From the NCBI GenBank assembly GCA_001606155.1, contig LODT01000025.1:620001-684000 (forward strand): a DNA stretch of 64,000 bases, given 5' to 3'. The position numbers were made by a program, and so were the translations under genes. The notes under the pieces are model-generated. The model worked only from the letters and a program-made list of their open reading frames with translations, had not been told where the DNA came from and made no database searches. The stretch comes from Tieghemostelium lacteum. Taxonomy: Eukaryota > Evosea > Eumycetozoa > Dictyosteliales > Raperosteliaceae. Of this stretch, positions 1 through 64,000 are shown in pieces (position 1 is the stretch's first letter; every line of letters starts with the position of its first letter).

Positions 1-1319
1 CCAGTAGTAGAGTTACAGTTTCTGGTGAAACATCTGTCAGAGGGTTTAGTACAGACTTGTTTGTCCAAGAATTGACAACCAACTGAAGTGCTCTTACAAG
101 ATGCAGTTTTACAGAGATCTGTGGTGGTACAGAGATTGGAGGCGGTACATTGACCGGTGGATTCAGAACATGTGTTGTTTTGACATTTGTTGGAGTTATC
201 ACAAGTAACTGGAGTGTTGGAACAGAATGATTTCCAGTTGGTTTCATTGATACCTGGGGTCAATGGTGATGGACATGTGTCAGTAGTACATTTCTTGTTA
301 TCGTTACAGTCACGTTCAGCGACACAACAAGTTGAACCAGTACCTTCACAAACATTACAATAATCTCTCCAGGCACAGTTTAGACCCATGTTGGTTTCAA
401 TTTTAATGTTGGAACCAGTGGTCTTTCTTTCACAATAGAAAAAGTCGAAATCGTATTGTTGACCATCAACGAAACCGTGAATGTTGACATTATTCTTTTC
501 GGTACCAGCATAGAAAGTAGCTGATTTTGGACCATGGATTGAACCTAAATCAATCTTGAGAGTCTTGTCAAAGTATACCCAAACATCATCATCACCTTCA
601 AAGGCAAAGGTTTGTGGGTTATCTACGGATCTCTTGTAAGTGAAGTAACTTGACCAATGCATACAGAAATGGAAATTGTGTGCTTTACCACTGTTGTCTT
701 TGTACAAATCGCAGTTATATTGTGGGTATTGGGCAAGTGGGTATAGAGTCTTATTACAGAAACCTTTACCATCTAATGGGAAGAAATTGGAACTTGAGTA
801 GGTGTATCTGTAAACTTCGTTGGAAACTAGAGTCTTGATGAATGGAAGACTGACAGCAACTGGAACATTTACAGTATCAATTGGTTCAAACCAACCGCTG
901 AATGTAGTGGCATTCCATACTGAGTCTTTTGATTGTTTGTTGATTTGGTTACCTTTACCAACATATGAAATTAATCTTGATGGTGGTAAGTAGGTAACTG
1001 TCATATTTTTAACGACTTGGGCATCACCACTGATAGCTGTCCATGGATTTAGAGTTGGATCTGGTTGGAAATCTGATTGAATTCCAGAAACACCTGGATA
1101 GAATTTGTTAATGTAATTTCCTGGCCAGTGATCGAGTACTGTGATTGTAAGAGTTTCTGGTATTCGAAAAAAATAAAAAAGTGTTAAAAATTTCCGAAAT
1201 CGATTTCTTTTTTTTGATGATGTGTGGGTGAGTGAATGGTGATATTTACCAGTAGTTTGAGAATATACTGTTGCTACAATCACAGCAAGTGTGAGAAATA
1301 AAATAGTAGCTGATTTCAT
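1..1319 (-). CDS. psi-type PA14/fibro-slime secreted protein (3'-partial)
   Basis: Seen: ATG at 1319; exon 1 is 1319-1250, the intron 1249-1157 (93 bp, GT...CCAG), and exon 2 runs from 1156 off the left edge. The first 20 residues (MKSATILFLTLAVIVATVYS) form a signal peptide. A PA14/fibro-slime domain follows, with the diagnostic stretch GDDDVWVYFDKTLKIDLGSI followed by HGPKSA, then Cys-rich repeats of the slime-mould CTDC type (DCNDNKKCTTDTCPS and similar) up to the edge. Known: this architecture is that of the D. discoideum prespore-cell-inducing (psi) family of secreted developmental factors of roughly 700 residues. Inferred: a secreted or membrane-anchored developmental signal. The C-terminus, including any membrane segment, lies outside the window. 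The intron holds a C/A-rich box (near 1219-1240) resembling dictyostelid G-box/CA motifs. Family assignment is firm; which psi member it is cannot be said. Confidence 0.88.
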   Translation of the reverse strand, partial: MKSATILFLTLAVIVATVYSQTTGKYHHSLTHTSSKKRNRFRKFLTLFYFFRIPETLTITVLDHWPGNYINKFYPGVSGIQSDFQPDPTLNPWTAISGDAQVVKNMTVTYLPPSRLISYVGKGNQINKQSKDSVWNATTFSGWFEPIDTVNVPVAVSLPFIKTLVSNEVYRYTYSSSNFFPLDGKGFCNKTLYPLAQYPQYNCDLYKDNSGKAHNFHFCMHWSSYFTYKRSVDNPQTFAFEGDDDVWVYFDKTLKIDLGSIHGPKSATFYAGTEKNNVNIHGFVDGQQYDFDFFYCERKTTGSNIKIETNMGLNCAWRDYCNVCEGTGSTCCVAERDCNDNKKCTTDTCPSPLTPGINETNWKSFCSNTPVTCDNSNKCQNNTCSESTGQCTASNLCTTTDLCKTASCKSTSVGCQFLDKQVCTKPSDRCFTRNCNSTT

Positions 1320-2700
1320 TTTATTTCTAATGGATTAATATTTGAATATTTCTTTTATTATGTTACAGATGGGTATAAAGATCGATATTGATAAACAATA
1401 ATAGGGTTTTTTTTTGAAAGTATTTAAAAAATTAAGCCTAATTAGGATTCAAAAGAAAAAAAATCAAATAATTAATTGATTGATATAAATAATTTTACAA
1501 TGTGATAATAAATAAAAGGAATTGTGAAAAAAAAAGAAGAAGCTAAAAAAAAAATTTTGATCAACCTCAAACTTTAGATATTTTTAAATTTTGTTTGAAT
1601 TGATTATGATAAAAATCAAAACACAAAGATTGTCCACAAAATGGGGGCACATGCGTATATTTTTTAGAGAAATTTGATAAAAATCAAAATAGAGAAATTT
1701 CTTATCAATTGAAAAAATATCCTGAGGAAGATATTACAAAATTGCGAGTGTTACTACAAATGTATTATTTATGTTCACAATTTATTATTATTCTCAGAGT
1801 ATATTTTTTTTATTACATATAAACATTTGTGTGTATACTTGTGATAAGGAGCACATCTCGATGTTATACTACTTGTGTATTTATCACCATTCTATTTTTA
1901 TCTTTTATCATTTATTATTTCAAGTAATCCATCACAATTGTTTGTAATTATTGGATCTTTATAAATTACAATAGACACAATCCCTCACTACCAATGATGA
2001 AATTAGATGAGATAAATTAGATGCAGGGTTTACCATTTTTTTTTTTTTTCGTTAAAGGTTGGTGTTATCGGTGGAATTTTAATGGATTTTGTTCATTGTT
2101 AATTTTTTTATTAAAAATTCAAAAAAAATATTTGTTTTACACTGTTCAACACTCCGTATTTCTTTCTTGTCACTTCTGGAACACTTTACCTTTTTATCTA
2201 AAAATGTTTTAAAAAAATAATTGATCATTTTGATTGAAGTGAAAATTACATAAAGAAATAAGTTATAATATTATATTATTTTTATACATATATTTTTATA
2301 TGTACAGTTAATTCAAAATATTATAATATTATAAATGAGAAACTTATTTTTTAATCTAATGATATCATATATAATATTTTAGGGTTTTTTTTCAAAGTAG
2401 AAACCCTTTCGGATCTCTGTATGATCTAATATTTCTGAGAAGTAACAAATAATAGGTATGAATCCCTGTTCCCATATGACAATAGGCTTTATAAAATTGG
2501 TGCAGGGTACCACATAGGTTTAAAATGTCGATAAATTTAATATCCTATTTAAAAAATAATTTGTATCTCGAAAATTTAACTGGTATGAATCATCAAAATA
2601 GATATTTATTTTCAAAAAATTTCTCTACTTTGCAGTATAAAAACCACCAAATTTAATTTAATTTCATTTTCAATTTCAAAATTTAATATAAACTTATAAA
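1320..2700. other. AT-rich intergenic region
   Basis: A 1.4-kb gap upstream of both flanking genes, which diverge from it. It is dominated by A and T runs and has no convincing coding sequence: the longest open frame (2021-2212) is low-complexity Phe/Leu-rich sequence. A less AT-rich patch near 1636-1660 contains GGGGCACATGCG. Another at 2400-2520 contains a two-part inverted repeat (2455-2468 with 2503-2511). No tRNA A/B boxes or snRNA motifs were recognised. It presumably holds the promoters of the psi-type gene and the small Cys-rich gene. Confidence 0.5.
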
Positions 2701-2935
2701 ATGTGCAAATACTCATCTGGTTGTATGTAATCAAAATATACATTGAAACAAATAATTTTTTTTCTAAATTAATTGACAATATCATTTTCAATTTCCAGGT
2801 GGTACTTCTGATACTAAACATTGCAAAGCCAATGGTTGCGTTCTATGTAAAGGTTGCTCAAGATCAATTAAGACTGGTAATGCACCACCAAGTGGTAACT
2901 CAGCTCAATGCCCAGACTGTAAATCAAACTATTAA
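2701..2935 (+). CDS. small Cys-rich (zinc-ribbon-like) protein, 52 aa, two exons
   Basis: Seen: exon 1 is 2701-2722, the intron 2723-2798 (76 bp, GTATGT...TTTCCAG), exon 2 2799-2935 with a TAA stop. The join falls inside a Cys codon and gives a 52-residue protein starting MCKYSSGCGTSDTKHC. It has eight cysteines at residues 2, 8, 16, 20, 23, 26, 44 and 47. The last ones are spaced C20-x2-C23-x2-C26 ... C44-x2-C47, which could form a zinc ribbon or disulphide knot. There is no signal peptide or membrane segment. I do not recognise the family. The gene model is supported by the good donor and acceptor and by the way the join extends the Cys pattern. An unspliced reading gives only a low-complexity frame. 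Confidence 0.6.
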
Positions 2936-3136
2936 ACATATTATAGTTGAAGCTTGATACTCATTATTATTAGCTCAAACTAATAATAAAAAACATTTGT
3001 GTACACATTAAAAGATATCCATCACCAATTACCCTATTTCATTGAATTTGTTTTGGACTTTTCATTATCTTTTTAAATTAAATTATCTCGCATATGAGTG
3101 TGTTCATTTTGATATATCTTTACATATCTACAATTT

Positions 3137-4957
3137 TTAACTAGTTTCTTTATTATCAGAGATTAATGAATAAATATTTTGATTTTGTGTTTCAATTTGA
3201 TCATTAATGGAGGCTAATTGTTTTTCGTAGTCAGCCAAAATAATGCTGTTGGAGTCCAATTTCTCAGAGATTTCAATCAACAGATTCTTTTTCTCAGTGA
3301 GTTCCTGTTGTTTAGATTTCATTTCGGTCAACAGGTTAGAGGCTTCAGTGAACTTTTTCAAATCTTTAGCTTGATTTTTTTGTGTTTCCAATTGTGGTAA
3401 AAGTTCCTCGAGTGTCACAATACTGTTTCTAGTTGACACCTTTAACTGCTGTTGTTGTGACTGATTTTGTGTTAGTTGACTAATTTGATTTTGAATCACT
3501 GATGATTTACTCTTTAGTTTGGAGAGACTGTTAAAGTGAATTTCAAGATCCTCATACAATTTCTTGGTACTTTGCGACTCTAATTGAACCTGAATCTCTT
3601 GTGATGACTCTAGACATTTCAAATGGTCATCCAACAGACCCTCAATTCTAGACTTCCAATGAAAACTTTCGTTATCCTGTGGATTCGAAAGCTTAGAGAT
3701 TTCATTTCGAATTTCCATTTCCTCATTTTTCAAATGTTTAATATTCATTTCTCTACCTGCAATATCCAAACGTTCTTTTTGTATTCGCTTCTCTTCATTG
3801 TTGAATTTTAATTTTGAAGACTGAATCTTTTCGTCTATATCATCAATCTCCAAATCCATTGCCTCTTGCTCCTGTTTCTTTAGTTCAATCTGTTTGAGCA
3901 ACTGATCAATCTCCAATTGCTTTTCTAGTTTTCTCAACTGGATATCTTCTCTACTCTGATAGAATGGTTTGGTTTCCTGTTCAATTAGGTCTTTAAGATT
4001 ACTCTCCATCCTATCCAGGGTCTCCAGATCCAATTGCAGGTATTTACTCTCCTTCTCAATGTGATCCAGTTTCTGCTGAGACTGAAACTGTTTCTCTTGT
4101 AACTCCTCTTTGATGGCATCATGATAGCTATCATACTGTTTCTGTTGAACTTTCATCTCTTCCTCTAGAAACTGTAATAAAGGTTCAGATTTAGTTTGAA
4201 ATTGTAAGAGAATCTCTTCAAAATTCATCAAACTCTGACTATCTTGGTTCTGTTCCTTTATTAATCTGTACAAAGTCTCTAGATTCTTTTGATTGTCAAC
4301 TTTTAATTGGTTCATCATTGTCTCTATATTTGATGCCAATTCATAGTTTTCCTCTTCCACATAACCACTCTGTTCCACTTCCAATTTCTTTATACTCTCC
4401 ATATTCTCAGATATCAATTCATTAATTTGTTTCTTTTGTTCTAGTATTTTAAAATTTTGATCTTCAACTTTTTTTATATTCTGTATAAACTCTTCTTTTA
4501 TAGATTCAAATTTCACTAGTTTAGATTCAATACTCTGATCTTCTTCTTCTTTTTCTATTTCTTTTTCTTCATTTTCTTTATTGTTTGGTGTAATTACTGT
4601 TTCTTCAATTTTTTGTATTTTTGTTTCGTTCTCTTCTATTTTATCAATATCTATTGGTGTTTGTTGTTCTACTTTTACAACTGTTATAGGTTGAGGTTGC
4701 TTTTCAACTTCAATTTCATTTTCAATATTTGTTTGTTGTTGTAGAGGTTGTGGTTGTTGTGTTTCAGGTTCTTTTATAGGTACATTAGGAGAAGTTGGTG
4801 GTGGCTTTGGTGTATTCACCTTAATATTTAGGGATTGGAATAAATCGAGTTTTGGAGGTTGAGGTTGAGGAGGTGGCTGTGTTTGAGAAGTTGTAGAAGG
4901 TGGTATGGTTGGGGGTGGAGATTGGTTATTCTTATCTTTTTTACTAAAGAAAAACAT
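3137..4957 (-). CDS. coiled-coil protein with proline-rich N-terminus, 606 aa
   Basis: Single uninterrupted frame, ATG at 4957. Residues 1-65 are basic then Pro/Gln-rich (runs of PPP, PQPQPP). Residues 65-140 are acidic and Gln/Glu-rich. From about 140 to the end the protein is almost pure heptad-like coiled coil rich in E, K, Q and L. Two short stretches, about residues 198-218 (GYVEEENYELASNIETMM) and near 535-560 (DLKKFTEASNLLTEMKSKQ), resemble UVR-type helical hairpins (A/F...A..L...M). No catalytic domain is visible. It is likely a cytoplasmic structural or scaffold protein, but no specific function can be assigned. The gene is convergent with the small Cys-rich gene and diverges from the valyl-tRNA synthetase gene across a 156-bp AT-rich spacer. 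Confidence 0.85.
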   Translation of the reverse strand: MFFFSKKDKNNQSPPPTIPPSTTSQTQPPPQPQPPKLDLFQSLNIKVNTPKPPPTSPNVPIKEPETQQPQPLQQQTNIENEIEVEKQPQPITVVKVEQQTPIDIDKIEENETKIQKIEETVITPNNKENEEKEIEKEEEDQSIESKLVKFESIKEEFIQNIKKVEDQNFKILEQKKQINELISENMESIKKLEVEQSGYVEEENYELASNIETMMNQLKVDNQKNLETLYRLIKEQNQDSQSLMNFEEILLQFQTKSEPLLQFLEEEMKVQQKQYDSYHDAIKEELQEKQFQSQQKLDHIEKESKYLQLDLETLDRMESNLKDLIEQETKPFYQSREDIQLRKLEKQLEIDQLLKQIELKKQEQEAMDLEIDDIDEKIQSSKLKFNNEEKRIQKERLDIAGREMNIKHLKNEEMEIRNEISKLSNPQDNESFHWKSRIEGLLDDHLKCLESSQEIQVQLESQSTKKLYEDLEIHFNSLSKLKSKSSVIQNQISQLTQNQSQQQQLKVSTRNSIVTLEELLPQLETQKNQAKDLKKFTEASNLLTEMKSKQQELTEKKNLLIEISEKLDSNSIILADYEKQLASINDQIETQNQNIYSLISDNKETS

Positions 4958-5113
4958 ATTAATTTAACAGAATTAAATATCTATATATAGATATTTTGTT
5001 ATTTTACTCAGATGTATTTGAGCTAATAAAATTTAAAAAAAAAAAAAATAAAACACATTGTAAATTATTTTTATTTTTTTTTATTTACATTTTCGATTCA
5101 TTTTTTGTTCAAA
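4958..5113. promoter_or_regulatory. shared divergent promoter spacer
   Basis: A 156-bp interval between two divergent start codons, almost entirely A/T with poly-A and poly-T runs (5034-5050 and 5066-5085), as is typical of dictyostelid core promoters. It must contain the initiation sites of both the coiled-coil gene (left) and the valyl-tRNA synthetase gene (right). No specific factor site was recognised. Confidence 0.5.
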
Positions 5114-8100
5114 ATGGAAGATAAAAGTAAAACTACTACTACAGCACCTCCTCCAAAGGAATTGGATGAAGAGCAAAAAAAGAAATTAGAAGAAAAAAAG
5201 AAAGCAAAAGAAGAAGAAAAGAAACTAAAAGCAGCTAAATTTGCAGAAAAGGAAGCTAAACAAAAAGCAGAGAGAGAAAAGGAAGCTGAAAACAAAGCAA
5301 AAAAAGAAAGAGAAAGACTCGAAAAAGAGGCTGAAGAAAAAGAAAAACAATTACAAGAACAAATTAAATTAAAACAATATCTTGATGTTATATTAAAAAC
5401 ACCATCAGGTCAAAAGAAAGGTAGGGGGTCTGGCTAGATGATGATCATCAAATTTGATTATGACTACTAACCTTTTTTTTTATAAATTTTATGATTTGAA
5501 AAGATTTGGGTGGTCAAGGAATTTTCCCAAATTATCATCCAACAGCTGTTGAATCCATTTGGTATGACTATTGGATGTCTAATGGGTATTTTAGTCCAGA
5601 GGCTCAAATGAAGATTCAAAAACACGTTAAACCAGATCAAAAGTTTACTATTGTAATCCCACCACCAAATGTCACAGGATCACTGCATTTGGGTCATGCA
5701 TTGGGTGGATCAATTCAAGATGCATTGATTAGATATCGTAGAATGAATGGTGAGGTTGCATTATGGGTTCCAGGTACAGATCATGCTGGTATTGCCACAC
5801 AGGTTGTTGTGGAAAAGAAGATTTGGAAAGAAGAGAAAAAGACCAGACATGACATTGGTCGTGAGGACTTTGTTAAAAAAGTCTGGGATTGGAAGAATGA
5901 GTACGGTTCAAAGATTCAAGGACAACTAAAGAAAATGGGTTGTTCATTGGACTGGAACAGAGAGGTATTCACAATGGACCAAACCAGATCTCAAGCTGTT
6001 AATGAATGTTTTATTAGAATGTTTAATGATGGTTTGATTTCAAGATCCACACGTTTAGTTAATTGGTCTTGTGCATTGAAGACTGCCATCTCAGATATCG
6101 AAGTTGAGTTCAAAGACCTTGAAAAACACACTAAACTCAAGGTTCCAGGCCACCAAGGCGAATATGACTTTGGTGTCATGTTTGAGTTTTCCTATCCTGT
6201 TGAGGGTACTGACCAGTACTTGAATGTTGCAACAACCCGTATTGAAACCATGTTGGCAGATACAGCAGTTGCCATCAACTCAAAAGATGAGAGATACAAG
6301 CAATTCCATGGAAAATACATTATCCATCCATTGAATGGCAGAAGAATTCCAATTATTATCGATGATGATTTGGTAATTTTAGGATTCGGTACTGGTGCTG
6401 TTAAGGTAACCCCAGCACACGACCCTAACGATTACGAATGTGGTCAGAGAAAAAACTTAGCAATGATCAATCTCTTTACAGATGAAGGTTTGATTAATGA
6501 GAATGGAGGTGAGAGATTCAAAGGTCTAAAGAGATTTGATGCCAGAAATGAGGTCATCAAGGCCCTGCAAGAGAAGGGTCTCTATCGTGGTATGACTGAC
6601 AACAAGATGCGTATTGGTGTCTGTTCACGTAGTAAGGATATCATTGAACCAATGATCAAACCACAATGGTATGTTAAATGCGATGGTATGGCTGAAAGAG
6701 CTTGCAAAGCCGTTAAAGATGGTGAATTAAAGATCATTCCAGAAGCCCACGAAGCTACCTGGTTCCGTTGGTTAGAATCTATTAAAGACTGGTGTGTTTC
6801 TAGACAGTTATGGTGGGGTCACAGAATCCCTGCATACCATGTTGCAGTCAAAGGTATTAACTCTAACCCATATGATACCACTCAATGGGTTGTCGGATCC
6901 TCTTTGGAAAATGCAATTGAAAATGCTATAAAGAAGTATAACCTTACATCTAGAGACCAAATTGAATCCATTGAACAGGATCCAGATGTACTCGATACCT
7001 GGTTCAGTTCTGGTTTGTTCCCATTCTCAGTCTTTGGTTGGCCACAACAAACTGAGGATTTGAAATCATTCTATCCAACATCAGTCTTGGAGACTGGTGC
7101 TGATATCCTCTTCTTCTGGGTTGCCAGAATGGTCATGATGGGTCAATACCTCACTGACAAGTTACCCTTCCACACTGTCTTCCTCCACAGTTTAGTCAGA
7201 GACGCCCATGGTAGAAAAATGTCAAAGTCACTTGGAAACGTTCTCGATCCAAACGATGTTATCCGTGGTATCACTAAAGAGGAGCTCATCCAGAAACTCT
7301 ATGAAGGTAACTTGGACCCAAGTGAGATTGAAAGGGCTACCAACGGTATCAAAGCTGATTTCCCTCAAGGTATTTTAGAGTGTGGTACCGATGCTATGAG
7401 ATTTGCATTGTGCGCCTATACCTCTCAGACCAGAGACATCAATTTAGATATCAACAGAGTCGTCTCTTACAGACATTTCTGTAACAAGATTTGGAATGCC
7501 ACCAGATTTGCCTTGATGAAATTGGAGGGTTACAAACCATTGTCATTCTCAGCAGACTCATTAACTAAAGACACTAACGCAATCAACTTGTGGATGTTGA
7601 ATGCCGCTCAACGTGCTATCAATCTCTGCATTGAAGGTTTCAAATCCTATGACTTCTCACAGGTTACCACTGCAATTTACAATTACTGGCTACTGGAGCT
7701 CTGTGACGTCTATTTAGAAACCACCAAACCAATCTTCCAAAGCCAAGATGAATCCGATCAGGCCATTAAAGAAAAGACCAAAGAGACATTGTACACTTGT
7801 ATTGATATTGGTTTGAGACTCATTCATCCATTTATGCCATATATCTCTGAGGAATTGTACCAAGTCATTCCAAGAAGACCTGAAGAACAGTGGATTCCAA
7901 CTATAATGTATGCACCATACCCTCAATCCACTCCACAATGGGCCAATGGACACATTGAAGAAGAGATGAAAGAGTGTCGTGAAGTTATCCATGCTATTCG
8001 TTCACTTCGTATCACCTATAATGTACCACCTCAAAAGAGAATCTCATCTTACATTCAAGTCAAAACTCAAGAGAGATTTGAAATGTACTCTAAACACTCC

Positions 8101-8445
8101 AAATTCATTCAAGGTCTTTCCTATTCACAAAGCACAGCAGTTCTCTTGGAAAAAGATACACCATCCAGTTATATTGGTAACCAAGCTTCTGATTCTGCTA
8201 CTGTTCTCTTTGATTCCAAAGACCTCAAAGACGATTTTGACTTTTCCAAAGAAATCACCAGACTTCAAGCAAAATCCAATGAAGTCAACACCAAAAAGGA
8301 ACAATTACTCAAGAAAATCAATATTCCAGATTACTCTAAAGTCCCAGCCAAAGTTCAACAAGATAATGAACAAAAATTGAAATCATTTAATGATGAATTA
8401 GCAGGTCTAATTAAATCAATTGAATCTTTGAATTCTTTAATTTAA
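5114..8445 (+). CDS. valS1: valine--tRNA ligase, 1082 aa, two exons
   Basis: Charges tRNA-Val with valine (class I synthetase). Seen: exon 1 is 5114-5420, the intron 5421-5503 (83 bp, with a perfect TACTAAC branch site at 5465-5471), exon 2 5504-8445; the reading frame is kept across the join. Residues 1-95 are a Lys/Glu/Ala-rich helical extension typical of eukaryotic ValRS. The HIGH-type motif ([14 protein letters not shown]) is near residue 165 and the KMSKS motif ([10 protein letters not shown]) near residue 672. Between them lies the editing domain, with [15 protein letters not shown] and [19 protein letters not shown]-terminal coiled coil (last ~60 residues) matches the ValRS tRNA-binding arm. 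The ATG at 5114 is the first ATG in frame. No separate mitochondrial form is visible here. Confidence 0.96.
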
Positions 8446-8550
8446 TTTCATTACACAGTAACAAACACTATAATATATAAAATTAAATTTTATAACAATA
8501 CTTTAAAGTTTCCATTTATACTCAAAAACTTGTATTTTTTTTTTATTATA

Positions 8551-9567
8551 TTACATTTCTGGTTTAGATTTTAAAGGGGTTATATCTGATGTAGTTTTAT
8601 AACGATATCTATTTCTATAAGATAAAAGATGACCATAAGATGCCTCATATATTCTACTTAGTATAACATTGAGAATTGGACCTTTTCCTTCATCTAAATT
8701 CGAGTACTGTCGTTTCAATTCTTCTCCAATTTCAGCAGCCTCTTCAAAAGAAGAATTAATTATATCTTTGATTTTGTTCATTGATGTTTGGATAATGTCA
8801 TTTGGATACGGACTTTTTAGATCCTTTGATAATTGATAGGTTAGTATTTTAACATAGTTATCATATTCTTCATATTGAAATTCATTTACAAAAGAGTATA
8901 AATCATTAACTAGAGAATTAGAAGTTGCAATGACTTTAGTTAGTCTCTTTATAAGTGGATTTAACAATATGGACTTTGGAATAGAAGTACACTCTTGATC
9001 CAATAAAAAGGTTTCATAAAAAATGGGAGACCCCAGTGTTTTTCCTCTGATTTTAAGATATTGTTCCAATGTTGATTCTCTAAGGTTTTCAAAAAGTGTT
9101 TTTTTAACATTCATTAGAACATTTTTAACTATATTGTTCATTGTTTCTCGAGGTACACCAACACTATCAAATTCGTCAAGAATCTCCCAATATGATTTAC
9201 CATAGAGATCATGTTTATTAGATTCTCTATTAAATAAATTGTCCAAATACTCTGGTGTAAAGTTTTTCTTTTCTAATACTAAATCATCTATAATTATAAA
9301 CCAATCTATAATCTTATAAATTGGAACAAAATATTTTTCTGGTAGAAATGAAAAGGAATATGGTGCCACTGTATGTATAGTACGATTAAGTGGTATATTC
9401 CCATAAAATTTCCAATCATTTAGCCATTTTAAATGAGTTTTTTCAATTTGATCTGAAATTGGGAGTTGGTCTGGAATCAACGATGTTTTATCTCCATATA
9501 CACAATAAACTTCTGGAACTTTATAAACTTGATTACTATATAGTTTATAATCCCAAATATCATCCAT
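8551..9567 (-). CDS. terpene synthase (class I cyclase), 338 aa
   Basis: Ionises a prenyl diphosphate (FPP or GGPP) to make a volatile or developmental terpene. Seen: one frame of 338 residues, a normal length for dictyostelid and fungal mono-domain synthases. The aspartate-rich metal motif is D94-D95-L-V-L-E99 (DDxxxE type). The pyrophosphate-sensor Arg is R174 (KIRGKTLGS), 47 residues before the second metal motif N221-D222-L-Y-S225-F-V-N-E229 (NDxxSxxxE). The C-terminal RY pair is near 320-323. All catalytic positions are present, so it looks active. There is no transit or signal peptide, so it is presumably cytosolic. No intron is needed. The product cannot be predicted from sequence alone. 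It diverges from the HIRA-like gene. Confidence 0.93.
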   Translation of the reverse strand: MDDIWDYKLYSNQVYKVPEVYCVYGDKTSLIPDQLPISDQIEKTHLKWLNDWKFYGNIPLNRTIHTVAPYSFSFLPEKYFVPIYKIIDWFIIIDDLVLEKKNFTPEYLDNLFNRESNKHDLYGKSYWEILDEFDSVGVPRETMNNIVKNVLMNVKKTLFENLRESTLEQYLKIRGKTLGSPIFYETFLLDQECTSIPKSILLNPLIKRLTKVIATSNSLVNDLYSFVNEFQYEEYDNYVKILTYQLSKDLKSPYPNDIIQTSMNKIKDIINSSFEEAAEIGEELKRQYSNLDEGKGPILNVILSRIYEASYGHLLSYRNRYRYKTTSDITPLKSKPEM

Positions 9568-9972
9568 TATATCTACTGTTTACTAAATTATTCTTTTTAT
9601 TTGAATTTTAAAAAAAAAATTAATTTATATCCAATTCAAGTAAAAACATTTTTATACTATAGCAATAGATTCTATTTTTATCTATTCTTAAAAATTTTAT
9701 TTATTAAATTTAAAAGAAATCTCATATGTATATGAAATATTTTTTTATTTTTTTTAGATAAATTTCCTCACAAATATACAATTTACTTTATTCTTTTTGT
9801 AAAATTAATAATGGAATGATATAATTATTTTAAATCTAAATTATTTATTATTTTATTTTAAATTTTATCTGGATTTCTTATGAAATTTTGTTGTTTTGTG
9901 GTGATTTAAAAAAAGTTGGGAGATAGAACATATAACGTGGAATTGGCCTTTTAAATTTATTAAAAGAAGCTA
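9568..9972. other. AT-rich divergent promoter region
   Basis: A 405-bp spacer between the divergent terpene synthase and HIRA-like genes. It consists almost wholly of A/T, with T-runs near 9740-9757. No ORF, RNA gene or repeat was recognised. It should hold both promoters. Confidence 0.5.
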
Positions 9973-11400
9973 ATGAAAATAACTAAACCGTTTTGGTTAA
10001 AACATTACACCTCAATTTATTCAATAGATGTACACCCAGTTAGAGAGAATATATTTTTAACATCTAGTTTAGAGGGTGAAATAAAGTTTTGGAATTTAGA
10101 TGAATGTGTTAATATATGTAATGATATAGAGGCATCTTGTGAACCTATATTGACTATAAAATGTCCTAGTTCATTAAACTGTGTGAAATGGTCAAATACC
10201 GGTACCTATGTTATCGTAGGTCTACTTTGTGGCTCTATTTTAATATACACATTTCATTATAGTATAAACAGTACTACTTTAGAATCAACTATAGTATCTA
10301 GACATTTAACTACACTAGATGGTACACATAAATCTGATATTACAGATGTACAGGTTTCATCTAATGGTAAATGGTTGGCATCTAGTAGTTTTGACAGAAA
10401 AGTTGTGGTGTGGGACACACAAAACAATTTCAGTCTAATCTCAATTCTAGAAGGACATAACAGTCTAGTTAAAGGTTTATCATTCGACCCATTGTCAGAG
10501 TACTTAGTATCATACTCAGATGACAAGACTATAATCTTTTGGGAATGTAGTACATGGAAACCTATACACACAATCAACTTAAAACACCCTATAGACTACT
10601 GCACCAATGTCAAAGGTGAATCATTTTTTTTAAAACTTTCATGGTCACCTGATGGCGAATACCTCTCTATACCACATGTAGCACACCATAGTCATGGACA
10701 AAACTCATTTATAATTGTTTCTAGAAAAAGTAAATTCACTGAACTCACTCTAACACCAATTAGAGATCACACCCAGTCAACTACAATATGCAGGTATTCA
10801 CCACTTCAATATCAAAACCCAAATCCAGAGAGTTTATATCACCTCTTATTAGTAGGTGGCAAAGACGGTACACTCTCTATATACCTCATACCCACTGAAA
10901 CAGTTCAACCTAAAAAACTATGTTCAATAACCAAACTCTTTGAATACCCAATTCAAGATATCATTGGTTTTAAAGATGGTTACACATTTGCAGTGTCGTC
11001 ATCTGAAGGTACTATAGTATTCTTACAAATCAATTCGCAGGAACTCAATGCGAAACCAGTAATTAAACTATCCTCTTCTCTAAACAACTTAGATTCTGTA
11101 TCTAGTACCAACGATAGTGTACAAATGGATATTGATATACCAAAACTATACCCCACTGATTATGTTAAAAACAATCAAATTAAAAGTACCAATTCACTAG
11201 GTAGGAAAAGAATAACTCCTGTAAATTCACAAAACATTTCCAAAAAATCTACTCAGACCACAAGCACTCAGGAATCAAACAAAATTAAACAATCTAAAAT
11301 TTTCAATTTTAAAAGAAAAGGTGGGTTGATTATAGAGGGTTTAGAAGAAAATCAAAAAGTAATCGATCTTGTAAATATATTAAATAAACCTGTTCGTTAG
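9973..11400 (+). CDS. hira: HIRA-like WD40 histone chaperone, short form, 475 aa
   Basis: HIRA deposits histone H3.3-H4 independently of replication and binds ASF1. Seen: the N-terminus (MKITKPFWLKH...SIDVHP) has the HIRA start signature. About seven WD40 blades follow (residues 1-370), with HIRA-like segments such as SLVKGLSFDPLSEYLVSYSD and LSWSPDGEYLS. Near residues 410-416 is R-K-R-I-T-P, matching the HIRA/CAF-1p60 B-domain core (RRITP) that contacts ASF1. The protein stops at 475 residues. The long HIRA C-terminal domain of animal and fungal proteins (about 1000 residues) is absent, replaced by a short Lys-rich tail. CAF-1 p60 also has WD40 plus a B-domain, but the blade sequences fit HIRA better. 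The stop is only 54 bp from the next gene's ATG. Confidence 0.8.
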   Translation: MKITKPFWLKHYTSIYSIDVHPVRENIFLTSSLEGEIKFWNLDECVNICNDIEASCEPILTIKCPSSLNCVKWSNTGTYVIVGLLCGSILIYTFHYSINSTTLESTIVSRHLTTLDGTHKSDITDVQVSSNGKWLASSSFDRKVVVWDTQNNFSLISILEGHNSLVKGLSFDPLSEYLVSYSDDKTIIFWECSTWKPIHTINLKHPIDYCTNVKGESFFLKLSWSPDGEYLSIPHVAHHSHGQNSFIIVSRKSKFTELTLTPIRDHTQSTTICRYSPLQYQNPNPESLYHLLLVGGKDGTLSIYLIPTETVQPKKLCSITKLFEYPIQDIIGFKDGYTFAVSSSEGTIVFLQINSQELNAKPVIKLSSSLNNLDSVSSTNDSVQMDIDIPKLYPTDYVKNNQIKSTNSLGRKRITPVNSQNISKKSTQTTSTQESNKIKQSKIFNFKRKGGLIIEGLEENQKVIDLVNILNKPVR

Positions 11401-11454
11401 GATATCAAAATTTCAATTTTCTTTTTTATTTGATTAAAATATCTCTACAGCACC

Positions 11455-12137
11455 ATGGAACAATACCACAATGTGAAAATTGAAAAGATTGAAACTCTAT
11501 ATAAAGCAAATTGGTTACAGTTAAATAAAATATCATTTACAGATTCAAAAAACAAAATTAGAGTTAGTAGTTTATGTTTACAAGGTGATTCACTGATCTG
11601 AGAATTACTAATTTATGATCATTGTGATTTTAAAAATAGTCATGGGAGAGTGTAGATAGAACAACAAAGAAAGGTGATACTGATGGTGTTGATATTATAG
11701 CTATTGTAAACAAAGATTCACAGAGACATTTGATTTGTGTCTTACAGTTTAGAGCACCAATTGGTAAACTATCATTAGAGTTTCCAGCTGGATTAGTAGA
11801 TGGTGATGAATCTGCTGAGGTTAGTGCAAATAGAGAGTTGTTAGAAGAGACTGGATATACTAGTAAATCGGTATGCCATGTATCACCTACACCAATGTCA
11901 CTGGAACCTGGATTATCATCTGCCAATACCAGATATGTGATTATTAATGTTAAAGAAGAACTCCTACAACCACAACAACATCTCGAGGAAAACGAACTAA
12001 TAGAGGTTCTATTAATACCTTTAGATTCAAATATAGCCGATAGACTCAACAAAATTGCTATCGAGAGAAATTGTCAAATCTCATCTCAACTCTACGCTTT
12101 TGCACTCGGGTTAAGTTTTCAAACTATATTCTCTTAG
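11455..12137 (+). CDS. Nudix hydrolase, ADP-sugar pyrophosphatase (NUDT5-like), 201 aa, two exons
   Basis: Hydrolyses ADP-ribose or ADP-sugars to AMP and sugar phosphate. Seen: exon 1 is 11455-11562 (36 codons), the intron 11563-11639 (77 bp, GTTAGT...AATAG, phase 0), exon 2 11640-12137. Exon 1 (NWLQLNKISFTDSKNKIR) followed by SWESVDRTTKK reproduces the NUDT5 N-terminal strand and the W-E-S-V motif. The Nudix box is complete: G-x5-E-x7-R-E-L-x-E-E-x-G, seen as GLVDGDESAE followed by VSANRELLEETGY. The EFPAG stretch before it is typical of the ADP-ribose pyrophosphatase subgroup. It lies close behind the HIRA-like gene on the same strand (54 bp). Confidence 0.92.
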
Positions 12138-12703
12138 ATTGTGAACAGTCTTTTTTGGTGTAGAGCTATAGTCAAAACGAGAGTCTCTATTACACACCCT
12201 CACCCATACACTAATTAGGGAAGATGGAAGAATCTGGTAGGGGTTCTACCCCCTTCAAAACATTAACCCCCTACTTTTAGTTTTTTATTCATAAACATTC
12301 AATTATAATAATTCTATTTTTGGAATTTTTACAATCTATTATAAAGAAATCTAAAATAGTGAAATAGTGTTATTATAAATAATAGCACTAACACTATATT
12401 TTATCTTTAAAATTTAGGAATTTAATATGTTTTGATAGAAACATATTTTAAATGTTTCAGAATAATTTGCTAATTCCTCAACACTCACAACACACAAATG
12501 ATCACATGTTTTTTTACAATAAAAAAAAAGGGAAAGGTGATTGTGGGTAAGAAAATTTAATCTAATTTTATAATTAATAATGAACAACATGTGGGGTTCT
12601 GAACAATTCAACATTATAAATTTAAAATTTCAATTCGTTCACTGAATAGATTAAAGTTTTAAATATTTAAAACAAATATATTTATTTCTTTTAATTAAAT
12701 ATC
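12138..12703. other. intergenic region with CA-rich box and small hairpin
   Basis: A 566-bp gap before the first B-box/Sel1 gene. It contains a C/A-rich box around 12190-12216 (ACACACCCTCACCCATAC) resembling dictyostelid G-box/CA-rich developmental elements, and a short GGGGT-TCT-ACCCC hairpin near 12242-12255. The conserved upstream module (12481-12556) is listed separately. The rest is A/T runs. No gene was recognised. Confidence 0.5.
12481..12556 (+). promoter_or_regulatory. upstream module shared with the distant B-box/Sel1 paralogue
   Basis: Contains in order CACAACACACAAATGATCACA, split here as CACAACACAC then AAATGATCACA, followed by a T-run, TTTACAATAA, and GTGATTGTGGGTAAGAAAA. The same order occurs reverse-complemented at 62486-62560, upstream of the minus-strand paralogue. 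The module ends 148 bp before the ATG here and 151 bp before the ATG there. Conservation of both sequence and spacing between genes 50 kb apart suggests a functional promoter element. Confidence 0.6.
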
Positions 12704-15078
12704 ATGTTTAGTAATTATAGATTGAATACTGGAGATCCTACATTAACTCCACCTGGATGCTGTTCAATGGCATATGGACAATTTATACAACATAAGGATG
12801 TCATTTGTAGAAGTAGTTTACATAAACATGCAGGTCATAGAATTAAGTATATTCAAGATTACGAATTGGATATCACTATATGTTGGCTACACAACCAAAA
12901 CTATAATATTATATGTCTAGATTGTCATTTACGTCGATGTGAAGAGTGTAGAAATGATCCATGTTATTTTGACCCTCTACATGTTTTACACTACTACATT
13001 GAAGATACTTGGAAGGAAAGTACTTGGTTTCTCAAAAGAGATCAAGAGAACTTGAAAATGAAGGGTGATCACTACTTTTCACAAAAGCAATATTCACTAG
13101 CAATGAAATGTTATTTGGATGCTGCTCAAAGAGGTGATAATCAAGCTTGTTTGTTACTTATAAAAACCTATTTTATATTGACATCTCCAGAGAATTCCAA
13201 TAACAAGATTTATTCAGTACAAGACCTGCTTTTAGATGAAATTAAAAACCCTGTAAACAACTTGTGGTACCTCTATAAGAACTCACTCTGTGATCCTGTA
13301 CAAACAATTGCAGCTGGAATGTTTTTGAGAAGTGCTAAATCAGGTCTAGTAGACTCACAGTTCCAAATTGGTCTTTACTTAGCACATGGTATAGGGTTAC
13401 CTCAGAATATACAAAATGGTTTAATGTACTTGGAATTGGCAGCCAAAAAGAACCATCCAGAAGCATGCATGGCATTAGGTCAATACTACTTCTACGTCAC
13501 CAAGAAACTTGAAGAAGCTGAGAAATGGTACCTTAGAGTTGCCATCGATCTTAACTATGCTCGTGGTAACTATGGTCAAGGTAATTGCATTAGATATTCA
13601 AAAACCAGAAATTACCAAATGGCATATATGCATTATATGCTAGCTGCCTTGGATGATGAACCTCTGGCACTATGTGCAATAGGTGAACTCTACATGGAGA
13701 GTAAAAACAAAGAGAAATCCATAACCAAAGCTCGTCTTTTCTTCTTACGAGCTGCTAAATATAATATAAAATCAGCTATTGATAATCTACTATGTATTGA
13801 GGCTTTAGAAAATAGAGGTATTTTCCATGAAATTTGTAAACCACCCGACCTCACAATGCCTGAGGAATCAGTCCTGAATAAACACTTGTCTCCAAAGGAA
13901 ATGGAATTATTTAGAAAACCTGTGAATGTTAAAAAGGCTATTGAATATTCTCAGCATTTCCCTACTGGACAATACTTTGATTGTACATTTAAAGAATTAT
14001 CCAAACCAACATCTACTGAAACAACTGATGCATCAACAACTGAAATTCAGAGTTTCTATGAAATACCAGATGTAAAGAATGTTATTATAGGTTGCTATAA
14101 CAGTATTCAAGTGTGTACTCAAGTGGACAATGTTAAGAATAATAGGGATAAAATACAATATGCACTTACAGCCTATAAACAATTCTATACTACCAAACAA
14201 CATTCATCCATTTTCACATTGGGAATGTTGTATTTAGAATTTAATAATTCTACTGATGCATTTAAATGTTTTAAAAAATCAGCAAAATTGAAGAATATCA
14301 AAGCTAGTTATATGGTATGTTTATTTATCTTTGTTTATTGATTTTAATAGCTACTAATATTCATTATAATACCTAGCTATCATTATGTTATATAGGTGGT
14401 ATTGGAACAACAAGAAAAATGAAACCAGGAATTCAATGGGCAATAAGAGCATGTCAATATGATTGGGATGAAACTATTAAATTAGAGAAAAATACTGAAG
14501 AGGCAGAATGTGAATTTAAAGATTGTATGAAATGGTTAAACAATGCAAAAGCTGTTGGAACACCTGATAAATATCATAGAGATGTTTTTAAAAATGTGGT
14601 TTTTAATAGAGTGATTGAAATGTTAAGGGATATTGGTAAATTCCGCCAACATGAAGATTTTAAACTGATTGTTCTACACAATGAAGAGTCTATATGTATA
14701 AATTCGGCAAATTTATATTATTATGGTATTGGTTATGATTGTGATTATACTAAAGCTTTACAGTTTTATGAATGTGCTGGTTATAATGACAAGAATCCAA
14801 GAGGATTTATAGGTGCAGGTTTAATGTTACTTAGAGGTCATGGACGTGAATTTAATTTACCTTTGGCATTGATATACTTTAAGAAGGCTGTTGATCTTGG
14901 TGATGATAACGCTGAAATCTATATCAAGTTTCTAGAGAACTATAATAATCCAACCATCTCTGATATAGAAAAACGTATAACCATCAATGCCATCAATAAT
15001 AATGAAAATTTAGTTGACCAATTTAAATTAAATTTTAAAAAGCATTATCCAAGTACCACTTATTTCAATGAAAAATAA
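12704..15078 (+). CDS. B-box / Sel1-repeat protein 1, 770 aa, two exons
   Basis: Seen: exon 1 is 12704-14314, the intron 14315-14376 (62 bp, GTATGT...CCTAG), exon 2 14377-15078. The splice is set by homology with two paralogues: exon 2 begins LSLC here, LSLD and LSLC there. The N-terminus has a B-box-like zinc site (C60-x2-H63, C71-x2-C74, C79-x2-C82, H93-x2-H96), preceded by a degenerate second one. From about residue 125 come Sel1-like helical repeats (for example SQFQIGLYLAHGIGLPQN, then ACMALGQYYF) to the end. Sel1 repeats are protein-binding solenoids and B-boxes bind zinc or oligomerise; a scaffold or adaptor role is inference. No RING, signal peptide or membrane segment is visible. Its tandem neighbour is a paralogue. 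Confidence 0.9.
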
Positions 15079-15592
15079 AAACATCTTTTTTGTATTTATA
15101 TATTTAAACTTTTCAAAATCTTAATCGTCTGTGATTTTGAAAATTTGTAGTTTCATCTTTAAAATTCTTTAAATATAGAAATACAAAGTGGGAATATATT
15201 TATTTTTGGAAGTATTTATTTATTTTTATTTTTGATTATTTTTTTTTAAAAATTACCATCAACACACTTCTCAAACACACACACAAAAATAGAGTCGTGA
15301 TCAAAAATGTAGCTTTTTTATTCATAGTGTATGTGAAACAACCCACAATTTTAATTTGTTGGGAGGTTGATTCTCAAGTTAAATTAGAAGTTTTAAAGAG
15401 TTCTCTCTTGTCACTATTTATAATTCCTAAAACCTCACCTAGACAGTAAAGCTATCAAATATATAAATTAACTGTAGTACAAACAACAACAACGACAATA
15501 TTAACAAATACCACCAAGATCAATAACAATAATTTTTTATTTAAAGTTTAAAACCACCAATTCAACAAAAATTTTTTAAATTACCATTAGAT
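15079..15592. other. intergenic region / promoter of B-box/Sel1 gene 2
   Basis: A 514-bp spacer between two tandem paralogues. It holds a CA-rich stretch (about 15258-15293), a TGATCA followed by a T-run (near 15299-15320), and CCCACAA near 15340. These partly echo the module upstream of the other two paralogues, but order and spacing are not well kept. The last 120 bp are CAA-rich leader-like sequence (ACAACAACAACGACAA). No ORF was recognised. Confidence 0.45.
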
Positions 15593-18157
15593 ATGGAACT
15601 TATTTGTAAAATTCATAATGAATTTTATACTATTGGATGTTTAATTTGCAGTGAAGTGTTATGTAAAACATGTTCAAAATATGATTTAAAACACGTTGAC
15701 CATTCAAAAGCACCTTTTAAAGAACTTAAAAAGAAAATGTGTAAAATGCACAATAAGAGATTTAAGATTTGTTTAGAATGTGAAAAATTTGGATGTCCTA
15801 GTTGTTTTGCATTACATGGATCAGTTCATTTGAATCATACCCTTGGTTTCTGTCCAATAAAATGTCCTTCTGGTGATGGTGAGGTACCAAGTAACAGTCC
15901 TGGTACACTCTCTTCAACGCTTTTAGTATTTCCAGAAATCAAAAAGAAATCACCATTTTTTGAAATTGATGAAGAGATTGATAATGAAGTTTACAGATTT
16001 GATTTAGGTAGAGGATTCGAATATATGAGCTTAAAACAGTATTCAAAGGCTGAAGAACACTTTATTTCAGCTGCTGAAAATGGTAGTGTTCTAGCATGTA
16101 TACAACTATCAAAAATGAAGATGGGTATGGGTGAAGGTGAATTTAGAGTGGAGACAAATTACAATCAGGTTTATAACTGGGCTTTGGTTGCTGCTGATGG
16201 TAATTATCCTGAAGGAGAGTATATCCTTGCGATGCAGTACAAAAACGGGTTGGATAGAGTCATTGATCCTCACCCTGAACTTGCATGTCAACTCTTTAAG
16301 AATAGTGCAGAGAATGAGTATCCAGATTCACAATTTGAATATGCACTCTGTTTGTTAAATGGGTTAGGAACAGACCAAGATATTTCAGCATCACTGTTTT
16401 ATCTGGAAAAGGCTGCTCAAAGTAACCACTCAGAAGCTTGCATTGCATTAGGTCAATACCACTACCTAAAACAAAACACACAAGCTGCTATAATGTGGTT
16501 CTGGAATGCCATTGATTTAGAGAATTCTCGAGCATTTTATTATCTTGGATGTTGCATGGAATTTAAAAAATTACCCAACTACTATGATGCTTATAATTTC
16601 TATTTCAGATCTGCTATGGTTCTTGAACCTCTTGCATTTCTAAGACTTGGTGAACTTTATAGAATGGGAAAAGGAGTTGATAAAAATTATATAAAATCAC
16701 GTATATTTTATCAAAAAGCTATACAGCTGAATGTGGTTTCTGCTATTGAGAACATCCGTCATATTGATCTGTTGGAGAAACTCAGTGTTTTTGGGGATCA
16801 ACCTAGAGAACCTATAGACATCAATAACATGGAGCTACTTCAAAAATACTTGGATGAAGATGAATTGGCACTTATTGCATTACCTTTTCCAAGTACCAAT
16901 CAGTATACCGCCAAAGTTTACTTCAATAAGGACTTTAATATAGTAGTAAAGACACATATTCCACTACCATATTCCACATGGGTATCTGTTAAACCAACTG
17001 TCACTAAACCTAGAAACATTCAACCACCACATATATCCAATACCATCAACTATCCATTACCAAATCCACCTATTATCTACCAATTCGATAGCTTTGATCT
17101 TCCACCTGAAAAACTACAAACAGAAAAGGATCAAAAGAACATGGAAGATTTTAAAATTAGATTACAATACTACAGAAACCAAACTCTAAATAGAGACAAT
17201 GTACTTGATTCCTGTAGATCACTTGAAGATCAAAACCATCCTCCTGCTATCGTACTAGTTGCCCTATGTTTTAGAAATCTAGGATACGGTCCCCAATACG
17301 TTAAATACCTTCTAAGAGCTGCCAAATTAAACTACCACAAAGCATTCTTTTATGTAAGTTCAAAATGATTATATTAAATATTAAATTGATATGTTGATAT
17401 TAATAGAGTCTATTATTAGTTATCTCTGGATCACTTTGTAAAATGTCGTGAAGAAATTGATGATAAAATTGAAAATGCAAAATTGGCATTAAAATGGGGT
17501 ATTAAAGGATCAGAGCTGGGAAATATAGAATGCTTCTATACAGTTGGAAGTATATTGGCTCATTATCTGGTTGATGAAGCATCTGCTGTGTTATGGTATG
17601 ACAAATATGTAAAATCAACAATTAAAGGTGTAGAAGATTTAAGATTTACCTATTCTGTCATGGCTAATCTCTATGCAAAGATTGGTAAATACAATGAGAG
17701 TTTAAATCATCTCCATTTAGCATGTTCTCCAATTACTGCAAATACACCAATTGGAGTTAGATTTTCACTTGCCTACTACTACTACTATGGGTTAGGATGT
17801 GAAGTTAATTATCAATTGGCATTATACAATGCCGAGAGATCAGCCATTGATAAACAGGATCCAACTCATAGTTCAGGAATGTTCTTTATAGGTATGATGT
17901 ATCTACGTGGTCATGGTGTACACAAGAATCTAAGACTTGCACTCCACTGTTTTAAAGAACACATGAAAATACGTCCAGATGACAAAATGGTTGAAAAGTT
18001 CATTCTTAAACTCAAACCATGTACCCATCCATTTACTCGTGAGTCTACCATATTGAAGGCATTACGTGAAATGGATAGAGATGAAAACAAAACAAACTAT
18101 ATTAAAATTCAATATAGAAATCTCTTTCCTAATACCTCTATATTTATTGGAAAATAG
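15593..18157 (+). CDS. B-box / Sel1-repeat protein 2, 832 aa, two exons
   Basis: Seen: exon 1 is 15593-17353, the intron 17354-17419 (66 bp, GTAAGT...TTATTAG), exon 2 17420-18157. The upstream AG at 17405-17406 would put a stop in frame, so the acceptor at 17418-17419 is chosen; it also matches the paralogues. Two tandem B-box-like zinc sites are clear: C5-x2-H8, C16-x2-C19, C24-x2-C27, H34-x2-H37, and a second from C50-x2-H53 to about H82. Sel1-like repeats start near residue 145 and continue through exon 2 (for example FEYALCLLNGLGTDQDISAS). It is more divergent than paralogues 1 and 3 are from each other, with a proline-rich insert near residues 460-510. Function is unknown; a scaffold role is inferred. 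Confidence 0.9.
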
Positions 18158-18236
18158 GTCCATTAAATCAACCTCCTCTCCATCTTGTATATTTATAAAA
18201 TTACTTTTCACTATTATGCATAAATAAATACAAATT

Positions 18237-20525
18237 TCACTTTAAATTATTTTTTATTAGATTTACAATGTAAGGTGAAGTGTTTTCTGTTATCTGTGAT
18301 TTGAGAGAATTTTGATTTACAAGGTTTTCATTTTGATGGTTAGTTACTAGATACTCTAGGAACTTGTTATAGTTGTAACTGATTGCCAATCTATAAAACT
18401 CATATAGTTTTTCATTTAAAAGAGAGCTAGGACATTTGGTTAAAAGGAATTTAAAGAGTTCAATATTTGAGCATTTGACTGATGTTAATAACATTTCAGG
18501 GAATGGGAATTTAACTTCCCAGTAATTGAATATCTCATCCATGAGTTTAGTGTCACCACAATAGACTAACACTGCAAAGAAAGATGGTGGTGGTACTTTG
18601 GGAGATGGAGGTTTTTTATGAAGTTCTGGTTGATTTTCAGCTAGTGAACGGTTGTATAGGTACTCTCTGTGAGTCTCTATGGTTAGTTGGAAATCGTTAT
18701 TAGACATAAACAAGTAATATGAAGTTGCTCTATTAAACCATCTATTCAATTCATTTCTTTTAGAGTAGCTACTGTTATGTTTAACTTGGCCTCGGAATTG
18801 ATTGGAATTGGTTTGAGGGAACATATTCTGATGTGCCAACTGATATTCTAATGATGAGTCTCTATTGGAATTTGACTGAATTATTCTTTTGAAAATCTCA
18901 TCATGGGAATCTGTTTGTGATTTTATAGTGTTTTGGTAGTATTCAATGATATGTGGGTGACCATACTTGAATGCCTTGTAACAGATTTCAGTCCACAGTG
19001 CATTGGTGTTCTTTAACAATGGTAGAGTTTCAAACATTGGTAATGTCAGTATAAACAATAGAATATCCAAAGCACCGCCTTGTATAATATAGTCAAAAAT
19101 GGACATTAGTTCATCTTGATCTATAAAGGATTGGTCTAGAATCGACAGATATTTCTGAAATATAGATAAATCTTTACTTGACAGTATCAACTTGAAAAAG
19201 AATAAATTGTGAAACACAAATAGTTTCTTTAAATGCATTTTCACTGTTGGTTCGTTAATGTACACTAGAAACTCTTTAATTCTCTCACTGGACAGAAATG
19301 GATTTAATGAAAATTCATCATTGACAGTGATATAGATTAAAATGGATTTCTTGAATACCACTGGCATAACCACTTGTTTTTTAACTGGTTTTTCTAAATC
19401 TTTGTTTTCAGTGGGTTTTGGTGGTGGAGGTGGTTTAGGAACTGTTAATTCCATTGCAGATTTTAGTAAACTAGTAGATGCATTTAAGAATATATAAATT
19501 CCTAGATCATTTGTTAGTCTCTGTTGTTTTGTTAGTTGTCTAAGTTTCATTTGGTCATAGAGATTGAGAAGATCCTGTCCCGTAAGTTCAGATTTTGGTT
19601 GTTTATCTGATGTAAACAGTGATTGTAGATACTCAATAGCCATGTGATATTCATCCATGTTCATGTATTTCTTGAACTGAATAGTCTTTTGGGATTTTAG
19701 AGAGTTTACTACTGAATTCTGAGATGTTTTCCACAGGTAATTAAATATCTTTACAAAGTTGGTTTGTTCTTGCCACGTACTGAAAAATAGAATACCAGAG
19801 AGAATCTTACTAAATTGAGCATCATTAAAGAGTATTAGACTATCATGGTTAGAACCACTTGCTAACAAATGGTCTAAAGTCTCTGGTTTTAACTTTATCA
19901 TATTAAAATAACAATCTTGAAAATAGTTTTTCAAAATGACTCCATAGCCTATACCACTCTTTAGAAAGTAGGATAAAATGTCATTGAGTGTTGTATGATC
20001 AAGTTTCACAGTCAGATTCTCAAGTAAATGTCTGTGTCTACTCTGATGTATTTCAACTAGTAGATGATATCTCTTGTTCTCTATTATCATCTTTAACGAT
20101 TCTTGTATGAACTGTATATCCTTTCCATAGTTATCAACAGTCTCTTTTTGTAATGTAAATTTTACCAATTCTTGATTATTGAATTTAGATGCCAAATAAA
20201 AGAGATTTTCTCTTCCCAGTAGTGTGGTTATCAATTGATGATAGTCTCTCCAAAGGTACCCAAAGACCTCCCTGTCATGCACAAATTCCAAAACTAAATC
20301 CAATGCAGATCTATCACTAATCTCTAAATGTTTTTTGGATTTTAATTTATCCTTTAGAACCTCTACACCATTATCCAGTACCAACAGTATCTCCGATACG
20401 TGTATATATGAATCATAACCTCTCTGTTTTTCATAATGTTTATGTCTTCTAAGATACTTTGCAATCTCTTTCCATATAATCTTATTTGCAAATACTTGAA
20501 AGAATAAATTATCCATAGTGTTCAT
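18237..20525 (-). CDS. degenerate ankyrin-type repeat protein, 762 aa
   Basis: One frame, ATG at 20525 (MNTMDNLFFQVFANK). The N-terminal 30 residues look like the short F-box-like helix common in dictyostelid families (FANKIIWKEIAKYL). The rest is helical repeats of degenerate ankyrin type, recognisable in pieces such as LASKFNNQELVKFTLQK, FKYGHPHIIEYYQ and SVKCSNIELFKFLLTK. Known: dictyostelids carry many such lineage-expanded ankyrin-like proteins, mostly uncharacterised. There are two short proline-rich breaks (PKPPPPPKP, about residue 360; PPSPKVPPPS, about residue 640). No catalytic domain, signal peptide or membrane span is evident. It is convergent with B-box/Sel1 gene 2, with only 79 bp between stops. 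Confidence 0.72.
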   Translation of the reverse strand: MNTMDNLFFQVFANKIIWKEIAKYLRRHKHYEKQRGYDSYIHVSEILLVLDNGVEVLKDKLKSKKHLEISDRSALDLVLEFVHDREVFGYLWRDYHQLITTLLGRENLFYLASKFNNQELVKFTLQKETVDNYGKDIQFIQESLKMIIENKRYHLLVEIHQSRHRHLLENLTVKLDHTTLNDILSYFLKSGIGYGVILKNYFQDCYFNMIKLKPETLDHLLASGSNHDSLILFNDAQFSKILSGILFFSTWQEQTNFVKIFNYLWKTSQNSVVNSLKSQKTIQFKKYMNMDEYHMAIEYLQSLFTSDKQPKSELTGQDLLNLYDQMKLRQLTKQQRLTNDLGIYIFLNASTSLLKSAMELTVPKPPPPPKPTENKDLEKPVKKQVVMPVVFKKSILIYITVNDEFSLNPFLSSERIKEFLVYINEPTVKMHLKKLFVFHNLFFFKLILSSKDLSIFQKYLSILDQSFIDQDELMSIFDYIIQGGALDILLFILTLPMFETLPLLKNTNALWTEICYKAFKYGHPHIIEYYQNTIKSQTDSHDEIFKRIIQSNSNRDSSLEYQLAHQNMFPQTNSNQFRGQVKHNSSYSKRNELNRWFNRATSYYLFMSNNDFQLTIETHREYLYNRSLAENQPELHKKPPSPKVPPPSFFAVLVYCGDTKLMDEIFNYWEVKFPFPEMLLTSVKCSNIELFKFLLTKCPSSLLNEKLYEFYRLAISYNYNKFLEYLVTNHQNENLVNQNSLKSQITENTSPYIVNLIKNNLK

Positions 20526-20684
20526 TTTGATCTAATAAAGATCTAAATTATTTTTCTATTTTTTAATTTAAAAATTAAATTTTTTAATTTCATTTATCTC
20601 TAACAAGGCGATACAAAAAACCCATTTTTAAAAACACCTAAAATACTTTGAAGTATTTTCATTGAATTTACAAAGAATTTAAAA

Positions 20685-21041
20685 ATGGCAACACTGAGTC
20701 TATTTCATAACAAATCTCTATTCAACATATATAATGAATTTAAAAGTCATTATGAATATATAATTAATCAACCAGCTTATTTAGAACTATGTGAAACATT
20801 CCCACCTCTTGGAAACTATCTATTAAACAGTTTAGATATACAGAGAAAACTTTTAATCTATGATAGATACCTATCATTACCACAAGACAAACAAAATGAC
20901 CAACATATACACATTATTAAAGATATTAATAATCCAAACCTTTTTCAAGTTAGAGAATTTATGAATAACCTAAATAACATATTAGATAACTCAAAATCAA
21001 ACAATACAACTAAAACTAACAACCTCAATCACAATAACATA

Positions 21042-21075
<34 letters not shown>

Positions 21076-21803
21076 TAACAAGTACTATAAATCATTCTAG
21101 TAGTAATATAACACCTACAAAAAGAAAAGAAACTGATTCTAAACCACTTAAATTAAATTTAATTAAAAAGATAAAGAGTGAAGATGGATCTAGTTCGAAT
21201 GTATTAACTACTAGTATTGGTAGTAGTAGTGGTAGTATTGGAAGTGTTAGTAGTATATCTTCTACAACACCTACTCAAATTCAAAGAGCTCATACGATAG
21301 CTATACCAGTATCTGTAACACCAATTGCACGTGCAAATAGAGATCAATTAGAGTTAATGAAGAATCAATTGAATGAAATTAAAACTAAATCACCTTCTAA
21401 AATGTTCATTAAAAAGGCAACTAAAGTACAAATACAAAAACAGGAAAAGGCTATGAGTGAGTCCTACGAAATACTCAAAAGAGGTGAGGTCGAAGAAGAC
21501 AAAGAGGGAACATGTTCACAAAACTTTTTAGTCAAAGGACTGACAGGTACCTACACTGTAACTGTTGGTGAAGAATTTAAATGTACTTGTAAAGACTATT
21601 ACAAACGTGAACAGTATTGTAAGCATATGGCTTATGTAATGTTAAAAGAATTGAATTGGCCAATTGACCATTACATTGCTTGGCAAAAGGTATTCACTCC
21701 CATTGAACTATATTATCTCTTGAAAGCAACTGACAAAACACCTCTGAAATTACGTGAATCATCTAGATGGGAAGGTAATGTTAACACAATTGTCAAAAAT
21801 TAA
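20685..21803 (+). CDS. SWIM-type zinc-finger protein, 372 aa
   Basis: Seen: ATG at 20685, single exon. Near residue 300 is a SWIM finger C-x-C-x(n)-C-x-H: FKCTCKDYYKREQYCKHMAY, then VMLKELNW. Upstream are a helical N-terminal region (1-105), an Asn-rich low-complexity stretch (about 108-135), a Ser/Thr-rich stretch and a Lys-rich basic segment (KRKETDSKPLKLNLIKKIKS, about 145-165) that could be a nuclear localisation signal. Known: SWIM fingers bind DNA or protein in transposase-derived, Shu-complex and ubiquitin-ligase proteins. No RING or transposase catalytic region is present, so the specific role is unknown. It diverges from the ankyrin-like gene across 159 bp of A/T. Confidence 0.8.
21045..21076 (+). 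repeat. (AAT)n microsatellite coding for Asn
   Basis: About eleven AAT units inside the SWIM-protein coding sequence, encoding a pure Asn run within a longer Asn-rich stretch. Such homopolymer tracts are characteristic of dictyostelid proteins and are expected to vary in length between strains. Confidence 0.85.
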
Positions 21804-21978
21804 TAAAAACACTATTTATTTCCAACACAATTGACTCTACACTTTTTTAGTTTTTTTTTTAATTGTTTTCTATCATCTTCAAGATCAGATTTAGCAACCC
21901 CCAATTTACATTTTTTAATTTAAACAATGTAATTGTTAACTTTTTTTTTTAATTCATTAAATATACTATATAATTAAT

Positions 21979-23397
21979 ATGTATAATTTTATTATAATTC
22001 AAAAAATTATAGATATTTTAAATGATGATAATTCAAGTGTAAATCTATTATGTACATGTAAATTAATGTACTCTTTTATCAAATCTATAAGATTTAATAG
22101 ATGTCCTTTATTATATTGGATAGATCAAAAACAGTGTAATACAACATCACTATACCATTTATTTCATCAATATTTTAGTAATAGTATAAAGAGAGTTTCA
22201 ATACCACCTAAATTCCAAAAGATTACAATTAGTAATCTACAGTACCTACAAGAGCTTCAGAATTTCAATATATGGAAAGTTATTTATACTATTCCAACAC
22301 CAGTTAACTTGTGTATTAATCAGTATGTTCAATCATTGGTTTTACAGGATTTTCAGTATATCAGAGAAGGACAAATACCCAATACCATCACTAATTTAAA
22401 GGTGAAAAACTGGAGAGGATCGGTTGGAATTCAGTTGGGATCCATACCCACATCTGTTGTAAAATTAGTTATTGTTAATGTATATACTGAGACTATACCT
22501 TCAGAATACATTCCTTCTAGTATACGAATATTCAAAATAAAGAATTGGTGTGGATCTAAAGAGGGATGTGACACATTGTGTTCTGGACAGATACCCAATC
22601 TAGTAGACACTTTGAAATTCAATTTGACATTTAATAGAAGTATACAAGTTGGTGGCATTCCAGAATCTGTTAAGAAACTGGAATTTGAACAAGACTACAA
22701 TCAACCCATACTAGAACGCATTCTACCACAGAGATTGGAGTATCTGAAATTTGGTAAAATGTTTAATCAACCTGTTCAATCGATATTCTGTAACACTAGA
22801 TCACTAAAGAAATTGGAATTTGATTTTCATTTCAATCAGCCTATATCCATTGGGACACTACCAGAGTCGTTAGAGTACATTAAATTCGGGTATAGTTTCA
22901 ATCAGAATATAGATATAGGTGTGCTACCTATACAGTTAAAGTCATTGGTATTCGGTCACAATTTCAATTCCATGTTACCAAACGGTGTTTTACCAGACAC
23001 TCTAGAGTCCTTGCGTTTCGGTTACGCCTTCAACCAAAAGATTTCATCTCTACCCTCCAGTTTAAAAGATTTACAATTTGGACACTGTTTTAATCAACAA
23101 GTAACAAAAGGTGTAATACCAAATTCATTGAGAACTCTTAGATTTGGATACGAGTTTAACTCGTCTCTTGCATTACCTCAAAATAGCTCACTAAAAACTC
23201 TAATTATGGGATACTCATTCAACCCTAATGCACTCTCATTCTCAAAGTTTAATCAACCCCTTGCTATCCCTCACTCTGTTACTAAATTGGATCTTGGAAA
23301 TTCCTTTAAACAACCCCAACAACCAAATTCTTCACCATCTCTTAAATCAATTCAAATTCAATCAAATAATAAATCCCTTGTATTTTTAAATATTTAG
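21979..23397 (+). CDS. FNIP-repeat protein, 472 aa
   Basis: Seen: an N-terminal F-box-like helix (QKIIDILNDDNSSVNLLCTC), then from about residue 75 many leucine-rich-like FNIP repeats of about 22 residues. They are recognisable by alternating phrases such as LPESLEYIKFGYSFNQ, LPDTLESLRFGYAFNQ and IPNSLRTLRFGYEFN. Known: FNIP repeats are a dictyostelid-expanded solenoid, often joined to F-box-like starts, and probably serve substrate recognition. The molecular target is unknown. There is no membrane segment or zinc site. Its stop is 23 bp from a fossil fragment of the neighbouring IPT/TIG cluster, so the cluster boundary lies here. Confidence 0.93.
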   Translation: MYNFIIIQKIIDILNDDNSSVNLLCTCKLMYSFIKSIRFNRCPLLYWIDQKQCNTTSLYHLFHQYFSNSIKRVSIPPKFQKITISNLQYLQELQNFNIWKVIYTIPTPVNLCINQYVQSLVLQDFQYIREGQIPNTITNLKVKNWRGSVGIQLGSIPTSVVKLVIVNVYTETIPSEYIPSSIRIFKIKNWCGSKEGCDTLCSGQIPNLVDTLKFNLTFNRSIQVGGIPESVKKLEFEQDYNQPILERILPQRLEYLKFGKMFNQPVQSIFCNTRSLKKLEFDFHFNQPISIGTLPESLEYIKFGYSFNQNIDIGVLPIQLKSLVFGHNFNSMLPNGVLPDTLESLRFGYAFNQKISSLPSSLKDLQFGHCFNQQVTKGVIPNSLRTLRFGYEFNSSLALPQNSSLKTLIMGYSFNPNALSFSKFNQPLAIPHSVTKLDLGNSFKQPQQPNSSPSLKSIQIQSNNKSLVFLNI

Positions 23398-23419
23398 TTT
23401 TAATTATTTTAAAACCTTT

Positions 23420-23575
23420 TTTATTTAATTCCAAATCAATTAATCCAGCAAAATCACCCATGAAATATGGAATTAGTTAAATTGATGAATTTGAAGTACT
23501 GAATGTTTTACTTGTTATTGTTTTAAAGTTTAATCCACACAGTTATTTATGTTTTTTGAGGATTATGGTTTGATT
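23420..23575 (-). pseudogene. fragment of a seventh IPT/TIG gene (exon 1 remnant)
   Basis: On the minus strand this stretch aligns with the 3' half of exon 1 of the adjacent minus-strand gene (25635-25860). Shared blocks include TTAATTCCAAATCAATTAAT followed by CCAGCA, AATTGATGAATTTGAAGTAC followed by TGAATGTTTTA, and AATCCACACAGTTATT. It is shortened by several internal deletions and has no open frame. It lies in the same orientation as, and downstream of, copy 1. It appears to be what is left of a further tandem copy whose remainder is missing next to the FNIP gene. Confidence 0.75.
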
Positions 23576-23942
23576 AATTTTTAATTAAAAATTATCATTT
23601 CGAGATTGGTTTAATAATTATTTATTATAATTTATTATTTTTAATATCCATTATTCTGTAAATTTTTATAAAAATGATATAACTTATACACGTAGGCTAT
23701 GTTTATCCCATGTCTTATTATTTTTTATTTGGTATGCTAGTGTATGAATCCAAATAAGTGAATATAGTGTTTAAAGGGGGTTTGGTTCAAATTCAATTGG
23801 ATGATCAGGTAATTATTCATTTTACTAAATGTCCATTCTATTCAAGATTCATAATATTATTGGGAAGTTGTGTTTTTACTGCTTGTCAAGAGTTGATTTA
23901 CAACTAGATGTCTTTGATTTGTGATGATTTTGGTTTGAATCT
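23576..23942. other. cluster-edge spacer with inverted flank piece
   Basis: AT-rich sequence downstream (minus sense) of copy 1. On the minus strand 23942-23900 resembles the decayed tail seen behind the other copies (AAGATTC..., CATCTAGTTG). The stretch 23825-23880 (TTCTATTCAAGATTCATAAT followed by ATTATTGGGAAGTTGTG) matches the plus-strand 3' flanks of copies 3-5, but it lies inverted relative to copy 1. This implies a rearrangement junction near 23885. Confidence 0.6.
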
Positions 23943-26204
23943 TCATTTAAAGGCAAAAGACATCTTCTTTTTAATGTTCGAGAAGGAATCTTTAATAGAT
24001 GATTTAATATTTTTCATTCTTTCGTGACGTTGGAAACTAAACAGTAGTGCAAAGATAAGAAGTCCAATGATTAATGATACTGTTGGTACAACAATGGCTA
24101 TAATGAGTGAACTTCTTGAGATTCCGTTTTTATCAATATTTTCAGGAGGGATTAAATATCTAAGGAATGTTCCATTGACAATTAATCCATTGACATTCAA
24201 TTGTATTTCAAACTCTAAAGTATCATTGGGAAGTGGTACGAGCTTACAGATTGTGGTTGTGAAATTTATTACTTTTGGATCATAACATGGTAATGGATAG
24301 GATATGATATTGATTGTTGATGGTAATCCATGTGATGATCCAACAATGGTTAAAGAATTGTCACCATTATGAACAATACTGTTGATTGTTGGTGGTTGAT
24401 AACTGAATTTGATATCATTTGGATTTGAAATGATCGAATTATTCAATCTCATATCAATGATAAGATCTTTTCCAGTTCCATTTGAAAGATCACATGAAAT
24501 AATATCTCCTGCAAGACTAATTGATTTGAGTTTACAATCAATATTATCATTTATAATGATCAATGGTTTATCATTATTATGAAAGAATGCACCATGAATT
24601 GATAATTCACCTCCTGGTGTTTCAATGAATCCAGATAGTTTTCTGATAATTGGTTTGATTGTAAATGTTATTGAACTGCTGGCAAGACCTTTGAAAACAG
24701 TGATATTTCCAGATTGTGAATTGATTGGAAGTTCTACAATCAAATATTCATTGAATTTCGAAATGACTTTTAATGATTTTGAATCAAGATAAACTGTGAT
24801 ATTATCATTTCCTGATATCAAATCATATCCAGAAATATTCATGAATGGATGTTCTGTCAGATTTAATGATCCTCCAATATATATTGATCCAAGTGTTGGT
24901 GATCGATAATATGAGAAATTAGGAGAATCAACAGATGATATTCCATCAATTGAAACAACAACTTGATGATTTGAGCCAATTCCACTTTCTAAATTACAAA
25001 TCAAAGTGATATAATTATCTGCTGAGGTTGAAGTTGGTGATGAACATGTTTTAGTCCCAATCTTGACCAATAAATTGGTATTAGTTCCATTATCACTTTT
25101 TGAATTTAGAAAGAATCCTTTAACTGTTAGAATACCTCCTAATTCAGGTAAAGAATTGATTTGTGTAACTTTTGGTTCTGATTTATTTCAGTAAATAGAA
25201 TTGGTTAGATTATTAAATTCATTGAATATAGATTCAATTAAAAATACATACTGAATTGAAGTTTAAATGGTTGAATTGATTTGACTCCTTTCACAGAAAC
25301 ATCAATATCAAATGATTTTGTCAAAGTATTGATGAATTTGAAGATAATCATTGATTCATTGTAGAATATATAAGATGATTGAAGAATTGTTGATCCTCCA
25401 ACTGTTATCAATGAATTTACTTTATATTTGACATCTCTGAAGTTTTCACCAAATATTGTGATGAAACTTTGACTTGTACTTGCTTGAGAATATTCAATCT
25501 TTGAAATTTTTGGGTCTGTTTGTCATTTAAAGTTAAATATCTTAAAATTTTATAATTTTTAAAACAATAAAAAATAATTATAAATACATACTTTCAAATG
25601 AAGTATTTAATGTTGATTTATACAAAACACTTTCTTTTAATTCCAAATCAATTAATCCAGCAATATTATCAAATTGAAATGTGAAATGAGTTGAATTGAT
25701 GAATTTGATTGTTTCATTTGAAGTACTGAATATTTTAGTCACTTCACTTGAAATTGCTTTAATGTTTAAATATATATCAAACAAATTGGGATTGTATGGT
25801 TGAAAATACAATCCACTCAGAGTTATTGTGTTGTTATTTGAGAATGATGGTTTTGAAACAACTGTCAAATTAAATTTGCCATCTAAAAAAATCAATTCAT
25901 CCTTTATGAAACCATTCTCAAAATGAAATCTATAAGTTTCAGTTTGTGAATTTTCATTTAATATTATAGAATAAAGGATAGCCATTGAATTTCGAGCTAT
26001 TTCTTGTGGAATATAAAACTGTTGAGATCTATCAGTTGTAATATTTTTTAAATTTATCAATCCTCCACTGTATGTTATTTGAATTGATAAACTTGAAATT
26101 TTATTAGTAGATGGGATTATATCAGTAACATTTTGAGTTTCTATAAAATTTAAAAATGAAACGAAAATGGTTAAAGAAATGAATAAATATTTTGTGTATA
26201 TCAT
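23943..26204 (-). CDS. IPT/TIG (tgr-like) membrane protein copy 1, 703 aa, three exons
   Basis: Seen: exon 1 is 26204-25592, exon 2 25515-25252, exon 3 25177-23943; introns are 76 and 74 bp with GTATGT donors and AG acceptors, all phase 1. A signal peptide (to about residue 23, ...FLNFIETQ) precedes a variable N-terminal region (about 24-115) and several immunoglobulin-like E-set/IPT domains; NxS/T glycosylation sites are abundant. One membrane span near the C-terminus (SSLIIAIVVPTVSLIIGLLI) is followed by a short basic tail (RHERMKNIKSS...). Known: this matches the dictyostelid Tgr architecture (TgrB1/TgrC1 allorecognition receptors). Inferred: a cell-surface recognition protein. Copy 1 is divergent to copy 2 and shares a 340-bp promoter interval. 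It keeps the HE dipeptide that copies 2-5 lack. Confidence 0.88.
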
Positions 26205-26281
26205 TTCAATTTAATGTTATTAAAAAATATAGATTACAAATTGATACCCTTTAAAACTAATAATTTTTTTTGTATATATTT

Positions 26282-26339
26282 AAATCAAAGATGATTTATG
26301 ATTCAACATCTTTTTCATTTTGATCACTTCTAAAAATAC
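26282..26339 (-). promoter_or_regulatory. cluster promoter module, copy 1
   Basis: Minus-sense order: TTTTTAGAAGTGATCAAAAT, GAAAAAGATGTTGAATCATA, AATCATCTTTGAT. The same module precedes all six cluster genes at about 57-78 bp from the ATG (78 bp here). With the plus-strand module at 26408-26474 it forms a large imperfect inverted repeat. Confidence 0.75.
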
Positions 26340-26407
26340 AATTTTGTAAATTTCCAAAAATAAAACTAGTGTTAAGTTTTAACTGTTTTAATTTTTTTTT
26401 CATTATT

Positions 26408-26474
26408 TTTAAAAATGATCACAATGAAAAAGATGTTGAATCCCAAATCATCTTTGATCTAAAAATAGTTTATA
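26408..26474 (+). promoter_or_regulatory. cluster promoter module, copy 2
   Basis: Order: AAAAATGATCACAATG, AAAAAGATGTTGAATCCC, AAATCATCTTTGATCTAAAA, then ATAGTTTATA. It ends about 75 bp before the ATG of copy 2. It is the mirror partner of the copy 1 module, the two centres being about 130 bp apart. Confidence 0.78.
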
Positions 26475-26544
26475 CCCACTAAATTAAATTTTTATTTTAT
26501 TTGTTTTGTTTAATATTAAAAGTTAATAGTGTTATAAATTTGAA

Positions 26545-28778
26545 ATGACAAAACAAATATACATTTATTTGTGCATTTTCATTTCATTTTCAACAACAAT
26601 TACTGAATCCCAAACTGTAACAGATATAGATTTTAATGCCAATACATTTTCAAATTTTAAACTCGTGATCACATACAATGGAGGATTCATAAATTTAAAA
26701 AATTTAACAACGGATATATCTCAACAAATATGCACCCCTTTAGAAACATTTAGAAGTGGAATCTCTATCACATATTTGGTAACTTTAACAGAAAATTCAC
26801 AAACTGAAACCTATAAATTAAATTTTGAAAATGGTTTTACTACAGAGAAAGTATTGTTACTAAGTAACAAATTTAATTTGACAGTTGTTTCAAAACCATC
26901 ATTCTCAAACAACAACACAATAACTATGAGTGGATTGTATTTTCAACCATATAATTACAGTTTACAAGATTATAATTTATATATCAAGGCAATAACAAGT
27001 GAAGGAAGTAAAACATTCAGTACTTCAAATGAAACAATCAAATTCATCAATTCAACTCATTTCACATTTCAGATTGATAATCTTGCTGGATTAATTGATT
27101 TGGAATTAAAAGAAGATGAATATCAATCAACATTCAACACTTCATTTGAAAGTATGTATTACATAATTTTTTTTTTAAATAAATTTTTATTAATTCTAAT
27201 ATTAAATTAAAAACAAACCCAAAAATTTCAAAGATTGAATATTCTCCAGCAAGTACGAGTCAAAGTTTCATCAAAATATTTGGCGAAGACTTCAGAGATG
27301 TCAAATATAAAGTAAATTCATTGATCACAGTTGGAGGATCAACAATTCTTCAATCATCTTATATATTCTACAATGAATCAATGATTATCTTCAAATTCAT
27401 CAATACTTTGACAAAATCATTTGATATTGATATTTCTGTCAAAGGAGTCAAATCAATTCAACCATTTAAACTTCAATTCAGTATGTATATTTAATTTAAA
27501 CTATTTTCAATGAATTTAATAACCAATTCTATATATTGAAATAAATCAGAACCAAAAGTCACACAAATCAATACATTACCTGAATTAGGAGGTATTGTAA
27601 CAATTAAAGGATTCTTTCTCAATTCAAAAAGTGATAATGGAACTAATACCAATTTATTGGTCAAGATTGGGACTAAAACATGTACATCACCAACCTCAAC
27701 CTCATCTGATAATTATATCACTTTGATTTGTAATTTAGAAAGTGGAGTTGGATCTGATCTTCCAGTTGTTGTTTCAATTGATGGAATATCATCTGTTGAT
27801 TCTCCTAATTTCTCATATTATCGATCACCAACACTTGAATCAATATATATTGGAGGATCATTAAATCTGACAGAACATCCATTCATGAATATTTCTGGAA
27901 GTGATTTAACATCAGGAAGTGATAATATCACAGTTTATCTTGATTCAAAATCATTAAAAGTCATTTCGAAATTCAATAAATATTTAATTGTAGAACTTCC
28001 AATCAATTCACAATCCGGAAATATCACTGTTTTCAAAGGTCTTGCAAGTAGTTCAATAACATTTACAATCAAACCAATCATCAGAAAACTATCTGGATTC
28101 ATTGAAACACCAGGAGGTGAATTATCAATTCATGGTGCATTCTTTCATGATAATGATAAGCCAGTGATCATTATAAATGATAATATTGATTGTAAACTCA
28201 AATCAATTAATCTTGCAGGAGATATAGTTTCATGTGATCTTTCAAATGGAACTGGAAAAGATCTTATCATTGATATGAGATTGAATAATTCGATCATTTC
28301 AAATCCAAATGATATCAAATTCAGTTATCAACCACCAATAATCAACAGTATTGCTCATAATAGTGACAACTCAATAACCATTGTTGGATCATCACATGGA
28401 TTACCATCAACAATCAATATCATAAACTATCCATTATCATGTTATGATCCAAAAGTAATAAATTTCACAACTACAATCTGTAAACTTGTATCATCACTTC
28501 CCAATAACACTTTAGAATTTGAAATACAATTGAATGTCAATGGATTAATTGTCAATGGAACATTCCTTAAATATTTAATCCCTCCTGAAAAAATTATTAA
28601 AAACGGAATCTCAAGAAGTTCACTCATTATAGCCATTGTTGTACCAACAGTATCATTAATCATTGGACTTCTTATCTTTGCACTACTGTTTAGATTCCAA
28701 CGAATGAAGAATATTAAATCATCTATCAAAAATTCCTTCTCGAACACTAAAAGGAAAATTGAATTTGCCTTTAAATGA
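26545..28778 (+). CDS. IPT/TIG (tgr-like) membrane protein copy 2, defective intron 1 acceptor
   Basis: By homology exon 1 is 26545-27151, exon 2 27217-27480, exon 3 27550-28778 (699 codons if joined). The intron 1 acceptor reads ACAAACCC where other copies have ACAGATCC or ACAGACCC, so the invariant AG is AA. No AG lies within the intron. The first downstream AG (27232-27233) gives an immediate stop; the next (27248-27249, TTCTCCAG) would be in frame and drop eleven codons of the first IPT domain. Without splicing the product is a secreted 221-residue N-terminal fragment. The rest looks intact: signal peptide, IPT domains, one C-terminal membrane span, short basic tail without the HE dipeptide. 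This is therefore an incipient pseudogene, an alternatively spliced gene, or a source of secreted ectodomain. Confidence 0.8.
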
Positions 28779-29225
28779 AGATTCCAACCACATCTAGTTG
28801 ATATCACAAAGAACAAAACTTGATAACTTTGAAGTATATATTAATCAGAATTAAATCAAATTGATTATAAACTTAAATCAATTAGTTTAACAGGTAGATT
28901 TTGATTCATATCATTCCTGTGAAGTTGTGTTTTTATTTACAGGTTGAATTGGAGATTAAAACTTCAATACATCGTCAATTATTTTACATGTATCGAAATC
29001 ACTATCCCAATTTATTCAAATTCAAAGAATCGACCACAAATAAAAGTAATATAATATAAATGTTATAAAAAAGTTTACTAGGTTACTTTATGAGTTTAAT
29101 TAATTGAATGGTGTGTATTGAGATTTTTATATTTAACAACTGGAATTCAAACTTTGAACAAATATTCAACCCACTGTAATTTGTATGTTTTCTTGAATTA
29201 ATGGTTGTGATGTGTTTTTTTTTAT
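28779..29225 (+). repeat. 3' flank of copy 2 with decayed coding tail
   Basis: Directly after the stop, 28779-28850 aligns with the extra C-terminal coding sequence of copy 6 (TTCCAACCACATCTAGTTGAT). At 28860-28900 follows a stretch resembling the exon 3 segment that codes IDCKLKSI. A conserved block around 28945-29045 (GAATTGGAGATTAAAACTTC and beyond) recurs behind copies 3, 4 and 5. Here it is still open in one frame for about 38 codons; in the others it has stops. No functional gene is claimed. Confidence 0.6.
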
Positions 29226-29276
29226 AAAAAAGATGTTGAATCCCAAATCATCTTTGATCTAAAAATAGTTTATTAT
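29226..29276 (+). promoter_or_regulatory. cluster promoter module, copy 3 (shortened)
   Basis: Has AAAAAGATGTTGAATCCC, AAATCATCTTTGATCTAAAA, ATAGTTTATTATAAAG, identical to copy 2 over most of its length. The upstream TGATCACAATG half is degraded. It ends about 70 bp before the ATG of copy 3. Confidence 0.75.
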
Positions 29277-29345
29277 AAAGTCTCTTAATTTTTTAATTTT
29301 GAAGTTGTTTAATATTAATTTTTAATATTTTGTTATAAAATTGAA

Positions 29346-31586
29346 ATGATAAAACAAATATACATTTATTTGTTCATTTGCATTTCATTTTCAATTACTT
29401 TTATTATATCTCAATCAGTTACAAATATAGGTCCTAATCCCAATACAATTTCAAATTTAACATTTAAAGTCACATACAGTGGAGGATTGGTGAATTTAAA
29501 AAATTTAACAACTGATATATCACAAAATTTATATATTCCACAAGAAACCTATAGAGATCAATCAAACATCATTTATTCTATCACATTAAATGAAAATTCA
29601 CAAACTGAAACATATAGATTTCATTTTGAGAATGGTTTCATAAAAGAATTTTTAATGGATTTAAAAATTAAATTTAATTTTAAAGTTGTTTCAAAACCAT
29701 CATTCTCAAACAACAACACAATAACTCTGAGTGGATTGTATTTTCAACCATACAATTCCAATTTTAGTGATAATGATTTATATATCAAGGCTATAACAAG
29801 TGAAGTGACTAAAACATTCAGTACTTCAAATGAAACAATCAAATTCATCAATTCAACTCATTTCACTTTTCAGATGGATAATCTTGCTGGATTAATTGAT
29901 TTGGAATTAAAAGAAGGAGGAGAATATCGATCATCACTCAACACTTCATTTGAAAGTATGTATATGTATTTATTTTTAGTAATATAAATTCTCAAATTAA
30001 CTATATGTATATTAAACAGATCCAAAAATAACAAAGATTGAATATTCTCAAGCAAGTACAAGTCAAAGTTTCATCACAATATTTGGCGAAGACTTCAGAG
30101 ATGTCAAATATAAAGTAAATTCATTGATCACAGTTGGAGGTTCAACAATTTTTCAATCTTCTTATATATTCTACAATGAATCAATGATTATCTTCAAATT
30201 CATCAATACTTTGACAAAATCATTTGATATTGATATTTCTGTCAAAGGAGTCAAATCAATTCAACCATTTAAACTTCAATTCAGTATGTATATTTAATTT
30301 AAACAATATTCAATGAATTTAATAATCTAACCAATTCTATTTACTGAAATAAATCAGAACCAAAAGTCACACAAATCAATAGTTTACCTGAATTAGGAGG
30401 TATTGTAACAATTAAAGGATTCTTTCTCAATTCAAAAAGTGATAATGGAACTAATACCAATTTATTGGTCAAGATTGGAACTAAAACGTGTACATCACCA
30501 ACTTCAACCTCAGCAGATAATTATATCACTTTGATTTGTAATTTAGAAAGTGGAGTTGGGTCTGATCTTCCAGTTGTTGTTTCAATTGATGGAATATCAT
30601 CTGTTGATTCTCCTAATTTCTCATATTATCGATCACCAACACTTGGATCAATATATATAGGGGGATCAGGTAATCTGACAGAACATCCATTCATGAATAT
30701 TTCTGGATATGATTTAACATCAGGAAATGACAATATCACAGTTTATCTTGATTCAAAATCATTAAAAGTCATTTCGAAATCGAATGAATATTTGATTGTT
30801 GAACTTCCAATCAATTCACAATCTGGAAATATCACTGTTTTCAAAGGTCTTGCAAGTAGTTCAATAACATTTACAATCAAACCAATCATCAGAAAACTAT
30901 CTGGATTCATTGAAACACAAGGAGGTGAATTATCAATTCATGGTGCATTCTTTCATAATAATGATAAACCATTGATCATTATAAATGATAATATTGATTG
31001 TAAACTCAAATCAATTAATCTTGCAGGTGATATTATTTCATGTGATCTTTCAAATGGAACTGGAAAAGATCTTATCATTGATATGAGATTGAACAATTCG
31101 ATCATTTCAAATCCAAATGATATCAAATTCAGTTATCAATCACCAACAATCAACAGTATTGTTCATAATTTTGACAACTCAATAACAATTGTTGGATCAT
31201 CACATGGATTACCATCAACAATCAATATCATAAACTATCCATTACAATGTTATGATCCCAAAGTAATTAACTTCACCACCACAATCTGTAAACTCATATC
31301 ATCACTTCCCAATGATACTCTAGAATATGAAATACAATTGAATGTCAATGGATTAATTGTCAATGGAACATTCCTTAGATATTTAATCCCTCCAGAATAC
31401 ATTGTTAAAAACGGAATCTCAAGAAGTTCACTCATTATAGCCATTGTTGTACCAACAGTATCATTAATCATTGGACTTCTTATCTTTGCACTACTGTTTA
31501 GATTCCAACGAATGAAGAATATTAAATCATCGATCAAAAATTCCTTCTCAAACACTAAAAAGAAAATTGAATTTGCCTTTCAATGA
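29346..31586 (+). CDS. IPT/TIG (tgr-like) membrane protein copy 3, 700 aa, three exons
   Basis: Seen: exon 1 is 29346-29955, exon 2 30020-30283, exon 3 30358-31586; introns are 64 and 74 bp, both with GTATGT donors and CAG acceptors. Signal peptide (to about residue 22), then an N-terminal region almost identical to copy 6 (11 differences in 203 codons), E-set/IPT domains, a C-terminal membrane span and a short basic tail lacking the HE dipeptide. The N-terminal match to copy 6 contrasts with a C-terminus that groups with copies 2, 4 and 5, which suggests exchange between copies. Cell-surface recognition is inferred from architecture. Confidence 0.9.
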
Positions 31587-32189
31587 AGATTCCAACCACA
31601 TCAAGTTGATATCACAAAAACAAACCTTGATAACTTTGAAGCTGATATCAATCAGAATTAAATCAAATTGATTATAAACACGAATCAATTAGTTTAACTG
31701 GTGATTTTATTGTGATTTACCGAATCAAACAATCTTTTAGTTGATATGTGATTCGAATGAAATCATAAAATTGAAAATAGATTATGGATTAGCATCAATG
31801 TTCTGTTTTCATTCTACTCAAGATTGGGCCATATCATTAATAGGAAGTTGTGTTTTAATTTATAGGTTGAATTGGAGATTAAAACTTCAATACATCATAA
31901 ATTATTTTACATGAATTGAAATCACTATCTCAATTGATTCAAATTCAAAGAATCGACCACAAATAAAAGTAATATTTATTATAAATCTTATAAAATAGTT
32001 TACTTTTATGAGTTTAATTAATTGATTTTGAGATATTTTGAATTTAAATTTTAATGAACAATCGAATAATTTTTTAATAGGTTGATTGTTTGAATGTGTA
32101 TGTTTTCTTTAAAGTGTTTTTTATTGAATAAAAAATGATGGGTTATGAAAAATTATAAAAAGAAAAATTTATTTTTGATTTAATTGTTT
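31587..32189 (+). repeat. 3' flank of copy 3 with decayed coding tail
   Basis: 31587-31660 aligns with the copy 6 C-terminal extension. 31665-31700 resembles exon 3 DNA for IDCKLKSI but carries a changed residue. 31790-31860 and 31865-31975 are the conserved flank blocks shared with copies 4 and 5. Stops and length changes make it non-coding. Confidence 0.6.
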
Positions 32190-32251
32190 TTAGAAATGAT
32201 CACTATGAATAAGATGTTGAATTGCCAAATAATCTTTGAACTAAAAATAGT
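32190..32251 (+). promoter_or_regulatory. cluster promoter module, copy 4
   Basis: TTTTAGAAATGATCACTATG, AATAAGATGTTGAATTGCC, AAATAATCTTTGAACTAAAA, ATAG. It is the most divergent of the six modules and sits closest to its ATG (about 57 bp). Confidence 0.72.
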
Positions 32252-32307
32252 TTTATAAAAACTTCAATTTTTTTATTCTTATTAATATTAAAAAACATTC
32301 AATAGAA

Positions 32308-34543
32308 ATGATACTCACAAATTATTTATTCATTTATTTAACCATTTTCATTTCATTTTCAACAACATTTATAAAATCTCAAAATGTTACTGATATATAC
32401 CCTTATCCTAACACAATTTCAAATTTTAAAATTGAAATCGCATACAGTGGAGGATTGATAAATTTAAAAAATATAACAACTGATAAATCACAAATATTAT
32501 ACATTCCACAAGAAAGTAGTCGGACCTCAGTCATGATTTCATACATTCTCCAGCTATACCCTAATTCACAAAGTGAAAATTATAAATTTCATTTTGAAAA
32601 TGGTTTGATTATTGAAACATTTATTTTTTTAAGAGAGAAATTTAATTTGACAGCCGTTTCAAAACCATCATTCTCAAACAACAACACAATAACTCTGAGC
32701 GGATTGTATTTTCAACCATACAATCTCTCATTGGGTGAATATAGTTTAAACATTACAGCAATAACAAGTGAAGGAAGTAAAACATTCAGTACTTCAAATG
32801 AAACAATCAAATTCATCAATTCAACTCATTTCACATTCCAGATGGATGATCTTGCTGGATTAATTGATTTGGAATTGATAGAGGGATTATATGAAACAAC
32901 ATTAAATACATCATTTGGAAGTATGTATTAAAAATTTTATGATTTTTCTTTTTGATATTAACAAAAATAAAAACAGATCCCAAGATTTCAAAGATTGAAT
33001 ATTCTCCTGCAAGTACAAGTCAAAGTTTCATCACAATATTTGGTGAAGACTTCAGAGATGTGAAATATAAAGTAAATTCATTGATCACAGTTGGAGGATC
33101 AACAATTCTTCAATCATCTTATATATTCTACAATGAATCAATGATTATCTTCAAATTCATCAATACTTTGACAAAATCATTTGATATTGATGTTTCTGTG
33201 AAAGGAGTCAAATCAATTCAACCATTTAAACTTCAATTCAGTATGTATATTTAATTTAAACTATATTCAATTAATTTAATAATCTAACCAATTCTATTTA
33301 CTGAAATAAATTAGAACCAAAAGTTACACAAATCAATACATTACCTGAATTAGGAGGTATTGTAACAATTAAAGGATTCTTTCTCAATTCAAAAAGTGAT
33401 AATGGAACTAATACCAATTTATTGGTGAAGATTGGAACTAAAACGTGTACATCACCAACTTCAACCTCATCTGATAATTATATCACTTTGATTTGTAATT
33501 TAGAAAGTGGAGTTGGATCTGATCTTCCTGTTGTTGTTTCAATTGATGGAATATCATCTGTTGATTCTCCTAACTTCTCATATTATCGATCACCAACTCT
33601 TGGATCAATATATATTGGAGGATCTGGTAATCTGACAGAACATCCATTCATGAATATTTCTGGAAGTGATTTAACATCAGGAAGTGATAATATCACAGTT
33701 TATCTTGATTCAAAATCATTAAAAGTCATTTCGAAATTCAATGAATATTTGATTGTTGAACTTCCAATCAATTCACAATCTGGAAATATCACTGTTTTCA
33801 AAGGTCTTGCAAGTAGTTCGAGAGCATTTTCGATCAAACCAATCATCAGAAAACTATCTGGATTCATTGAAACACAAGGAGGTGAATTATCAATTCATGG
33901 TGCATTCTTTCATGATAATGATAAACCATTGATTATTATAAATGATAATATTGATTGTAAACTCAAATCAATTAATCTTGCAGGAGATATTGTTTCATGT
34001 GATCTTTCAAATGGAACTGGAAAAGATCTTATCATTGATATGAGATTGAATAATTCGATCATTTCAAATCCAAATGATATCAAATTCAGTTATCAACCTC
34101 CAATAATCAACAGTATTGTTCATAATTTTGACAACTCAATATCCATTGTTGGATCATCACATGGATTACCATCAACAATCAATATCATAAACTATCCATT
34201 ACCATGTTATGATCCAAAAGTAATAAATTTCACAACCACAATCTGTAAACTTGTATCATCACTTCCCAATGACACTTTAGAATTTGAAATACAATTGAAT
34301 GTCAATGGATTAATTGTCAATGGAACATTCCTTAGATATTTAATCCCTCCTGAAAATATTATTAAAAACGGAATCTCAAGAAGTTCACTCATTATAGCCA
34401 TTGTTGTACCAACAGTATCATTAGCCATTGGACTTCTAATCTTTGCTCTACTGTTTAGATTCCAACGAATGAAGAATATTAAATCATCCATCAAAAATTC
34501 CATCTCAAAAACTAAAAAGAAAATTGAATTTGCCTTTAAATGA
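32308..34543 (+). CDS. IPT/TIG (tgr-like) membrane protein copy 4, 701 aa, three exons
   Basis: Seen: exon 1 is 32308-32920, exon 2 32977-33240, exon 3 33315-34543; introns are 56 and 74 bp, the second with a TTAG acceptor. Signal peptide to about residue 24 (...TTFIKSQ). Its N-terminal region is the most divergent of the plus-strand copies (for example SSRTSVMISYILQLYPNS). From VSKPSFSNNNTITLSG onward it rejoins the common sequence. E-set/IPT domains, one membrane span, basic cytoplasmic tail of the short type. It appears fully intact. Confidence 0.9.
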
Positions 34544-35150
34544 AGATTCCAACCACATCAAGTTGATATCACAAAGAACAAACCTTGATAACTTAGAAGT
34601 GGATATCAATCAGAATTAAATCAAATTGATTGTAAACTCAAATCAATTAGTTTAGCCGGTGATTTACCTAATCAAACAGTATATCTTTTAGTTGATATGT
34701 GATTCGAATGATATCATAAAATTGAAAATAGATTATGGGTTAGCATAAATGTTCTGTTTTAATTCTACTAAAGATTTAAGTCATATCATTTTTGGGAAGT
34801 TGTGTTTTAATTTAGAGCTTGAATTGGAGATTAAAACTTCAATAGATCTTCAATTATATTACAAGTATTGAAATCACTATCTCAATTGATTCAAATTCAA
34901 AGAATCGACTATAAATAAAAGTAATATTTATTTGAATGTAATAAAAAAGTTTACTTTTATGAGTTTAATTAATTGCTTCTGAGATATTTTGAATTCAAAT
35001 TTTAAATTTTAATGAATTATCGAATAATTTTAATGGTTTGATTGTTTAAATGTGTATGTTCTCGTTAAAGTGTGGTTGAAATTTAAAAAAATGGTGAATG
35101 AAAAAATAAAAAAAGAAAACTTTATTTTTGACAATTTACAAATAAAATTG
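34544..35150 (+). repeat. 3' flank of copy 4 with decayed coding tail and exon 3-like relic
   Basis: After the stop, 34547-34612 aligns with the copy 6 tail. 34622-34675 can be read as IDCKLKSISLAGDLP and, a little further on, LLVDM, closely resembling the exon 3 segments IDCKLKSI(N/S)LAGD and LIIDM. Stops follow. Shared flank blocks come at 34745-34805 and 34815-34925. Confidence 0.62.
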
Positions 35151-35218
35151 TTTTTAGAAGTGATCACAATGAAAAAGATGTTGAATCACAAATAATCTTT
35201 GAACTAAAAATAGTTTTT
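35151..35218 (+). promoter_or_regulatory. cluster promoter module, copy 5
   Basis: TTTTTAGAAGTGATCACAAT, GAAAAAGATGTTGAATCAC, AAATAATCTTTGAACTAAAA, ATAGTTTT. Nearly identical to the copy 6 module. It ends about 71 bp before the ATG of copy 5. Confidence 0.78.
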
Positions 35219-35288
35219 TATTAAGTTGAGATTCTCAATTTTATTTTTTAATATTGAAGTTGTTTAATATTAATAATAAAAATTAGAT

Positions 35289-37518
35289 ATGACAAAACAT
35301 TTATTTATTTATTTGTTGATATTCATTTCATTTTCAACAATATATATAGAATCTCAAACTATAACTCATATAAATGATAATCACAATACAATTTCGAGCT
35401 TATCATTTACTATAACATACAGTGGAGGTTTGACAAATTTAAAAAACATAACAACTGATAAATCACAACAATTATATATTCCACAAGAAATATCTAGAGA
35501 TACAGATTTTATCTTCTATTCTATAACATTAAATGAAAACTCACAAACTGAAATCTATAAATTTCATTTTGAAAATGGTTTCATAATGGATCAATTGTTA
35601 TTTTTAGACATCAAATTTAATTTGTCAGTTGTTTCAAAACCATCATTCTCAAATAACAACACAATAATTATGAGTGGATTGTATTTTCAACCATATAATC
35701 TCAGCAGTATTATTCATTTACACATTAAAGTAATCATAAGTGAAGTGACTAAAATATTCAGTACTTCAAATGAAACAATCAAATTCATCAATTCAACTCA
35801 TTTCACATTTCAGATGGATGATCTTGCTGGTTTAGTGAATTTGGAATTAAATGAAGGGCCAGTGTATAAATCAACATTCAATACTTCTTTTGAAAGTATG
35901 TTTATTTATTTATTTTAGCAATTTATATTCTAATGTATTTCTATTAAACAGATCCCAAAATTACTAAGATTGAATATTCTCCTGCAAGTACAAGTCAAAG
36001 TTTCATCACAATTTATGGTGAAAACTTCAGAGATGTGAAATATAAAGTAAATTCATTGATCACAGTTGGAGGTTCAACAATTCTTCAATCATCTTATATA
36101 TTCTATAATGAATCAATGATTATCTTCAAATTCATCAATACTTTGACAAAATCATTTGATATTGATATTTCTGTCAAAGGAGTCAAATCAATTCAACCAT
36201 TTAAACTTCAATTCAGTATGTATATTTAATTTAAACAATATTCAATTAATTTAATAGACTAACCAATTCTATTTACTGAAATAAATCAGAACCAAAAGTC
36301 ACACAAATCAATACTTTACCTGAATTAGGAGGTATTATAACAATTAAAGGATTCTTTCTCAATTCAAAAAGTGATAATGGAACTAATACCAATTTATTGG
36401 TGAAGATTGGAACTAAAACGTGTACATCACCAACTTCAACCTCATCTGATAATTATATCACTTTGATTTGTAATTTAGAAAGTGGAATTGGGTCTGATCT
36501 TCCAGTTGTTGTTTCAATTGATGGAATATCATCTGTTGATTCTCCTAACTTCTCATATTATCGATCACCAACTCTTGGATCAATATATATTGGAGGATCA
36601 GGTAATCTGACAGAACATCCATTCATGAATATTTCTGGAAGTGATTTGACATCAGGAAATGATAATATCACAGTTTATCTTGATTCAAAATCATTAAAAG
36701 TCATTTCGAAATTCAATGAATATTTGATTGTTGAACTTCCAATCAATTCACAATCTGGAAATATCACTGTTTTCAAAGGTCTTGCAAGTAGTTCAAGAAC
36801 ATTTACAATCAAACCAATCATCAGAAAACTATCTGGATTCATTGAAACACAAGGAGGTGAATTATCAATTCATGGTGCATTCTTTCATAATAATGATAAA
36901 CCATTAATCATTATAAATGATAATATTGATTGTAAATTCAAATCAATTAGTCTTGCAGGAGATATTATTTCATGTGATCTTTCAAATGGAACTGGAAAAG
37001 ATCTTATCATTGATATGAGATTGAATAATTCGATCATTTCAAATCCAAATGATATCAAATTCAGTTATCAACCACCAACAATCAACAGTATTGTTCATAA
37101 TTTTGACAACTCAATAACAATTGTTGGATCATCACATGGATTACCATCAACAATCGATATCATAACCTATCCATTACCATGTTATGATCCTACAGTAACA
37201 AACTTTAACACCACAATCTGTAAACTCATATCATCACTTCCCAATGATATTCTAGAATTTGAAATACAATTGAATGTCAATGGATTAATTGTCAATGGTA
37301 CATTCCTTAGATATTTAATCCCACCAGAAAATATTATTAAAAACGGAATCTCAAGAAGTTCACTCATTATAGCCATTGTTGTACCAACAACATCATTAAT
37401 CATTGGACTTCTTATCTTTGCATTGCTGTTTAGTTTCCAACGAATGAAGAATATTAAATCATCCATCAAAAATTCCTTCTCGAAAACTAAAAAGAAATTT
37501 GAATTTGCCTTTAAATGA
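35289..37518 (+). CDS. IPT/TIG (tgr-like) membrane protein copy 5, 699 aa, three exons
   Basis: Seen: exon 1 is 35289-35895, exon 2 35952-36215, exon 3 36290-37518; introns are 56 and 74 bp. Signal peptide to about residue 22 (...STIYIESQ). A distinct N-terminal region includes substitutions in the otherwise common stretch (SSIIHLHIKVIISEVTK; LAGLVNLELNEG). Exons 2 and 3 are nearly uniform with the other copies. The membrane span is followed by FSFQRMKNIKSS, without HE. Intact. Confidence 0.9.
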
Positions 37519-38086
37519 AAAGATTCCAACCACAAACCTTGATAACTTTGAAGCTGATATCAGAATTAAATCAAATTGTAAACTCAAATCAATTGGTTTA
37601 ACAGGTAGATTTTGTTTGTGATTTACCGATATATAAATCTTTTGGTGTGTGATTCGAATGATATCATAAAATTGAAAATAGATTATGGATTAGCATCAAT
37701 ATTATGTTTTCATTCAATTCAAGATTGAGCCATATCATTATTGGGAAATTGTGTTTTAATTTTACAGCTTGAATTGGAGATTAAAACTTCAATACATCGT
37801 CAACTATTTTACATGAATTGAAATCACTATCTCAATTGATTCAAATTCAAAGAATCGACCACAAATAAAAGTAATATTTATTTGAATGTTATAAAAAAGT
37901 TTACTTTTATGATTTTAATTAATTGAATGGTGTGTATTGAGATTTTTATATTTATCTTAAAACTTTAAATTAATAATCACAAATTATTTGTATGTTTTCT
38001 TGAATTGAAAAATGATGAAAAATAAAAGTGGTTATGAAAAAAATAAACACAGAAATTTTTTTTTTGACAATTTACAAATAAAATTG
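37519..38086 (+). repeat. 3' flank of copy 5 with decayed coding tail
   Basis: 37519-37570 is a shorter, more decayed match to the copy 6 C-terminal extension. 37570-37612 resembles exon 3 DNA, and 37680-37750 and 37765-37880 are the shared flank blocks. No open frame of note. Confidence 0.58.
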
Positions 38087-38149
38087 TTTTTAGAAGTGAT
38101 CACAATGAAAAAGATGTTGAATCACAAATAATCTTTGAGCTAAAAATAG
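38087..38149 (+). promoter_or_regulatory. cluster promoter module, copy 6
   Basis: TTTTTAGAAGTGATCACAAT, GAAAAAGATGTTGAATCAC, AAATAATCTTTGAGCTAAAA, ATAGG. It ends 78 bp before the ATG, the same spacing as copies 1 and 2. Confidence 0.78.
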
Positions 38150-38226
38150 GTTATTATAAAGTCTTTTAATTTTTTATTATTGAAGTTGTGTAATATTAAA
38201 AATTAATATTGTGTTATAAAATTGAA

Positions 38227-40603
38227 ATGACAAAACAAATATATATTTATTTATTCATTTTCATTTCATTTTCAATTACTATTATTATATCTCAATCAGT
38301 TACAAATATAGGTCCTAATGCCAATACAATTTCAAATTTAACATTTAAAGTCACATACAGTGGAGGATTGGTGAATTTAAAAAACATAACAACTGATATA
38401 TCACAAAATTTATATATTCCACAAGAAACCTTTAGAGATCAATCAAATATCATTTATTCTATAACTTTAAATGAAATTTCACAAACTGAAACCTACAGAT
38501 TTCATTTTGAGAATGGTTTCATAAAAGATTTTTTAATGGATTTAAAAATTAAATTTAATTTGGAAGTTGTTTCAAAACCATCATTCTCAAATAACAACAC
38601 AATAACTCTGAGTGGATTGTATTTTCAACCATACAATTCCAATTTTAGTGATAATGATTTATATATCAAGGCTATAACAAGTGAAGTGACTAAAACATTC
38701 AGTACTTCAAATGAAACAATCAAATTCATCAATTCAACTCATTTCACATTTCAGATGGATAATCTTGCTGGATTAATTGATTTGGAATTAAAAGAAGGAT
38801 TGGAATATCGATCATCACTCAACACTTCATTTGAAAGTATGTATATGTTTTTATTTTTAGTAATATATATTCTAATATCTATATGTATATTAAACAGATC
38901 CAAAAATTTCAAAGATTGAATATTCTCAAGCAAGTACAAGTCAAAGTTTCATCACAATATTTGGTGAAGACTTCAGAGATGTCAAATATAAAGTAAATTC
39001 ATTGATCACAGTTGGAGGATCAACAATTCTTCAATCATCTTATATATTCTACAATGAATCAATGATTATCTTCAAATTCATCAATACTTTAACAAAATCA
39101 TTTGATATTGATATTTCTGTCAAAGGAGTCAAATCAATTCAACCATTTAAACTTCAATTCAGTATGTATAATTAATTTAAACAATATTCAAAGTATGTAA
39201 TAGTCTAACCAATTCTATATGTAAATAAATCAGAACCAAAAGTCACACAAATCAACACATTACCTGAATTAGGAGGTATTGTAACAATTAAAGGATTCTT
39301 TCTCAATTCAAAAAGTGATAATGGAACTAATACCAATTTATTGGTCAAGATTGGAACTAAAACGTGTACTTCACCAACTTCAACTTCAGCAGATAATTAT
39401 ATCACTTTGATTTGTAATTTAGAAAGTGGAGTTGGGTCTGATCTTCCTGTTGTTGTTTCAATTGATGGAATATCATCTGTTGATTCTCCTAATTTCTCAT
39501 ATTATCGATCACCAACACTTGGATCAATATATATTGGAGGATCATTAAATTTGACAGAACATCCATTCATGAATATTTCTGGAAGTGATTTGACATCAGG
39601 AAGTGATAATATCACAGTTTATCTTGATTCAAAATCATTAAAAGTCATTTCGAAATTCAATGAATATTTGATTGTTGAACTTCCAATCAATTCACAATCC
39701 GGAAATATCACTGTTTTCAAAGGTCTTGCAAGTAGTTCGAGAGCATTTTCAATCAAACCAATCATCAGAAAACTATCTGGATTCATTGAAACACCAGGAG
39801 GTGAATTATCAATTCATGGTGCATTCTTTCATGATAATGATAAGCCTGTGATCATAATTAATGATAATATTGATTGTAAACTCAAATCAATCAGTCTTGC
39901 AGGAGATATTATTTCATGTGATCTTTCAAATGGAACTGGAAAAGATCTTATCATTGATATGAGATTGAATAATTCGATCATTTCAAATCCAAATGATATC
40001 AAATTCAGTTATCAACCACCAACAATCAACAGTATTGTTCATAATAGTGACAACTCAATAACAATTGTTGGAACATCACATGGATTACCATCAACAATCA
40101 ATGTCATAACCTATCCATTACCATGTTCTGATCCTACAGTAACAAACTTCACAACCACTATTTGTAAACTTGGATCGCCTCTTCCCAATGACACTCTAGA
40201 ATTTGAAATACAATTGAATGTCAATGGATTAATTGTCAATGGTACATTCCTTAGATTTTTATACCCACCAGAAAATACTGGCAAAAAAGGAATCTCAGGA
40301 ACATCCCTCATTATAGCCATTGTTGTACCATCAGCATCATTAGCCATTGGACTTCTTATCTTTGCATTACTGTTTAGTTACCAACGTCACGAAAGAATGA
40401 AGAATATTATATCAGCCATCAAAAATGCCCTCTCAATCACTAAAAGGAAGATAGTATTTGCCTTTAAATGGGTATTCCAACCACATCTAGTTGATACCAC
40501 TAAGACCAACTTTGATAACTATAATGCGGATATCAATCAAAATGTTCTTCCAAGTAATATTAAGTTACCTAAAAAAAAGAAATTCTCACCACCAAAGAGA
40601 TAA
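38227..40603 (+). CDS. IPT/TIG (tgr-like) membrane protein copy 6, long cytoplasmic tail, 747 aa
   Basis: Seen: ATG at 38227 (MTKQIYIYLFIF), aligned with the other copies' starts. Exon 1 is 38227-38836, exon 2 38898-39161, exon 3 39234-40603; introns are 61 and 72 bp. The architecture is that of the other copies, but the last third of exon 3 diverges. The span is SLIIAIVVPSASLAIGLLIF, then RHERMKN as in copy 1. After the FAFK where the other copies stop, the frame continues (KWVFQPHLVDTTKTN...) for 47 more residues, ending PKKKKFSPPKR. The tail is basic and Pro/Lys-rich, so it could bind cytoskeletal or SH3/WW-type partners (inference). Downstream DNA lacks the flank blocks of the other copies, marking the array's end. 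Confidence 0.92.
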
Positions 40604-40831
40604 ATCTGAATATGTAGATATATATCAACACAAACACACCTCTCCCTCCTTCACACCGCAGTATTTAAATATAATAACTATATAGAAATAATATAACTAT
40701 TTTCTACCCCCTTTTTTTGTAATCTGTTTAATCAATTTACCTAAAGTATAATATAAATAAAAATTATTTAATGTTTTATAATGTAATACAAATCATAATG
40801 ATGTTGGCTATCTAGAATCTATTTTAACTTA

Positions 40832-41592
40832 TTATTGTGGGGTGTAAGTGGTTACTTTATTTTTAGTGATAATTGATAATAAAGAACCGCCAGTTGGTCT
40901 TGATTCTGGGATACTTGACCATTCATATAGTTTGTTGGCAATGTCACTTAAAGGAGTCCAATCATCGAAATTGGAATTTGGCATAGCAGTACGATTGATT
41001 GGTGTATCTAAAGTAATTGGTAAAATACCAACGGTAGTTGACTGTAATAGATGTAATGTTAGATAGAGTTAAAGTGTACCGAATGTAAAATATTAATAAC
41101 ACATACATTATTTGGTAGACCAGAATCTGGTTGAGCAAGTGATTTAATGAGATGATGAGTGGCAGCTTTGGTAGCACCGTAAGCAATCATAAATGAAGTT
41201 GGTTGCAAAGCAGCATTGGCACCAGTGAGGACCAATAGACCGTTTTCATTGAGGAATTTGCTGCCGAGGAAAGCAGTACCAAATGCAGAATAGAGGTTCA
41301 TATCAATCATCTTTTGAACGGAACCCAAGTAACCCTCATCAGCGGCATTTCCACCAACCCAACCACCAGCAGCACATACAATAGTGTCAGCCTTGGTGTT
41401 AGTTGATTTTAGAATCTCTTCAACTCTGTGTAACTCAGAGGCATTGGTTGATGTGATGCTAATGGATATATCTGATTTGGTGTTGTCTCTAAAATCAATG
41501 GATATGGTTTTCCATCCTTTATTCTTAAATAATGTTATAATCTCTGAACCTAATGCACCGCTACCACCTAAAATTAATAAATTTTTAGACAT
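40832..41592 (-). CDS. qdpr: dihydropteridine reductase, 231 aa, two exons
   Basis: Reduces quinonoid dihydropterin back to tetrahydropterin using NADH, for aromatic amino-acid hydroxylation. Seen: exon 1 is 41592-41107 (162 codons), the intron 41106-41042 (65 bp, GTATGT...TACAG, phase 0), exon 2 41041-40832 (69 codons and stop). An N-terminal Rossmann motif GGSGALGSEI, the substrate loop AAGGWVGGNAADE, and the SDR catalytic Y-x3-K as YGATKAA are present. Exon 2 supplies the QDPR-typical TVGILPITLDTPINRTAMP and FDDWTPL. Length is normal for the family. Known: dictyostelids use a stereoisomer of tetrahydrobiopterin. The gene is convergent with the last IPT/TIG copy, 228 bp of A/T-rich spacer between. 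Confidence 0.95.
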
Positions 41593-41846
41593 TTTCTATC
41601 TTTGTGTATGTGTATATAAATAATGTAATTTGTTGAAGTTGTAAAATATTTGAAAATCAAAAAAAATAAAAAAAAAATCTTTTATTAATTTTTATAAGTG
41701 GTTTGCGGAATGCAATTCTAATTCTGAAAATATCTAATTCATTTAATCTGGAATTTACATTTACTTTTTTTTAATATAATGGGACTTTCAAAGAATATGA
41801 TTTCTTTTCTTTTTTTTTTTTTTCTTTTTTTATGAAATAGTTCGTT
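41593..41846. promoter_or_regulatory. divergent promoter spacer (qdpr / Obg)
   Basis: A 254-bp A/T-rich interval between two divergent start codons, with an A-run at 41659-41678 and a long T-run at 41800-41830 just upstream of the Obg ATG. No specific factor site was recognised. Confidence 0.45.
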
Positions 41847-43499
41847 ATGATTCGATTGATAAAGGTCAATTATGGCAGTACAGGTATAAATAAGAATATT
41901 TTAGGTTTTTTAAAAAATAGGCACTACTCCACTAAAAATGTGGCAACTTCTATAGTTAGTGATGAATTTAAGAAAATGGATTTAATGTCAGTTGAGGAGT
42001 TGAGAGATGTTGCTGAGTCTATGGGTTCTACAACACCTTTTAAGAACATTGACTATGCTTATAATCAGTCCATGTTTACTGATAGAGTTAGAATGAAATT
42101 ACAGGCTGGTAATGGAGGTAATGGGTCTGTGCATTTCTTTAGAGCAAAATACATTCCATTAGGACCTCCTGATGGCGGACCTGGAGGTGATGGTGCTGAT
42201 ATTATAATAAGAGCTGATTATAATGATAACAATCTGTCGCATCTCTCTAGAAACTATAAAGGAGAACACGGTGGGAATGGGTTAGGTCAAAAGAAGTCTG
42301 GTAAGAATGGGGAGGATATAGTTATTAGTGTGCCCCCTGGAACTGTAATTAGAGAACTGCAGTTAATTCAAGAGGATGGAGAGGTGGAGGAGGAAGAGGA
42401 AGAAGGAATTATAATGAAAAAAGATTCAAGATTCGACCCATCTTCAAAGGACTTTGATGTGGATCTTTATGCCAAGGCTTTAAATAGTCCTGTTATAGGC
42501 GGAGTAGTTCAAGATGAAATGAATGTACATTATAATAAAGGAGGTAACCTGTCACAAGAAATCAAAGCAGAGAAACAAAAGAAATGGAAGATTGTAAAGA
42601 CTATAGTGGATTTGGATAACTTTGGCGACGAGATTTTAATTGCTAAAGGAGGTAAAGGCGGTAGAGGTAATGCATCGTATGCAACAGGGTCTAATAGGTC
42701 ACCGGAATATGCACAAAAGGGTATACCAGGTGAGATTAGAAATGTTGAAGTTGAGCTGAAAATTCTTGCTGACTTTGGGTTGGTTGGATACCCAAATGCA
42801 GGTAAAAGTACATTATTGTCAGTGATCTCTAATGCCATACCAAAGATTAGAGACTATGCATTCACGACTTTGAATCCATATGTTGGTGTTATTGAATTTG
42901 AAGATTTGAATAAGAAATCTAAGAAATCAAAATTAGAGAACCTTTCAAAGAGAAAGAGAAAGGTTGCTACTGAATTTGATAGTTTAACTGCAACGATAGC
43001 AGATCTACCTGGAATTATAGAAGGTGCACATTTGGATGTTGGTTTAGGGTTAGATTTCCTCAAACATATAGAAAGAACTAAAGTGTTGGTATATGTTATT
43101 GATATGTCCAATAACGGTGTTCCTGCATTCTGGGATGGCAAACCACTAGAAATTGTATCCAACAGATACAGTTATGTTAGTGACGAAGACGAAATCAAAC
43201 AGGTAAAAATGGAGATTAAAGATAAGATCTATGATGAATCTTACAGATCTCCTTGGAGAGACTTTGTCAGTCTCTTAGAAGAACTGGAATCCTATCAAGA
43301 GGGTCTAACATCCAAACCATCAATCATCATTGCCAACAAAATGGATAAAGACTATGCACATGAACATCTCAAAATCTTCAAAAAAGCTGTTGGTAAACTT
43401 GTACAGTGTCCAATCATTCCAATATCAGCACAAAACTCAACCAATATTAAAGAAATTAAATTACAACTCTCCAAAATCATATATAAAGATTCTTTGTAA
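41847..43499 (+). CDS. mitochondrial Obg-family GTPase (MTG2/ObgH1-like), 550 aa
   Basis: Obg GTPases act in large-subunit ribosome assembly. Seen: the first ~35 residues are basic and hydroxylated with few acids (MIRLIKVNYGST...RHYSTK), a mitochondrial presequence. The glycine-rich Obg fold starts near residue 75 (GNGGNGSVHFFRAKYIPLGP) and finishes with KGGKGGRGNASYATGSNRSP. G-motifs: G1 GYPNAGKST near 314, G3 DLPGIIEGAH near 385, G4 NKMD near 497, G5 SAQ near 528. The Obg fold is split by an insert of roughly 80 residues (about 178-255) with an acidic EEEEEE run, and the G domain carries a second Lys-rich insert before G3. There is no C-terminal TGS domain. Confidence 0.93.
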   Translation: MIRLIKVNYGSTGINKNILGFLKNRHYSTKNVATSIVSDEFKKMDLMSVEELRDVAESMGSTTPFKNIDYAYNQSMFTDRVRMKLQAGNGGNGSVHFFRAKYIPLGPPDGGPGGDGADIIIRADYNDNNLSHLSRNYKGEHGGNGLGQKKSGKNGEDIVISVPPGTVIRELQLIQEDGEVEEEEEEGIIMKKDSRFDPSSKDFDVDLYAKALNSPVIGGVVQDEMNVHYNKGGNLSQEIKAEKQKKWKIVKTIVDLDNFGDEILIAKGGKGGRGNASYATGSNRSPEYAQKGIPGEIRNVEVELKILADFGLVGYPNAGKSTLLSVISNAIPKIRDYAFTTLNPYVGVIEFEDLNKKSKKSKLENLSKRKRKVATEFDSLTATIADLPGIIEGAHLDVGLGLDFLKHIERTKVLVYVIDMSNNGVPAFWDGKPLEIVSNRYSYVSDEDEIKQVKMEIKDKIYDESYRSPWRDFVSLLEELESYQEGLTSKPSIIIANKMDKDYAHEHLKIFKKAVGKLVQCPIIPISAQNSTNIKEIKLQLSKIIYKDSL

Positions 43500-43653
43500 T
43501 TTCTCACCAAACACACAAAAAATGTGCATATGCAAAACGTTATTTTATGAAATTCGAAAATAATGATTTTTTTTTCACACAAAAAACGAGTTAATTTTTT
43601 TTTTTTTTTTTTTTTTTGATTATCACCGGATCACAGTCAAATACATACTGAAA

Positions 43654-44763
43654 ATGAATAGACCATTTGTACAAGTTTATGACCAAGAAAACAAAGTTGT
43701 TGGTAAAGTTAAATTACCAGCAGTTTTAAACACCCCAATCAGACCAGATTTGGTTAACTTTGTTCACACTCAATTGAACAAGAATGATCGTCAAGCCTAC
43801 GCCCCAGCCTCATACGCTGGTGAACAAACTAGTGCTGAATCATGGGGTACCGGTAGAGCCGTATCTCGTATTCCAAGAGTTCCAGGATCAGGTACACACA
43901 GATCAGGTCAAGGTGCCTTCGGTAACATGTGTAGAGGTGGTCGTATGTTCGGACCAAACAAAGTCTGGAGACGTTGGAACCGTAAGGTTAACACCAACCA
44001 AAAGAGATTCGCCGTCTGCTCTGCTTTGGCTGCCAGTGCTATCCCAGCTTTGGTCATGGCCAGAGGTCACAAAATCAATGGTATCCAAGAAGTCCCATTA
44101 GTCATTGCCAACAGTGCCATCAATGAACTCACCAAGACCGCCAAAGCCGTCACTCTCTTGAAAGCCATCAACGCTTACACTGATGTCCAAAGAGCTATCG
44201 ACTCTAAACACGTCAGACCAGGTGTTGGTAAATCACGTAACAGAAGATACAGAATCCGTAGAGGTCCATTAGTTGTCTGTGCTGGTAAATCAAAACTCTC
44301 TTACGCCTTCAGAAACCTTCCAGGTGTTGAAGTTGCCAACGTCTCTCGTTTGAATCTCCTCAAATTAGCTCCAGGTGGTCATCTCGGTAGATTTGTTATC
44401 TGGACTCAAGAAGCTTTCGAACAATTAGACAAAGTCTTCGGTACCGTCTCCAAAGCCTCCCAAAACAAAACCTCTTTCCGTCTCCCAAGACCAGTCATGC
44501 AAAATGCTGATGTTCAAAGAATCGTCGCTTCTGATGAAATCCAATCTGCTGTTAAAGCCTCTCAAGTTGTTGTCAAGAGACCAACTAAAGCCATCAAGAG
44601 ATCTAACCCATTGAAGAACTTGAGTGCTATGATTAAATTGAACCCACAAGCTTCTGCCGTCAGACGTTCTGCTCCAATTACTCAACCATCCAAAAAAGCT
44701 ATTGGTTACTTATCAAAGAAAAACACCACCCGTCAAAACTTTGTTAAAGCTACTTTGGCTTAA
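43654..44763 (+). CDS. rpl4: 60S ribosomal protein L4 (uL4), 369 aa
   Basis: Structural protein of the large ribosomal subunit. Seen: [20 protein letters not shown] start; the loop [20 protein letters not shown] then [19 protein letters not shown], which lines the exit tunnel; and a C-terminal extension rich in Lys/Arg and Ser, as in eukaryotic L4. Length is near the animal and fungal proteins. Codon choice is strongly biased to C-ending codons (ATC, GCC, GTC), unlike the genes around it, as expected for very high expression. A 20-odd-nt T-run ends 35 bp before the ATG. No intron. Confidence 0.98.
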
Positions 44764-44866
44764 ATAAATTACTTTTAAAGTTAATTTCTTTCTTTAATTC
44801 TATATCTATTTTTTTATTTTTTTTATTTTTTAGTTTTGATTTTAAATAGAGATATTCTGTATTCTA

Positions 44867-45625
44867 ATGAATAATGAATATTTTAATTCAATTTTAAGAG
44901 ATTTAGTGTTATATAATTGCATACCTTTTGAATTTGATAAAAAGATTAAAGATTTAAAAGATCAAGAAGGATTTTACGAAAATTTTATTTATCAAATCAT
45001 AGAGTTAATAGTAAAAGAGAAAGATTTAGAAAATTACTATTATCAATGGTTATATTATATTGTGGAATTTGTGATAAAAGATTTTAATAGATTTAAAATA
45101 GTAGTACTTGAAAATCAAAATGTGTATCAAAAATATATAAATCTTTTGGATAGTAGTGTAAATACTAGTAATAATGATTTTATTAGATTAAAAAAGTTAT
45201 TAAACTATAACAAGGTTGAAGAAACTCAACCAAAATCAATACATTTACAACTGTATATAGAGAATATAAATAATATATTTAATTTAGATTTTGTAGTTGA
45301 TGTTGATGATCAGTCTCTGATATTTAGTAATGTTACACAACTAGATAAATCATTCAATTATATAAAATCAATAGATAAATCAGTATTGAATAGTATGGTT
45401 ATATCTATTATCAATCTTCTGAATATGCAATATGACTATTCAAATTATCTAATACCACTGTTTATCTATTACCATTCCATTGGTGATACTGAAACGATAA
45501 ATGAAATAATTAGAAATATTCTAAAATTAACAAATCAACAAATGAATTTAAATTGGGTTTCTAATATTTTAAAAACATTAAATTCATTAAATATCTCTTT
45601 TGACTTATTCAATATCTCACAATAA
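44867..45625 (+). CDS. hypothetical protein, 252 aa
   Basis: One frame with a clear ATG (MNNEYFNSILRDLVLYNC) and TAA stop. The protein is all-helical in appearance, very rich in Asn, Ile, Tyr and Asp, with hydrophobic residues at helix spacing (YQIIELIVKEKDLENYYYQW; ISIINLLNMQYDY; IIRNILKLTN). It could be an armadillo/HEAT-like helical protein. No signal peptide, zinc site or catalytic motif. AT-rich codon use suggests low expression, in contrast to rpl4 103 bp upstream. I do not recognise a family. Confidence 0.7.
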   Translation: MNNEYFNSILRDLVLYNCIPFEFDKKIKDLKDQEGFYENFIYQIIELIVKEKDLENYYYQWLYYIVEFVIKDFNRFKIVVLENQNVYQKYINLLDSSVNTSNNDFIRLKKLLNYNKVEETQPKSIHLQLYIENINNIFNLDFVVDVDDQSLIFSNVTQLDKSFNYIKSIDKSVLNSMVISIINLLNMQYDYSNYLIPLFIYYHSIGDTETINEIIRNILKLTNQQMNLNWVSNILKTLNSLNISFDLFNISQ

Positions 45626-45741
45626 ATAAAAAATTAAAACTAACGAACATCAAAATTCAAATAATTCAAAATTTTTTTAATTTTTTTTTTTTTGATCATA
45701 AAATCATTGTAGAACTATTTGAAGATAGTTGCTAAAAATTA

Positions 45742-48700
45742 ATGGAGGATAATAATACATTATCACCAACAACTAGCACAACTAGTACTACAAGTCCTAC
45801 AGTAGGTGTTGTTAGTGAAAACACCTTATTAGAAACCAATAAATATCTATGTAAAATATGTCCAATATTACTGGACGGTGACATTACCATCTTTCAAAAC
45901 TATCTCAATCAACCAGATAGTGTAAATAAATTAAAAAAGTTTATATCAGATGCTAAAATACCTGTATTATTAATACAAAAGAAAACTTTGACTGATGATG
46001 ACCAACAACAACCAAAAGGTAAACTATAACACACCATGATGATCAATTTAATATGAAATGAAATTTAGTATATTAATATGAAATTTTATATTTTTATTAA
46101 AAATTAATAGAATTATATCATATTGAAATTGAAGTAAAATTCAGTGGAGAGAATATTTCAACATTGGCAGTTGTAAAGAGAATTCCAGAGTCAACTATAA
46201 ATGTTGATGGAGGTAAATCATTGTCTTCTCAATTACAGGTTTTAAATTTAGGTGAAGGATCACCATTTGATACATTGCATAATTATATTCACAATTCAGT
46301 TGCACCATTTATTCGATCGTTTATATTGACTTCGAATCAAAAGGATACAGTGGAGAAGGATGTCAAATTGGGTATTGGTGCTGTCAATCAAAAGATTGCT
46401 GAACTTGAGTTATCATTGTACAATTGTAAACAACAAGTTCAAATTCCAGAGGTTGTCATTAGCATCAATCCAGAGATTAAACAAGTTATTGCTAAAGTTG
46501 GTGTTGGTAAGGCTGCTAAGCCTGATGACCTAGGTGACAAGGCTCAGTCCACTGAGTTCCTCAACACATTGCAAGGTGGTGTCAGGGTATGGGAAAAGAA
46601 CATACTTTCCGTAACCAAACATCCAATGTTAGAGACCTTGCCACATGATGTATCTACAAGTCAAGAAATCAATTTCTGGGTGGAACTTGAATCCAATCTC
46701 CAGAGAATCTCTGAGCAGATTAAATCACCAGAGGCTGAATTGACATTATCAACTCTTAAACAAGCCAAACGTTTTGTAGCTACAGCTCCATTCGAGACTG
46801 ACAATATCGGTCTTGGTAAAGCTCGTGAAAAGGTTACCTCTTACAGACCCATAATCAAAGATTTTCCAATTTCTGATCTATTGACTGCCATCGACTTGGA
46901 ATCAGTTTCCCAAGCAATCTCACAGATTTACAGTCACTTGAAGAGAAACAAGACCTCTACAAGCACTGGGTATCCAGTCACTAGATATCTGACCCTTCTC
47001 GAGGCCGTCGGACGTGACATGTGCAACAAGGTCTTCCAAATCCTTCGTCAAAAGAATTTGATGAATATTGATTATCAAGAATTTGAAAAACTCATTCGTG
47101 CACTTAAAGCTCTCTTTATACTCTGGGATGACCAATTTGGACTCTTTAGAGAGGTCCTTCGTGACCTTGCCAAAAAACGTGGCAATGAAAGAGTACCTCT
47201 CATTGTAAATGTTGATAATAAATCACTTTTGGATAGAATATTGAAAATCTCAAAATTCCGTAAACAACACGAAGATCTAAAGAATGTCATATCCACAGTG
47301 CTACCAAATAGTGCATCAAGTGGTTTGTCAGCAGTTCCTGGATCCGTATCTGGTCAACCAAAATCCGAGGTAAACGCCATCGAAGAGATTAACGAAGCTT
47401 ATTTGGAATTCAAAGAAATTGATGTACTTTTGCTCTCTAAAGAGGGTGAAGATGTCTGGGAGACTGCAGTGAAGAGATACAATTCACGTACTGATCGTGT
47501 AGAGGCTTACATTACCAGTCGTCTTAGAGACCGTTTGGCCACTGCCAAAAACGCCAATGAAATGTTCCGTGTTTATCATAAATTCAAAGATCTACTAAAG
47601 AGACCTAGAATCAGAGGTGCAACTCATGAGTACCAAGCACAGTTGATTGAGAGAGTTAAAGATGATATTCGTGTCCTACACGAGAAATTCAAGATGCAAT
47701 ACAACAACTCTGAAGCCTATTACATGTCACAAATCAGGGATCTTCCACCAGTCTCCGGAGCTATTATCTGGGCTAAACAAATTGAAAGACAGTTGGATAC
47801 CTACATGAAGAGAGTTGCTGATGTTCTTGGTGACAGTTGGGAATCGGATGCAGAGGGTCAGAAACTTAAAGCTGAATCCGACCAGTTCCGTCACAAACTC
47901 AACACTGACCATATCTTCCAGAAATGGGTACAGGATACCGGTAGTAGAAGTTTTGAGGTTAGCGGAAAGATCCTCACCATTGTCAAGAAAGGAAACAAGG
48001 CTGCTTTGGACATTAACTTTGACAGTCACATTATCATGCTCTTTAAAGAAGTTAGAAATCTTCAGTGGCTTGGATTCCGTGTTCCTTTGAACATTAGTTT
48101 CGGATCACAGGTTGCCAAACAAGTCTATCCATTCGCAGTGTCATTGAAAGAGACTTTACGTACTTATACTCAAACCAGTGGTAAGATTACACCTGAAATC
48201 AGTGCTTTGATTGCAGCTTACAAGAAAGATGTACAGACGAATCTTCAAGAGGGTTTCAAACTTAAATGGGAATCATTGCGTGTTGACCCATATGTAAGAA
48301 AGCTCTCTACCTCTGTAAACAGTTTCCGTGACAAGGTTGACGACTTGATTCAAAAGTACAGCGGTATCAAGAAGCTTATGGACGGTCTAAAGAGTTGTCC
48401 ATTTAAATTTGAAAATTTTGTTGACATTCTTCAAAATATTCAAAAGATTGTTGATGAACTCAATTTGGCATCGTATTCCAATTTGGGATTATGGGTAACA
48501 CAATTGGATGCTCAGTTGGAACACATGTTGATTGATCGTCTTATTGATGCTATTAACTCTTGGGTTGTGTTGATTGAAGGTGAGGATCAGTCACAGGGAC
48601 AATCCATTGCAAGAGGTGACCAAAACACTAATACTCCACACAGAATGCAATATGCCTCTAGAAATAGACAACCACAAGATAGCACTGCTGAATCATCTAC

Positions 48701-51700
48701 TCAACATCAAGATCAAATCATTAAACCAACAATCTCCACTACCACTCATGAAATTGTTCTTAGAAACCAGATTCTGTATCTAGACCCACCCTTGGAGTTT
48801 GCCAGAGTCAATTGGATCAGTCAATTGCATACTTGGTTGAACATTGTATGTGATTTACCTAGAATTCAGGCATCACGTTATGATGAAGGTATCTCAAGAG
48901 GAAGAGGAGACCAAGCCAGTCAGAGAAAGACATTTAGAGATTCACTCACTAAACTCCCTGCTGGTGTCTTGGAGAAATCCTATTCTGTAATTGCCAAGAA
49001 GTTGGATCAGGTCAAGGAATACGTACAGATTTGGTTACAGTACCAGTCATTGTGGGACATGGACTCTACCTACGTCTACAATAAACTCGGTGACGATCTT
49101 AATAAATGGCAACAGTTGCTCAACCAAATCAAAAAGAGTAGAACTACCTTTGATAACAGTGCTACTGAGAAGCAGTTTGGTCCATTGGTTATTGATTATG
49201 GACAGGTACAATCGATTGTAAACAACAAATACGATTACTGGCACAAGGATATTCTCTCTCATTTCGGTATGAAATTAGCTGAGAAGATGAAGCTTTTCTA
49301 CGATACTATTTCTAATAAGAGAACAGAGCTTGAGAAGCTATCAGTTGAGACAGTATCCACTGAGGAGGCTGTTACATTTATCATTCAAATTCAAGAGATT
49401 AAGAAGTCTATGGCACCTTGGGAAGCTGAACTCAAGTATTACTCAACCGGTCAAGATCTACTCAAAAGACAGAGATTCCAATTCCCATTGGACTGGTTGG
49501 AGTATGATACTGTCGAAGGTGAATGGTTGTCATTTAATGATATCCTCACTAGAAAGACATCAGCAATCTCAGAAGCCGTACCTCAATTGCAAGCTAAGAT
49601 CCTTCAAGAGTCTAAGAGTATCAATGACCGTATTAAGGAGTTTGTTGATGACTGGAACCAAGGTAAACCACTTCAAGGTAACATCAAATACACTGTTGCT
49701 TTGGATTCATTGAAAATCTATGAATCTCGTCTCACTCGTCTTCGTGATGAATCTGAACGTTTGAAAAAAGCAAAAGTTGCTTTGGATTTGGATGCTACCC
49801 AATCATCAACTGAAGATGACCGTCTATCACCAATTGAAGAGGAAATGCAGGATCTCAAGGCTGTCTGGGTCGAGTTATCCAACACCTGGTTAGAGATTGA
49901 CAATCTTAAGGAAACTAACTGGTCTGCAATCGTTCCAAGAAAAGTCAGAAAATCACTGGAAGATACCCTACAAAAACTCAAAAACCTTCCAAATCGTATC
50001 AGACAATACTCTGCATTTGACCACACTCAAAGTACACTCAAGAACTTGTTGAAGGCTAACGCTATCATTACTGATCTCCACAGTGAAGCTATCAAAGAAC
50101 GTCATTGGAAGATACTTAAGAAGCGTCTAAACACCAACTGGATCCTCACTGAACTCACTCTGGGATCTATTTGGGATAGTGACTTGGTAAGGAACGAGAA
50201 TATCTATCGTGAGGTTATCACTGCTGCTCAAGGTGAGATTGCTTTGGAAGAGTTCCTCAAACAGGTCAGAGAATACTGGACTGTACTTGAACTTGACCTT
50301 GTAAACTACCAGAGAAAATGTAAATTGATTCGTGGTTGGGACGACCTCTTTGGCAAGTTAGCTGAACATCTCAATTCCATTGCCGCTATGAAAATGTCAC
50401 CTTACTACAAGGTCTTTGAAGAAGAGGCTTCTGCATGGGACGATAAATTGAATCGTTTACGTACTCTACTTGATGTATGGATTGACGTACAAAGACGTTG
50501 GGTATATCTCGAAGGTATCTTCTCAGGTTCTGGAGATATCAACCAACTCCTTCCAGCAGAGTCAAGTAGATTCAAGTCCATTAACGCTGAGTTTATCAAC
50601 CTTATGAAGAAAGTCAGTACCGCTCCATTGATTCTCGAGGTTTTGAGTATCGAGAGAATTCAACATACCATGGAAAGATTAGCAGAGTTACTTGGAAAGA
50701 TTCAAAAGGCACTTGGTGAATACCTTGAAAGACAAAGAGCTGCATTTGCACGTTTCTATTTTGTTGGTGATGAAGATCTTCTTGAAATCATTGGTAACAG
50801 TAAAGATATTATAAAGATTCAAAAACACTTTAGAAAGATGTTTGCTGGTCTTGCTAATTTACTGTTGGATGATGAAAAGGTTACTATTCTCGGTATGTCT
50901 TCTGGTGAAGGTGAGGTTGTTAACTTTAAGAAACCAATATCCATTGCTCAAGGTCCAAAGATTCACGAGTGGTTAACAATGGTTGAGAATGAAATGCGTT
51001 CTACTTTGGCTACACTTTTAGACGAGTCTGTTAAGTACTATCAAAGCACTATTCAAGACTCTAAAGACTTGGCTGCCAAGTACTCTGAATGGGTTGACAT
51101 GTTCCCAACTCAATTGATTATACTTACATCTCAAATTCAGTGGACTCAAGCTGTTGATAAGTCATTAGCCTCCAATCCAGCTCAATTAGTTGAGATTGAA
51201 GCTTCAACTCAACAGATTCTCAATAACCTTGCTGATGAAGTTCTTAAAGATCTACCAAACCAAAAGAGAAAGAAATTTGAACATTTAATCACTGAACTCG
51301 TACACCAAAGAGACGTATGCAGACAACTCATTAAAAACAAGATCAACAATAACAAAGACTTTGAATGGTTGTACCATATGAGATACTACTATGACCAACA
51401 ACAAGAGAATATACTCCATAAGCTATTCATACATATGGCAAATGCTACCTTCTACTATGGGTATGAGTACCTTGGTATCGGTGAAAGACTCGTACAGACA
51501 CCACTTACTGATAGATGTTATCTAACCTTGACTCAAGCTCTTGAATCTAGAATGGGAGGTAATCCATTTGGTCCAGCCGGTACAGGTAAGACTGAAACTG
51601 TCAAAGCCCTTGGTAACCAACTCGGTAGATTTGTATTGGTATTCTGTTGTGACGAAGGTTTCGATCTTCAAGCCATGTCCAGAATCTTTGTGGGTCTTTG

Positions 51701-54700
51701 TCAATGTGGTGCTTGGGGTTGCTTTGATGAGTTTAATCGTTTGGAAGAACGTATTCTCTCAGCTGTTTCCCAACAGATTCAAACTATTCAAGTTGCACTC
51801 AAAGAGAAAGCCAAAGAAGTTGAGTTACTCGGAAAGAATGTATCCATCCACCAGGACATGGGTATCTTCGTTACTATGAATCCAGGTTACGCCGGGCGTT
51901 CTAATCTCCCAGATAATCTTAAGAAACTCTTCCGTTCCATGGCTATGATTAAGCCAGATAGAGAAATGATTGCTCAGGTTATGCTTTACTCTCAAGGTTT
52001 CAAAACTGCAGAGATTTTAGCTGGTAAGATTGTACCTCTCTTTAAACTGTGTCAAGAACAATTGTCAGCTCAGGCACATTATGATTTTGGTCTTAGAGCA
52101 CTCAAGAGTGTTTTGGTATCTGCTGGTGGTCTTAAGAGAAAGATGCCAGTTCCACAAGACACCAAACAATCAGATTACCAAACTGTCTATAGTAACTACG
52201 AGATTGGTGTATTGTTAAATTCTATCAACGACACTATGATTCCTAAATTGGTTGCTGACGATATTCCACTTATACAATCATTGCTATTGGATGTGTTCCC
52301 TGGAACCCAACTCCAAGCCATTCAACTAGATGCCCTAAGAGAAAAGATCAAGCTCTTTGCTGAGAAATCTCATTTGGTACCAAAACCAGAGTGGGTTGAG
52401 AAACTTCTTCAACTCCATCAGATTCAAAATATCAATCATGGTGTTATGATGGTAGGTCCATCAGGTAGTGGTAAAACAGCTGCTTGGAAGGTATATCTAG
52501 ATGCCATTGAAGCTATTGATGGTGTTAAATCTGAGGCTTATTGTTTGGATCCTAAAGCTATTACAAAAGATCAATTGTTTGGTAGTTTGGATATCACAAC
52601 TCGTGAGTGGACTGATGGTCTATTTACAGCTACTCTACGTAGAATCATTGACAATGTTCGTGGTGAATCTTCCAAGAGACATTGGATCATCTTTGATGGT
52701 GATGTAGATCCTGAATGGGTTGAAAATCTTAATTCTCTATTGGATGATAACAAGCTTTTAACTCTACCTAACGGTGAACGTTTGGCTCTACCTGGAAATG
52801 TTAGAATCATGTTTGAGGTACAAGACCTTAAATATGCAACTCTTGCTACCATCTCACGTTGTGGTATGGTTTGGTTCAGTGAAGAGATCCTTACAACTCA
52901 AATGATTTTCACCAACTACCTCAACACCATTGCTAACGAACCTTTTGATGCTCAAGAACGTGAACAACAACGTCGTAACGAAAACCAAAAAGAACAGATC
53001 TTAACTCCAGGTCTAAGAGTCCAAAGAGACTGCAGTGAAATCATTAAGCAATACTTTGAACCTGGTGCTTTGGTAAACAAGGTCTTGGAAGATGCATCTC
53101 AAAGAGTACATATTATGGACTTTACCAGATTGCGTGCTTTGAATTCCTTCTTCTCTCTAGTCAATAAGTCCATTACCAATATAATTGAGTACAATCAATT
53201 ACACTCTGACTTCCCAATGCCTCAAGAGAATATGTCTAACTACATGACTAATCGTCTGCTATATTCTTTAATGTGGGGTTTCGGTGGTTCCATGGGTTTG
53301 GTAGAGAGAGAGAATTTCTCAAGATCCATTCAACAAATGGCCATTACTCCAGTTCCACAACCTACCATTCCATTGTTGGATTACAGTGTTAATTTAGAAG
53401 ATGCCAATTGGAATCTATGGAAGAATAAAGTACCATCAGTTGAGGTTGAGACTCATAAAGTTGCATCTCCAGATGTTGTCATTCCAACTGTTGATACTAC
53501 TAGACATGTAGATGTACTCCATGCATGGTTATCTGAACATCGTCCATTGATTCTCTGTGGTCCTCCAGGTTCAGGTAAGACTATGACTCTCACCAGTACA
53601 CTTAAAGCCTTCCCAGACTACGATGTAGTATCACTCAATTTCTCATCTGCAACCAGTCCAGAACTCATTCTCAAGACCTTTGATCACCATTGTGAATACA
53701 AACGTACTCCATCTGGTGACACTGTCCTCAGACCCATCCAAATGGGTAAATGGTTAGTTGTATTCTGTGATGAAATCAATCTTCCAGCATCTGATAAATA
53801 TGGAACTCAAAGAGTTATTACATTCCTCAGACAACTCGTTGAGAAAGGTGGTTTCTGGAGAACTTCAGATCACCAATGGATAACCCTAGAGAAGATTCAA
53901 TTTGTAGGTGCATGTAACCCTCCAACCGATGCAGGTCGTGTACCTCTATCTCACAGATTCCTTAGACATGCACCAATTCTTTTAGTCGATTTCCCATCCA
54001 CTTCATCACTTATTCAAATCTATGGTACTTTTAACAGAGCTTTAATGAAACTTCTTCCAAATCTCAGATCATTTGCAGACAATTTAACTGATGCCATGGT
54101 TGAGTTCTATTCAGCATCACAAAAGAGATTCACACCAGATATGCATGCTCACTATATCTATTCTCCAAGAGAGTTGTCACGTTGGATTCGTGCATTGTTA
54201 GAAGCTATTCAAACTATGGAAGGATGTACTCTAGATGGCTTGGTAAGACTATGGGCCCATGAAGGTCTAAGACTCTTCCAAGATCGTTTGGTTGAAGTTG
54301 ACGAACGTGATTGGACCGACAAGATGATTGATGAAGTTGCCATGAAACACTTCCCATCTGCCTCTCCAGAGTCTCTCAAACGTCCAATACTCTACAGTAA
54401 CTGGCTATCCAAGGACTATGTACCAGTTGAAAGAAACGAACTTAGAGAATACGTTAAAGCACGTCTAAAGGTATTCTACGAAGAGGAACTCGATGTCCCA
54501 TTGGTACTCTTCAACGAGGTACTTGACCACATTCTTCGTATTGATCGTGTATTCCGTCAACCACAAGGTCATGCTCTTTTAATTGGTGTCTCTGGTGGTG
54601 GTAAATCTGTACTTTCAAGATTTGTCGCTTGGATGAACGGTTTGTCAATCTACACTATCAAGGTAAACAACAACTATACCGCAGCAGACTTTGATGATGA

Positions 54701-57700
54701 TTTGCGTATGCTTCTCAAGAGAGCTGGTTGTAAAGAAGAAAAGATTTGTTTCATTTTTGATGAGTCTAATGTCTTGGAATCATCTTTCCTTGAAAGAATG
54801 AATACTCTATTGGCAGGTGGTGAGGTTCCAGGTCTCTTTGAAGGTGAGGAATTCACAGCACTCATGCACCAATGTAAAGAAACAGCTCAAAGAAACTCAT
54901 TGATTCTCGATACTGAGGAAGAGTTGTACAAATACTTTACTCAATTGGTCAGAAGAAACCTCCATGTTGTATTCACAATGAATCCAGCTTCACCAGATTT
55001 CCACAACCGTTCAGCAACCTCTCCAGCCTTGTTCAATCGTTGTGTACTCGATTGGTTTGGTGAATGGTCGCCAGAAGCTTTGTTCCAAGTAGGTTCAGAA
55101 TTCACTAGAAACCTCGATCTTGAGAACCAATCCTATATCGCACCACCAGGTTTCATTGAAGAGATTGAACTAGCTCAACAGACAATGGTCAATACCAGTA
55201 TTCCAATCCCACCATCACATCGTGATGCCGTTGTATCCACCCTCGTTTACATTCATCAAACTATTGGTGAGGCCAACTTGAGACTCTTCAGAAGACAAGG
55301 TCGTCAGAATTATGTAACCCCAAGACATTACCTAGATTTCATTAACCAAGTTGTACTTCTCATCAATGAAAAGAGAGAACAACTCGAAGAGGAACAGTTA
55401 CATCTCAACATCGGTCTAAGAAAACTCCGTGAAACTGAACAACAAGTTAAAGAATTACAAATTTCTCTTGCCCAAAAGAACAGAGAATTGGAAATCAAGA
55501 ACGACCAAGCCAACCAAAAACTCAAGCAAATGGTTCAAGATCAACAAATTGCCGAACAGAAACAAAAAGAGGCAAAGGACTTACAAGTCATCCTCGATGT
55601 CAGAAATACTGAAATTGAAGTACAAAAGAAGAAAGCCTATGCAGATTTGGAGAAAGCTGAACCTGCAATTCTCGAAGCTCAAGAGTCTGTAAAGACCATC
55701 AAAAAGAAACATCTTGATGAGATTAAAGCACTTCCAAAACCACCAGCACCAGTCAAATTGGCTATGGAGGCTGTATGTTTGATGTTAACCGGAAAGAAAC
55801 TCGAATGGCAAGATATCAGAAAGAAGATTATGGAAACTACCTTCATTGCTTCTATTGTCAACTTTGATACCAAGAAACAGTTGACCAGCAAGATTAGAGA
55901 TGCTGTCATTTCCTCATATCTCAAGGACCCAGAATTCAATTATGAAGCTGTAAACAGAGCTTCTAAAGCATGTGGTCCATTAGTCAAATGGGTACAAGCT
56001 CAGACATTCTATTCAGATATTTTGGATCGTGTTAAACCACTTCGTGATGAAGTCGAACAATTGGAAGCTGCTGCTCAAGAATTGAAATTAAAGAAGGATG
56101 AAATTGTCTCAACTATCTCCTCACTTGAGCAATCTATTGCAACTTATAAAGAAGAGTATGCCACATTGATTCGTGATACTGAATCTATCAAGACTGAAAT
56201 GACTAAAGTAAAGACAAAGGTAGAGAGATCAATTGCACTACTTGAGAATCTCTCAACTGAAAGAGGACGTTGGGAACAACAATCCCTCAATTTCCAAACT
56301 CAAATGGCTACTGTTGTTGGTGATGTAATTCTAGCATCTGCATTCCTTGCCTATATCGGTTTCTTTGACCAGACATTCCGTCATGATCTCCTCAAAAAAT
56401 GGATGAACCGTTTGGAAGCTGTTGGAATCAAATTCAAACCTGATTTATCAGTTCCAGATTTCCTCTCTAAACCTGAAGAACGTCTTGCATGGCACGCTAA
56501 TAGTTTACCATCTGATGAATTGTGTGTTGAGAATGCTATTATGCTCAAGAGATTTAACCGTTATCCATTGGTTATCGATCCATCTGGTCAGGCTATGGAG
56601 TTCCTTATGAACCAATACCAAGACAAGAAGATCACCAAGACATCTTTCCTTGACTCATCCTTTATGAAGAACCTTGAATCTGCACTTAGATTTGGTTGTC
56701 CATTGTTAGTCCAAGATGTAGAGAACATTGATCCAGTGCTCAATCCAGTACTCAACAAGGAAATTAGAAAGAAAGGTGGTAGAATTTTGATTCGTCTCGG
56801 TGACCAAGATGTTGATTTCTCACCAAGTTTCATGATTTTCCTTTTCACTAGAGATCCAACAGCTCACTTTACACCAGATCTTTGCTCAAGAGTTACCTTT
56901 GTCAATTTCACTGTCACTCCAAGTTCATTACAATCTCAATGTCTCCACGAAGCTCTTAAGACTGAGAGACCAGATACCCATAAAAAGAGATCAGATCTAC
57001 TCAAGATTCAAGGTGAATTCAAAGTTAAATTACGTAATCTTGAGAAATCTCTATTGAATGCACTCTCCCAAGCTCAAGGTAACATTTTAGATGACGACTC
57101 CATTATTGGAACTTTAGAATCACTTAAGCGTGAAGCTGCTGAAATTGCATCTAAAGTAGAAGAAACCGATATTGTCATGCAAGAAATCACTCAAGTCTCT
57201 GCTACTTATAACCCAATGGCTCTTTCTTGCAGTAGAGTTTACTTTGCTCTTGAAGAACTATCGCAATTCCATCTCTACCAATTCTCTCTTAGATTCTTCT
57301 TGGACATTTTCCATAACCTTCTCAACAACAATTCCAATTTGGATGGCGTCAAAGATCCACAAGATCGTTTGGTTATTCTAACACGTGATATATTCACCAA
57401 GACATTTACAAGAGTCTCAAGAACCCTATTGAATGATGATCGTATTACATTTGCTATTCAATTAGCCATCATCTCACTTAAGGGTACCAGAGGTGAAATT
57501 GCAGAATCCGAATGGGAGTTCTTATTGAAAGGTGGTGACAATATCTCTAGTACAACCACTCCACCATCTATGCAAGGTTTAGAATCTATCCTCAACGGTA
57601 CTCAAATGAAATGGTTATCTCTATTGAAATTACAAGTGTCATCCTTCTCCAAACTAGTTGAACACATCCAACAACATCAAGATCAATGGAAATCATTCTT

Positions 57701-59729
57701 TGATATATCATCTACAGGTGATGTCATTATCCCTGAACACTGGATCCAATACCAAAATGGTGAAACTCAAAATCAACAAAAACCAGTTGAAGCATTTAGA
57801 AACCTTTTATTAATGAAATCATTCCACTCTGATAGAGTCATTGCTCAAGCTCACCAATTTGTCTCCACTGTATTTGGTGACCAATTCCTCTCTACTCAAG
57901 AACTTGATATGGCTACAATAGTTGAAAAGGAAGTTAAAGCCGTAAGCCCACTTCTCCTCTGCTCCGTACCAGGTTATGATGCCTCAAGTAAAGTTGATGA
58001 CTTAGCAATGGAATTACGTAAACAATATAAATCCTTTGCTATTGGGTCACCAGAAGGTTTCGAATTGGCAGAGAAAGCTATCTACACTGCTGCCAAGGCT
58101 GGTACATGGGTATTACTCAAGAACATTCATTTAGCTCCACAATGGTTAGTACAATTAGAAAAGAAACTACATAGTCTCACCCCACATCCAAACTTTAGAT
58201 TATTCATGACTAGTGAAATTCATCCAGCTCTACCTGCTAATTTACTCAGAATGTCCAATGTATTCTCTTACGAGAATCCACCAGGTGTCAAAGCTAACTT
58301 ATTACACACTTTTGGTGCTATTACTGCAAATCGTATGGATAAACAACCAGTTGAGAGATCACGTATCTATTTCCTTTTAGCTTGGTTCCATGCTGTAATT
58401 CAAGAGAGACTCCGTTACATTCCTCTTGGTTGGACTAAATTCTTTGAGTTTAACGATGCAGATCTTCGTGGTGCTCTAGATTCCATCGACTACTGGGTTG
58501 ATTTATACAGTAAAGGTCGTTCCAATATCGATCCTGATAAGATCCCTTGGGTTGCTGTTAGAACTATTCTAGGATCAACCATCTATGGTGGTAGAATTGA
58601 CAATGAATTTGATATGCGTCTACTTAATAGTTTCCTAGAACAATTATTCACTCCACAAGCTTTCAATCCTGATTTCCCATTGGTTTCATCTATTGGCTTA
58701 ACTGTTCCTGAAGGTACAACCCGTGCACACTTCCTCAAGTTTATTGAATCTCTACCAGAGGTTTCCACTCCAGTATGGTTAGGTTTACCAGAGAATGCTG
58801 AAAATCTCCTTCTCTCAAATAAAGCTAGAAAACTCATCCAAGATCTCCAAAAAATGCAATCCCTCGAAGAAGATGGCGATGATGAAGATGACCAAAACAA
58901 ACAATCTGAAGATAAACCAAAGGCAAAGATGAGATCTACTATTCAAGAATGGACTAAAGAGTTACCAGCTCCACTTAAACTCCTCAAGAGAACTGCTCAA
59001 AATATCAAGGATCCACTATTCAGATGTTTCGAAAGAGAGATTATCACCGGTAGTAAATTAATCAAAAAGATCACTGTTGATTTCAAGAATATTCTAGAGG
59101 TCTTAGACGGTAATATCAAGTCAACCAACTACTTGCGTTCACTCATGACATCTATAACCAAAGGTCAAGTACCAAAAGAATGGAAATGGTATTCAGTACC
59201 TGACTCAGTTTCATTGAGCATATGGATGTCTGATTTCTTCAAGAGAATGCAACAACTTACTGAAATCTCTGAATCATCTGATTTCAGATCACTTCAAGTC
59301 TGGTTAGGAGGTTTATTGAATCCTGAAGCCTACATTACTGCAACTAGACAATCAGCAGCACAATTAAATGGATGGTCACTTGAAAATCTTAGATTACACG
59401 TTGCATCAATTGGTGAAGTTGACAAGAACTCTGTCAGTGGTTTCATTGTTAAAGGTCTTGTAATGGAAGGTGCTCTATGGAAAAATAATAACCTCAACCC
59501 AACCAATATTCTCTCCACCCCAGTTCAAGTTACTTCCTTCTCTTGGATTGATAAAGATGATCAAGTATTTGCAAACCCTGCCTCTAAACTCTTGGTACCT
59601 GTCTACTTGAATGATACCAGAACAGAACTCCTCTTCTCAATTGAGTTACCATATGATACTACTTCCTCAACCAAACAATCATGGTATCAAAGATCAGTTT
59701 CAATGAGCTCATGGAAATTAGATATCTAA
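45742..59729 (+). CDS. dhcA: cytoplasmic dynein heavy chain, 4631 aa, two exons
   Basis: Minus-end-directed microtubule motor. Seen: exon 1 is 45742-46018, the intron 46019-46110 (92 bp), exon 2 46111-59729, one uninterrupted 13.6-kb frame. Residues 1-92 are a Ser/Thr-rich start. The tail and linker run to about 1890. AAA1 P-loop GPAGTGKTETVK near 1912 with catalytic stretch CFDEFNRL; AAA2 GPSGSGKTAAWK near 2206; AAA3 GPPGSGKTMTLT near 2575; AAA4 GVSGGGKSVLSR near 2916. The stalk coiled coil begins near 3180, with the microtubule-binding region about 3270-3400. AAA5, AAA6 and the C-terminal domain end in SSWKLDI. It matches cytoplasmic dynein 1 rather than axonemal forms, as expected for an organism without cilia. 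An Asp/Glu/Lys insert (LEEDGDDEDDQNKQSEDKPK) lies near 4340. Codons are moderately C-biased, suggesting robust expression. Confidence 0.97.
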
Positions 59730-59873
59730 AAATAAAATATTAAATTTAATCTTACAAACATATAAACACATTGTACAATTTTATAATTTTATTGATATAT
59801 ATATAATAGATTTAAAATATGTTTTATAAATAATCAAAGCTACATCTATCTAATTTAGCTCCTGATATAGATA

Positions 59874-62335
59874 TTATTTTCCATGGAAGTATACATTATC
59901 AGGGAATTTAATATTAAAATGTAATTTGAAAAAATCAACAACATTTTCTGTCCGATCAATAAGGTTAAGTGTAAGGGTTTTTTCCAAATCAGTCGAATTG
60001 GGGTTTAAACAATGTTGTAGATAACCTACGTAACAATGTGCATTAATATCACCCATTTCAGCAGCTTTTTTAAAGTATTGTTGAGCTACTGAAATATTTG
60101 ATTTACACCCGTGGCCTCTAAGAGTCATTAAACCCATACCAATGTAACCTCTAGGGTCATTATCAATGTTGCCACCCAATTCATACAACTGGAATGCTTT
60201 TTGAAAGTTTTCACCCAACCCAATTCCATAGTAATATAGATTGGCTACTACGATATTAGATACCTTTTCATTGTAGATTACTGTGAATTTGTTATCTATA
60301 ATTTGACTGTTTTTACCAATGGACATGAAGAATTCAATTACCTTTTGGAAAATGAGAAGTCTGATAGAGTCCCTTGTTTCTTGTGTTGATGATCTGTAAA
60401 CTTTACGCAGATCATTTAGCCAATAAAAATTTGATTTATATTCAGAATCAGTGGCAACATTATTCTTTTTCAAATTAATTGTATCTAAATTGTCATAATA
60501 TACACCACTCTTTGCCCATTCCAATGCCATTTCTATACTAAAATCTGAATCACATAGATGACATAATGATAACTATAATATTAAAATGAATGTATTAGTT
60601 TATGCTTTTAATTATAGTTATAGTAGGTGCTAATACATACAAGATAACAAGCCTTAATGTTCATTAAATTTGCAGATTTTTTAAAACATTTGATTGCTTT
60701 ATCTGTTTTACCAGATTGATAATACATCATACCTAGAGTGAGAATGGAAGCTGATTGTTCAGTATTGATAATTGCCTTGTAACTTTTAATAGCTTTTGAA
60801 ATGGTTTGGCTATCATTTTTACGTTTGTTGATTTCAGTGCAAATCTGGAAGGAGGTATTCGATACCAAGAAGAATATTTTTACATCAGGAAGTGTGGTTT
60901 TAACTGATGCATTAGTCTCTGGTGATATAAGTGGTACTGTTACATTCCTCTCTTTTTTCTCAGTGGTATTTACAGGTGTGATAGAAGGCTTTGATAACTC
61001 TTTAAATTGGCTATCAAAGTACACGCCACTTGTAAAGTGTTCTGGAAACTTTGGTTTGGTATCTAATGTAATCTCTCTTTTGAATAATTCAAATTCACCA
61101 CTATTGAGATGTTTAGAGAGATAAGATTTTTCAGGTAGTTCCAAACTAAACTGTGGGGGCAAGGCAGTCTCATGGATAAGTAAGTGAACAGCTTTAATTT
61201 TATCAATTGCAGATTTTACTTGAAGTTGAGCAGCTCTCATATAGAATATTTGAGCTTTAAATAAAGATTTGTCTCTATATCTATTATCCATGTAGAGCTC
61301 ACCTAGAGCATAGAATGCCTCAGGTTCATCATCATATGCAGCAGACATGTAGTGAACATAGGAAGCTGATAAATTGGAGACGTCACCAAACCGTAAACAA
61401 TCACCTTGACCTATATTAGCACGTGGATAGTTGGTATCAATTGCCACTCTAAGATACCATTTCTGAGCCTCTCTTATTTTCTTTTGAACTTGGAAATAAT
61501 ATTGACCCAATGCAACGCATGCCTCTGGATGGTTCTTTTGTGCTGCTAGTTCCAAGTACATTATACCAGAATCTATATTCTGTGGTAAACCAATACCATG
61601 GATGAGAAGTAGACCAACTTGGAATTGAGATTCTACATTACCATTTCTAGCATTTTTTAGAGCTATACAAGCCTCAATGGTTAATATAGGGCTACAGTTG
61701 GAGTCTTTAAAGAGATATTGGAATTTGTTAGTAGGTATTTCAGGGTTAACCAACACCAAATCAGTTTCCGAGAGAGATTTAGGATTGGTGATAATAGGAT
61801 CTACTAGAGCAAATGTATTGGCAACCTCTGTTGCATATCCAATGTTACCTCTTTGAACTGCATCAATGAAATGTTTCAAAGCTTTTTGATATTGTTTTAA
61901 TCTTAGGAACTGATCACCAATATTCATTTGCACTTTGGGTTCAACATTAAAGAAATGTGATACATTGGTTGGATGGAAAAAGTAAGTATCCATCCTACAA
62001 CTCCCACATTGTGCACTATGACAATCCAAGCACACTAAATTTAAATGATTAGAGTGAACCTCACACTTTACAATATTAAATTCATAGTCATAAATTAATT
62101 TTAATCTATGACCTTCATGTTGTGTGATATTTGATGAGCATAGTATATCTTTACGTTGAATAAAACCACCATATGCAAATGCATTACATAGTTTTTTCTT
62201 TTCATTATTACTATTATTATTTATATCTTTACTACTGGTGGTACTGTTTGTAATATTACTATTCATTGTACAGTTATTTGTATCTGTAGGTGTACTAATA
62301 ATGAATGTTGGATTGAAATTATTTCCTATAACCAT
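59874..62335 (-). CDS. B-box / Sel1-repeat protein 3, 797 aa, two exons
   Basis: Seen: exon 1 is 62335-60641, the intron 60640-60573 (68 bp, GTATGT...TATAG), exon 2 60572-59874. The intron sits at the same position as in the paralogues near 14.3 and 17.4 kb. An Asn/Ser/Thr-rich N-terminus (residues 1-45, including NNNSNNEKKK) is an addition relative to paralogue 1. B-box-like zinc sites follow, the clear one having C-x2-H, C-x2-C, C-x2-C then H-x5-H spacing (CEVHSNHLNLVCLDC; CGSC). Sel1-like repeats fill the rest (QFQVGLLLIHGIGLPQNIDS; ACVALGQYYF). It is closest to paralogue 1 in both coding sequence and upstream element. Adaptor/scaffold role inferred only. Confidence 0.9.
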
Positions 62336-62752
62336 CTTTTTCTTTATATATTTATATATCTGTATTAAATTTCAATATAATGGAAATAAAGAGAAAGACC
62401 ACTTTCATAAAGAAATTTAAAGGGTGGTGTCGACTATTGAGGATACATCAACCTTTTTTAATAATTTACAAAAATAGAACATTATTTTCCTACCCACAAC
62501 CACACTCTCTATTTTTGATAATTATTGTAAAAATTATGTGATCATTGTGTGTTGTGGTGGTGCATCTGGGAGCCTTTTTAATTAAAAATAAAAAATTTTT
62601 ATAAACTTAGTAAAGTAGAATAGTGAACTGCCAACTTGATTTAATGGGATAAAAAAGAGATAGTACTACTCAAATGAGATTTTCTTGAATATTTAGTTTG
62701 GCAATCAATATCCAAAAATAGTTATTGAATGTTGATTGGAATTTTATTTTAG
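62336..62752. other. intergenic region upstream of B-box/Sel1 gene 3
   Basis: A 417-bp spacer between two minus-strand genes. It contains the conserved module at 62486-62560 and otherwise A/T-rich sequence. The left 60 bp next to the ATG are A/T-rich leader, and the right part is the 3' flank of the RBR ligase gene. No ORF or RNA gene was recognised. Confidence 0.5.
62486..62560 (-). promoter_or_regulatory. upstream module shared with B-box/Sel1 gene 1
   Basis: Minus-sense order: CACAACACACAATGATCACA, TAATTTTTACAATAATTATC, GAGTGTGGTTGTGGGTAGG, AAAA. It aligns block by block with 12481-12556 and lies 151 bp from its ATG (148 bp in the other gene). The middle differs in sequence but not much in length, as expected for separate factor sites. 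Confidence 0.6.
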
Positions 62753-64000
62753 TTATTTATCAGGATTACCATGTTGATTACACTTTGAGGTCATAAAATG
62801 TTTGGTACCACTGATAAACTGTTTACATAGGAAACAAACATGTTTATAACATGTGAAACAAAATACATAGTTATTATTATCGTATTGATAAATTTTGTCA
62901 CGACATTTGGTGCATTGAGTGTGACCTGTTGTTGAACGATAATAGAGCATTTGGTATCTGTGGTCATCTCTGGTGGTAGTTGGATGGAAATCACTGTCAA
63001 GGTCTTTAGGTAACTCAAAAAGTTGACAAACTGGATTATTTTTGAAATGTTCGTAACCACTAATGGGTTTAACACACACCCAACAGAACTTAGTTGAACA
63101 ATTGGCACATTGCATCTTATTACATCCTTCTGATTTCATAATGAGTGCAGAGCATTTTGGACAGTACCTTGTCTCACCTACAGGCACTAGTAATTGTTTG
63201 TTAGAGTTTCCTCTTGAGACAGTTCCACGACAACTCAAACCTGGATGAAAAGCCTTTCTACATCCCAAGCAAGTAGAGAAATAACAACTGAAACAGTAGC
63301 TACTGTTAGTAACCCTATCTATAAATGCCCAACCTTTTTCACAATTGATGCATTTGGTTTGCAGAGGGTCAAGCTGTTTTATAAGGAATTCATAACGTTC
63401 ATAGAGAGATGGGGTTGTGAACTTTTTAATGAGTCTCTGGTCAATAGGTTGAGTACATGTCAAATCAGTGCATTTGAGCATTTGAACTTTACCATCTTCA
63501 ATATTGACATTGATGAACATTTTCAAACATTCATTACACTGGTAATGCAGACATGTCAATAGGGTACATTCACTGGCAGGGTACTCTATATAACATATAG
63601 GACACTCATGGTTAACCAAAGAGAACTGAACTCTTGACTCATGTAAATTATGAGACAACAATGTTGGAAGTGTAGATAGAGTTGAAACCCAATCCATTTG
63701 ATGCTCCCATCTACATCTATTAGTCTCCCAGAACCTTTTCAATAGTGCATCTGGCTCCTCTTCTTCCTTTTCTTTCTTCTTCTCTTTCTCCTCTGGTGGT
63801 TGTTGTTCATCTAATTGACCATTATCAATCTCTCTTAGAACAGGTATTTGAGTAAGATACAATTCATTCTCAATTCCTAGAAATTGCATCATTTCATTCT
63901 TTATCCAATCAATATACTTGAATATTACAAATTCACCACTACTCCATTGACTGTCGAGATAGTCTACCACCTTATCCATTTGATCCAAGTTTAACCAACA
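62753..64000 (-). CDS. RBR-type E3 ubiquitin ligase, RNF14-like (5'-partial)
   Basis: Transfers ubiquitin through a RING/HECT-hybrid mechanism. The frame stays open to the right edge (CWLNLDQMDKVVDYLDSQW...), and this stretch resembles the end of the RWD domain of RNF14-type ligases, so the start lies outside the window. Seen in order: RWD end; acidic/Lys linker (EEKEKKKEKEEEE); RING1 (CPICYIEYPASECTLLTCLH, YQCNECL); IBR (CINCEKGW...CFSCYFSTCLGCRKAFH); RING2 (YCPKCSALIMKSEGCNKMQC) with the expected catalytic Cys in SEGCNKM; then CANCSTKFCWVC. A further zinc-ribbon-like set follows (CTKCRDKIYQ, NNNYVFCFTCYKHVCFLCK, HF). All core metal ligands are visible. Confidence 0.92.
   Translation of the reverse strand, partial: CWLNLDQMDKVVDYLDSQWSSGEFVIFKYIDWIKNEMMQFLGIENELYLTQIPVLREIDNGQLDEQQPPEEKEKKKEKEEEEPDALLKRFWETNRCRWEHQMDWVSTLSTLPTLLSHNLHESRVQFSLVNHECPICYIEYPASECTLLTCLHYQCNECLKMFINVNIEDGKVQMLKCTDLTCTQPIDQRLIKKFTTPSLYERYEFLIKQLDPLQTKCINCEKGWAFIDRVTNSSYCFSCYFSTCLGCRKAFHPGLSCRGTVSRGNSNKQLLVPVGETRYCPKCSALIMKSEGCNKMQCANCSTKFCWVCVKPISGYEHFKNNPVCQLFELPKDLDSDFHPTTTRDDHRYQMLYYRSTTGHTQCTKCRDKIYQYDNNNYVFCFTCYKHVCFLCKQFISGTKHFMTSKCNQHGNPDK

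Follow-up and report, generated by a model that had tools for sequence, protein, structure and literature searches.

Six IPT/TIG genes in a compact array

The window, that is, the whole 64,000-nucleotide stretch of DNA that was analysed, holds between positions 23943 and 40603 six homologous genes of three exons apiece, one of them (g1) on the minus strand and five (g2–g6) on the plus strand (Table 1). These limits, proposed in the first-pass annotation, are exact, as 23943 is the end of the stop codon of the inverted g1 and 40603 the end of that of g6. The compact array with one inverted copy that it had described was recovered unit by unit in a repeat search made without gene models, in which the five forward copies were spaced 2.8–3.0 kb from start to start and the inverted copy was 94–96% complementary over the conserved part. 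Such a recovery of six copies is far beyond chance.

Exon 1 measures 607–613 nt, exon 2 264 nt and exon 3 1229–1370 nt, with exon 2 in phase 1-1 in all six copies, and the introns are short (56–76 nt for intron 1, 69–74 nt for intron 2). All splice donors start with GTATGT and the acceptors end in CAG or TAG, the sole exception being intron 1 of g2. The frame is open over about 2.1 kb in every gene, and the proteins range from 699 to 747 aa, where the value for g2 assumes normal splicing.

Upstream of each of the six genes lies a 26-nt element, GATGTTGAAT-N4-AATNATCTTTGA, that occurs nowhere else in the window. As a pattern it has five matches in the window against 0.05 expected, the g4 copy, with its one-base insertion, having been placed by alignment. 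Because every copy has its own element, several copies are probably expressed together. Genes g1 and g2 stand head-to-head with their start codons 340 bp apart, and since two elements face each other between them, the pair resembles an inverted unit with two promoters and not one shared; most simply, it would have arisen by inversion of a unit. We also considered g1 and g2 as a divergent pair of two subfamilies served by one promoter, and rejected this, as the two are sister copies and each is preceded by a mirrored element of its own.

Table 1. Features of the array and its immediate surroundings (positions are those of the window).
Feature	Coordinates	Strand	Details	Basis
g1	23943..26204	-	exon 1 26204-25592, exon 2 25515-25252, exon 3 25177-23943; 703 aa; inverted copy	splice model, inverted repeats 94-96%
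g2	26545..28778	+	exon 1 26545-27151, exon 2 27217-27480 by homology (acceptor AG lost), exon 3 27550-28778; 699 aa if normally spliced	
g3	29346..31586	+	exon 1 29346-29955, exon 2 30020-30283, exon 3 30358-31586; 700 aa	splice model
g4	32308..34543	+	exon 1 32308-32920, exon 2 32977-33240, exon 3 33315-34543; 701 aa	splice model
g5	35289..37518	+	exon 1 35289-35895, exon 2 35952-36215, exon 3 36290-37518; 699 aa	splice model
g6	38227..40603	+	exon 1 38227-38836, exon 2 38898-39161, exon 3 39234-40603; 747 aa	splice model
g6 cytoplasmic tail extension	40466..40600	+	45 codons (W VFQPHLVDTTKTN...PPKR)	tail blastn, translated 3' flanks
Decayed relic of a further exon 1	23388..23533	-	downstream of g1; 77-83% nt identity	E 3e-22
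IPT-domain relic, g2 3' flank	28840..28914	+		
IPT relic after g3	31651-31758			
IPT relic after g4	34609-34666			
IPT relic after g5	37540-37617		weakest of the four	
Upstream element of g1	26285..26310	-		pattern match
Upstream element of g2	26432..26457	+		pattern match
Upstream element of g3	29232..29257	+		pattern match
Upstream element of g4	32213..32239	+	one-base insertion	alignment
Upstream element of g5	35177..35202	+		pattern match
Upstream element of g6	38113..38138	+		pattern match
Divergent g1/g2 intergenic region	26205..26544	.	340 bp; two head-to-head upstream-element copies	

Architecture of the encoded proteins

Behind a hydrophobic leader, each protein has an unclassified N-terminal domain and then five or six domains of the IPT/TIG type, after which it crosses the membrane once and ends in a short basic tail. 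Leader and membrane topology were called from hydropathy only, which gave an N-terminal hydrophobic leader in all six (only those of g3 and g6 exceed the 1.6 cut-off) and a single strong hydrophobic span at about residues 644–677 in each. The short basic tail of the first-pass annotation describes g1–g5 (22–28 residues) but not g6, whose tail is longer at 73. The proteins carry 18–21 N-glycosylation sequons each and six conserved cysteines.

Pfam matched the TIG domain (PF01833) in every protein, with a best E of 1e-11. When the proteins were searched in pieces, PF01833 matched the second half of exon 1 (E 7e-4 in g6; none in g1 and g5), exon 2 (E 1.6e-4 in g5; none in g6) and three successive domains of exon 3 (E 4e-6 to 4e-3), several of these per-piece matches falling below the gathering score. 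Given its match, exon 2 encodes about one IPT domain on a phase-symmetric exon. No meaningful Pfam match was obtained for the last domain, nearest the membrane, or for residues 1–90 of the mature protein. A PDB sequence search with the array proteins found no relative among PDB chains, and AlphaFold2, with the six paralogues as input, reached a pLDDT of 30 for exon 1 and 34 for exon 3. No relatives were found in the prokaryote genomes and viral contigs searched, so nothing indicates transfer or contamination.

A homogenised stalk and a variable tip

Identity by domain bears out the variable N-terminus on a constant stalk noticed at first pass: mean protein identity between copies rises from 63% in the N-terminal domain to 81% in the IPT domain behind it and 94–96% over the four domains after that, then falls back to 88% in the membrane-near domain. 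In DNA, the copies share about 91–97% identity from exon 2 through intron 2 to exon 3, and mostly 55–80% in exon 1, in intron 1 and in the flanks (3' flanks about 50–75%). Non-coding sequence observes the same border, with 66% identity in intron 1 against 91% in intron 2. Pairwise dS is mostly 0.31–0.53 in exon 1, but 0.10 for g3-g6, and 0.08–0.21 in exons 2–3. Four-fold sites differ little between exons (85% vs 88–90%) because they can be scored only where codon positions 1 and 2 agree, mostly in conserved blocks.

Two trees were compared, one for exon 1 plus intron 1 and one for the stretch from exon 2 through exon 3, and each half of the gene rejects the tree of the other (AU p 9e-91 and 9e-4). 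In a permutation test for shared fragments, exons 2–3 gave p 0.0007, the smallest value obtainable with 1500 permutations, while exon 1 gave p 0.09, which is not significant. Taken together, the intron contrast, the conflicting trees and the non-random shared fragments argue for gene conversion, or repeated unequal exchange, as the process that homogenises the stalk and largely bypasses exon 1. The border of homogenisation coincides with the intron 1/exon 2 border.

Relationship to the Tgr family and TgrB1/TgrC1

Proteins of the Tgr kind have a leader, repeated IPT/TIG domains, a single C-terminal span and a short tail (PMC12324515, PMC3188802). The Tgr-like architecture recognized at first pass is present here in all these parts, and membership of the Tgr kind, judged by architecture, fits. 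Just one Pfam model with a Tgr name came up, PF24612 (Ig_TgrO1), and it matched the first exon 3 domain weakly (E 0.15–0.4; 11–13 bits against a cutoff of 27.9).

The D. discoideum pair consists of a ligand, TgrC1, and its receptor, TgrB1 (PMC12324515, PMC3188802, PMC11088635). In one survey IPT/TIG families were large in all dictyostelids examined, with counts of 55 proteins for D. discoideum, 76 for D. lacteum and 110 for P. pallidum, whereas finds of tgrB1 were confined to group 4 and those of tgrC1 to D. discoideum (PMC4931340). A later study reported that group 4 species besides D. discoideum also carry homologues of the two families (PMC12324515). Because IPT/TIG families are so widely large, an array of this kind is to be expected among dictyostelids, and this one is probably a recent, lineage-specific, Tgr-like tandem expansion. 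With families large in every dictyostelid surveyed and tgrB1/tgrC1 restricted, architecture alone says little on allorecognition, which for the array is at most a possible role.

A specific tie to TgrB1/TgrC1, the pair named at first pass, is not supported. Genes g1 and g2 belong to the same subfamily as the remaining four, the other five proteins being 85–92% identical to g6, and wacA, chdB and DDB_G0280717, or genes like the first two, were not identified among the large ORFs of the window, which extends about 23 kb to each side where the D. discoideum locus exceeds 104 kb. On these grounds orthology to TgrB1/TgrC1 is unsupported. The greenbeard pair has a common promoter of 523 bp (PMC5288501); the array also has one divergent pair, but its members, unlike TgrB1/TgrC1, are sister copies with an element each.

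Likenesses are found too in the Tgr family of D. discoideum and further group 4 species, chiefly in the subfamilies that are expanding (tgrA/H/I/O, tgrB/E/J, tgrC/D/K), which match the array in leader, IPT/TIG repeats, single span and short tail as well as in lineage-specific duplication, recombination and gene relics (PMC12324515). Compared by architecture, the array differs from them in being a regular tandem, with units of about 2.9 kb, of one subfamily set among housekeeping genes. IPT/TIG proteins with EGF and C-type lectin domains form an orthologue group expanded outside D. discoideum (PMC4334915); they have IPT/TIG domains and lineage-specific expansion in common with the array, but neither EGF nor C-type lectin domains were found by Pfam in its six proteins.

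Proposed function and alternatives

Our preferred reading, held with moderate confidence, is that the array encodes lineage-specific single-pass receptors of the Tgr kind with a converted stalk and diverse tips, acting probably in adhesion or recognition. The IPT rod of exons 2–3 would hold the variable N-terminal tip of exon 1 away from the membrane, and the tip would most likely bind a partner on a neighbouring cell, serving adhesion or recognition during aggregation. Gene conversion between copies keeps stalk, span and tail nearly alike; because exon 1 would escape conversion, or be kept different by selection, one genome would display four or five distinct tips. The single long tail of g6 suggests a signalling copy among short-tailed ones, in which case g6 may be the main signalling copy and g1–g5 ligand or adhesion copies. 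Gene structure, domains, topology by hydropathy, the partition of variability and conversion in the stalk are seen in the sequence itself; expression, adhesion, tip binding and division of labour are what we infer from it. TIG domains are present also in further dictyostelid surface proteins, which counts against this reading.

Analyses of selection bear on the most serious competitor. Omega is 0.26 in exon 3, reflecting purifying selection, and 0.40 in the faster exon 1. Comparison of site models (M2a vs M1a) produced a signal both in exon 1 (20.8) and in exon 3 (19.2), which stayed high on alternative trees, dropped to 2.8 once codons differing at all three positions were omitted, and was gone when multi-nucleotide changes were modelled (2dlnL 5.6 and 0.1). 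We dismissed the signal as evidence and make no claim of positive selection on exon 1, as exon 3 gives the same signal and significance is lost once multi-nucleotide substitutions are modelled. An overall exon 1 omega below 1 and a vanishing signal are in line with a non-polymorphic adhesion multigene family, whose copies add dosage or stage-specific adhesion and whose exon 1 is merely less constrained. We give this reading real weight while thinking it somewhat unlikely, since variable residues cluster within exon 1 (p 0.0002), where blocks of almost no variation, at about codons 118–139 and 157–178, alternate with hypervariable patches (codons 71–84, 101–117, 140–152 and 190–197) as uniform loss of constraint would not produce, and since the border of homogenisation falls just where exon 2 begins.

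It seems unlikely that the array is the species' allorecognition locus, with tips polymorphic between strains and matching tips deciding co-aggregation. Such a locus would explain an architecture like that of TgrB1/TgrC1, the presence of one head-to-head pair, and recombination with gene relics of the sort described for tgrBC in D. discoideum (PMC12324515). Variability concentrated in the tip and low in stalk and tail is comparable to that of tgrB1, where the Ig folds and the intracellular domain vary least; tgrB1, however, varies between strains (PMC11088635), whereas the similar distribution here lies between copies of one haplotype. Moreover, both head-to-head genes come from one subfamily, none of the large ORFs of the window was identified as a tgrBC marker gene, and expansion is also seen in large tgr subfamilies (tgrA, H, I, O) for which no part in allorecognition is known (PMC12324515).

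Signs of decay raise a further alternative. The six genes had been taken as complete or near-complete; five do look intact, but g2 is doubtful, as the acceptor AG of its intron 1 is changed to AA (GT...ACAA). With this acceptor lost, expression would need a cryptic acceptor, exon skipping or intron retention, for which the predicted products are 688 aa when a cryptic acceptor in frame is used (27250 being the first base of the exon), 611 aa when exon 2 is skipped and a soluble 221 aa when intron 1 is retained, and g2 may be non-functional. Downstream of g1 and behind g2–g5 lie exon-1 and IPT relics, respectively (E 1e-10 to 1e-6 for the latter, where a reversed-sequence control reaches 6e-5), similar to gene fragments described at the D. 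discoideum tgrBC locus (PMC12324515). Acceptor loss and relics would both suit a reservoir, in which most copies are weakly expressed or decaying donors feeding sequence into an expressed tgr gene, a model proposed for tgrBC duplicates (PMC12324515). We nonetheless consider a reservoir quite improbable, given frames open in six of six genes, purifying selection on exon 3 and an upstream element kept by each copy.

The tail of g6 has left traces in its neighbours: g1–g5 stop at TGA where g6 reads TGG, and DNA homologous to part of the g6 tail lies beyond their stops, interrupted in each copy. Because this tail-like DNA persists, the long tail is probably ancestral. That the array might be an allorecognition locus independent of tgrBC, presenting several tips at once on a uniform converted stalk, with the long-tailed g6 as receptor and short-tailed ligands of the same subfamily, strikes us as a long shot. 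Least probable of all are receptors for bacteria or other prey and not other amoebae, for although variable surface tips would also suit the diversity of prey ligands, the members of the kind known so far act as cell-cell receptors in development (PMC3188802).

How recognition proteins stay diverse yet functional is an open question in social amoebae, for which an array divided at the intron 1/exon 2 border into a homogenised stalk and a diverse tip provides a compact test case. If the differences between isolates turned out to lie chiefly in exon 1 and copy number, the array would stand as a second locus of recognition beyond the tgrBC region of D. discoideum, or as a reservoir for one.

Genomic neighbourhood

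The neighbours of the array include FNIP-repeat and Sel1-repeat genes, a terpene synthase, a WD40 gene, a short-chain dehydrogenase, ribosomal protein L4 and a cytoplasmic dynein heavy chain; others, named from a reading of the ORFs, are presumably a valyl-tRNA synthetase, an Obg-like GTPase and a SWIM-like protein. A 495-residue segment of the dynein is 86% identical to the best solved structure, a cytoplasmic dynein heavy chain (3vkh and related entries) that we take to be D. discoideum dynein. Together with the gene neighbours and base composition, this indicates a dictyostelid that is not D. discoideum. Across the window, G+C content ranges from 24 to 41% in 2-kb steps.

Array features and flanking sequence

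Among the six Tgr-like IPT/TIG receptor genes (g1-g6), only g6 keeps a 45-codon tail extension; g1-g5 have TGA at the position of its TGG, and the homologous DNA behind that stop, in the 3' flanks, has decayed. These flanks also hold decayed pieces of exon 1 and of an IPT domain, which were probably left behind when copies were lost and by unequal exchange. As a separate observation, the residues HER follow the membrane span in g1 and g6 alone, the genes at the two ends of the array.

Intron 1 of g2 ends in ACAA, where the other copies (5/5) have ACAG, and an in-frame cryptic acceptor lies 33 nt downstream of the intron end. The change may represent a splice variant or a loss of function.

Upstream, a 26-nt element is conserved at the g1 copy and five more sites within otherwise diverged promoter regions, preceded in most copies by a TGATCA-like palindrome.

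Features by window position
Feature	Position	Strand	Remark
Terpene synthase gene	8554-9567	-	PF19086, E 7e-10
Sel1/TPR-repeat genes	12695-18157; 59874-62371		Stretches including look-alike ORFs; Pfam for one gene per window end
Pfam-confirmed Sel1/TPR-repeat genes	12704-14341; 60611-62335		One at each window end
Decayed exon 1 piece	23388-23533	-	3' flank
Decayed IPT pieces	28840-28914; 31651-31758; 34609-34666; 37540-37617		3' flanks
Upstream element, g1 copy	26285-26310	-	
g2 intron 1 with bordering exon bases	27151-27217	+	
g6 tail extension	40466-40600	+	

Outside the array, ORFs adjoining the two Pfam-confirmed Sel1/TPR-repeat genes resemble them, Pfam confirmation covering those two only.
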